Below, piece by piece: positions 1 through 64,000 of a DNA stretch of 64,000 nucleotides. Under the pieces are notes generated by a model that worked only from the letters and a program-made list of their open reading frames with translations, had not been told where the DNA came from and ran no database searches. Location: NCBI GenBank assembly GCA_947561715.1, contig OX387197.1, positions 10,723,001 through 10,787,000 of the forward strand, in the 5' to 3' direction. The first letter of the stretch is position 1. The number at the start of each line of letters is the position of its first letter. The position numbers and the translations under genes were made by a program. Origin of the DNA: Ascidia mentula. Lineage: Eukaryota > Chordata > Ascidiacea > Phlebobranchia > Ascidiidae.

Positions 1-1349
1 CACGTGTTCAGTTTCAACCAGAAACTCGACAACATTTACATGAAGCAAGCTGTCAACCGCAGCCCATCCCCTGAACACCTGCCACTCACTTCCAGGTGAG
101 TTTTGTTGTCTTGAAATCCACGCCTCTGTCGCGAAGTTTTGCAACAAGTGGATTGCAGCTTGTTAATTATTCAAGGGTTTCTGAACCGTAATTGTTGCGC
201 AGTGGTTTGTAATTAGGTTAAATGAAAAGCGTAAAAGAGAACAATTCCCTCGAGTTTTGTGTGATGAACGTTTTCTGCAGACGTAACGCGGAGGTCGCTT
301 ATTTGTTTAAAACATCCGTGAGTTTATAGGAGTAGGCGTTTTCTGAAAATCACATCTAACATGAGAAACCGGACTGGCGTCGTTTTTTAGTAAAAGTATC
401 ATATTTTCCGTTCGACCAAGGTGAAGGTTTGGTAAAATTACAACTTCACCACACATGGCAAGGTGCTAAAAGAAAAAGAACCACGTGTATTGGCAAATTG
501 ATTTGAGAATTACGATCGTGACGTCAATCTTTACGATATACCTTCATTATTGCACGCATAGCAACTTTTTTTACTTAACCAGGCTCTATTTTTGACAGAC
601 CGAACTCCCAGAGGAGTCAAAGTCCCTCCTCGCCTCCAAAATCCTCCGTCACTCCTCACGTTCCTCCGACACCCTCCACCTCAGATCTCTATCGTGTCCT
701 CGGCATCCGTTTTAACGACAAGGAGAATCGCGAGCAGAGGTAAATTCATCCACTGTTTGTGTGCTGTTAATTTGTCACAACCCAGAGATTACTAACCGTG
801 TGTGCGAACAATACACATTTTTTCAAAGTTTTGTGGAGCAATGCACAATTGCATGCATGTGGTTATCCCGGATTTGAGGGTTTACCTGTAAAAAAAAGTG
901 AACCTGATTTCAAATGGTCCAAAATCTACACGTAAATCATTGTTTAAAGGATTTTCTTCTGTAGTATTTCAATCTGTTTCTGAAAGACTAACATATATCG
1001 GTCAGTTTACAACTAATTATATTAACACCCCGCATACCTGCATTAACTTTAGAGCAAAATTTGCCACAGTTGCGCTCACCTGCATGCTTTACACCACTAA
1101 CCCATGCATGTTGTTCTAACAAGCTCACCACGCCTCGCATCGCCTCCTGTACGCCACCGTGCGGATGTTGTGTCTCCGCACGCCGACGTCACGTTCGCCT
1201 CTAATTTGCTACTAACCCCAAACTTGCCAACGGAGTGTGGCATTGTCGGTGCTTCCGAAGCAGGGCCTTCATGCCACGACGGTTGTGAGTTCGGAGCGTG
1301 TTCGTCACTGTGTACTGAATTTGACGACATTCGATTGGACCGAGAGTGA
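1..1349 (+). CDS. 3' end of an unidentified gene (last three exons)
   Basis: Three exons join in phase: 1-95, 599-739 and 1124-1349, ending in TGA at 1347-1349. The splice sites are CAG|GTGAGT after 95, GACAG before 599, GAG|GTAAAT after 739 and CTAACAAG before 1124. Each junction splits an AGN codon, so phase agrees throughout. The encoded tail is rich in Ser, Pro and Arg, with a segment DLYRVLGIRFNDKENREQ and a C-terminus ending FDDIRLDRE. It looks like a low-complexity cytoplasmic or disordered C-terminus. No domain is recognisable, so I assign no function. The gene begins to the left of the window. Confidence 0.6.
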
Positions 1350-2998
1350 GCAGTACCAACCGCCTGGATTAGAAATCAAGTGAAATGTGCAAGAATAGCT
1401 TATTTCATATTGCGCTAGTCAAGTTTGAGACCGACTTGGTAGGTTAAAATGCTCCAAGCGCTTGCTTTATATGTCCGGTTTTCGCACTCTACTAGATTCT
1501 AAGCACAGCGATCCGAATGCAGTTGCCAGGTGCTAATGTAGAATATATTCTGCCTTGTTGGATTATTAGCATCTCTGCTGTGCTGATGTATCGCAATTAA
1601 CGCTTACCTGTAACAGTAAACCTTTTCATTGCTAACAACATATGTGCAATACAACGTAACCTGCATATTGATTTGACAGTAGTGCGCGATGAGCTTTGCA
1701 TCTCAAGCCATGTTTGATAAAAAGTAAAATATTGTGCCTTCTTCTTTCTCGCGGTTACTGCTTGCATGTGAGTGCCTTTCACTTTTTGTTTTGCGCGCAA
1801 CTACCGAAGGGTATATTTAAGCACGCTTGTAGGTAATTCAGCTTATCAGTGTTCCGTTTGCATGTAGTTCGTTCCTGTTTTCAACTTTTGCTGTGCGCTT
1901 TGCTACGTTTCATTAATCCTCGACAAAGCTATTCTTACCCTTCTCATTGAGCACGGTGCAGATGCGTGGTGTGGTTTTGTGTGACCAACTTTTACATGTT
2001 TACGATCGCCTCCTTTACAGTCCCAGTCGCCCTGAGGAAGCAAAATTACGAACCTCGAAACGTCAAGCCAAAGACTCTGTTGCGCCCCCTGGCGATTGGA
2101 AAAGAAGTGGGCGCTGTGTGAAACTTGACGACGTCAAAGTTACTCTCTTTCCCAATTAGTTAGTTTGATGCAGATTACTTCACAAGACATTAGGAAAATT
2201 TAAATAGCAATGCAGTCGGTAAATCTTCAACATCTTGCTAGCAGTAGAGAAATTTTGCTTCGAAGTGCCGCTTGATTTACAAAAAAATCATACATACGTT
2301 TTACTGCTATGCACGCTTACTGTCCTTAACAGCTTTATGATAAAATAGTTATATGAGAAACTTGCCTGCTGTGATTCGTGTGTTCTTTAATGCGCGCCAC
2401 CTCCGCTGTGTTTGTTTGCTTTTATTCAATAAACAAAATTAACTCAAAATGTCCAATTCAATACCAATAAACATGCAGTATTATCAGGAGCGTGACAGAT
2501 TGATGTATATTTTAATAAAGCTAAGATTTTAAGTATTAATCGTTTGTTTACTTTTGAAAAACCACTATGTCATTACCTGGTCCCAAATAATGATTCTAAA
2601 CTTAAAAGATTTTCCTCATAACGATGCTGAAACTGCGATCTTAAAAAAAATGATTTTAGAAAATTGTTAATTTGCTTCCGAATATATGTTTTAAAAAACT
2701 CAATAAAACTAATATTTATGCATGACAATATTTTGTGGGATATTCATATAACACCACATCCGCAACCACTTTTTCTATTCGCGATCCAGATTTTCACTTG
2801 TCGCTAAAGAAAGGTTTCATAAATCCTATATTGACCGTTTTGTTTGCCGAATCGAAAAAAATGCCGTCCTCACAATAAGCGGGACCGACCGACATTTGCT
2901 TGCAGTGCGCTGTGAGTTTCGTAAACAAAATCAAAAATAGAGTCAGGCAATTGTATTCACATGCAGTGTGAGGAATTCCAAGACTGAATAAGTTCAAC
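1350..2998. other. intergenic region: probable 3' UTR and spacer
   Basis: No gene is supported here. AATAAA-type polyadenylation signals occur near 2428 and 2466 and could serve the gene ending at 1349. A 70-codon open frame at 1947-2159 carries a CTGAGGAAG...CGAAACGTC motif at about 2031-2065. Motifs of this kind recur next to some animal retroelements, but nothing else here supports a mobile element. Confidence 0.4.
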
Positions 2999-5900
2999 AT
3001 GACTGATTTGCCAACATCGGTCTATAATTCTACGACAATGTCTGAAGGTACGTTATCTGTCTTTACATTGTTGATGTTTTTCTGTTGATAGCTTTTGTTT
3101 TATCTTTATGACAAAGGTAATTTAACGTAATAATTCAGTGGTTTACAGCTCTTTTCACTTTTAATTAAGTTATGAATTGTTTTCCCTGACCAGATCTATG
3201 AGATATTGTGAAGCAGCGTATATTGTAACGTCCTGAAAGAACTTAGCGACCCACTGGTCGAAAAGCGATGCTCTAATCTTTTCAAAAAGTGTTAGTTTGT
3301 TAAGAAAGCGCACGCAAAATTAGCTATGTGTTGCAGACTGCACATGAACTATGTTACATGATCTTCTGCGTTGTTCCAACTTCCCGGTTAAACAATTTTT
3401 ATCTGCTGTGATCGTAAACTCGGTGACTGTTTTGCATGAAAAGTGAATCGCACAAATTGCATCGGCAACACATTTGCATATGTGAAACGAAGAAATGAAT
3501 TTGTAATATTTCAGCCCTCTCGACAAAGCAACAATTACGAACGTGTTGTTGTCAGAGAGAACATTTACCAACATTTTAAATAATCAATTTATAATGCTCC
3601 AGACACGCAGATGCTCGCCATGTTTTACGAGTGATTTAACACAGACAGTGACGTAGTTTCGCGTGATAAATAATGTGTTTACACATGGCTAATAAAAATG
3701 TACGCGCCTTGATGGAAACGAACTCTCAAACTGCTAAAATTGCAATTTCATCGTAACATAGAGTCTTAATTAGGCAGTTGGATTCATATTTGGATTCATA
3801 CGTTTGAAAACGTGAGAAACTAGCAGAAAAAAGGAACTAACCGATGTGGGCGTTTTTCGAAAAAGTATACACAACTAAAGGAAAAAGCAAGCAAACAATT
3901 TTTTCGTTCGAAAGGCGAATTGCAAACAGGTTCAGTCGAAAGAAGCAGGAAATTCATGTAAATTAAAAACAACACAGGGGGTTTTCCGCAAACGCACCAA
4001 TGTAGTGTTTGCTTTTTCATCAACCCAGCTTGTGACTGAAATTAAAAATTATTTTTTGGGACGGGACCTCTATAGGATATTGAGGCGAAACAACAAAGAA
4101 TATATCGAGATATGAGAAAGCAACAAACAGAATGTAAATGTTTCCTAAAATAAACAACTTCCCACAATTTGAACATATCGTAATTGTTAAGGTGCTTTCA
4201 TACAAACCGTGGACTTTGCAACATTACCATACCCGTATGTAATATTATGAATTGCTTTGCTACCCTTCAGAAAGAATTACTTCCTTCACATCCAACGTCG
4301 CCGTGTCGGTAATCATAGGAATTCTCCTGATTGTTGGAACTGCGGGCAACATCCTCACAATCATTGTGATCCTCACTAATAAGCATCTTCAAACCGTCTC
4401 CAACTCGTTCATCTTCAGTCTCTGTGTGTCCGATCTGATCTCAGCCATCGTGTGTTCGCCGTTGTGGCTTTATCGTCGAACGTGGGGATTCGACCAATGG
4501 AAGATTGGCCTGTTTCTTTGTAAGCAAGTTTGTACTTCCGATTGCACGTTAAAAATTTTTCAATGGCGAAATAGACATATTTGAAGACAAAATTATTTAC
4601 AAACACATGTGGTATCAAGAATATCCGACGGGGAAAAGTACCTTGCTTTTCTAAGGGCATCAAAGTTTTTATTCCACTACCGAAAATTTGTCTCGTGTGC
4701 GCTGGTAAAAAGATATCCACTATTATTGATGGTTCAAACCTTGGGGAGCCACAATTGACAACATCGGAACCACGCGTTTCTGTATTTTTGGCCTGAATTT
4801 AAAAGTAAATTACGATATTTTCCATTAAACCATCATTGCAACATGAACCGAAACACTCCAGGATGCGGATGGGACAACTCGAAGCGGGGCAGAATCGATA
4901 AATATTAAACCGCAGTTAAAAACCTAACTGTGTGTAAAGCAAAATTGTTTATCTTGGTCTCACTGTACTTCCGCTAAAAGACATATGGCGCCCACTCAAA
5001 ACGTAAATCCATACCCGTTTCGTTTTGCCCCGGCATCGATTTGGTTGACGCCCCTTCCCTAAGTTTTATGGTGCGGAATTGCCACGGTGAGAAAAATATT
5101 TACTCTGCTGGCTCTACCGGGAAAACCCCGGTGCACGATACTGGGTAACTGACGCAAGAGCTTGCGATGACAACAGACTTTAAGACCCAAGGGTTCTTAA
5201 ATATTGATCTTTGGTCATATGTTATAACCAAAGGAAGGTTGGAAAGATGTTTAATTCAAATTTTTCAGTTACTTTTTTTAGATGATTTACTACGTTACGC
5301 GGTGACATACAGTTTTGACTGATATACTTAACTTCTGATCTGTTTGCTTAACTAAATCCTCTTGTTTTGAAATATAACTGCAACAAATTTTGTATATCAT
5401 TCTGTAAGCGTAAACGACAACACGTGACTTCGGTAGCTACAATTATCGATTTTTGAGGTTTAACCTCTTCGTGATATTACCTTTTATGTCGTATTCGGCG
5501 CTAAACAAACACTTATACTTGTCCATGGTACAAGGTCTGTAGATTTCCAATCGTTTTTTCTTTCGCTTTTAGAATATAGAAAATCTTCGTGTTTTCAGTG
5601 CATATTATATTCACACTTTTTAACTATTAATCCTGATAGTAAGATATTATGCTAAGTCCACACAACATGAGTATTTGCTGAATTCTGTCAAAACAGCAAT
5701 AGTAAAAATTACTAAATACCTCAAATTATTTCCGGGATACAACAATATTTTCACCTCCCAGGCCAGTTCTATTGGGCGAGCGACTTTGCAACAAGCTACG
5801 TGACGTCACTACATATTTTGTCGTTTGCCGGTTTGCGCTTTATCGCCATCAAGCGGCCATTTCTGGTGGCTAAGATTCAAAAAAGAATTGCCTGGATGTA

Positions 5901-7077
5901 TGTATGTTGCCTGTGGCTTTTAGCAATCGTTGCCGCCATTCCTATGACCATGTTTGTCGGAGTTTGCAACAAAACAGGCATGTAATGACGAGACATTTTT
6001 TTTTAAATCCCAATACATTTTTTACCTAACTGGAATACAGATGGACGCTTCGGGAGGAGTTGGCCTTCATGTTCTATTCTTGAAAACCCTGAAAGTACTT
6101 GTTGCGTGGAACAGTACTTGATCTACATGGCAACTGTCAGCACAATTTTCTTTTATTTACCCGAGATTCTGGTCATTGTTTTTTCGATATGTATTGCTTA
6201 CTCACTGGACCAGCGTCGCAGGTAAGTTGGTGCAATTTGTAGATTAAAGACATTTACTTGCATCAAGCGTCTATGAAATGTAAAATCGCCGAACTACCAG
6301 CTTATTCAAGTACAACAATAAACAACAACGTAACGTTACATTAAAAATATGCAAATGTATACAGCTTATTCAAGTACAACAATAAACAACAACGTAACGT
6401 TTACATTAATAATATGCAAATTTGTTACAACTTGTTGAATGTTTTTGTGAAGTATTTCCTTTTTTAACAACTGACCCAAATTCTAATCATGTTTGGGACA
6501 AAAGGTTTACGGATTGTCACTTTTTAGATGGCGCCAGAAGTGCAATTGTCCCGTTACGACACCTTGCAACAGTCCAAAACCGAAGGGGCAAGTCAACGCC
6601 GTGTTTTCATGGAGTGCAAATCTTCCTGATGTAATAGCGGAAGCCACGAGCAGTCAAGCAGCTCACCAGGAGGGGGCGCCATGTGATCAAACTATTTCAC
6701 CAGCGGGGAGGCCGTACGCGGTGAAGAAGAACAAAAAAAATGTGGCATGCCCAAAACCTTCTACCTCAAATGAAACCAACTACAGCAACATGCAGAAAGC
6801 TTTCATTCAACTTACCCTCATCGTCATCGCGTTTTTAGTCGGTTACGTGCCAACGACAGTGTACCTTCTGTGGACGACACGCACTCTAAAGGACGATAAG
6901 TCTGCAGCATTGGCTGATTACTGGTTTGGAGTTGCGTCATACATTTGCCTTCGTTTCAGCGAGTGCATGAACCCACTTTTATACAATTTGGGCTCGACCA
7001 ACTTGCGGCGAGCTTCAAAACGCCTCATGCGACGACTATTCAATGGCAAGGAACAACCACATGTAACCGTGCACTAA
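2999..7077 (+). CDS. class A (rhodopsin-like) G-protein-coupled receptor, orphan
   Basis: Five exons join in phase: 2999-3047, 4271-4519, 5762-5977, 6041-6221 and 6528-7077. The N-terminus is short with an Asn-Ser-Thr glycosylation site. TM1 carries GTAGN, TM2 FSLCVSD and ECL1 a conserved Trp. TM3 starts with the disulphide Cys and has an Asp seven residues later (position 3.32), as in amine receptors. TM7 has NPLLY. Unusual features: the DRY motif reads LRF, the TM6 aromatic toggle is Tyr (GYVP), and intron 3 has a GC donor (CAG|GCATGT at 5978). The third cytoplasmic loop is long and polar. The D3.32 hints at a biogenic amine ligand, but this is inference and no subfamily is assigned. A decayed copy of the last exon lies at about 12377-12620. 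Confidence 0.85.
6300..6421 (+). repeat. tandem direct repeat, two units of about 62 bp
   Basis: In the last intron of the GPCR gene a unit beginning CTTATTCAAGTACAACAATA and ending in ATATGCAAAT occurs twice, near 6300 and 6363. The copies differ by only a few bases. It looks like a recent local duplication with no coding content. Confidence 0.8.
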
Positions 7078-7685
7078 AGTTATGTTCCTGCGCGTTTTCC
7101 CCTTATATCAAGAACCTCAACGTTGTGTATTTATTGGTAACTTTCATAAGTTATATCATCTGCCCTTACAGTTGACTTTCCATTTTAGCTGCATTTTGCA
7201 TTTTTCGCATGTGTATGTTTCTGTTGCTATTGCACTTTTGAGGTGGTTGTGATAACGGAACCGGAGATAAGCGGATTTATTTCGTTTCCCATCACGTGAT
7301 ATCACAGACGTTAACATTAAATTAATCTGATTATTACAATTCAAATATCCGTTTCTGTTTTATCCTAACTTGTGGGATATTTTGAGTCGTATGATCATAA
7401 TCGGATTTGGAATAAGTAAAGTTCCCGGTGGCAGATATATAAGCAGCGGCCAAGCGACAAGAAGTCATCAGTTGCTGACCAACAATCAGCAGAGCAGTCG
7501 TTAACTGAACAGCGAACAGTATTATAGTTACAATAGGCGAAGTTGAATGACCAGCGGTAGAGTATTGTTAAGATTTTTTTAAATAAATCGTTATGTATAT
7601 GTGGAGACTGCAATGCAGAAGAGTTGTCGGTTCGAAATATACATGGAATTCATTTTACTTTTTCAGGTTAAAACCGCATAATATC
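7078..7685 (+). promoter_or_regulatory. promoter and 5' UTR of tyrosinase-related gene copy 1
   Basis: A block from about 7272 to 7560 is almost identical to the region ahead of the second TYRP gene (about 12815-13090). It contains a palindromic E-box TCACGTGA at 7292-7299, the form preferred by MITF/TFE bHLH-ZIP factors. A TATA box TATATAA lies at 7436-7442, 144 bp further on. The leader seems to contain an intron: a donor GTAGAG near 7555 and an acceptor TTTTTCAG at about 7659-7666, just ahead of the ATG at 7686. MITF control of melanogenic genes is established in chordates; its action here is inferred from the site. Confidence 0.7.
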
Positions 7686-10544
7686 ATGGCTTACTCTATC
7701 TTTGTGATCGTTTGTGCCCTTGCGGCATTATACTGCAACTCCGTAAATGCACAATTTCCTCGCATTTGCGCCACTTTTGAGGCAATTGTGGCGCACGAAT
7801 GTTGTCCGCTAGTGGGCGACACTGGGTCACAGTGCGGGGAAGCGGAAGGACGTGGATCTTGTCAGAATATCGCAATTGACGAACTTCCACATGGAAACCA
7901 ATACGTTCTGGTTGGAATTGATGATCGTGAAAGGTGGCCAGAACGTTTCTTCAACAGGTCAGTAAATATTAAAGTGTATTTTTAGGTTGTTGGAATACGT
8001 ATTTCGTAGGTTAAGAACACGTTTTGACAAATAAATATGTATTATGAGAAAAACAATCAATTTACGATATTCAATAGTACAAAATCCAGATGTGTGTTAA
8101 TAAAAAATACGTATCGATTCCAGATCGTGTGTGTGCAACTCTAACTATGGTGGTTTCGACTGCTCGGGATGCAAATACGGATGGCAGGGCGATGATTGCC
8201 AGCAAAGGAAACCTGCCACAGTGCGAAGGAACATACTTAACATGACTGAAGACGAACGAACAACATTTCTTGACATTTTAGACCAATCCAAAACCGCCAT
8301 CCATCCCGACTACGTCATCGCCCAGGACCACTACAGGTTGCATTTATGTGGTCCAGTCAAACTTTTTGCAACATGTTATATTACATTTGCGTACAAACAA
8401 ATACCTCAAATTTGCAATTTATGCATGTAAATGTCAAAAAAACTTCAACCTAAACGGAAAGATATAAATTTAAATACGAATACTTTGAAAAAAGACTGAC
8501 GTAGAGAGTAAAGACAACATATCGGATCATTAACATCTAGCGATAAATATTCTTTCCGCAGAAACCTCATTCCGGAAAACAGCACCGAGCCAAACTTCAT
8601 CAATGTTTCCATCTACGATCTGTTCGTGTGGGTTCATTATTACTCGGTGCGTGACACTCTCCTCGGTCCTGGACAAGCTTACACTGCAATAGATTTCTCC
8701 CATGAGGGTCCAGCTTTTCTTACTTGGCACCGCATGCATTTGCTCGGTTTGGAAGCAGATCTCCAACGTCTCTCCGGTGACCCGACATTCGCTTTGCCTT
8801 ATTGGGATTTCGCCGTTGGAGGTTTGTTCAATGTGGCTTTGTAACCACAAATAAGTCAACCTGAAACCCCTGCATAAATGAATTCGGGCGTTATTTCCTC
8901 TAATGTCATATATATTTTTTCTAAAATCAATTTAAAACATAAAAGAACGAACATTTTGTGGCCTTATTCCAATGAATATCTGCAGGCAGAAAGTATTTTG
9001 TTTATGTAATTGTGTATCCAAGGTGAAGGCCTTGTCAAAATTACTAAACAAAGTAACATGTTCAATAAGTAAATTCCCACGCCCAACATTAATTATTCAC
9101 GTTAGGTACTGAGTGCGATATCTGCACCGACGATATGTTGGGAGGTCGCGATCCCGCCGATCCAACTCGTCTTGGTCCCAATTCCCGATTTGCCGACTGG
9201 GATGTAATTTGTCTCAGTCTCGATTGGTTCAACGACAACATCAAGCTGTGCAACGGAACTGCCGAAGGTAAACAAGACAATTTTTCCCTATAGCTACATC
9301 AAAGTAATATTTTATGCTTTGTTCGTATTACAATTCAAAAAATGAACGAGCCACGAATTAAGAATAACATTTTGCACATTTCATTTTTTTTTACTTTTAT
9401 CCAGGAACCATTCGCCGAAACCCTGGTGGTAACACTGACCGACCCGCCGTCCAATCCCTTCCGAACCCTGAAGACGTGGCGGAATGTGTGGAGGTTGACA
9501 CATACGACACCCTCCCCTTTTTCTCCAACTCAGCTGGAAGCTTCAGAAACGCACTTGAGGGTAAAATTTACCTTTGTTCATGTAAGTGATTTTAATGACG
9601 CGCCATTTTCATTACATCACAGGTTACTCCGAACCGGACGGAGAGTTTGAAATTGGTGTGCGAACTTTACACAACTTGGCTCACTTGTTCTTGAACGGCA
9701 CCGGGGGACAAACGCACGCTTCGGCAAACGATCCGATATTTGTTCTCTTGCACACTTACACCGACGCCATTTTTGAGGAATGGTTGAAGAGGTGGAGGCC
9801 AAAGTTATTTGCCAAGTTTAATTATAGGAAAAAATTGTGTACAATTTGCAAGACGATCAGACATAATTTGATATTTCCTGTCCATTAAAGCGAAACATTG
9901 TACAGTTTTGATGCAACAAGATTTTTGTTTTCAAGATCGAATGCCACTACCGCCGATTACCCAACTGAAGATGCACCGATTGGACACAACCTTGACTTCA
10001 ACATGGTTCCATTCTTCCCTCCAATCACAAACCGGGAAATGTTTGTCGCCTCCGATCAACTGGGATATAATTACGCCGTGGACTTTGCAGGTGACAAAAA
10101 AAACATGCGTAGTTTTTGGCAAATCGGTAAGAATAGTAAAAAGGCAAATGCGAAAGGAGGTTTTTGACTGCTATTTCGATCCTAAACTTCTACACAAGGT
10201 CTGTGCTTTAATTAAACAAATTGTGGCATATTTGTGTTATTGGTAACAACGAACGTCATTTTCTATTTTTACAATAACTATAAAACTGTAACAGCACAGT
10301 AATTGTAATCCTAACACACTAATGTTTTCATTTGATTGTTGTAATTGTAGAAGTGAGCGCTTTGGAGTCGGAACCTTCTTTCATCTGGGCGATAGTTGGC
10401 GTTTCGGCATTTGTCGTCCTGGCAGCGTTGGTTGTTGTGTTGATCAGCTCACTTAAACGGTACCGACAGAAGAAGAAGGAAGACAGTCTGTACCAAAGCA
10501 TCATCGAAGACGACGCCCACAAAGGCGTTAAATACACAGCTTAA
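7686..10544 (+). CDS. TYRP: tyrosinase-related protein (TYRP1/2-like), copy 1
   Basis: Eight exons: 7686-7957, 8124-8336, 8562-8821, 9106-9267, 9405-9560, 9623-9791, 9936-10090 and 10351-10544, all phase-consistent, giving about 526 residues. Order: signal peptide (~1-22), Cys-rich N-terminus with an EGF-like segment (~92-117), tyrosinase domain, membrane helix (~473-497), short tail. All copper ligands are visible. CuA His are near 187, 209 and 218 ([21 protein letters not shown]). CuB His are near 371, 375 and 398 ([17 protein letters not shown]). The CuB region matches vertebrate TYRP1 better than tyrosinase. The tail has a YQSI-type sorting signal, which fits melanosome or lysosome-related organelle targeting. 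The stop is followed at once by AATAAA (10545-10550). The probable role is oxidation or tautomerisation of melanin intermediates in pigment cells, inferred from family. Confidence 0.93.
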
Positions 10545-11543
10545 AATAAATATCGTTTGCTTCAAGGAATTAGATAATATTCGTCCAGTGAAATATTGTT
10601 TGTTGTTGGCGTATTGGTGACTACATTTCGCACATTACACAAACTCAAATGTATGCCTATGAAATTATTGCTTTTGGGGAGGACTAGATTCTGATATATT
10701 CAAAGCAAGAACGTTTTAGAACGCAGAACATTCCGTTTCCTATTCGGCGTCAAATAGCAAGGTCTGTAATGAAAAATTTCCACCATACTCCGGCAGATGT
10801 CAATGTGAACGTGGCAGCCATTGTATAACTTGATGAAAGTTCCTGCCCAACAACAGAGCGTCGGTCTGATTCGTTTGAAAACAATTGCTTTTCATATTAT
10901 TTGTTGTGTTTTCAATTTTATTTGCACAAACTCTTTGACAAATATTATAAACGTCCTGTGGAATGGAAAAAATATTGTACCTAATTACTTTTTACACCTA
11001 ATATTTGTACGATCCTTCGTCATGCTTGGAATCTTTGTCTTATGTGGTTTTCATGGTGTCCCAAAATCGGTGTTCACATTTTGTCAACTATTCACGTGAC
11101 ATAAAACAGGTCAATTACTCAGGTTCAAAGCAGGGCTCATATGGTCTATTATGAGCACTTGTTAATTGTTAGCAAAGTCAGTAGGGGTTGATTAAGTCAT
11201 TAGAGGACCTGCAGTCTAAACACTCGAGATTTTGATGTGTGCATTATGCAAAATATAAAGATTCAACCACACACAATTTAGTGTTAATTTTTGTGTATTT
11301 TCACTACAATTAATAAAGTATCACCCAAACAGCACATGAATGATGAATCTTCGGTAATGCTCTACCAGAATGCTCTTACGTAGGCCTGTGTGCTATTTTG
11401 CTTGATAAATAATCCATTCCTGATACCAGTTGGTCGTGGTTTTTCACGTTGGATCATCAAAAAATAAACTTTTCGAAATATATCATACATTGATAAAAAT
11501 ATGTGTTGATTAAAAGTTCTTGATCACACTATATTACACAGTT

Positions 11544-11870
11544 CAATCCAGACAACTATGCCAACAGACATATATACTGCTTGATAGTCGGGAGAGAATA
11601 GGCGACCAGCTCTTCTAAACCAAAAATGAGAGCAGTGTATACATGGGTGCAATACAGCATTATAGACGTTCTGTTATTATAACTTTCACCATATGTTTGC
11701 GACATCCTAAGACCTGCCCGTAAAACCACCATCTGCGGTAAACTGGTCTGCAGTGAATAAAACGCTTGGGGTCCAGTTGTGTAACAAAGAGTTTATTTCA
11801 ACAAAACCTTTCGCGACTTTAGCGCTATTTACAACTGGCAACTGAGCAAACCATTGTGTTTCTATCAGCA
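11544..11870 (+). pseudogene. relic of CIMIP2/FAM166 exons 3 and 4
   Basis: The stretch at 11544-11680 matches exon 3 of the downstream CIMIP2 gene (19370-19469) and the intron start beyond it. Shared runs include GGGAGAGAATAGGCGACCA, then TACATGGGT and ACGTTCTGTTATT. Another short match, GCAACTGAGCAAA with flanks at about 11820-11865, corresponds to exon 4 (near 19665). The reading frame is lost through many substitutions and small indels. I read it as the dead CIMIP2 copy left by the tandem duplication that also doubled TYRP. Confidence 0.75.
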
Positions 11871-12376
11871 AGATCACGTGATTACTGTAGAGATGTACTA
11901 TTACACAAAATATTCAAATTACAACCAACATTCGGCCGAATCCGAAAATAATCCGAATATTTAATGACGTCATAAAGTTTTGCATCAGTCGGAAAAAGAC
12001 CTGGTTCCACCACAAATAATGATTTGTTTTGGCCAACTGCAGATATTCGAATTCGGTAGAATACCCATGTTTTTGTGTGGGTACAGCTTTGTCCAGGGCG
12101 GCTTGATATCCATTTGTCACTTTCCAGTGCCACTGGCGGAGATCCTTATAGGATATACGATAAATCTTTGAGAGGAAATCACTTTCACAAATGGGCGTAA
12201 CACTTATAACCTTTTTAATTTTGTCGGTGTCAATGCAATAGCAGTTATTATGTGCAAAAAGATGATTTTATTCTGATGTATTCTTGCACTAGCAACATAA
12301 TTCCGTTCAGCACATTTATGTAGGATTCAGTGTCAGTATTCGGATTGTGTTCTGCTCATTCTTTGGCATAACCAGA

Positions 12377-12620
12377 AGGTGGCGCCATGTGATGAGAATT
12401 TTTCACTAGCGAGAAGCACAAAGCGGCCCAAAGTACCAAAAAAACCTGGCATGCTTATTACTACAGCAACTTGCAAAAAGTCTTTTGCTTTCCTTATTGG
12501 TAATGAGCTTTCAGTCGGTGACATTTTGGTTTCAGCAAGGGCAGAAAATAGGCAAAATTTTGCACAATTTGGGCTCCTCTTACGTGACTGTTCGATGGCG
12601 AGGTACAGCCGCAGTAACCA
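12377..12620 (+). pseudogene. relic of the last exon of the upstream GPCR
   Basis: This region aligns with the GPCR terminal exon (6528-7077). Matching landmarks are GGCGCCATGTGAT, CTGGCATGC against TGGCATGCCC, CTACAGCAACTTGCA against the live copy near 6781, and ACAATTTGGGCTC ahead of GTTCGATGGC. The TM6-TM7 coding part is partly deleted and the frame is broken. It sits in front of TYRP copy 2 just as the intact exon sits in front of TYRP copy 1, so it belongs to the same duplication. Confidence 0.78.
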
Positions 12621-12814
12621 TGCGCTTAGTAATGTTGGCACGTGTCTCCAACAACAGACAACATGTTTCAAGTTAACCTCATCGTTGTGTATCAGCTGCA
12701 AACTTGCATTTTATACAAAATGAATTTTTGCATTTATTACATTTTTTTCTGGTAACTGCTTTAGTTAAATCACATTTATATGGTTGTTGTTCTAATCAAA
12801 CAACCACAAATAAA

Positions 12815-13204
12815 ATGATTTATTCCGTTTCCCATCACGTGATATCACAGGCGTTAACATTAAATTAATCTGATTATAACCATTCAAATATCCGTTTCTG
12901 TTTTATCCTAACTTGTGGGATATTTTGAGTCGTATGATCATAATCGGATTTGGAATAAGTAAAGTTCCCGGTGGCAGATATATAAGCAGCAGCCAAGCGA
13001 CAAGAAGTCATCAGTTGCTGCCCAGCAATCGTTAACTGAACAGCGAGCAGTATTATTGTTAGAATAGGCAAAGTTGAATGACCAGCGGTAGAGTATTGTC
13101 AGGGTTTCGGGGTGCCTCTATGGAGACCGCAATGCAGAAGTGTTGTCGGTTCGAAATCTACATGAAATCCATTTTACTTTTTCAGGTTAAAACCGCATAA
13201 TATC
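12815..13204 (+). promoter_or_regulatory. promoter and 5' UTR of tyrosinase-related gene copy 2
   Basis: Near-identical to the copy 1 promoter: TCACGTGA at 12835-12842 and TATATAA at 12979-12985, the same 144 bp apart. The sequence between them is almost unchanged, whereas the DNA just upstream has diverged. A leader intron appears to end at TTTTTCAG just before GTTAAAACCGC, with the ATG at 13205. Confidence 0.7.
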
Positions 13205-16147
13205 ATGGCTTACTCTATGTTTGTGATGGTTTGTGCCTTCGTGGCATTATACTGCAACTCCGTAAAAGCACAATTTCCCCGCACTTGCGCCACTTTTGAG
13301 GCAATTGTGGCTCACGAATGTTGTCCACTAGTGGGCGACACTGGGTCACAGTGTGGGGAAGCGGAAGGACGCGGATCTTGTCAGAATATCGCAATTGACG
13401 AACTTCCACATGGAAACCAATACGTTCTTGTTGGAATTGATGATCGTGAAAGGTGGCCAGAACGTTTTTTCAACCGGTCAGTAAATATTAAAGTATATTT
13501 TACAGGTTGTTAGAATGTGTTTAATTGCCGTATTTGTGTGAACGTTTATAAATGCTCTGTTTATCCTCGACCACTTAATAGAGAAAAATTTTAAACACGC
13601 AACGCGGAGCCGCATGTTAGCATTAGTATGCTCCAAATACGTCACTCAATGATATGAACAAATGATTATAGTATAACATTGGTATAAAACAATATGTATC
13701 AATTCCAGGTCGTGTGTGTGCAACTCTAACTATGGTGGTTTCGACTGCTCGGGATGCAAATACGGATGGCAGGGCGATGATTGCCAGCAAAGGAAACCTG
13801 CCATAGTGCGAAGGAACATACTTAACATGACTGAAGACGAACGAACAACATTTCTTGACATTTTAGACCAATCCAAAACCGCCATTCATCCCGACTACGT
13901 CATTGCCCAGGATCATTACAGGTGATAAAGAAATACTCGAGTAGATTTTGTTTTATGCGCGAAGTCAGTACTTCGCGTTCCTGGGAATTCGTCGCTCGGC
14001 GAATTTCAAGGGTCGCAGAGAGTGTACCAACTTCTCATAGGTAAACATTTTACTGTATACTTATTTCTCAAATTGCACCTCCAGACACGTGTGCTGGGTC
14101 AGTAAATTCATATCCATGTGGTTTTCAGTAGTTATTGTAAAATGTCTATTGTGTTTTTATCTAAAACTGTTCAATACGAAGAGTCGCGTCAAATCTTAAA
14201 TAACTTAAGTTGGTGGAGAAAGTTGGAAACGTCTTCCGTTAAAACTGTGAACTTTGGCGCCACAAATGTGTACAAAGCTACTTAAGATATATTTTCCGTC
14301 GATATCTATGGACATATAACTAGACAACTGAATATGAAACGTCACTTCCGCAGAAACCTTATTCCGGAAAACAGCACCGAGCCAAACTTCATCAATGTTT
14401 CGATCTACGATCTGTTCGTGTGGGTTCATTATTACTCGGTGCGTGACACTCTCCTCGGTCCTGGACAAGCTTACACTGCGATAGATTTCTCCCATGAGGG
14501 TCCAGCTTTTCTTACTTGGCACCGAATGCATTTACTCGGTTTGGAAGCAGATCTCCAACGTCTCTCCGGTGACCCGACATTCGCTTTGCCTTATTGGGAT
14601 TTCGCCGTTGGAGGTTTGTTCACTGTGGTTTTGTAACCACTAATAAGTCAAATTGAAACCTTTAGGTAGATAATTTTGAGCTAAATAACAAGTTCAAAAA
14701 GTGAAATCCCACGATTAATATTAACTTTCATATTTTAGGTACTGAGTGCGATATCTGCACCGACGATATGTTGGGAGGTCGCGATCCCGCCGAATCAACT
14801 CGCCTTGGTCCCAATTCTCGATTTGCCGACTGGGATGTAATTTGTCTTAGTCTGGATTGGTTCAACGACAACATCAAGCTGTGCAACGGAACTGCCGAAG
14901 GTAAGCAATATAAAATTTCCTATAGTTACATCTAAGTCATATTCTGTGTTTCGTTCGTATTACAATATGAGCTGCGAATTAACAACAACATTTTGCCATC
15001 TAATTTCACTTTTATCCAGGATCCATCCGCCGAAATCCTGGTGGTAACACTGACCGACCCGCCGTCCAATCCCTTCCCAACCCTGAAGACGTGGCAGAAT
15101 GTGTGGAGGTTGACACATACGACACCCTCCCCTTCTTCTCCAACTCAGCTGGAAGCTTCAGAAACGCACTTGAAGGTACAACTTACCTTTGTTCATGTGA
15201 GTGATTTCACTGACGCCCCACCTTCATTACATCGCAGGTTACTCCGAACCGGACGGAGAGTTTGAAATTGGTGTGCGAACTTTACACAACTTGGCTCACT
15301 TGTTCTTGAACGGCACCGGGGGACAAACGCACGCTTCGGCAAACGATCCGATCTTTGTTCTCTTGCACACTTACACCGACGCCATTTTTGAGGAATGGTT
15401 GAAGAGGTGGAGGCCAAAGTTATTTGCAAAGTTTAATTATAGGAAAAAATTGTGTACAATTTGCAAGACGATCAGACGTAAATTGATTTTGCCTGACCGT
15501 TAAAGCGAAACATTGGACAGTTTTGATGCAACAAGATTTTTGTTTTCAAGATCGAATGCCACTACCGCCGATTACCCAACTGAAGATGCACCGATTGGAC
15601 ACAACCTTGACTTCAACATGGTTCCATTCTTCCCTCCAGTCACAAACCGGGAAATGTTTGTCGCCTCCGATCAACTGGGATATAATTACGCCGTGGACTT
15701 TGCAGGTGACAAAAAACATTCGTAGTTTTACGCAAATCGGTAAGAATAGTAAAACGGCTACAAATGATTAAGTACAAAATTGACTGAAGAGATCAGAATT
15801 TCTACTGTGCTTTAGCCTACAAATTTTGTTGAGATAATTGTGTCATTGGCAACAACAAACATCCATTTCCATTTTTACAATAACCAAACTGTAACAGCAC
15901 ATTAATTATAATCGTAACACACTAAAATTTTCGTTGGATTGTTGTAAATGTAGACGCAAGTGCTTTGGAGTCGGAACCTTCTTTCATCTGGGCGATAGTT
16001 GGCGTTTCGGCATTTGTCGTCCTGGCAGCGCTGGTTGTTGTGTTGGTCAGCTCACTTAAACGATACCGACAGAAGAAGAAGGAAGACAGTCTGTACCAAA
16101 GCATCATCGAAGACGACGCCCACAAAGGCGTTAAATACACAGCTTAA
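13205..16147 (+). CDS. TYRP: tyrosinase-related protein (TYRP1/2-like), copy 2
   Basis: Eight exons with the same sizes as copy 1: 13205-13476, 13709-13921, 14354-14613, 14739-14900, 15020-15175, 15238-15406, 15551-15705 and 15954-16147. They give about 526 residues. The signal peptide, EGF-like segment, all CuA and CuB histidines, membrane helix and YQSI tail signal are kept. Amino-acid changes are few, for example SVKA for SVNA at the signal-peptide end and DASALE for EVSALE before the membrane helix. Exons are far more alike than introns; intron 2 is 432 bp here against 225 bp in copy 1. AATAAA follows the stop directly (16148-16153). Both copies look functional, so they may share a role or differ in expression. 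Confidence 0.93.
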
Positions 16148-17874
16148 AATAAATATCGTTTGCTTCAAGGAACTACATAATATTCGTTTAGTGATTCATT
16201 GTATCGATGTACGTTTCATATAATACACAAACAGAAAAGATTCCGTACTTTCTGTTGATGGAAAATTGTCAGTATAGCAATGATACATGGTACGCTTTGG
16301 GGATTCCTATTTGTTATCACGAGTTGGTCTGCATTGAAACGTTTCCCATCACGGGTAGACATCAGTGTAAACGGTAGTCATGGATTAACTCGATGACAGC
16401 TCGCAATAATAACAGAGCGGCGGTGAAAGAATTTTTGTGTGCTGGAAAGCGAATCCCTTTGTCTTCCTTAATCCGATCTCCCTTGCAATATCAACACAGG
16501 ATTACAGTTGGGTGCCTCAGAGGATTTGGCACATAAACAGGCTCATGTAGCCAAGAAGCGAGACTTGTAATTAATGTTTCTATTTCTAAGATTGAGCGGC
16601 AGTTCGTATACAAGTAAACGTGCCTAATATGTCGTATTCGTTAAAATTGGTTGAGATATACTTTAACTAATAATGTGTTTTGTTAGTTTTTTATTTGCAA
16701 AGATCCGTGTATTTCATAAATGCTCTGCTCTAAAAATTTAAATATTCTACCTTATTCAATTTATACACTAAAAAATAGCTTGGCGTGCCTAAAATGCTTC
16801 CCGAAAAAGGATGTGGTTTCTTTTTGTCTTTCTGACATTTTGTGTATAATTTTTACGCCTTTTTAGCTTATTTCTACAAAGTATTAAGTTTCATCATGCA
16901 TCATCAACTTTTTCGTGTTTTCTACTTAAGATAAAAGTTAGTGAAATGATTTTACTTTTACCTAAAATCACAGGCCGGTTGCGATATTTTTTAATGATAG
17001 AATTTGACCCTTGAGAAGTTGTTCTCTGCGTAAATAGTTGACGACATCATTTTACATAAACAAACCCTATTTGCAGTGCCGTGTTACTACCGTTATGATG
17101 CCCGCATTCGCCAAAGTTGGTTCAGGTGTGATTGCTTCTGATGTGACAGATATCGCGATACAGTGATGGTAAAGGAATGCGTTTGTGGGCTTCCAATTAT
17201 CCAAATTACATCGATTATACCCAATAATTATTAGGCGTGGTGTATTCGGTGTATGATCGTCTTCCTAACCGCCAAAAATTAAAGCCGGATATCCAATAAA
17301 TCCGATGCTGAGAAGCTGCCTTCCCATCTTATCAATATGCGCGGGAGACAAAAGCGTCCGACGAATAATGGGAGGGAATTACAATGCGGAGGGCGGGCGG
17401 ATTGTTACCGGGGAACACTCGCCGCGTGGTTGGGTGTCATCTAACGCGCGGACCCGACTATTTTGAAACAATAAGAATAGTGAGACAATGCGCACAGCGA
17501 CACGGGTCGATTGCTCTGCAATAGCGGCAGAAAACTCTCCGTTCCTGGCATAAGCGAACCTCGAATAATTTTCCACAGTCCCGTTGGGAGTTTGATTATT
17601 TTTTGAGCTCTAGTGACCGGCGGGGTCGCCTGCAGGTCCCGGGAAGGTTTTATACTAAATGTTATTGATATGATTCGTCAGCGACGCTTTTGTGTTTCAG
17701 ATTAGGCGCAGGGCTGTTCATGCGAAACTCAATGTCATAGGTTGTCCTCTGGCTCTTCGCTCACAGTGTGTGTTTTGCCGGCAATGCTTTCGTGTTGATA
17801 GGTCAGGTGCTTGACAGTCGACGACCAAATCGAACCCGGGCTACTGTCTGAAATCGTTTTTGTGTTCTACTAAA
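16148..17874. other. intergenic region ahead of the CIMIP2 gene
   Basis: No gene is supported. A GC-richer segment at about 17340-17660 with several CG dinucleotides and GCGG runs lies a few hundred bases ahead of the CIMIP2 start. It may contain its promoter. No TATA box or clear motif was recognised. Confidence 0.4.
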
Positions 17875-20596
17875 ATGCCGGCCTTACTGCCTGAAAACAC
17901 GTCGCCGGATTTGAGAAGCAGCAGTCTCGCCCCAAAAGAACCTTACCACGTTCCTGGGTAAGTTTTCCATTGAAGGGAAATTGATAAAAATATAACAAAT
18001 TTAGAAATTGTTAGCAATTATGCTGTTGTATTGGCCTTGATTATGTTGGAAATAGTTGTCACCTTTTGACTTCCCATTTACACAGTGTATTCCTAATTCG
18101 TACTGAAACTAACCCTTTCAAATATGTTAATTTTATATAGCGTTTCCAAAGTCCGTTGGTAGTTTGTATAATTTATGTTAATATGTTATTTTGCACGTTT
18201 AAACCATAGCGGCACTGACACACATAGTACATAACTGTGTTAAATGAAAAAAAAACAGTAAACCATAAACTTACGTTTTGCAGATTTTTGTGATGTATGT
18301 GATTCACTCTACTGATTAGTGAAATGTTTTTAAAACATTTAACTAGGTGGGCTGTTGTGTAGGCGTAACTACACAACGCAACACAATAGGATCAATAGGT
18401 GCATCGGCTTTGTCAATCTATAGGCTTTGTTGCCATTACACAACTACCACTGTTTCTGTGGCGTTTAAATAATGTCGCGTCTTTGTTCGGTACTGGCCTG
18501 GTGATGGGCACCAAAACCTTGTGTATTTTGAAAATACACCATGGTAAAGCCGCAGAACTCGGTGTCGCATATTTACGTAGAACGAACAAAACAGAAAACC
18601 GTACTGCAAAACAGAAAACTGTACTACATATTGAATAATACATATTGAACAATCGTTCTTCATTTAGTGTGTGTAAAACTGTAAATTGAGTGGTTTGTTA
18701 TGTTGATATCTTGTTTTGGAGGGCTCCCAAAACTTTTTGCTCTCGACACTTTTTATTTGATTAAAATTTTTCGCGACCCCTCGTGTTCGGCAGATAATGT
18801 AAAGATATTTTATTTAAAAAAAAAAAAATTCCAAAACTCGGTAACAAACAAAAACGCATTAGTTTTATTAACCTTTTCATTTGTACTGGCCCAGTGTACG
18901 TGTTTGGTTTCGTTGTTTGCATCCTATGATTTGTCACATTATGTTTCTATATCTCACGATTTGCATTGCTTTCAGATACGCGGGACACAAATCCCAGTTT
19001 AAATACCAATGCAGCGAAACATTCGGTAACTGCACTCACCGGTTGTTGCTATCTCCTGAAGTGAACCAATCTACAAACACCGTACTCCGACCAATTGATC
19101 CTCCACCCAGATCAAAAACTGTCCCACTTGGCTTTCATGATGTCCCTAGAGTTAGTGCTTAAGTTTTATTAACTATTTACACACAAAAACTCAATTGCAC
19201 CGGTACAAAGCGTAGCGTATAGTCTCTTAACAACAGTAACGGTATACATTGTCAGCAATACCTGTCGGCAACATAAAAATGGGACTTTTCTAAAAGTACA
19301 TGTATACTCTCATAAGATATTAATTTTGATTAAAACTTGGTAAAGTCCATAATCAAATCATTGTGACAGTTGAGCGCAGAAGACTATGCCATCACGGACA
19401 TACTGGCTAAGCGTCGGGAGAGAATAGGCGACCAACTCTTCAAACCAAACATGAGATCAGGATACATGGGTATTGTACAAAAATTGAAAACGTTCTGTTA
19501 TTGCAGCTTACATTATGACGTCACAAATACATTTTTGTTCTTCATCAGGGTTCGTACCTAAAGCACACTTTTCCAGCTACCACTCAAAATGCTTTCCGGA
19601 AATTTGCAACGACGCCCTTCATGACTTCAGCTGCGACCAGACGAGACACCAAACCAGGCTTCAGCAACTGAGCAAAGCATTGCGATTCCAACAGGGAGAT
19701 GGCGCTTTAACCAGCTCTGAAAGACAGGCATGACTTCTCCATAAAAATAAAAAATACCGAAATTTTCAAATTTCTGAAAACCTGATGTGTTTTTTACTAT
19801 TAAAAAAGATTACCACTCATATGTGTAAAGTTGCAAAATAACGGTAAGAGCGGTGCTGTGTCTCGTATAGAAATGGATTGTTAAAGGGGAGTTGCGTGTG
19901 AACAAAAATGTTTGTTTTATTTTTTTTTATTTTTCTTGTGTTTTATTATTTTGTAGCTGGTTGCGACGAGACATTCTCTACCACTAAGATCTGTTCGGAA
20001 CGACTTCCCGCAGTTTGTGTCAAAAAATGCTTACCAGCGACACGAATCACCATACTTTTTAGCGGATGAGCATCCAATGAAAAGCTTTAAGTCAGGTCGG
20101 CTTTAATACTTTTATAAATGACGTGTACACATTACATCAAAAGTTTCTGTATTCAATAAACAACCTTTTGTTGTTCGTTGACAGGATTCGCGGGCCATGT
20201 TCCGTTCTACAAAGATCTCGGTGGCCACGGTTTTCCTATTGTGACAAATCAAGCATTGAAGGAGTTCACGCAAGAACGTGAACGCCACATGGGGTCAGTA
20301 GACAAGCCGCTGCAAAACGAAATGTTGATCCAACCAAGGCCCCCAAAGAAAACACCCACATTTTCAAGTCCACAAAGAAATCGGATTTATCTGATTGATG
20401 CTGGAAATATTCCCCGATATGCGGGATATGTGCCAGGTAAAAACACAGTTTTTAAGCTCTTCAAATTGTGTTTGATTTAAATGGTTTAAATTTTTCAGGG
20501 CAAAAATTCAGATTTGGGCACACATTTGCTGAGGGAACGAAAAACCCCATGAAAATGAAATCTAGCGAAGCACCGGCAGTTTTGGCAACTTCATAA
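17875..20596 (+). CDS. CIMIP2: CIMIP2 (FAM166)-family ciliary microtubule inner protein
   Basis: Seven exons: 17875-17957, 18976-19150, 19370-19469, 19549-19727, 19957-20095, 20185-20436 and 20499-20596, all in phase, giving about 341 residues. The protein carries four copies of the family signature GYxGxxP followed by a small aromatic/Gly box: EPYHVPGYAGH...FKYQCSETFG near the start, SGYMGFVPKAHF and GFAGHVPFYKD inside, and PRYAGYVPGQKFRFGHTF at the end. FAM166/CIMIP2 proteins bind the lumen of axonemal doublet microtubules, so a role in motile cilia or sperm flagella is expected. The intron after exon 4 has a GC donor (CAG|GCATGA). A second, slightly changed terminal exon lies at 22289-22386. 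AATAAA occurs at 21147. Confidence 0.88.
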
Positions 20597-21700
20597 TTTT
20601 CTTTTGTTGTTGTTTTCTTTTCAGTCAAACCGGCGTAGACTTTAGTTTTGTGTGTAAATCACAGTAACCTCGAATTAGACATGTTAGCTTATTATCTACA
20701 AATTCGACGCAAGATGGTGTCCTCGGTCAAAGATCATGTAATATTTGAAATTGGTTGAATTTGGAAAAATATACTACGAGACTGCTTGAAACTTTCTTAT
20801 CCGAGTGAAACTTTCTAATCCATTTACGCTTTTATATTATCGAATTATGTGTCTAAAGCTTCGAGCATATGTAGTAGTTAAGCATTGTAATGAACACTTG
20901 AGTGATCAAAACCAGATGTAAGTCTATATAGCTTGGTTAATTACATTTCGAGGCAAAAATCTTACATCGTGCTGTTAACACTGCTGTATATTTATCGGAT
21001 TCAGATTGGGAATAACTGCATGTGTGCGTTTGTTCTATTCGTATCGTGACCTCAAAAATCATGTGTTTGAAGTAATAGCATGTTTGGTTAGAATACTCAA
21101 CACTTGTAGTTGCTATTTGCACTGTGCTAACACTGTGTTTGGGAACAATAAAGAGACAACAAGTTCGCGCGTCGACCTTTTAATGAAGATGATACACAAA
21201 CGTATATAAGTGCGTTAAAATGGGATCAATCTGTTTGCTGCATTATAGTTGAAGCTTTTGGAAGAAAAGCCTTTACATCAGATTAAATGTACACATCAGT
21301 CATTTTCTTAATTGATCAAAACAAACGTTTTCGCTCAAACCCTCTTTAGTACCTTCTTCGATTCAATGGTCAGAAGGTTGAGCTGCATAAACATGTGTGA
21401 CAAAAAGTCAGGTTTCACTGTTTTCGTTGGCGATGTAAGCTAAACATATTGCTGGCTCGTTGCACGGTGTATGTTGACGTTGTGTACAATAAAAAACAGG
21501 TAGAATTCATTGAAGGATCACGTGTCGAACAAAAAAAAAGCGATCGTACAATCAATGTGTGGAGAATAAACGTCGTCCGAGATATATGGAGGGCGAAGGT
21601 AAAAAAATAAACACGTTTCGCGTGCAAATGATCTAAAATCTTGTTTAAATCACAAATCGTCTACAGGGAAGATAATTGCAAGAAGAATGGAGATAAATAT

Positions 21701-21888
21701 TCAGACAGGTTTGTAAAAAATCTGTCCGCGACTCAAACGCCTACGGAGCTCTCGCCAAAGCATGGATCGTTCCACAGCGGAACCGCTCAGCACCGACCTG
21801 TTCTCTTGCGCCCTCCGGTGGAGGTAGGGAAGCACCTCGTCGACTGGACCAAACGGAACATACTTGTACACATGATAGCCGGCTTGTC
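21701..21888 (-). CDS. PRODH: distal duplicate terminal exon of PRODH
   Basis: It has the same 188 bases as the proximal PRODH last exon at 23491-23678; I see no difference between them. The acceptor TTTTTTAG and the stop codon are preserved. It encodes the C-terminal part of the barrel, beginning [20 protein letters not shown] and ending FYKPV. It could be used as an alternative last exon, with the transcript running 1.8 kb further and crossing the duplicated CIMIP2 exon, or it may be silent. Confidence 0.75.
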
Positions 21889-21968
21889 CTAAAAAACATT
21901 CGCGACGTCAATATAGAACCGGGGTGAATTACAGGGCCGGTATGTTTTTTTTGTCGTATATATTAATA

Positions 21969-22052
21969 CAGTGACTCCCCCAACCTTTTCGTGGTTGCGT
22001 ACCACTTGGAGGTAAAACAATTTCGACGCGTACCACCGGTTGGGGAACACTG
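21969..22052. mobile_element. short hAT-type MITE (84 bp)
   Basis: Its ends are inverted: CAGTGACTCCCCCAACC on the left and GGTTGGGGAACACTG on the right. The flanks TATTAATA and TGTTAATT could be a decayed 8-bp target duplication. It has no coding capacity. The same element is present at the matching place in the second duplicate (23761-24291), so it predates the duplication. Confidence 0.75.
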
Positions 22053-22288
22053 TGTTAATTTAAACGTTTAGCAAGGCGTTCATATTACAGGTGATTACAA
22101 CGTGCATTTAGGCAAAAATTTACGGATTGATATTGTAACTACACCACTGATAACATTTACTGTAACTTCGTTAATGATAACATTTAAAGAGTGAGAAGAA
22201 ATGAAGGCGAGCTTTTAACACTTAACTGTAAAGCATAGTTTCCAAGTTTTGCAAATTGTGTTTGTTTTAAATGGTTTAAATTTTTCAG

Positions 22289-22386
22289 GGCAAAAATTCA
22301 GATTTGGGCACACATTTGCTGAGGGAACGGAAAACCCCATGAAAATGAAATCTAGCAAAGCACCGGCAGTTTTGGCAACTTCATAA
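22289..22386 (+). CDS. CIMIP2: distal duplicate terminal exon of CIMIP2
   Basis: This 98-bp exon copy keeps the acceptor TTTTTCAG, the phase and the stop codon. It differs from the proximal copy at two bases, both changing charge: K to E in the AEGTKNPM segment and E to K in KSSEAP. It could give an alternative C-terminus if splicing skips the proximal exon. It could also be unused. Confidence 0.65.
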
Positions 22387-23490
22387 TTTTCTTTTGTTGT
22401 TGTTTTCTTTTCAGTCAAACCGGCGTAGACTTTAGTTTTGTGTGTAAATCACAGTAACCTCGAATTAGACATGTTAGCTATTATCTACAAATTCGACGCT
22501 AGAGGGTGTCGTTGGTCAAAGATCATGTAATATTTGAAAATTGGTTGAATTTGGAAAAATATACTACGAGACTGCTTGAAACTTTCTAATCCGGGTAAAA
22601 CTTTCTAATCCATTTACGCTTTTATATTATCGAATTATGTGTTTAAAGCTTCGAGCATATGTAGTAGTTAAGCATTGTAATGAACACTTGAGTGATCGAA
22701 AACAGGTGTAAGCCTATATGGCTCGGTTAATTACATTTCGAGGCAAAAACCTTACATCGTGCTGTTAACACTGCTGTATATTTATCGGATTCAGATTGGG
22801 AATAACTGCATGTGTGTGTTTGTTCTATTCGTATCGTGACCTCAAAAATCATGTGTTTGAAGTAATAGCATGTTTGGTTAGAATACTCCACACTTGTAGT
22901 TGCTATTTGCACTGTGCTAACACTGTGTTTGGGAACAATAAAGAGACAACAAGTTCGCGCGACGACCTTTTAATGAAGATGATACACAAACGTATATAAG
23001 TGCGTTAAAATGGGATCAATCTGTTTGCTGCATTATAGTTGAAGTTTTTGAAAGAAAAGCCTTTACATCAGATTAAATGTACACATCAGTCATTTTCTTA
23101 ATTGATCAAAACAAACGTTTTCGCTCAAACACTCTTCAGTACATTCTTCAATTCAATGGTCAGAAGTTTAAGCTGCATAAACATGTGTAACAAAAAGTCA
23201 GGTTTCACTGTTTTCGTTCGCGATGTAAGCTAAACATATTGCTGGCTCGTTGCACGGTGTATGTTGACGTTGTGTAAGATAAAAACAGGCAAAATTCATT
23301 GAAGGATCACGTGTCGAACAAAAAAAAAGCGATGGTACAATCAATGTGTGTAGAATAAACGTCGTTGGAGATAAATGGAGGGCGAAGGTAAAAAAATAAA
23401 CACGTTTCACGTGCAAATGATCTAAAATCTTGTTTAAATCACAAATCGTCTACAGGGAAGATAATTTACAAGAAGAATGGAGATAAATAT

Positions 23491-26400
23491 TCAGACAGGT
23501 TTGTAAAAAATCTGTCCGCGACTCAAACGCCTACGGAGCTCTCGCCAAAGCATGGATCGTTCCACAGCGGAACCGCTCAGCACCGACCTGTTCTCTTGCG
23601 CCCTCCGGTGGAGGTAGGGAAGCACCTCGTCGACTGGACCAAACGGAACATACTTGTACACATGATAGCCGGCTTGTCCTAAAAAACATTCGCGACGTCA
23701 ATATAGAACCGGGGTGAATTACAGGGCCGGTATGTTTTTTTTGTCGTATATATGTCAATACAGTGACTCCCAACTAGTGATGTGTTGCGCCGAATCCGGG
23801 TACCCGAACCCGGCCGGATATTGACCAATTTTCATTACCCGGACCCGGCCGGATAATACACTTAATTTTACCGGATAGTTGGGAAAGCATTTTTGTCCTA
23901 AAAGCGGACAAACATTTCGCAAATTACTCGTTTTTGGGACCCGGTCTGTGATACTCACCGGCTTCCGATTTTTCGGATGTTTGTTCTTAAGTTTTTTTGT
24001 GACGTGTTATACCATATTAATAAATGCCCACGTTTATTTGTTCCACTCATGACAGGCTAACCTTAACATAGCATTCTGTTTGGCAATCAAACATTTTTGC
24101 CATAATACACGAATCGGTGTTAACAAACTGCCGGATCCAAATTATCCGGCAGGATTTGATTAATAACTATCCGGATCCGGCCGGGCCGGATAATTTGGAA
24201 CTGGGAACATCATTACTCCCAACCTTTTCGTGGTTGCGTACCACTTGGAGGTAAAACAATTTCGACGCGTACCACCGGTTGGGGAACACTGTGTTAATTG
24301 AAACGTTTAGCAAGGCGTTCATATTACAGGTGATTACAACGTGCATTTAGGCAAAAATTTACGGATTGATATTGTAACTACACCACTGATAACATTTAAA
24401 GAGTGAGAAGAAATGAAGGCGAGCTTTTAACACTTAACTGTAAAGCAATAATCAATATTTGTGTTGATAAGCAGTCAGTAATTAGTACTTGCTTGTGTTA
24501 AAGTCCGCACTTATAAATCGATAAAACTGCACTCAACGTCAATTAATGCTCGGCGAAGTGCTGTTCGGACGAAAGGTTATTGGTAATTTATTGGTTGCTG
24601 ATGGTGAGAGTACAAAGTGTACATTTGTTTATACATAGTTGGTGTGCAGTTTATATATTGATAATACAAGCTTCTAACAACCAATATATACATCAGCACA
24701 GCTTCGCGTCGGGTTCAACATGTTTACATCAGCAGTGGCCTGACTCATAAAAACATTAACACGATATGCCCACATTTGTATTCACACAATGAACTCACCA
24801 AGTGGAAAAGTAATGTGGTCGCACATTCCCAATAGCTGGCCAAAATATACCCGGTGTTGCATTTCAGGTGTAAACTCGAGGTCGTGGATTCTACGAGAAA
24901 CAATTGAGTGAGATTTGATTTCAAGTTGAATTGCCGTGTTGCACTGCATACTTTTGAAGAGCGTGTTTCACGCTGTTTTCATTGTGTGACGCAAACATGA
25001 CGTCGGCATTTCCGCCTTCTTTGATGTGCTGTAACAGGATCTCCTGCAGTCTGTGGTAATTTCTGTGGAACAAAAACTGCGTAAGCAACGAGGCTATTTT
25101 CAAATTGTAAGCCAGTAAGTTGTGGTAAAGTTTCACAGAATTAAAATGGACAATCATTGCACGAAAATCCAACAAATTTTATCAATAGCCAGTGGAGTCT
25201 TTGTGTCACCACTTGATGTTGGATTAAAACACATTGTGTACTGACGCGTTTGTGGCGTCGTAGTTTGGTTGTATTGGGTCTTCGTAATCGAGTTGCGCTG
25301 CTCTTTCCCTCTCGTGCTCCATGTAAGCTCCGCGAACCAGCTTCAATCCGAAATGAAAACCTTCGCGTTGCGACAGGGCAAGGTCCTTGCACAAGTTATC
25401 TTCGGCGGACTGTAAGAAAAGTCATCAAAAAAATTACACATTAGGTTTCAACAGTCCGGGATAAAAAACAAATCTTTTGTGGAACCCTAAGAAGGTCGTG
25501 TCGTGATAGCGATCATTGGTTGATGACGAATATATCGAATCGAAAAGACGTTACATTAGATTTAGGTTCCTTTTTCGACTAGTTTATAATCACCGTTCTC
25601 CAAAAGATTTGATAAGCTTATCCCCTCACTGAAACGCACCCTAAGAGTTTACAAGCAAAGACGCTCCACTAAAATAAAAGTTTTTCATATGCCCAGCCAA
25701 TGTATACCTGGCGACTGTGAGAATGCTTAGAAAATCAGCCCACCTTTAAATAACATTGGTACGTGTTCATTATAACCGTCTTCTTTTTGTTAAACTTTCT
25801 CATCATTTCCATGGTGATGCGACTGATCGCGGGCTGGAAGTAGGTTTGTTCGGCGTCGATCATCAGTCTGACGTTCTTCTTCAGTGCCCTCTGAGCCAGA
25901 GCATCAACGCGGTTAAGCATCCTCTTCATTTGCGCCTCTTCCTCATCGGTAAATTTGGGAAGCAGTGACTCCGCGTCGCCCGTCTGTCAACAACACAGTT
26001 TGTTCATTATCCTAATTATTAGTGGCTAAGAAAGTTACATTGCTGTTGCATAGGAGAAGAAAAAAAATCAATAATTCAAATCCAGATTGTTTGTAACACA
26101 AAACATCCGTGTGAATATAATCAGGAAATCACGCTTGGTTTCGATTCAGTTTTGCGGAAATGTTTGGTCAAACTCTGCTGTCGCTACAGCATTAGGAATT
26201 TTAGGCTTTTGTGAATCTAGTGTACCACGAATCTAACGAGCGAACCAGCAAAAACGTGGGTTACGTGCATACTTGCAACGTTGAAAGTGGTAATGTTAAC
26301 GCTCTTAGTCATAAATTTGCTGTTCAAAAGTGACGAACTTAACGTTTAGGTCATGTGTCGGGTAGTAAATTTTACATACAAGCTGCGTTTATTACTTTAA

Positions 26401-29336
26401 AAGGTCGTGTGGGAAAGCTGGCAAGCTGCCCCATTGTTGGCTGTTTTAACACAATTATTTCGTCAAGTTTATTGCTCTATCCCAAACAGTAAGGGACAAA
26501 AAGGACTTCCAAATTTTGGATAGTCATGTGAGCCCCTGCAGTCGTTTTTATTGCCGCACATTTCTAAAGTGCAGCATTTCAAATCACATAAAAATCTCCA
26601 TGTCATCATGACACAGTTGCGAAACATCAAACAGCTTGATTAAATATTTAGTCCAATATAAGGAATCATTAAAATTAAATCACCCATGGTGGACTTTGGC
26701 CTATTTTTGACCACAGATTTAGATTTTAAATTAGGGCACGTCAATGAAAGGGAATCAGCAGTGAACAAACAAAACTCCCATTGCGAAATGGGGTCAAGTT
26801 TTATGAAAAAGCTCTTCATACCTAATAGCAGAAATGGCATGTGGTAGCTATTAGCTGCATAGTGTACTGTTAAAGGTAATTTAAATGTGGTTTGCACAAT
26901 CCTGTGTATACATTCTTTTTTTAAACCTAAATACAAAGTTGTCTGAGAACAAAATTTTGGAATAAATAAGAGAATATCTCACATCTGGGTTTAGAACAAC
27001 AAAAATATCTGAGAATTTTCGATTCTTTGCTATCATCTCATTCCAGTCAAGGAGATCAACAAAACCAGATTCATCTTTGTCCATCCAGGTGAACCATTTC
27101 TGGGATTCATATCGACTCATTAATATCCCCATTTTGGCTGCCTTCGTCTAAAAATTATTTGTGTTAAAAAAGTTAATATTTTGTGTTATAAATAAAGAGC
27201 AACTGAGCTGCAGATAGATGTGAACACAATGTTTCAACCCACAAGGTCTCAAAAGTGAAGTTGGTGACTGTTGCCCAGAACTAGCTTATACGCTAGCCAG
27301 GTACAAACTGCTTTGTGGTGGTACGATCCGTTGAGTACACATAACTAGGTACTGAACAACAGAGACATATCCAAGTGGGGTGCACCATGGTCAAACTCCA
27401 TTGCTTGGTAACCGATAGTGCTATAGACTAGGGTGTCACTCAGATCATATCGAAAAAGTGTGTACACAACTTTCTGCAGCTCAATAAATGTTAATGCTCT
27501 TTTGCTTCTAAAAGAGCAATTATGTGACCAAACTATGATAAATTATTTGAAAAATTAGACAAGTACTTTTTGTGTTTGTGAATATACAAGTATTTTATGC
27601 CGGATCGCCCCATTGTGGAGGTCCTTTTTGGCGATCACAGCTAGCATTGCAGCCAAGCTGGATTAGTCACTTTTGTATCAATGAATGTAGGTTTTCATGA
27701 AAAATCATGAAAAAATTTTCACTGAAATCTATGTCAGTAAATCCAATACCACCATTCCAGTTCAAATGCTTCTCAGAAAGCAATCACACAACAAAACCAA
27801 GATCAGGGAAAAATACCTCAAATCGCAGCTGGTCAAACTTTCTGTCAATAAGGTTTCCTTTTTTGCCAGAAAACCTTTCAAAGAGTTGTTGACCTTTTGA
27901 CAGAACTTCGGAAAACTGTAGCTGTGCAAATGCATGCAGAAAAGGGAATGAAAAATTTGTCTACTAATCATTAAGATGCTGCAGTTTGATTAAATCACGT
28001 CAAAAATGAAACCAATCAGGATAAATGCCACTACTACAGATTGAATTTTGTCTTAAAGCTTTACCAGAAACTGTGGTCGTCCCAAAGCTGTTAGTTTTAT
28101 GGCAGCAAAACCACCATCAGTTGTTGCTCCAACGGCATCAATGCACCTAAATTTGATTGGACACAATGAAATAATGTGACCTATTCAAAATGACATGTCA
28201 CACTCACTTCAAAAAAATATTCATGTTGTCATCGCACTTTGATTCCCCCTCATAAAAATAAGTCCTGGCACTTACTACTTTCTTGCGGCGATCACTAAAT
28301 TCTCTGTGTGGTTGATATCTTTCGATAGTTTGGTATTCTAAAATATAAATAATTTTAGCAAGAAAATTATCCTCAACCAACATTTTGTTGTACAAAATGT
28401 GAAAAAACTATTACAATTTGAAAGCACCAAATTGCATTTTAAGCTGACAATACTGTTAAATGACATTCATGCTAACAAACATGTGAAGAAAATTATACGA
28501 AGTGCAAAACCAACCTGGGACAGTGTTTGGTTTGCATGAATCCATTTCTAGCTCTTCAGCTTTTTCCTCAGAAAGATCCTCTTCCACAGCATAATCAAGA
28601 ATTGCCCCAACCCCATGATCTGTAAGTTTGCCAACCAAACCCTGCGAATTATACTAACTATCAAGAGGGGTTTCAGTTTTAACCATAAATCACACTCATC
28701 TACACAATCTATGTACAGTAGGCAAAGTAGGTTTTTTACAGTAGCAAGTTGTGATGTTTAGGAAAGTATGGTTAAACTGAACAAAGTTCTTACTAACAGG
28801 TGCAAACCTTTATTTCTTTTTCGTTTTCTCCAGCAACGAAGTGTCCATAAAAGCTAATGTTCATCAGTTGTTTAAAGAGGCGTTTACCGGTCACCTTTTT
28901 CATGTACTTGGCAATCTTCCAGTACAATTACTATTAGAGAATATCAAGCGAATCAAAATTGCAATTTATTTAAAACTCTTACTGTCATTCCTTGATCAAC
29001 CAGAATTCCAATTGTACACAGCTGAAAGACCATAGCTGCTCTAAACAATTCAAAATTTGTTTTGCTTCGGTATGCCTCCACAATATTATTAAAATCGATG
29101 TCCCATGGAACTTGGTTTTCAGCAGTTGCAACATTTGTGGTACTTTCCTTGGGTCTCTGGGCATTAATTCCTGAAACTTCTGTTCCCAATGACACATCTT
29201 TAATCAGTTTTCTTCCACTGGCATGACTTTGTCGCTGCTGTTGTTTGAGTAAACGGCTTGCAGGTATTGTGACTGTCAGCCATTGTTTTCCAGGATTTAT
29301 GAACTTGGTACCACATTGAAGGAGACACCTCTGCAT
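23491..29336 (-). CDS. PRODH: proline dehydrogenase (proline oxidase), mitochondrial
   Basis: Twelve exons on the minus strand: 28983-29336, 28808-28915, 28515-28641, 28208-28337, 28065-28146, 27817-27921, 26983-27147, 25744-25983, 25231-25409, 24952-25062, 24799-24890 and 23491-23678, giving about 626 residues. It oxidises proline to pyrroline-5-carboxylate with FAD in the mitochondrial matrix or inner membrane. Family blocks are clear: [83 protein letters not shown] and YKYVPFGPV. The N-terminus is basic and Ser/Gln-rich, as expected of a mitochondrial presequence. An EF-hand-like loop ([12 protein letters not shown]) lies in exon 7. The exon 9/10 junction is the least certain because the donor GTTTTA is weak. 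A spare last exon lies at 21701-21888. Confidence 0.95.
23775..24215. mobile_element. non-autonomous hAT element (441 bp) with 8-bp target duplication
   Basis: The element starts TAGTGATGTG and ends ACATCATTA, imperfect inverted ends. It is flanked by a perfect 8-bp duplication CTCCCAAC (23767-23774 and 24216-24223). It is inserted inside the older 84-bp MITE. The other duplicate (21969-22052) shows the uninterrupted site. The interior is rich in CCGGATA-type sub-terminal repeats on both sides and has no transposase frame. Confidence 0.9.
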
Positions 29337-30038
29337 CTAGTGTTTTAATTTCGGATTAAAAGTAAAAAAGTAACAAAAATTATCACCCAAAGTAGCATAA
29401 AACTGTAACAAAAAACGTAATGTTAAATCAAATGCATAAGCCCGCGTGTGCGACAAGCGGTATTCCATACTAACAGCTGGAGCGTGGCATTGCCTCGGGT
29501 CTATAGACACGCCCACCCGCTTTAAAGTTTATTATTATGTGATTGGTTAAAAAGATCGGTTGCCGCCCACTTCGTTCACTGAAGGTTTATTCTGTCCTTT
29601 GCAACAAACACTATTGGTTTATGTAGAATTTTTTCAACAATCGCACGATAAGTCTTTCAAAACAGTTGGATCTCTTATTATCGCCTGCAATCACCAAGTG
29701 ATACGCGCAGCTGTGTCAGCTGCTAGAACAAATGAACAAATAGATTGTTGTCACACACAGCGCAACTAGACCGACGCACTCGTATGCCAGAGTGACGCAA
29801 CATACCTGCTGCAGGTTCTGGTGTTTCTATTTACAGCTCATGCATAATAGCAGCTACTGCAGGTCCTCTTTATTACATCAATTTACGACACGGTTAACAA
29901 TTTCGTGTCTTGCAGTCAAAATAATAAAACATGAACCCGATCACAAGACAGTGACAAACTTCAAAGCGGCAAACCGACAACAATTTTAAAAGCGACGTCA
30001 TAAAACAAAACGTAACAATGGACTCTTTCAAGTATTTG
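29337..30038. other. spacer between PRODH start and RPAP2 end
   Basis: About 700 bp. It should contain the PRODH promoter on the minus strand and the RPAP2 3' end. TTTATT (AATAAA on the minus strand) occurs near 29527 and 29869. No other feature is visible. Confidence 0.4.
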
Positions 30039-32878
30039 CTACCGGGATTTGAACAAAGTCCTTTCAACGAACTCTTCGACAGAGAATGCATTAAGGTTTA
30101 ATGATTTCAATAGAGCTTCGATGACACCTTGCGATTGTTCCAACGAAGACTTCATTGCTTCGTGGTTTGAACGCAACCTGTACAGTGTAACGATATATAT
30201 AATTACCAAATCCATTGAAAAGGTAAATATTTGAAAAAGTTATACTTACAAAAAGAGCAACGTGATGGCTATAAGTGGTACTTCGCTTGTTTTTATCATG
30301 ACATTGTGACTGTTGAGACTGCAACATAATAATGACATTTGACATGCAAAGTATATGCTGCAGATGCAGTCAACAGTAATTAGATGTGATTTACTTAGTT
30401 AATTGCAATTTTGTGCTGACATACAAAACAATGAAGAATTTCATGTTTGAAACTTAAAAAAATTATAGTCATAAACAGTCGTACAAAAAGTTTGTTTAAC
30501 AATATTTTTCTTGCCATAAAAACAGAATTTGATACAACATGTTGCATTCATGCCAAACACTTATATGCTTCTTCCATTGCTTAATTGTACTCACCTAAAT
30601 GTTGAAATAAGATCTTTAAGAAGTAGCGATACAGAGCCAACTGGCAAGTTTGGAACAAGGTCTTGCATTCTGGTCACATTAACAGGATAATAAAAATACA
30701 AATTAAAATTCTTGCATTATTTTTTAAACTTTAAAACCTACATTTTATTTAATTTTTGATAAAGTATCCTCTTTCTTATTATCATTTGATCTCTGGAGTC
30801 GACTGTAGGAAGTTCTACAGGTTTGTCGTCTGATCCATCACACTTTGAAAAAAATAAAACAAAAATGAGTATTTCCAATTTTCCAATGGTTCACATTTCC
30901 CACTTTGTTTTCTGGCAATCCTTTAAATGTTACTTTTGGTCTGTGTTCCAGTTGTCCTCGAAAGTATTGCTCAACTCTTCCAGCATACACCTGTGTGTCA
31001 TTGTCTTCTGTTTGTACACTCCTTTTGGCAGAATCTTTTGCATACAAAATTCACAATAAACTCATTATGACACAAAAGAAAATTGCATTTATGTACCAAA
31101 AGACTTATAGCCAGTGTTGATTTTCATGATCCTCTCTTCAAGTAATTGCATTTTTTCGTTGATTCTCACCTCATCTGTTGTAAAACCCTCAGATGCACTG
31201 GCAACATTCTGCAATAAAAATTATTGAAACATTAAGATTTAGACTAGCTGCACATAGACTTGTCTTTACAGTTTTCACGTTGAAGTTTGACGGATCTCTC
31301 AAAAATAAAACAGATTTTTCAGTGAGCCATGAGTCCACTGTGGAGAAAGTGTTTTGCAAGACAACTGCTTCTGGAGGTGACTGGAGTTTTGTTTGTGAGA
31401 CAGAATTAGTTTTACGACATTTTGGGTCTGCAACACCCCGACTTGGTCCAACATTAATTTCTTCTTCGTAAGCATTTTGTGGAACAACAATTGACTCAGG
31501 AAGATCTCCATCTGTTGAACATGTGAAGGAGTTCATTTTAATTATGAAGTGATCAGTTTAGTTGTACTTAAAACCCTATCTTACATTTATTTTCTGAAAC
31601 AATGTTATTACTTCCTTAATATTCGCAACATAAATGGACATTTGATGAGCAAAAGTGGTGACATATTTTCTCACCAGTTGTTATTTCTATATCACTGGAT
31701 TGCACCACATGTCTGAGATGAATTTCCTTTCCTTTTAAACCAGAAGGATCTCTATCCAAAGTTATTGGGTCCACACTACAAAAAAAAGAGTTAAATAGTA
31801 AAGTCAGTCTTTTGTAAATTTACAAAAGCAGCAGTAATGCTACCTTTTTCGACTTCTCAGCCACAAAGGTGTGGAGGGAATCTGTAGTGCAACATGTTCA
31901 GATGATTTGTAGCAAGAATTGCTGCAGAATTTTTTTCTATCAGACAGATCATAAACCCGGTTTCCAGAGATTTTGTATTGTTGCTTTGGAATCTATAAAA
32001 TAAAAAATCATGGCTTCTTTTGCTGGTATGAAGGGACAAATCCACATGTTTCGAATATTACTTCATTTATCATGTAAAAATATTAATAATAATTTTTATT
32101 TTTTCCGTCATTGACGAGAACTGAACAGCTTTGAACCATAGGCGGTTATGTAGACAACATATCTGTTTAGGTAGCAGCAAAATATAATACAAAACTGTCT
32201 GTGGTACAGACCAAACATATATTGGCAAAGAAATCATTACATGAGTGTGCACACCAAAATATTACAGGTCATTGCTTACATGGCACAGTGGATTGTCACA
32301 CAATGGGTAGCCACATAACTTCAATATTGCCCGTTCTTCAGTGACATCTTGGTAATGTTGATTGCTCAAATAGGTAATCTAATCAGCAGTGGTTTGATTA
32401 GTTTCTTGTTGGTTATATTTAAAACATCGAGTTAACTGATAAAAATCTAATCATTTTGTGCAGTACACTATAAGGCAGGGCTTTAAAAATGCACAAATAA
32501 CTGTTTGAGTTGTGCATCCCTGCTGTACCTGTAAGGTAATTGAACCAAATAAGTTAATTGAGTCAGGAGCTAATGTAATGCAAAAAAAAATATATATATA
32601 TCGAACAACAGTATTTTTAAGATAAGCAAACAGTATTTTTATTTGTTTACATGATCAATATCAATAAACACAAAATAAAAACAGCGAAAAAGTTTACTAA
32701 AGTAGCGGCAATAGTTTATGTTTTAAAAAATTTGACCAACCGAACTTGTAAAAAATTCCTGGGTGATATTTTCTTCAAGCATTAGTTTTACAATTTCGTG
32801 CGCCCGTTTCTCAGCTAAAACTTTGCGTTTAGCATCGTCTAAGGCTTTCCGATCTGCGGCGTTATTTTCAGAAGACAT
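30039..32878 (-). CDS. RPAP2: RNA polymerase II-associated protein 2 (RTR1-family CTD phosphatase)
   Basis: Eleven minus-strand exons: 32741-32878, 32280-32378, 31844-31992, 31675-31775, 31270-31511, 31097-31208, 30904-31034, 30742-30842, 30595-30669, 30250-30318 and 30039-30177, giving about 451 residues. The N-terminal RTR1 zinc domain is clear: HEIVKLMLEENITQEFF, then LCGYPLCDNPLCH, IPKQQYKISGNRVYDLSDRK and FCSNSCY. These supply the expected Cys set. The middle is variable. The C-terminal block (QKLNK...DLVPNLP, SLNSHNV, PLIAITLLFL) matches vertebrate RPAP2. The family helps assemble or import Pol II and removes Ser5 phosphate from its CTD. The protein is shorter than the human one, mostly in the linker. 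The start was taken at the first ATG (MSSENNAADR). Confidence 0.93.
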
Positions 32879-34054
32879 TCTTGTAGATGGTGACGAAGTT
32901 TTGGAAATCAATTGTTAAAGTACTATTTCACTTGGGACTGAACAACCTCATTTAGGGAAAGTACCCGTAGGTGATTTACATAGGTGCCGCTAAAACAACC
33001 AATATTTATAAGCCCCGCTTATTAGATAGGTAAAAGACCATCTATGTGGCCAGCCCCTAAAAAGAAATGGAAGCGCATCTTCAACTTTTAATAGTTGAAT
33101 TTGAACGGTATTTCCCAGAACTCGCCAGCACTGAATTGCCAGATTGGAAAGAGACTAGAAATCCTTTTCGTCTCAATGAAGACCTTCTTTCGGATGATTT
33201 GCAGGAACGACTGCAATAGACGACTTCGTAGCCATGCCTCTTACCGATTTTTGGGTGAAATACGTGCGGTTGTACAAGAATGTTGACAGCGTGGCATTGC
33301 GCACTCTACTTCCATTTTCTACAACTCATTTATGTGAAAGTGACTTTTCTTCACTTGTAAGTGTGAAAACAAAAGCACGCATTAAACTCGACTGTGCAAC
33401 CGATCTGCGATGTGCATTGTCGTCCACAAAGCCACCCATTAAACACCTGGTTTCAAAAACGCAATCCCATCCCTCCCATTGACGAGTGATAAAAAACTAT
33501 AAATACCTCAATAGTTGATTTTTAATTGTGCATTGATCGATTTGTGGGGGAGTCGCAGGATACGACAAATAGTATTAGGGCGAAACACTTCATGAATTTC
33601 GACGAGTTTTTGTCGCCGAACGAACCTGAATACGACTAGACTCTCAAAACGGTAAACAACCTTCAGAAACATCAGGACACAAATTGGAGATTTTAATAAA
33701 AACTTACAAATTTTGAACTAAAAATTTTGGTTCCGGTCATGACCTTCTAGCCACCCTTTAATCCAGTTGTCTCTCAACGAATTTAAACCAGTTAAAGGAA
33801 CAGTATATAGGCTGTAACTGATATGCCACTTTCTAACAGTTTGTTGCTTGCCACAAGCTAGTTGCCTACTGTTCTGTGAAAACTAATCGTAGAAAACATT
33901 TTTAACGGACGTATCAACTTCTATAGAAAATCTACTTCAATCCAAATGTAAAAGAAAATAGCTAAATAATTGTGTTTTGCGAATTTACCAAGTTTCACAA
34001 TTCTTGTAAAGAAAAAAGAAATTTACAAAGAAAAAACAATGGAGCAGATCCTGT
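32879..34054. other. spacer between CLCC1 and RPAP2 with transposon relic
   Basis: It contains the probable RPAP2 promoter just above 32878 and a broken hAT transposase piece (33067-33481). A GTGGGGGAGTCGC stretch near 33544 resembles the GGGGTCGC found near the 3' ends of some hAT elements. I see nothing in the remaining 500 bp up to 34054. Confidence 0.5.
33067..33481 (+). mobile_element. hAT (ZBED-like) transposase C-terminal relic
   Basis: Two frames carry the end of a hAT transposase. The first, from the ATG at 33067 (MEAHLQLLIVEFERYFPEL, then NPFRLNEDLL), ends at an in-frame stop near 33219. The second, about 33231-33481, has WVKYVRLY, LRTLLPFSTTHLCESDFSS, KTKARIKLD, DLRCALSSTKP and a final HPSH. 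The LPF-TTHLCESDFS and L/ALS blocks are the hAT dimerisation region as found in ZBED5/FAM200-type proteins. A frame change plus a stop separate the parts, and the N-terminal two thirds are missing, so it is inactive. Confidence 0.82.
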
Positions 34055-37000
34055 CTAGGTTTCCCTTTCGTCTGGAGAATCTCTGGACAACACCTCTATA
34101 TCTGACAGGTCGCTATCGTCGAAAGACTCGTGGGTTTCTGCTTGGCCAACCGTCTTTACTGTTGTTGTTGAATCCTGTTCGGCTTCATTGTCAGTAACAG
34201 GTAAGTCGATGATTCCTTCAAACCCAATGGGCCTATAAATACACAAGAATGCATATTATTAAGAAATGCAATTTTCCGCGCAAAAAAAAGAATACGGCAA
34301 CCATGTACATTAAATGACTGGATGCAGCTAAATAATTCTTTTCAGAATAAACTCAACTACATGTTGCAATAGTGCGATTGGGGTCAAAAAATCACCTATT
34401 TAAACAGAAAGGAATTATGTTATGCTTCCAAACCTTCCAGTTCCTTGCTCTACATTGGGATAAGGAAGGGGGTTGTGAACTTGCGAGTAAGGAGGCGGAG
34501 AATCTGTGCAAAATCAATATAAAAGTTAAAGTTACCACAAGCAGTATAATTAAAGTTTAGCGCCAAACTGCTATCTGCAATGTTTCAAGAAGGGTTGTAC
34601 CGGTGTCCTTCCAAACCTCGTCATTACAAATCGAGTTAGGCTGACGTTTAAGTTAGTCTATGAACACACATCTACGTCAAATACATGTCATAAACTGAGC
34701 ATTAGATTCAAACAAAAGTTAACTAATAAGCAAGAAAAATCTAAGGACATTTCCGTTGTTGAAACAGATTTCATAAGGCAAGTTAATCCCATTCAATGCA
34801 ACAAATTTGTTATCGCCGTTTAACGTTTAGGTTATGGAACACAAATAGTTTACGACACCTCTACGACGTTACATACCTGGGCGAGGCGAACTTGGGGAAG
34901 GAGGATCCTGTACTCGATCGCCGAAAGTCGACCGGTCTCCGGGACCGTCACCGCAGTCAAACGCAGTAACGAAATTGTCAGCGGAAGTTGGTGAAGTTGT
35001 ATTGAAATGAAAATCAGTGGTAGTTTGCTGGGGATAAGGAGGGCGATTGACCCTTCTTCTAACTTGAGGAACATCGGGCATCGTTGGCATTTCGTTTCGC
35101 CTCTGCTGTTCCTGGGAGTTGGATTCTGGTGCTGTTGGGTAGGGCGGGCCGGTGGGTAGGTTTTGTGACGCATTCGATTGTTCTGTTGCGCGAGTGGGGG
35201 TTCTGCGGCCGCCAAGGCCGAAAGTTCCAAGCACGGAACCAAGAAAACTTGAAGTTTCGGTGGGCTGTGGAGGGGCAGGGAGCGCCGGGGTCGGTTGCGA
35301 ATTCTGACGCTCTATAGCGGCCTGGAGTACCTGAAGCTGTTGCCTTTAAACAAAGATGTTTCAACAACACGCAAATGCAAGACGAATAACTAATGTTTGT
35401 TTTATCACCACAAAATATAGATCGCATATGTAAAAAAATCAATAATGCAGCTTTCTGTTAAAACGAATTTATCTTGTTATGTCAAAGAAAACATTTGTCA
35501 TGAAGTACGACGGTATCTACGAAACAAAATTAACTTCCATTGCAACATTGAGAAATATTTATGCCTTGAATCGTTGAATTCGTAGTGGAACCGGGTTCGA
35601 ATTAAAAAACACATAACAATAGCGCAAATCAGTAAAATTGGACATAACGTCATGCCTCTGATTTTCCATCAATTGTTCCATTTGCCGAGGCGCGTGAAGG
35701 TTTCTCTGAGGACCAATCTCAATGCCGGACCAGAATGGCAAATTTACGTTCCATGCGTAACCGAAGCAAACTAAACAAACCATGTATTTGATACAACGTG
35801 GTGATAGCAGCGAAAAATATATAGCTTTTTTGCCATTGGGAGAAAAAGTCAAATACAAAAAAGCGTTTGACTAAATTATGTGAGTGGAAATGTGGCTTTA
35901 TTTACAATACCAATCCGAAACTATAAAATCTTATTATCTTGTATGATGTAAATGAGACAGCCACTATTTTTTGTTAAATATGGTTCTTCTGAAGCAAAAT
36001 GCAAACTTTTGGTTACCTTTAGATACTTTTTCAAAACTGTTTGTTTACATTTAACAAAATCTTAGGGCAGTAAAGTTTGTTTTTTAAAAAAAATTACCTT
36101 CCGCAAGTATAAAAAGGATGAGTAGCACAGCTCTACTCTGCATAGTGTAGTGTCATTACAACAGTACTCACCTGAAAACAACATCAGGCCAACAATCATG
36201 ATCACTATAAGAAAAATAAATGCAGGAATCCAAAGTTGCACAGGAAGCTCAGAAAACATGTTGCGAAAAGTTTGACTGAAGGTTGTTCCGAAGTGACTTA
36301 ATGGCTCAAGGAAAAACCTTGTCATTGTTACAGCCAAAACCTATTTATGAAAATGCAGTTTTCATTTTTTTTTCACCAACTGTTTATAAATTTGCATGAT
36401 ACAATACCGCAATATCAAACAAACGGAAAACATCTGAATCAAGCAACTAAACTAGCTCAATAGGGTGCATTGATTGCTTGGCAACATAAGTCACAATTTA
36501 GAATGTATGCAAACACCTTTGTTGTGGACAAGGCCACTCTATATTTCATTAGCAATGTTACCTTTGTTGGTGGGACTTTTATGATTGGTGCAATGAGGTG
36601 GAATTCGTGATATTCCAAACAGGGATCTTTTGTGGTGCTGCAGAATGTAAATAAGATTGAGCCACAAAATTGCATAAAATTGTCTCAAATGTACCTGAAC
36701 CAATGTCTCAGGGAAATAACAACATCATCATAAATAGAGTTGTGTTTTTCTATTCTCAGGCAATGTTCTGGAATGTTCGAAACCTTGCTTTTGTGTTCAG
36801 CAACAGCGACCTGCAATGGTGCCATTTATTAAACAGTTCAGATTTCTGTATCAAAACTCACTTGATATTCATGGAAAAAGGTGATTGGAAGACTTATGAT
36901 GAAAGCAAGTATGAAAAGTCGCTTAAGTTGCGATGTCCAAGAAACTTGACTAAACATTTCCAGGCATAAACCAGCAACCAGTACAAGTATTAAGAAACCA

Positions 37001-38118
37001 ATCTAAAAAAATACACCCGGTGACCACCAAGCATTTTTACTCACACTAATGTTAGAATCGTGCTTGTGGATAATAATTGCATCATACTGTTAGTGCATCT
37101 TGTGAAGACATATGAAAATAATCCTCAAACTTCCACCATAAATGAGAGTTCCATTCTTTGCTTCCTGGACTAACAAAGTGAATGATTTCTTCAAGACTTT
37201 CACCCACGTCCTTAAAGAAGTTCAAGTACAAATCCACAGTTTAAATGTTGCACAAACGATCAGAAAAAGTTGCCCTCACTTGCACAGGAACCTCACTTCC
37301 TTCGGCAAACTTAGTCAACAGATCCCATGACCTCTCAGTCAGATCTAGTTGCACATTGTATGAAATGTAATCTGGTGGCTATCAGTAAACAAAAATGTTA
37401 CACAATGGTAGTTACGATAGTGCAAATAAAAATGTAAACCTTGCCAACAGATTGGAGCTTTTTAATGAGCACAGCAACAAATCTTCTAAAAAATATGTCC
37501 CGTGTGGCTGCAAAAACAATAACAATAAACACAATGATCAGATTTTTTCATAAAAAAACTCCCAACATAACTTTAAAACCAAGAAAAGTGATAGTCCTTA
37601 GTAAAACCTTGTTGTAAATTTGTTTCTGAGCACTTCGGACAATCTGGGCATTTGGGACAGGACACCTGGAGGTTGGTTTTTGTGCAGTCTGTACAATCAG
37701 GGCATTTGGGGCATGAACTAACATCTGGAAGTGTTTCCTGCTTTCTGTCACCAAATGTTTGTGAATGATCAACATGTGCCATCTGAAAACACCAACATTT
37801 ACATTTAAAAGTATACAGAAACAAGTTTTAGGTGTCTAATGCTACAAAGAGAAGCCAAATATTATGTTACATGCATTGGTTATAGCAGAAGTGCAAACTT
37901 TAACTTTCATAACCTCGTGTACATTGATACATCTAAAACACGTATTGTTATATGAAGTCTAATGTATTTACCTGCTTTATATTCTGTTTTGACACTGGAT
38001 CAAAGCTAAACATGTCACCCGGATCAACCCAATCGTCAGGATATTCAAACCCTTCATTTTGGTCGCTTTTTACGATTGTAAATGCACAAACCACGATCAA
38101 CATGTAGGCGCTTTTCAT
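34055..38118 (-). CDS. CLCC1: chloride channel CLIC-like 1 (ER membrane channel)
   Basis: Twelve minus-strand exons: 37972-38118, 37608-37782, 37440-37507, 37280-37378, 37088-37210, 36862-37002, 36695-36810, 36562-36637, 36172-36340, 35649-35770, 34873-35336 and 34055-34232, giving about 625 residues. A signal peptide is followed by the family start DDWVDPGDMFSFDP. The luminal part ends in a W..KFEDYF block. Membrane helices follow in exons 6 (IGFLILVLVAGLCLE, then LFILAFIISLPITFF) and 9 (WIPAFIFLIVIMIVGLML), after VPPTK and the LAVTMTRFFLEPL block. The C-terminal tail is long, Pro/Ser-rich and then acidic. CLCC1 conducts anions in the ER membrane and supports ER calcium handling. Exon 2 encodes an unusual doubled CPKCPDC segment. 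The exon 11 donor (TAT|GTAACG) was chosen on phase. Confidence 0.9.
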
Positions 38119-38418
38119 GACTTTTTTGCATGTGCCAGCAATGAGTGAGCTCACATAATCTTTTGTACACGTGTTTTCGTTGGGACAAGACACGTCACTT
38201 GCAACTCGCAACAAAATGTAACTTTGGCACCAAAAGGGAAAACTTTCGGTGCTTTTTCTTAGCCATCGAAATCACATATATTGTAGTACGAAAAAAATAA
38301 CCGAAATATATTCTCATTAGAACGCGACATAAATAGTAGAAATAGAAGTAGACTGTAATGAATTTTATTCCTGTTGCTTTCTTTTTGCTTTCGATACATT
38401 TGTGGTGATAAAATGGTT
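38119..38418. other. short spacer between WSCD stop and CLCC1 start
   Basis: Only 300 bp separate the two minus-strand genes. It must hold the WSCD 3' end and the CLCC1 promoter. A minus-strand frame runs upstream from the CLCC1 ATG, but the ATG at 38118 opens directly into a signal peptide and is preferred. Confidence 0.4.
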
Positions 38419-40704
<2,286 letters not shown>

Positions 40705-41578
40705 TGGATGTGCCACTAACGCTGTGTTGGTTTACCGCACCAAAGCAAACAGTTCCCACAGAAAATAATGTACTGCAGGAAACAAGGTTGCTAATAGTGT
40801 GGTCACGCTATAAGCCTCAAAATCCGGATTTGTAATTCGCGTAAATAGATTTAGATTTTGTTTTGTTGCAAACACGTTAATGGAAGTTCAATCATTTTAC
40901 ACCAGACATCTTCGCCACGGGGACAAGATTTGGCCTGACAGGGGTGGATATAAATTAGTGCCACTCAAAAAATTTTGTTCATGCTGCTGTCTAAAATGTA
41001 ATATAATTAGACCTATTTTTTGCTTTTCGTTCACAGTATTTAAACCTTATTTGTAAATAAGTTGGAAGCTATGTAGTGTAAAAACAATTAAAATTTCTGG
41101 GCCACCTGTACGAACAGTGATAATTTCCGGCCCGCGAGCCGGAAATGTTACCGCTCTGCTCTATGAAATATAAAGAAAAGCACAATGCATGTATACAAAG
41201 TAAATCTAATTGAACAGTGTACCTGCACTGGAGTTTTTTTAAACCATGGATGACATAATCTGCCCAAAAAATCCCCCACAGAACGTGATCAAACTTTCCG
41301 GAAACAGGCCCTTCGACGCAGTAAGTTGCATCATGCAGGCGACATAAGCAATCGAAGGCAGGCTGGCGTTCATTCATGCGCCTTTTTAGTGGTGCGCAAC
41401 CTGGTGAACTGTACACTTCGGATGCTGCGTAACAGTAATTAAGCTTGGGTTTAAGGTTTTGGCAGTTTGTTTTGTTTTCGCAGGAAACTTTTGCTTATAA
41501 GGGAAACCTGATGACTAAAGGCTTGCTTGCTTGACAAAAAGGTTTATAAAAAGTCCTGTAACAAAATGACGTTGTAAT
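40705..41578. other. divergent promoter region between WSCD (-) and TLR (+)
   Basis: The two genes start 874 bp apart on opposite strands. A 115-codon minus-strand frame at 41069-41416 contains a CRLHDATY motif, but it matches no domain I can name and has no splice context. No TATA box is obvious. Confidence 0.4.
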
Positions 41579-44500
41579 ATGTTGAGGGCGCCTTCTACTG
41601 CGCTTTTAACTTGTCTGTGGCTATGTTTGTGTATTCTTGTTTGGGAAATTGAATCGCGATGGACTCCCCCAGTAGAGCAATGTCCCAAAGTTAATGGCTG
41701 CAGGTGAAATACTATTTATTATATTGGTGATTGTAATCTTATTTTTGCACTCGATTTATTATATCTACTACTGTACGTGTCCACAACTGGTAAATAGTTG
41801 GGTTTGTGTTACACACAGAGCGTCCTTAAGACGGAGATGAGCTTTTAGTAGGTGTGCTTTTACTCTTTACTCTTTATTAAAAAGTTATATTTGTTTTGAA
41901 AAGTTTTTTTGTTTAAGCAGCTGTCACTTCATTTCAAAAAATCAATCAGTTGTTGGATTTCAAGCAACCTGCAGAGGCGACAACCCAGATTTTTTGAGAT
42001 TGTCGTTAGAAAATGTAACTTTACTGAAACTTAACAGTAAGTTTGAAATGTGTGTCGACATTACGGAGGGTGTATTAAGATAAGTCATACTCTATATTTC
42101 GGCAATCAATTGGTTTGTAAATGGCAGGCGCACTTCGTTTGACAATGTCTTAGAAAATATTTCCTTATTGTTGACCACGAATTTATGTTGGTCAACAACA
42201 ATGTTAAATTAGGCTTCTTTCCATCTTTTACCGACACAGAGTCAATCATAAAAAAGTGCTCACACAATTCTTGCTTTGTTAATATTTGGCACTGAAATAG
42301 AATACAACTATGTTGTTGAAAGAATACAACTATTTTGTTCTACACCCCTGTGGGAAATAATAAACATATGTAATATTCATGGCTACAAAAAAATGCCATA
42401 ATTCAATAAGTTTTTTTTTCGCACAGATTGCAAGTTTTCAAATGAGACCATATTATGGAATCTCCAACGAGCGGACTTATCGGGAGAGTTTAGTTTTCGT
42501 AACACACCTGTTTCGGCTTTTAACTGGAACTGGCTTCCAGGTATGATCATGTCAAGAAAATCCTTGACGGGTTGTAACTATGGGTTTTATTGCTCTTTAT
42601 ACCGGATAAATGGAATTTGCTATTTCTGATGAAATAAGTGCGGGTCGTTTCACACACAACAGCTTTTGAAAGCCTTCTCTGGCGAGTAGTGAAACACAAC
42701 GAAAACTGCGAAATTGAAGGGTCCAAAAAGACGACAAACATATTTATAATATATATATCAATACTGTTATTATATATCCAACATTTAGTCAAACGCAATA
42801 TTTTTGGGGGACCAATTAATTTTACGCAGCGCGTAAAGACTGGCCTTCATTATGTGGAATATATGCAAAGAATGTAAGCAGCATGTGAGCCGCATATCTC
42901 CAAAAGAAAATTCGAGGTGACGATTATATGCTGGCGAGATTGAGAAGAAAGATAAATAAAAAAGCTTCACCTTTCGTTCTCAGAACCGAAAGCATTGAAA
43001 TTTCGGAAAAACGTACATGCAAATCCTTGCGCAACCAAAGTGTTGTTTTTTATTTTGAATTTGTCGACCTCTTGCGTGAGATTGCTAACAATACGTGGTA
43101 TCATTTTGTTGTTTCAGACACGACGACGAAAGTTTTACTTGGTTACTTCCCGCAAGGCTTAACCCTCGTTAGTGAACAACACAACAAAACTGAAACAAAC
43201 CTAAACAGCACATGCGCATTCAGAAGCACGTACAACGTCAGCAAAGTCTTCCTATATTCAATAAATTACACAGATATACCGAAATGCCTGCCACCCAAGA
43301 CTACTTCCTTGTCCTTGGTCGATGTTCCTTTAACGGATTTTACCATCACAAGCAACAAGAACCACGAACGTACGATGAAAGTATGGCCCCCTTCACTTCG
43401 GGTGGTTTATATAAAACGTGCCGCAATGACAAGCATCGGTCAACACGCTTTTCAAGGAATGCCATCCACTTTAAAAAAGATAGTTTTGGGATCGTGCAAA
43501 AACCCATTGGGACGTATGCCCAGTCACTGGCCCGCCAGCATTACATGGCTGTGGGTAATGAACTGTGGCGTTGACTTGATTACATCAGAAGATATACAAG
43601 GTTTAAAGCAACTGGAGAAAATAAACATTGGCGGAAACATGTTGGTATTTTTGCCGGACATTTTTCCTGTATCGGTGAATCAGATTTATGCAACGATAAA
43701 CAGAATAACACAAGTTCGCAACGTCCAATGGCGACTGCTCACCAACCTCAGATCAATCGACTTGTCCGACAACAAACTGACATCTGTGCCACTGGATTTG
43801 CCAAAGTCGTTAAACAACTTAATCTTAAGGAAAAATCTGATTGATTACTGCGACAGGAACGCACTTATCCACATGACCAAACTTAAATCGGTTGATCTGT
43901 CATTCAACAAGTTAGTACGGAGTGCAACAAAGTAGTTAAACCACGATTGTGAACCAATTTGTGTAGATGTGCGTACGACATTATGACGCAACACATGACT
44001 TAACTTTCGCGTGGGTTATATACAGTTGATATCTTAAAGTGTTTGTTAAACCACAAGAAAAACACATATAGTTTGGTGCCTTGTGTTCACAAATTACTCC
44101 AAACCCTGCAGTTGGTATCAAATCATAAAGGGGTTTATTACGAAGGTTTAACAAGGTCTCTATTACTTTCAACAGACTGTTCAACATGCCGGAAAACCTG
44201 CCTACAACTATCATCTACTACAATCTAAGGAGCAACAGCATTGGTCTTGTACGAACGCCTACCAGTTATGAGTTTTGCGCGAACTGTATTTACGTGGATC
44301 TCTCTGACAACCCATGGGTTTGCGATGGAAAAATGATAGACATGATAATATGGTTGGGAAAGCAAAACATCGAAACGCTGAAGTTCCACGGACAATGTGC
44401 ATCCGCAGCAAGCTGTAAGTCAATTGACGACTGTTCACACTTCATCAAAACGAATTTACTTTTCAACCAACGAGATGTTCGCTAAACTGGTTTTAAATTC

Positions 44501-47500
44501 ATCGCAAGCGTTCTTTTTTTTGAAAAGTGAAGAAATTTGCATTTTGTTGCAGCAACAAAATTAAAATTTTATGCGAGTTTTTAAAACAAAAAATATAACT
44601 GATGTGAAAACATTTTCTCGTAGGTTATTGTTAAATGCTGCATTTCAACTTGTGAAGTTGATTATTTATCGCTTACTTCCCTCTGACGTCAAGCACTTGT
44701 GGACGCATTGTCATGTTTTGCGTCACAACAAACTTCCTGACATGAACATGCTAAATTGCAGACCCAAAATGTCTGTTATATTTTTTGAAAGGCGACGAGT
44801 TTTTGACCTATTAATAGATTGTGTCGCATTAAACACAACTAATTGGCATTGCGAAAAGAAACAGAGTGTGTAAAAAATGTTTCAAACTTTTAAACATACC
44901 TTATTTTAACCAAGTCTAGATTAGTTATAACTTAAAAATATATTAACGGACATGTTACACTGCTGTTGCAAATAACATTCCTGGATAAAACGTTTCTTCA
45001 AAGTAATTCTGCACCAAGGGTTAGGCGTTTTGTAGGTTCGTGTTCAATGCACTTCGTGATTCGTGTGACCTCGCAATAACGGATGCTAGGTAACTCGGGT
45101 ATTGACATCATCTACTCCATCATGTTTGTTATTACAATTTTCAAGCGCGTCCGAAACAAACAGAATCAGAATCTTGTTTTTTTCCAGCACTGAGTAACGA
45201 CGAACTCGACGAATTCTTGGGTTATCTACAGTATCTACGCAAAGAAGTTGGAAAGTGTTTTTACGACGTTAGAACATTAGCTTGCAACTCCACATCTATA
45301 ACAACATTTCCTAAAAATCCGCCGCAAGGTCTGAAGACGTTGGAAATAAGCGGCAATCCCTTGCTTACAATCATACCACCTGACTTGTACAAAAGCCAGA
45401 AGAGCTTGGGAGTGTAAGTTTTTGCTCAGTAAAAATTGCTCAGTAGATTTTGCTGCCCAACAGTTACTAGTCCTACAGCCCTTGTAACTCCTTCTTCTAC
45501 GACACCTCTTGCAAGCTTCGGAAGCTTTTATTTAATATTCGCTTGTTTCCTGTTAAGAATGTTCTTGGAATCAAACAACTTGACAAACTTTCCTCGCGGA
45601 ATTCCTTCGTCCGTACGCATCCTCCGACTTTCTCACAACAAAATTACCGGATTGACCGACGGGGACCAGGATACACTGAACAGCTTGGTTAACTTAAGAA
45701 CCCTTACGTTGGTGAACAACCGCATCACCACCATTTATGACTATCAACTCGCTCCACTAATTTCTTTGCAAAACTTCCTGATGACGGGTAATCCCCTGGT
45801 GAGAAAACTTTTTGAATTTCTGTTATAAAAGTTGTTTTTTTTGTGCAAAGGGTTTTTATAATTTCCTGTTCTCTTTTGCAGCACTGTGACTGCTCCCTGC
45901 AGTCTCTGACTGTATGGTTTTCACGGAAATACACAAAGATCCACAACCAGATCCAATACATACCGCAATGTGCCTCGCCACCAGACCGCAAAGGTCAACT
46001 TATCAATCAACTTAGAGGAGCGTTTGAGTAAGTATCTAAAATAATAAAACGCACGTGTAAAAACAGTTAGAATTTAAATTTGTGCTCCGATAAATTGATT
46101 TGTTTGCTCCGATAAGCGTCGACGGTGCTGAATATACGATCACAACAAGCTTGAAACTTGCTTTTGACAGTTTTGTTTGTTTCTCATCGCAGATACGAGT
46201 ACAATTGCGCACCGTCAACTTGCAACTGGAAAATAGGTGAAGGGATTCTCAACTGTTCCAGGAGTTTCCAGGAGGTTCATTGCGTACACTTTGACCAATT
46301 TGTTGAGAAAAAAATCATACTTTTATCGGTAGAGTGTCATCAACTTGGACAACGTGACTTTCACAACCGGAGTGATGCCGGTTATCCCAGCTAACAGTTA
46401 TTGGAGATCACTCGATCTTTGCGAGTTGCTGCTTACGAGCGAACAAGTTGTCACCAAACATTTGTCGCGCCTGGAAACCTTAAACTTGACAGGTGGTTGA
46501 TCTTGGAAAAATAAATTGACTGTTTGTCTTAGTCTTGGAGAAATTTGTTTAAAATGAAACACTCGACATGTCACAAACTCAAGTTTTTGTTTTGCAGGAA
46601 ATTTGGTCACTTTCATTCCTGTCAGTAATTTGTCGTCCAGTCTAATACGTTTGATTCTGATTGGAAACAAAGTGTCGCATCTGCCTAGATATGAAGATGT
46701 CACCGAATTGTTACCAGTGCTGGAGCTTCTTGATTTGCGTCACAATCAAATCACGTATGTCATTTTTACACGGTTTTCTTCACTTTGACTTCGATGTAGG
46801 CCTACTTTAAACTAGTTTCACCCACCAAATCCGAATTTTCGGACAAATCAATTATTTTTTGAACCAAAACTGTCATGTGTACTAATTGATCGCCAACGTG
46901 GCCCACTTGACAACTATTTAGTTTCTGATCCTCAAGTAACAAAATTAAGTTTAGAATTGTACATTTGTTTCTTTGAAGATCTATCGATCAGAACGAAGTG
47001 AAGTTGTTTCCGTTAATAAACAACATCCTTTTGCACGGAAATCCTATTTTGTGCGATTGCAAAATGCGCCCCCTAGTGACTTGGATACAAACAACCAAAG
47101 ACAACCAGCTTGGTACGAAGGTGCATCACTTTGAGGTAATCAATGATTTTACGAGTCAACTTTCCATCCACCACGTCCTTCACCTTGTTATCTCATAGAA
47201 TCTTAGTTGTTCTGCCCCACCTCAGTTGACCGGTAAGTATTTGCATCAGTTGCGAGAAGAGGAATATTGCAAGACAGTGCTCAACGTGGCTCTCATCAGT
47301 GGTTTGATAGCCGGAATTGTCGTGGTCGTTTTGGCTGCCGTGATCAGCAACTTTGTTTTGCACAGTGTATGTATTACTTATTTTGAAAAGTTTTGTCGTA
47401 CATTTGAAACCTCCAGAACAATATATATTATATTCCTGGAACTCCGAAAGGAGTAAAAGACGATCAGCGCCAGTATAAGATCTATATTTATTAACAAAAT

Positions 47501-48746
47501 ATTAATTTCGCCTATTGGGGTTTTCAAATAAAATCAATGTAATATATAAATTGATTCGCAAGGACAGATCCGTCGGTCACCGACTTGCACATCAGGCTAA
47601 TTCCTGTAGTCACTTTTGAAATTTTCTCTACTCCTGAACAAAATTAATTATTTGACCCGCTTTGGTCACTTCTTAACAGCGTCGAAAGAAACAAGAAAGG
47701 AAAGACGTGGTACAGGGCTTTAGAGATCTTCTGGAACGCGAGGCACTTGTGGCCCACGACCCGGAGACAGGTATATGCGAACAGGAATACGAATACGACG
47801 CATTTGTATCATACTGCGGTGGTGGGAACGACGAGGATTTTGTGTTTGACTTAATAGAGGTAAGAAAATCACAAATCAAATTAACCCTGGAAAAAACCCA
47901 CGTGGGCGATTCGTTTTGGAAAAAGTGCAACAGTAGTATATCACCTCACATACATTTGCAGATACCTTCCTAAAATAATTATAAAAAACAAAAACTCACA
48001 CGGAATCGAGTGACGCTTATCATTAACTTTGAGTTCACAATTTTGTGTCACAATATTTTCTATTCTGGAGAAAGTGAAATAATATAAATAAAACTTCTGA
48101 CAACCTGATACTACATTGGAATAAACATAACAACAGAACGTTTTGTGAAACTCTTTGTTCTGAATGTTTTTCGCAGGAATTAGAAGAAAACCAGGGTCGT
48201 TCTCTCTGTGTTCACGAGCGGGATTTTGTGCCAGGACGCGGGATCGCCGATAATATCGTTCAATGTATTGTTGCCTCGCGTAAAGTGATTCTCGTAGTAT
48301 CGAGGAAATACGCATCGAGTAGCTGGTGTCAGTATGAAGTGCAAGTAGCCCTGGCCCAACTTCACGAGAACAGACGCGGAAGGCTTCTGGTTCCTGTGTT
48401 GTTGGAGGTAATTGCGTTTTTGTGGATTATTGGATTCACTTGTTCTGGCCATATAGTACTATTCTTGCTGCCACTTGTTCTGGTCAGTTTTCGACAAGCT
48501 TTCAAAAAATCTGCACATTAATCAGTACAGGTATGAAAACTTAAAACTTTCTCCAAAATTTATCAAAAACCTGAACCAAACAAATGGCTGTACCATTGAC
48601 CGCAGGATGTCACTAGAGACGAAGCGTACGCTGGAAGTGTGAAGACGATATTATCGGCTATTACGGGAATCCACGTCCCAGTAAACGAAGATTCGGCACG
48701 AGCATGGAGAGAGTTCTGGGAGAAGTTAATCGCAGCTTTGAAGTGA
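41579..48746 (+). CDS. TLR: Toll-like receptor (LRR ectodomain, membrane helix, TIR)
   Basis: Sixteen exons: 41579-41703, 41921-42036, 42427-42540, 43118-43910, 44176-44414, 45188-45413, 45558-45798, 45882-46027, 46193-46274, 46333-46492, 46598-46754, 46979-47135, 47199-47366, 47680-47859, 48177-48407 and 48606-48746, giving about 1091 residues. A signal peptide precedes leucine-rich repeats in three blocks. The first LRRCT has NPWVCDGKMID, the second HCDCSLQSLTVWF joined to an LRRNT-like CAPSTCNW...LNCS, the third NPILCDCKMRPLVTW. A helix at about 879-906 leads to a TIR domain (about 945-1091). The TIR has box 1 YDAFVSYC, box 2 RDFVPGRGI and box 3 WREFWEKL. The receptor would sense microbial ligands and signal through TIR adaptors. 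Exon 4's left edge is less certain than the others. Confidence 0.92.
47427..47655. repeat. interspersed repeat, copy in a TLR intron
   Basis: Lies in the intron 47367-47679 just before the TIR-coding exons. It shares TATTCCTGGAACTCCGAAAG and the CCGACGGATCTG-type block, here inverted, with the WSCD intron repeat at about 39100-39290. It has no coding capacity. Confidence 0.6.
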
Positions 48747-51700
48747 CCAACAACGATTTCTATTGTTGTTACATGTGTTGTCGAGATGGCGGACTTAAGT
48801 TTACAGTAAGACTTACATTCACTGCAATGTAACAGTCTACGTCCTGCTACTTAACAGAGCGTTACAAACAAACATTTTATGGTGTGATATTACCTTCAAT
48901 CCATGCATTGTAATGCTTTGTCAATCTACGAACAATTATTTTCTTTGTCCGGCCAAACGAAGTGAATCAAACCATCCACACGAAAACGAAAATCTATGAC
49001 GGCGTAATTGGGGGATTGCGACTGTCTCGTCGAGATATACCCAAAACCACCCGACTTATGAAAAATGACAGCGCGAGTTCGGCATCACTTCTTCAGTTTC
49101 GAATAACTCTCTGGAGAGCTCAAAACACACACACAAAAGTCTGGTGTTTTATTGACAGCATGACTGCAATCGAGCGTGTCGATTGTTGTGGTAAGAATAT
49201 AAATGATCTCGCCTTGAACGAACTCGGCTCTTCGGCGTAGACGGACGACATTAGGGAGCGTTTGGTTTCACCATTATCGCAAATTGCATGCAAATCGACG
49301 CGAAAACGAGTGAGGTGTTGGCTTTGGCAACATAGCAAAAAATAGCCTGTAAGCTGGAGATAGTAACAAAATTTTAAAAAACGCTTTGTTGCAGAAATTT
49401 GCATTTTTGGTGCAAGGAAAAGCACGTACATGTTTTGTGCATTGCCAATCCATCTTTTTATTGTACATTACCCTTCCAGTTAAGCTTATAACGTCTCAGT
49501 GTTTTTATGCGTTCATGTGTTCGACATTTTGGGGCAGAATAATAAAACTAATTTGGATCATCTGCTATCGTACCAAGGCATCCTGAAGGGCTGCCAATCA
49601 TGCACACTTGGAGCACTTTCAACGTCGTCGTGCGAGCCTTGTCCAATGCTGATTGACAGTCATAATTATTTCCTGTAGAACACAAACAATCGTCTGCAAG
49701 TGTACGGTGAAGAAAGGGACGTCATGATCGGTAAGATGACGTCGGCACGACGATCGAAAGCGACGGTGTGTGGGAACTTTGTCTTCAGTCCGCATTTAAT
49801 TGCGCCGAAATTACAGGTCCGTCTACACGTGGTAATTGCGACGAGACAAACCGTAAAAGAAATTTCTCTTACGATGCCCATCATCTCCCAATCGTGAATC
49901 CACACAACGAAATATATGCGGAGAAACCAGGGGTGGAAAACCATTTTCGACTTCAGCATCATTTTTTAATTTTAATTGCCACAACTTCTGAAAATTAGTT
50001 TTTTATGTGCAGGCATGCTTTTCTTCCATTTTCTCTGGAGTATTATGCTCCACTTGTACTGCGCCATAGGTTGGCCACCCCTGTGATAAACAGATTATCG
50101 CGAATATTTGATTGGTTTTCCCCACATCATACAAGCATGGGTATTGTAGGTTTGTTCTGACAAGAAGTAAAGGAAAATAGAGGGTTGCTAAAACTATTGT
50201 ACTTGCCCAACAAACAGAAAAATGATGTATTTCCAATACAAAGAAACAGGAATCCCGGCTTTCCAACATTCAATTCCACATTAGCACAAAACCACTCACT
50301 TGATCGCATGCAAAAATACGTTTCTACCCCCCGACAAATTGCAAAAATTAGTTTTGATGCAACGTTAGTTGGCAGGAGAGTTCAATATCTCTGGCGCTCT
50401 TTGATCCTCTACATGCGATCTTATCTGCACCCTATCTTGATTGTTTACTTCTTGTTGGCGGAGATTTTTGGCGAACTAATCTCAAAGGCTGCATCTTGTA
50501 AGATAACGTTGGGACGGTTTCCGATCACAAGCTACAAGTTGCTGTCGCAAAAATATGCATAATTGCGTCACTGTTTACTGCGCTCTTAGTCTAAACTTGT
50601 AACTTAAGTGGAAACACGGTTTGTGGCGGGTCGTCTGTCGCGAGTTTGATTGGTGGCTTTCAAGCACGTGGTCAAACCCAGTGTCCATTTCAACAGTTCG
50701 CATAATTGTGGGTGCTTTTGTTAGAAAATCATTAAAACACGAGGTTGGAAACGGAACCACGCGCTTCCAAATTTAGTCAGTCATTTGCGTAAGTGGCTGA
50801 TTTTAATGAGGCGGATTAGGCAAATTGAAGGGGATTTTTGCTCGAGATAAAGATTTCGGTACGACTACACCTTAAGCTTTGAATCGTTAGAAAACTTCAT
50901 GATTTTACGAATAATTCCACGAAAATTAAATCGAAAATGGTTGTCCTAAAATAAAACCTCTTGTGAAGAATTGCGAACTTTTTACGAAATCTGTAACTTG
51001 CATAAAGTTCTTCCAATTACGAAAAAAACTGTTTATGCATAACATGGTATATTAGTGTAAATCGAAACTACGGACAATTTTCAATGTATAACGAAGTCCT
51101 TATTTCAGGTAAGTATGATAAGAGATCATGACGCGAATGACCGAGGTACTTTTGTGACGGAATGTTTATTCCCTAACTAAAATGCATTTCTCCTGTTCGT
51201 TCGTTGTTTATGTGTTTTCGTTTGTGTCAGCGTGCGTCACCTCTGTAGTAAAGGTGGCAAGGTCGGCAGCGCGCGTCGAAAACAGATTGTCAAAAACGCG
51301 TCGCTGCTCTTTCCCAAACCTTATCATTGTTTCCCTCTTCCCCGGGGGGCAAACTGCGGACGAATAGAACATGAAGAAGTTGCTGCGAAGTGTCGACACG
51401 CGCACCCGTTTGCCTTTGCAGAATTATCTCGGACGTGTTAGGGACAACGCACAAGGTCATGCAGGCAAGAATTGCGCACCATTGTTTAAGGGTGTGCAAA
51501 ACTTCAATGTTTTGTATTGGATCCGATAGTTCAAGGTACGCATCGTTTGCAATACACGCTAGAAGACAGAATTTGCCTCATTTTTATGGCAACAACAAGC
51601 ACTCTTTGTCGAACCTGACAGTAGAATCAATAGCATCTGAATTTAAGGCTTATTTAAAACAAATCAATTTATGTCATGACGAGGTCGTAGATTCCGGGAT

Positions 51701-54700
51701 GTAAACCTGTACACCTCGTTGTATGTAGGCATGGGCAAGATCGTCTTGTTAATGACGACGTTTAATGCCCCCAACACTCATTACATTCCCTTGATTAGCG
51801 ACAACACAAACAGCAATTACAACTCCATCGCTTGTACGAAATGTTGTACGTCTGTGGGAAATGGGCCGTAGATCTTGTCACGCAAAATCCGTTTCTCGAC
51901 CATCAAGTGCGCAGATTACTTCTGACTTACAAGATCGCGAGCGCGCAGCTCCCCTGCAATTAGGGCAGATACGTAATGCGGTTTATATGAGCGAACTTGC
52001 CGCGAGGTTCCCGTGAGGCAAGGGAGAGAGTAGAAGAGATTGACCAAACCTGCATCGCTTGTCCAGTGTAAGTACGGCAGTGAGAAAGCCAGCAGGTTGC
52101 CCCGAAAACAAACGGGGCGTGTTTTGCGATGGACGGAACAGGCAAAGGAGGGCAGTTTGTGTGTTTTGACAGTACACGGAGAGGACACGCATTTTGCGGT
52201 GATTGCTTATCTCAGGCATGCTTACAATGCTCGAGTTGTAGTTAACGAAGTTACCAGTACCGAACCTAGATGTGGTCGTGCGATCGAGGAGGTATGATAA
52301 CAGGGCAAAATGTCTAGCTTGGCAAAAAAGAGTTATTTGCCTGTTGTGTGTTATGTACACATGTGTGTAAATGTCACCTATAAAGAACAGGTTGTGGCAG
52401 CACATGATTTCCAAAACAAACAAACAAAATACCGCAGGTCGTCGGAACTGCCGTAATTTTGGTTTATGTGGGAAGATGTACAGGGAGATATTGGCCAAAC
52501 CTATGTTACAAGGAACTCCAGAGTTTAGACCGATAACAAGAACTGTATTGTTGATGATGATTGGAAAGACGGCAAACTTTATTGATAAGTGTGGGTAAAT
52601 CCCATGAAAAATCCATTACCGCCTAATATAGAAGATAGAGAGGCTTTGGCACACCTTTGCTAGTTCGTGACTTTTTGCACAGACCCATAAAGCGTTTAGT
52701 CGGGTGGACCCGTGTTATCGGGGCTTACTCCATGCCCGATGTGTTTATTGTTATCGTGACCGATTAGACACCAGTCCACCTTTACCGAGAAATGTTGACC
52801 GTCCTGTATCTTGCGGGTTAATGCTGCAGTTTGTCCGCTAACAAGACGACGGATTGACTTTTTAGTGAGAATAATCAGAATATAAGAGCCTATAGGTGTT
52901 TTACATACATTTTTTAAGATGTCTGTCATTTTTACAGTATTGCTGATAAAACAGATGAATTTTAATTTGAAATATTTGTCGTGTACGCAGCAAGTCAAGA
53001 AAAAATTGGTAAAATTAATACATTTTGATGAAACCGGTTTACCTGTCGCATGGCTTTTGCTTGCCGCCATGCGCCTTTCTTAAGAAACTTATCTCCTGAA
53101 TTATGCAGCAGCTTTTCATAAGCCGTAGGTGACGTAGCAATATAGCTGTGGGTAAACCAAGCAACGAATACCAGAGAGCTTTCTTTGTTGTCGCGGTCTA
53201 AGACATTACTACTAATGGGATAATCAGTAAACTTATTACGTTCATGAGTAGAAGAGGCGGAGAAATAGTGCAAAGTGGTTTTGGGATGAACGTCAAAAAT
53301 AACTGACGAATTCTGGGTGTTTTTTAAATAAACTTGGTATCACAGTAAAGCAAAACCCTAGAAACCAGAGCAGGAAAAAAGATGATTCAGACCCTTCAGA
53401 TCAAACTTCACTGTTTATGCATATTCGGACATAGCTTAGAGACGGCAGCGGTTACCGGAGGCAGATAAAAGCCTTCCTATCAAACCATAAGTGACCTGGT
53501 GCAATAGGTAAGCAATTTATTCCAGATATAGGTCGCAAATTGCCGATGCTACAACGCGGTGTGGTCTAATGGCCAGTACTCAGTGGGAGGTGCATAAGAG
53601 ATGATACCGCACACGCCATGTGAGGATATTTTGACAAACATCCAAAACATCGCCCAGAAATGCACTTCGCCCGCACGAAAACTTAATTGGCCCAAAACTC
53701 TCCCGATCTCTCAGGAAATTAATTGGCGTTTTCGGTCGTTAATTAACGCTGTTCGCGTTTTTTTCTTCTTGCTCAAGGCTATAGTTTGTCTGTAGAAATA
53801 AGTGAACTGTGCTGTGCGAAGAGCAAAGACTTTGTCATTTCATCTCCGAGAGCAGATATCGCCACTGGAAGTTTTCGCCAAGCCTAATAGGCCACCCTCC
53901 CATCTGAACACCGGGTACAGGATAGAATTATCCCTTCACAGCCAAGCCTTGCAGAAGGGGCGTTTTCGTTTTGGTTCCGTGCCGTGCTTTGCTCTCGCGA
54001 AAGTATCAGAAAAACCTCAGACGTCTTCAGGACAACCAACCGCGAGGAGCTTTGTGATAATCTGCGATTATATTGACCTCTAGTCGAAGCAAGTCGCAAC
54101 ACCAACAAACAGATTTCGCTGGATCTGCTTATTCCTTTAGTGATGGATACTTACAACTTCAACTCAAGGTTAGTCGGGACTCATCATTGTTTTGTTAAAC
54201 GTATTCAGGATTAAGTATTATAACTCATAAAAAATATAGGTTTGCGAAAGCATTGCGGGGATCGTTATTTCATCTACACCTAATAACACGTTGTAGCGAA
54301 CTGATCGGTTTCGGCCTGTGGCGGAGTAACATGTAACTGTGCTTCTTCCTTCCCAACGAAATTCTTGCACCGCAAACAAATTCCTGGAAGTGCGGTCACG
54401 CTTTCTACATTTCCTGTTTATTGGGTTTGCCCTTTCCACAAATTTCAACACCGCAATCTGTAAACGTGCAGAAGCTTATGTTAACAAAGCCGCAACTCGA
54501 CATTCGCTAACCCCATTTCCGTGCATGTCGCAACGTCATCAGCATTCGGAGGCAGCCTTCGCCTCAAGGGGAACAAAAATAGGCAGATAATTGATTGGAA
54601 AAATGCCGCGGCGATGTGCTTATTTTTCGAAGATCAATGATTACGGGAGGCTGGGTGGCGGGCAACACCCAGAAACGCTTTGATCTCAGATTGCCCACTT

Positions 54701-57480
54701 GTTCTCCGACTGTTCGCGAGATCTCGAATGAATCAATGCGTTTCGTTGTTTTGAATTTGTGCCCGTGGTAAAAGACATTAACGGGGGGCAAAATTATTTA
54801 TGCCACAAAAATTACCTTTTCTTTGGGGCAAACAACTGCGATATTTGTTCGACTGTTTTTTGTATGTTGGAATAATGTCTACGAACGTTTTTTGGAATAT
54901 TAAACTTTGCCAAAGTGGGAATACCGTCAATACTATATTTCTTTATATTTGCATAACACGCGACAACAAATGTGGGGTTGGCGAACATGAGATCTCGCAT
55001 GTTGTTCACACAAACTGCTGGTGTCGAATTTTTACACGTCGAGTTTAACTTTAATATTTGTAAACCGAAACGAACGCCGTCGTGTCGTCAACGTGGTGAG
55101 CGAATTGGTTGGGCGGGGGTCGCGCTTCAATATGACATGACAGCATTACCTCGGGTTCTTTGTGGTAAATTTTTTGTCTGTTTTTTTTTCGACAAAAGTA
55201 TTTTGAAACTGTGCAACGTTATGAGGCATGGTAGAGAAATGTTGCAATCGATGAAAAATAGTCGCGCAAGATACAAGAAGCGTCATGTTTTTCCGAAACT
55301 CTAAATCGCCTTTAAAATTAATCCCAGATGTCCTCTGTAGATCCGAGCATGGGTAAAGCGTTCTCGCGCGGGTCGTGACATCACGTAATATGCCTAAATC
55401 GCGAATTTCACGCAATATGTACGTCACGGATTCGGTTTGCGGTGAGTTGAGATTAAATCAAAATCCCGATTCAGCGAACTGCGGTTTGAAAGGCGTTTGG
55501 CTGTAAACAAAAGATTTATGACGAGGCATCGGCTGGTACATAAAACTTGATTGCGAGCGATCAAGAGCTCTCTCAGTAACTTCTAAATCTTCTGTCAACA
55601 ATAATTGAAGGCAAATGTGTTTTGGAGGGGACTTAATTGCGAACAATCTATGAACTCCCATCAATCAAGGTGTACGCCTTCGCGGAAGCCTCAAAAAAAC
55701 ACATTAAATGTGCTTCGCGGTGCTACCTATATGCAAACCCCGTTTACACTTGTGGCCGTAATGACACGCCGACGCGGTGGAGATCGTATTGTGCGTTATC
55801 TGCGAAGGGGAGCGCACGGCCTCGTAATTTTATCTCCGAAAGTTGCATTCCTGGCAATTCGCTCGTCGGTCACTTTACGACAATCGTAATACGGTCACAA
55901 GGACCGGGGAAGCTTCCTTCCTGGTGCCACGAGAGGCCCAAAAGGAATTTTCCTGGACATCATCTACGTTAGCTTGGTACTGAGAAAATGAATGCCCTTC
56001 TCGACAGCCAAATTCCGTCCTGTGCGCGGATCATCGGCAATTATCCAATCGAATGGCGCATGCCAGCTGCTGTTTTAATGCGATTTTTCCGCAGTTGTGA
56101 AACGTCAAGTGGGAAGTAGTAATAATCAATTCCATCGTGAAAAGCTTAACTTTTAGTGACGGTGGTAAGCAGCTTTGTATCAGCTGTTTTCTGGCATATG
56201 TTATTACCTATTCAGCTGAGATAAATGGTTGTTTTTGAGCAACTTTCAAGGAGTCACACCTTAAACGCATCCACGTTTAAATGTTGCCTGGAATTTCGCC
56301 TCAAAGAGGGTCGATCTCTAAAATGGCCAACCGTTAACTCGATAAAAGTGTTCTTCACTCCAAATGTAGTCGCGCCGTCCTGCAACAACTTTTTACTTGA
56401 CAGAGATTCAACTGGAAATTAGGTGTTTTCAACTAATAGGTGTTTTCATTTGTTTGTTAAACTGTGAATGGGTGTAAACTATTGAAATTCACTTGTTGTG
56501 CAATTTAGGCTTTTATCTGTCTGTCCTAATTAATTTTATTTCTGTGTGTTTTTGTTTCTGAGGCGCGGGATAGTGGATATAAATTATTTAAGTCGATGCA
56601 GGGGCCCAGGCGGCGGCTTATCTGCATAACAACGTGTTCCCATCAAGTAAAGGGATGTTCTAAATGAATGCGACAGAAATTTGCTGCAAGCAAGACGGCG
56701 TACGTGTAAAAACAACAGATTGTGTTGACATGATTAGCATAGCGTGTTTCTTATGGTCTGAAAGATTTTTCATACCATAAACCAGTATTCTGGGTGCTTT
56801 CAGCATTCGATCATTTTTTAACGATGTTAAACTTCTTCATCGTTTTTTTTCTTTGTTACATGGATTCTTTTGTTGATTCAAGTCCGACTACAGTTTTGTT
56901 ACACATGCAAAGGTTGAGTGACTCCGCACGCAGCCATTTGAAAACGTGACGTCGGTATGACGACATGTAGCATGTTCCCTTAGGGTGGCCCGTAAAACTG
57001 CGTCCATACCAGCGGTGGAGACGACGAGTGGTTGTTCTGTTGTTTTTTATGGCACCTACGAATCGTTTAACGCCTGGGGAGCTGGCCTAATAATGCCATA
57101 ACGTTTCTGTCCAATTTTTGTGGATGGCCTGACAAAATAAACCTGACACTTTGCTCAGGCAAATTACCCGATGCCCGGTTGTCGTCCACCGGTCCGCCCG
57201 CACGGAAAGGGCATCCGCATCAAACGACGATCTAATTATGTTGACCACTGCTCCATGCCACGTCGCACCTGCAATTTTGCACCTGAACCTTTTCGCCAGT
57301 GACATTCCCCCACAATGTCCTTCGCTCAAATTCGATGTTGGATTTCAGTAATTCCAACTTGCTCGTATTTATTACCGCCTTTGTTCATTGGATCCGACCC
57401 GACTCAAGTGTTGGGTGTTGGTCACAACCACACGATTGGAGGTTTTAAAATCCCCCCTGTTTCTTTGCAGAGCTTCAAAG
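48747..57480. other. 8.7-kb stretch with no supported gene
   Basis: Open frames here are short and unsupported by splice-phase chains or recognisable domains. The longest, at about 50185-50562, 51390-51704, 51983-52498 (-) and 55637-55972, match nothing I know. The TLR 3' end probably uses AATAAA at about 49549. One small hAT MITE lies at 49928-50083. Part of the stretch may hold non-coding leader exons of the gene at 57481, since TTTCTTTGCAG precedes its ATG by ten bases. Confidence 0.5.
49928..50083. mobile_element. hAT-type MITE (156 bp)
   Basis: The ends are CAGGGGTGG and CCACCCCTG, a perfect 9-bp inverted repeat. The flanks GGAGAAAC (49920-49927) and TGATAAAC (50084-50091) agree at six of eight positions, as for an old 8-bp hAT target duplication. 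No coding frame is present. Confidence 0.75.
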
Positions 57481-60400
57481 ATGATCTTCCCACTACTTTT
57501 GGTGAACCTGTTTTCGTTCCACTCGGCGTGCGGTGACGTCATCAATCGCGTCAGCTTACAGAAGGAAGGGAGTGCGGATGCCACCGCCGCTCCAGTAGAA
57601 ACTACAACGAACGTTGATGGTTAGTTATTGTCTTGGAATAGTTAATACGTAACGTACGGGAATAATTCAAGTATGGTTTTGTTACGGCAAATTTGTGGAA
57701 TTGCCTTTTTAATGTTGCGAAGATGTTCCAAACTATATATGCGCAAGTTGCAAAAAACATGACAGAAATCGCCAAATTTTCATAATGTGTTTTGTCACTT
57801 CACTTCAACGAAGTATCGAGTAAGGCATCATTTCAATGTTCTCCTCCAAAAATAATCAAATCACGTGGCGTCATTTTGCTTTCTCAAAATTTAACCCAAC
57901 AATCGCATCGGCGGCGAAATGTTTCGCTTAACCACAAACTCGCGTACCAGCGGACGTCAGTTTGGCCCAAACTTGTGATAAATTTAAACATTTCGATCAT
58001 CCTTTCGATCTGACCGATGTCAGCTGTCGTGATAGCCGGGCAACATTGTTAACATTGGCTTGTGGAGGTCTCTGTCGGTAGCACGGTTCCATAAACGATT
58101 GTTGGGAGATTTTATTTATCAATGTTATATCTTTTTTTTTTTTTTTTTTTATATCTGAATAGGATACGATTAGAAGCAAGTTTCTTACCTCCTAGAGGTA
58201 AAGTAATTTGGTCTCGACGAGATCCAACGTGGCCTGTATTATATTCAAACTATGACTGTAAACCATTGGATTATTTGGGGAATGGAATTCATTGGATGGT
58301 TGTGGAATGCTGGAACCTTTTACATTTCAGCCAACATTCCATTTCCAATTTACACACTAAATAAGGCGATAAATTACGAATTCAAAGTAATGTGTCTTGA
58401 TGGCTTTTACATTCACATAACCCACTTGCCTATAATCGTTTCTACCTCACCGTAAGTGCAACATCCTGTAATTGCCACATGGAGGCGCGCAATCTCTCAC
58501 ATAGTGTTTATTACGCTCAGTGGCATTAAATGTATTTTAGATGTTCACCTCACGACCTTGTCCAAGCCAATAATTAAAGAAGGACATAACGTGGTTTGTG
58601 GTAATATATTTCGCAATCCTAACCTGGTGAAATACATTCTGCGGCTTAACCCTTCTTAATTTTCTCAAACCTTCTTAAATTTTTGAGATATAGAGAAGAA
58701 GTACAGCACGAAAATATTTTAATACCCGATTAAATAAACAAAAACGTTTTCTTTTGAAACAACAAGGTCCTATATGGGGATACAAAAATACACTTCGTTA
58801 AAATGAGCGAAACTTTTAGAGAAAAGTGTTAAATCGTTTGGTGAAAAAATTTTGTAGCATCTCTGTCCATCCCAACACGTTTAAAATTATTTTTATGCGG
58901 ACCACATGAAAATCTGGTCATAACAAGTTTCCATCGTGCAACAGCGTCATTACCATTTCGTTTATCCTATGAACATCAAAACATTGCTGCACGCCATATA
59001 CTGAACAAAAGAGCCAAATCTAGATGCCACGCAATCAAACTTTTGTCTTCGCCCGCGGCAACTGCGACAACGAGGCAGATTGCCTGATGGCTGAGGAAAT
59101 TCATGTCCGCGTAATATCCTCTCCATTTTTTTTCCATACACCAGCAAGCTTTTGGAGAATATTCCTGTTGTATTCTCCAGTTTTGAATATTCACGCGCGC
59201 GGTGTTTTGACCCTAAACAATCGAAAATCAGAATACGTTTATACCTCCGGGTGGTTTGCATGTAAACAATGACAAATTCACAGGAAAATCTATTTAGAAT
59301 CATTTGGGAGATTTTTTCCGCACGTAATGCTGTTGGAACGTTTGTAATCCTTTTCCGCGTAAAGGTTTCGTAACACCATTAAATCGAAATCCACCACAAG
59401 ATTTTTACATTCCTCTCTATTGAGGGTATAGCTGCTCATAAAATTAGGGCGGGAGGGGCAAATACTATCAAGTGCAATTTTCTATTGAACATCGAGCGGT
59501 GAAATTGATCAAAAATGTTGACGACCGTTGTTCGTTCTAAACGCTGTTTACTTACAATGGTGATGTATTACCTCGTCGACGTTGCCCGATGGCGTTCACG
59601 ACCCCGCACGATTTTGTTGCCAACAAAAGCTGTTTGTTACCATTGTTGAGGCACGTGCCTCACCCATAGTTAACTTAAAACCTCGGTGGATACTTAAACC
59701 CAGTCCTTCAAATCCGCGAGATCGAATTCCGCAACAGGATTAGCCGCGGCGATCTCCTTTCCAGTAGGACATGCGCAAGGATTAGCTCGAGAAAATCAAT
59801 ATGAACTGACCTCTCGTATCAAACAGAGTCTTAACTAAGTTCTGTTCCTCCTTTAAAAGTTAACATTTTTGGCAGAATGTCTTGGCTCGTTTGTCGGTTA
59901 CGAAGACACCTACTTACAAGGGGTCAAGGAACATTACTTTATTTACAACCGCACAACCTTTTCCGACTGTGAGGGGATTTGCTGTAGAGAAACAAGGTAT
60001 ATCACGAATTCACGAGTTTTTTTGTGTGTGCCTAATACCATGCTTTTGAAATTAGGTAACTAACACAAACAGTTTAAATGTAATGATGAGACGCCTTTTC
60101 ACCAACAAAATCTTCGCGTAAACAACATGATTGTAATTACGTTTCTCGACTTGTACACAAACAGAAATGTTTTAAGCTTCAAACACAACATCACTACAAA
60201 CCCATTTCGTCCTGTTGTTTCAGGTTTGATGAATGCCGGTCTTTCAGCTACTCGGCCGTGTTAGAGATGTGCATCGTGATGAATATCACTCGTTTCGACG
60301 AAGGAGCCCAACTCCAAAAAACATCCATATTCCGTCATTATCATCGATTCTTCCCCGGAGGTGAGTGCTGGATGACGAGTAATATAGGCATGTACGTTGC

Positions 60401-63400
60401 ACGCGGTTCTTTTCTCCTAACCCGATCTTGTCCCGTGTTGTTCGCTCCGGATTGAAGGTTTCCGGGTAGCGATCATCCTGACTTACTTCGCATTCCAGTA
60501 CGCGATTTACAACGAAATTTGTGCGATTGGATTCGACTTTTATCAAATGTTTTTCTTTCTTTACTCTTTTGTTTGCAACGAGTAGAAGCTTTAATCTTGA
60601 TATTTAATGCCCACCTATACTCAGACTTGCCCAACTTTTTAACTTTTCTTTCAAAAAATGTTTCTTATCTTTATTTCCCTTATTCCCTAAGTGGTCTTTA
60701 ACTTGCTTATAACCATATATTTGCTTGAGAAAGACAAGTTTTCTTTTCGACATGCGTCCCAGTTCTTATTAACCCCGCGGATATCTCGAGGCCAGTGACC
60801 GTCGTGCTGAAAACGCGCGCTCGCAATCCTGGCCGACTTTCGCATGCTGCCTAACCAGTACCACGTGACGTGGGTTTTGAACCGTCGCAAATATTTATCA
60901 ATTGTGGGTCGCAGATAACACGACTGTATTGCCTGAGACAACGACATATACATCGCCAATGCCGGCAAACGAAACAACGCCGGATTCCACAGCTGACGCC
61001 ATTGCCGTCACAAACGAAGTCGCGACCACGCCAGAGGCCGCCCAGCAAGGTGAAGCATCCCCAAAAACATCGGCCCAGTCCACCTCCGCAAAACGTTCGA
61101 CAGTCGCTAGCATCGCGGCCACGAGCACTGTCGAGCCCACTACCGCCTCTAGCGTGCAAACCGTGACTACTAGTGCAGGTAGTACCTCTGCAAAGGTTTC
61201 ACCCACAACCGAACGTAGAGTACAAACCATGACTACTAGTGCCGGTAGTACCTCTGCAAAGGTTTCACCCACAACCGAACGTAGAGTGCAAACCGTGACT
61301 ACTAGTGCAGGTAGTACCTCTGCAAAGGTTTCACCCACAACCGAACGTAGAGTACAAACCATGACTACTAGTGCCGGTAGTACCTCTGCAAAGGTTTCAC
61401 CCACAACCGAACGTAAAGTGCAAACCGCGACAACTAGGGTTGGTGTCGGTAGCACCACGACAGAAGTCGCTAAGGCGTCATCTGGTACTGGCGATGGTAG
61501 CTTGTCAGCGACCGCGCGGCCCGTTACTACCGAAACGACTGAAAATATCCCAATCTTGCCAGATACGACTACTGGCGTCGTAGAAACGACGAACACGACT
61601 GGCAACAGGCTGGCAGTTTTTGGCAGCACTGAAGCTATCGTCGGGGGCCCGTCAACAGCAGCCAGTAAGTGGATTTTTTACTTGGGGTGTCTTGCTATCA
61701 GTGTAAATGTTTTCAAATTTTTGTGTTGGTTGCGTCACACTTGTTTAATTTTACCTGCCGTAGCACATCACAATTAGGTTTGTGTGGAAACAATACAATT
61801 TAACGTGACGCTGACTTTAATTTGTTTCTAAATAAAGTTGTTCGAATCAGGTTCGTGTCCTAAGGATTGCAAAAACGGTGGAAGGTGCGAATGGGTAATC
61901 ACCGAAAAGGACGAAACGAAAAACATCAACTACGCAAGTTCTAAATGCATCTGCTTAAATGGATTTCAGGGCAACCAATGCGAACAACGAGCATTAAAAG
62001 GTAAAATTTTGGTCACTTGTAACAACAACATAGTACTTTTTTCCTGTTGTTCTAATATCACACAGTATTTCAATGCCAGAATACTGAGTCATTTCTCTGT
62101 GATAGATTCTTACATGCAAAATGTTTTAAGCACATACCATGCTAGTATTCATCATTATTGTGTTGAAAGTAGGTCCTAAATGAAATGTTTATTTTCAGCT
62201 GGCGTTCCTTCCTACATAATTGCCGCAGCCGTACTTGGTTCGATCATTCTCATCCTATTTTTAACGGTGGTCATCATCTACGCACTATACAGAAGTCGCA
62301 CTGGAAAATACAGAGTGCGGGAGCAACGAGACAGGTGGAACAAAACGGTACACGTCCATCATATTGTCGCATGCTGCTTGCTTGTAAAATAGTCTTGTCT
62401 GTACTTCTGTCTTACATGATTTCTGCGAATATTTCCACGTTAAGTTGTGTCTAATTGGCAAAATAGACGTTTGGTATTCACAACATAAAGCGGTTTAAAC
62501 AGAAGAAACATGAAACGTATCTTAAACATTTATTGTACGAATGCGAACTAAACGGTTATTGCGAAAAGTATTTACATCTTATCAAGGCTAATGTTTGTAG
62601 GTAGGTAAGGTTGATGCAGCAAATTAAGTCATATCTGACTTATTCCGTTAGCTGAGTGCAAAAACGCGTCGTGGATTATTACAAATGGTGGCCAAAAAAG
62701 GCTATGTGTAAACCCGCCAACTGTGACGTCATGGTTTTGGAAATTCGTTTAAAACGATCGCAGGTTTCGAACACGACGTAATACGCCATAAACAAATAAA
62801 CTTGTCGTCGTTTAACCCACGCCGGGGGATGTGGAGTCTTGTAAGCACAACGAAATTAATTACCTTTAAATGCTACCCACACAAGCGCTCATTGCCCTGG
62901 GTTTACCCGACCACCACGTTCCGGCTATAATTTGCGCTTCTCTCGCTGCATAGCTCAGTCACCATTGACATATAGCGTGAGTTATTTGCTGTAGGCGTTC
63001 AGATAACAAGACTGGACTATCTTAAGAGGCCATCTCGTAGACTTAGTTTTGTAAATCCTCCACACCACGCGTATTGATAAGTTCAGGAAATACCAGGAGT
63101 GTGTTTGGTGTCGACATTCTATTGTCTTCTCGTGTTATGCCCCAAAGCAGTGCTTACAATGGGCGATAATTCTTGCATATACCGCTTCCGCAGTCAGTCG
63201 CGCAGACGGGTAAGGCTGTACAGACTTTCCAATCCGTAAGCCCCTTATGTGTAGATTACATTTCCTTTACCGAATCGAATCGTTGTTATTGTCGCGTTAT
63301 ACTTTATAATTTGCAATGCGAAAATGCGAAAAAAAGTCAGAATAATGCAGTTCATACATACAAAGCTGATACGGCACTTGTCATAATATCAAATTTTTCG

Positions 63401-63714
63401 TTATTGTGTATTTCTCCAAATTCTTACGTAATAATTAGAATTGCACGCATTCTTTAAAAACAAATGCAGCAATCGTGGAATCAAGAAGGCAATGCAAACA
63501 TAGCTATAAATTTTTAAATACGTAGTTTATGTGGCAAAACCTTCGAATAAATTGAGATTTACCAGATATGTCACTTCTGCGTTATTTACAGACATCAGCA
63601 CGCAGAACCCAGAGTTTCAACTCCATGAACCAGCGGTCACCTGTTGGAAGTGAACTCAGCGTTCCCGGTTCCGTCAATTCGACCACAACCAGGTCCACTG
63701 CCACATCGGTGTGA
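57481..63714 (+). CDS. type I membrane protein: PAN/apple-like, mucin-like repeats, EGF, TM
   Basis: Seven exons: 57481-57619, 59876-59996, 60224-60360, 60915-61664, 61851-62000, 62199-62347 and 63592-63714, all phase-consistent, giving about 522 residues. Order: signal peptide (MIFPLLLVNLFSFHSACG), then a Cys-patterned domain over exons 2-3 (ECLGSFVGYEDTYLQ...CEGICC...DECRSFSYS...MCIVMN) that resembles a PAN/apple fold. A 250-residue Thr/Ser/Pro-rich stretch, likely heavily O-glycosylated, carries four 22-residue repeats. One EGF domain follows (CPKDCKNGGRCEW...CICLNGFQGNQC). A membrane helix (YIIAAAVLGSIILILFLTVV) and a roughly 70-residue Ser/Thr-rich tail complete it. I know no named family with this order. 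A cell-surface adhesion or recognition role is inferred from architecture only. Confidence 0.82.
58131..58150. repeat. poly-T run
   Basis: An almost pure run of about 20 T in the first intron of the PAN-mucin-EGF gene. It could be the tail of a reverse-strand retroposed sequence, but no body is recognisable beside it. Confidence 0.6.
61154..61450 (+). repeat. coding minisatellite, 66-bp units in alternating pairs
   Basis: Units start at 61154, 61220, 61286 and 61352, with a degenerate fifth at 61418. Each encodes 22 residues, as in VQTVTTSAGSTSAKVSPTTE followed by RR. Units 1 and 3 share GTGCAAACCGTG and GTGCAGG; units 2 and 4 share GTACAAACCATG and GTGCCGG. The most recent duplication was therefore of a 132-bp pair. 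Confidence 0.95.
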
Positions 63715-64000
63715 TTTCCACTGCGAAAAACTTAAAGCGCCCTATAAGTTCCAAATATTGGGTGGTCGGACATGGCTGGCAAAGTAGCAGCTAAATCATT
63801 CCCGGCCAATGTTTTTGTTTCCTCTTTTACGCCGATTTCATCTTTACTTTCTGTGTTCCAATGCGTTTTTTAATGAAGCCTGACGCCATTAGTTATTTTT
63901 TGCGCTTACATATCACGTACTAGACAGTCGCTGTATATGTTTTTGGCCAGCCTTTGTAGTGTTTAATGTACATATCTCTGCATTTGGATTTGTTTGGAAA
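63715..64000. other. 3' flank of the PAN-mucin-EGF gene
   Basis: No AATAAA is seen before the window ends, so the transcript end may lie beyond it. Nothing else is recognised. Confidence 0.3.

Follow-up and report, generated by a model that had tools for sequence, protein, structure and literature searches.

Two neighbouring genes that converge, CIMIP2 on the + strand and PRODH on the - strand, have their facing last exons inside a tandemly copied unit of about 1.79 kb in Ascidia mentula (contig OX387197.1; positions are those of the window, the whole 64-kb stretch of DNA analysed). One event gave each of the two genes a spare last exon and broke neither, because a full proximal last exon with its own poly(A) hexamer is retained in each. 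Most likely, this unusual layout reflects a fairly young, real-looking tandem duplication that is probably without function, and a regulatory reading of the locus is weaker than first stated. We consider it probable that the duplication is a harmless passenger, the near last exons being used and the inner pair being redundant and mostly silent.

In the order of events that we infer, the ends of a germline tandem duplication of about 1.79 kb fell in the final introns of the two genes, that of CIMIP2 on the left and that of PRODH on the right. CIMIP2 would splice to its exon a and end near 21165, PRODH would splice to its exon b and end near 22955, and the inner pair, formed by PRODH-a and CIMIP2-b, would be redundant and largely silent. 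Copies A and B may be two alleles joined via unequal exchange, or may have diverged after the duplication, and the right third of the unit would owe its similarity either to homogenisation by gene conversion or to recent shared ancestry. If the far exons are unused, a young passenger duplication of this kind calls for caution with gene models, as predictors may choose either copy. If they are used, the locus would provide a natural test of competition between near and far terminal exons whose splice and poly(A) signals are equal, in two opposed genes together.

Structure of the duplicated unit and its two genes

Self-alignment places copy A at 20464-22234 and copy B, which bears a 447-bp insertion, at 22254-24446 (both unstranded), and the repeat, aligned in one block of 1544 bp (96.4%) and another of 181 bp (99.4%), is far beyond chance. 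The copies differ at 44 of 1742 aligned positions (2.5%), a count that excludes 24 bases at the left edge (20440-20463) that are apparently related and more diverged. Seven gaps interrupt their alignment, the two long ones being the insertion in B and a stretch of 27 bp missing from B. When the genome was searched with the unit (40 of 639 candidates scored), at least 45 matches were obtained; three were the window's own and the remaining ones, at least 42, were confined to query positions 1515-1619, a small dispersed repeat, no further copy of the unit being found elsewhere.

The + strand gene is CIMIP2B/FAM166B-like. Its first six exons lie at 17875-17957, 18976-19150, 19370-19469, 19549-19727, 19957-20095 and 20185-20436, and the donor at 20436 faces two acceptors, at 20499 and 22289, each opening a 98-bp coding last exon with a stop: exon a, proximal (20499-20596, +), and exon b, distal (22289-22386, +). 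The resulting seven-exon model encodes 341 residues with intact phase and no internal stop, whichever last exon is used. Intron 4 has an apparent GC donor at 19727, placed from phase. The assignment made at first pass holds: the protein matches PF10629 (CMI2B-like) in two stretches (E 3.5e-18, 66 bits against a cut-off of 21.6), and a PDB search returned 11 matches, eight of them at E ≤4.3e-10 (best 2.4e-44), six of these bearing the name FAM166B or CIMIP2B and the other two FAM166A. The three weakest matches (E 0.24, 0.69 and 0.86), one named FAM166C and two unrelated chance matches, were set aside. Three of the 11 genome matches are weaker ones, on contigs C71 and C2, at 33-39% identity.

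On the - strand, the last five exons of PRODH were modelled, giving 264 C-terminal residues. The four exons before the last lie at 25983-25744, 25409-25246, 25062-24952 and 24890-24799 (-), and the donor at 24799 can be joined to acceptors at 23678 or 21888, that is, to the proximal last exon b (23491-23678, -) or the distal last exon a (21701-21888, -), both of 188 bp and both leaving the model without internal stops. PF01619 is matched by this C-terminal part over profile positions 65-274 of 278 (E 5.1e-65, 220.2 bits against a cut-off of 27), in agreement with the earlier naming of the gene, and weaker matches at 34-46% identity occur on contig C72 (three of the nine genome matches).

Along the window, the order is therefore CIMIP2-a, PRODH-a, CIMIP2-b, PRODH-b. 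In both genes the homologous terminal exons are adjacent and of compatible phase, as in tandem exon duplication. The first-pass annotation had described a tandem duplication across both 3′ ends, with this order and these splice coordinates, and a proximal and a distal terminal exon for each gene; spliced models and alignment confirm it, all four exons having an intact acceptor, phase and stop.

The two CIMIP2 last exons differ at 2 of 98 bases (20540 and 20567 in exon a), and the two substitutions, which in b put E for K and K for E relative to a, both change charge, as had been claimed. At the first changed residue, the four PDB FAM166B alignments that cover it (a fifth ends before this site, and the second site lies outside them all) have R, H, Q and H, with E in none of the four; CIMIP2-b has E and CIMIP2-a has K. 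This weakly suggests that the distal CIMIP2-b may be the derived exon at that residue.

Use of the terminal exons

The splice acceptors and main poly(A) signals are equivalent in the two copies. The PRODH acceptor is identical over the 75 bases upstream of the exon, the CIMIP2 acceptor shows a single difference, at -24, in 35 aligned upstream bases, and both copies retain the main pair of opposed poly(A) hexamers: AATAAA (+) at 21147-21152 and ATTAAA (-) at 21184-21179 (TTTAAT on the + strand) in copy A, and AATAAA (+) at 22937-22942 and ATTAAA (-) at 22974-22969 in copy B, as found by a hexamer scan that makes their use a prediction. Since acceptors and main hexamers are equivalent, and since transcription reaches the near exons before the far ones and then runs into an intact hexamer behind each, the proximal exons should win; we infer proximal use and silence of the inner pair on these grounds. 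No sequence feature that we saw favours the distal exons.

The strongest competing explanation is that the exon pairs work as alternative last exons in one or both genes, the CIMIP2 forms differing in C-terminal charge and the PRODH forms being the same protein. We regard this as possible and rather unlikely. It draws on the fact that four exons have remained intact with matching phase, and that both differences between the CIMIP2 exons alter charge. Nevertheless, open frames are expected even without constraint. When neutral substitutions were simulated at 1.75%, half the left-side divergence of the unit, the exon remained open in 92% (CIMIP2) and 83% (PRODH) of the runs, and at 3.5% in 85% and 69% respectively, in a simulation with substitutions only and with stops as the sole damage counted. 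Because neutral copies mostly stay open, intact far exons say little about use, and we set aside intactness as a sign of it. Moreover, a selection test would need more than the two CIMIP2 changes, the alternative PRODH forms are identical in protein, and neither the acceptors nor the main hexamers show a difference that would give the distal exons an advantage.

Two published systems also speak for alternative use. In the oyster gene CvAOX, exon 10 is duplicated into copies of 63.5% likeness; expression of both forms is reported, and one mRNA form retains both exons consecutively (PMC5589949). Given that both oyster copies are expressed, silence of the far exons in Ascidia should not simply be assumed. 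The likeness lies in the tandem copying of a coding terminal exon together with some of its 3′-UTR, a stop being present in each copy; unlike in the oyster, where a single gene is concerned, two convergent genes here share one unit and the copies are 98-100% alike. In Drosophila pip, eight clusters of tandem terminal exons are reported to be used in a mutually exclusive manner, and duplicated terminal exons seem to be associated with such a choice (PMC9013439). As in pip, the terminal exons of a gene are tandemly repeated in our case, though in two copies instead of eight clusters, and they alternate with the terminal exons of the gene on the other strand. Among the titles and abstract openings of the literature searched, we found no interleaved terminal-exon duplication of two convergent genes on point, which is no proof of absence.

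Genuine duplication or assembly artefact

Could two alleles of a single unit have been placed end to end by the assembly? The duplication is read from assembled sequence, and its divergence, 2.5% overall and 3.5% in the left part, falls inside the range of within-individual differences given for three tunicates, 1.2-4.5%, in a source that also gives 4-5% for a sea urchin and 4.0% for amphioxus (PMC3424144). An insertion confined to one copy is often seen between alleles, and the assembly holds no other copy of the unit among the 40 of 639 candidates scored. Against an artefact, there is no N anywhere in the 64-kb window and the assembly is contiguous (195.8 Mb in 79 contigs, the present one of 27.9 Mb). 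An array of 4 kb would fit well inside one long read, were long reads used, and the unit ends have, by eye, just a few junction bases in common, leaving no overlap for an assembler to join. Taken with these points, an artefact seems distinctly unlikely. A genuine duplication would be unsurprising, because other local duplicates diverged by a few to ten percent are present, namely the tyrosinase-like pair of the window (blocks at 90-97%) and a 3.45-kb pair on contig C73 (95.7%).

Predicted transcript geometry

Convergent gene pairs with abutting 3′ ends form a general class, and the locus resembles it in that the opposed poly(A) hexamers are separated by 26 bp in each unit; it departs from it in that the entire junction occurs twice and the proximal ends lie one unit apart. 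Use of both near exons would indeed leave the predicted transcript ends about one unit apart. Should only one gene use its far exon, and should the hexamers be used, a tail-to-tail contact, presumably the state before the duplication, would be found shifted by one unit, with an overlap of at most tens of bases. The earlier statement that distal use by either gene would produce overlapping antisense transcripts is thus not sustained: with the predicted hexamers, only joint far use would give a long overlap, of about 1.8 kb between the pre-mRNAs (from ~21160 to ~22960). Even then, there would be no overlap of the terminal exons: CIMIP2-b would run from 22289 to ~22960, PRODH-a would run from 21888 to ~21160, and each would lie within an intron of the other gene. 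Additional + strand hexamers in copy A (AATAAA at 21488, 21565 and 21606; ATTAAA at 21282), some of them present in B, could extend the CIMIP2 end and alter this geometry.

The same layout can be read as a reciprocal switch, in which each gene chooses between near and far exons and the joint far choice makes the pre-mRNAs overlap by about 1.8 kb, each carrying the terminal exon of the other antisense in its own intron, so that one 3′-end choice would control the other gene. We regard such a switch as very improbable.

Divergence along the unit

Differences between A and B are not evenly spread. A change point at 21679 separates 42 differences in 1213 aligned positions on the left (3.5%) from 2 in 529 on the right, and a step as strong was reached in 1 of 2000 permutations. 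Within the low-divergence tract (copy A side, 21679-22234, unstranded) lie the PRODH exon, the dispersed repeat and 319 aligned bases of intron, in which 2 differences occur. Its longest identical run (21679-21963, 285 bp) was reached in 92 of 5000 permutations and is only moderately rare by itself, the step being stronger evidence than the length of the run.

PRODH-a and PRODH-b differ at none of 188 bases, so that mature PRODH copies are distinguishable solely by their 3′-UTR below 21679. The first-pass annotation had noted this identity and had contrasted it with diverged surroundings; the identity stands and the contrast applies on the left only, the intron and repeat on the right being about as alike as the exon. 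The PRODH exon is not singled out by its identity: it belongs to a wider tract, low divergence extending over the intron and the dispersed repeat and taking in the entire right third of the unit. A homogenised tract, arising by gene conversion, or a tract of mosaic allelic ancestry, which applies if A and B stem from two haplotypes and is here indistinguishable from gene conversion, would account for the PRODH identity better than selection on the exon. That selection on a used distal PRODH exon preserved its identity is scarcely credible: the absence of differences has a probability of 0.0013 at the left-side rate, but the identity continues 75 bp into the intron and the PRODH synonymous sites are likewise unchanged.

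An element inserted in copy B

In the proximal PRODH intron, copy B contains an inserted element of 441 bp (23775-24215, unstranded) flanked on both sides by the 8-bp target duplication CTCCCAAC. Target duplications of 8 bp were found in 7 of 7 element copies examined, L032 being omitted because its flanks are common to L031. The ends of the element are inverted, TAGTGATGT and ACATCA(C/T)TA, and from target length and ends we take it to be hAT-like. At least 40 further copies occur elsewhere in the genome, the nearest at about 95% among the matches listed (40 of 345 candidates scored). L031 and L032, about 20 kb apart on contig C73, share both the element and its flanking sequence as parts of a local duplication, 95.7% alike over 3.45 kb.

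The element copy in B has private differences at 14 of its 441 positions, of which nine lie within 56 bp and are perhaps not independent, and six other copies, chosen as near the query, have 0 to 5. If these private differences are clock-like, the insertion would predate the close resemblance of A to B on the right, and the element should once have been present in copy A as well. At the counterpart of the insertion site in copy A (21969-21989, unstranded), two extra C are present that none of the 5 dispersed-repeat copies fetched for comparison shows. They are a possible excision footprint; slippage in the C run is also conceivable.

Other features of the window

No structured RNA at gathering level and, by ARAGORN, no tRNA was detected in the 64 kb. 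A tyrosinase-like gene is present in two tandem copies (7274-10591 and 12817-16194), 5.5-5.8 kb apart and matching in four blocks at 90-97%; the Pfam tyrosinase test covered one exon of the second copy. Reading frames with leucine-rich repeats extend over 42889-48521, LRR_8 being matched for 42889-43935 and the others being recognised by eye, and the frame at 48078-48521 that follows them has, by eye, a TIR-like domain, so that the frames possibly represent putative Toll-like receptors. Finally, a 66-bp minisatellite of 4.4 copies (61150-61437) lies within a threonine/serine-rich open frame (60881-61777).
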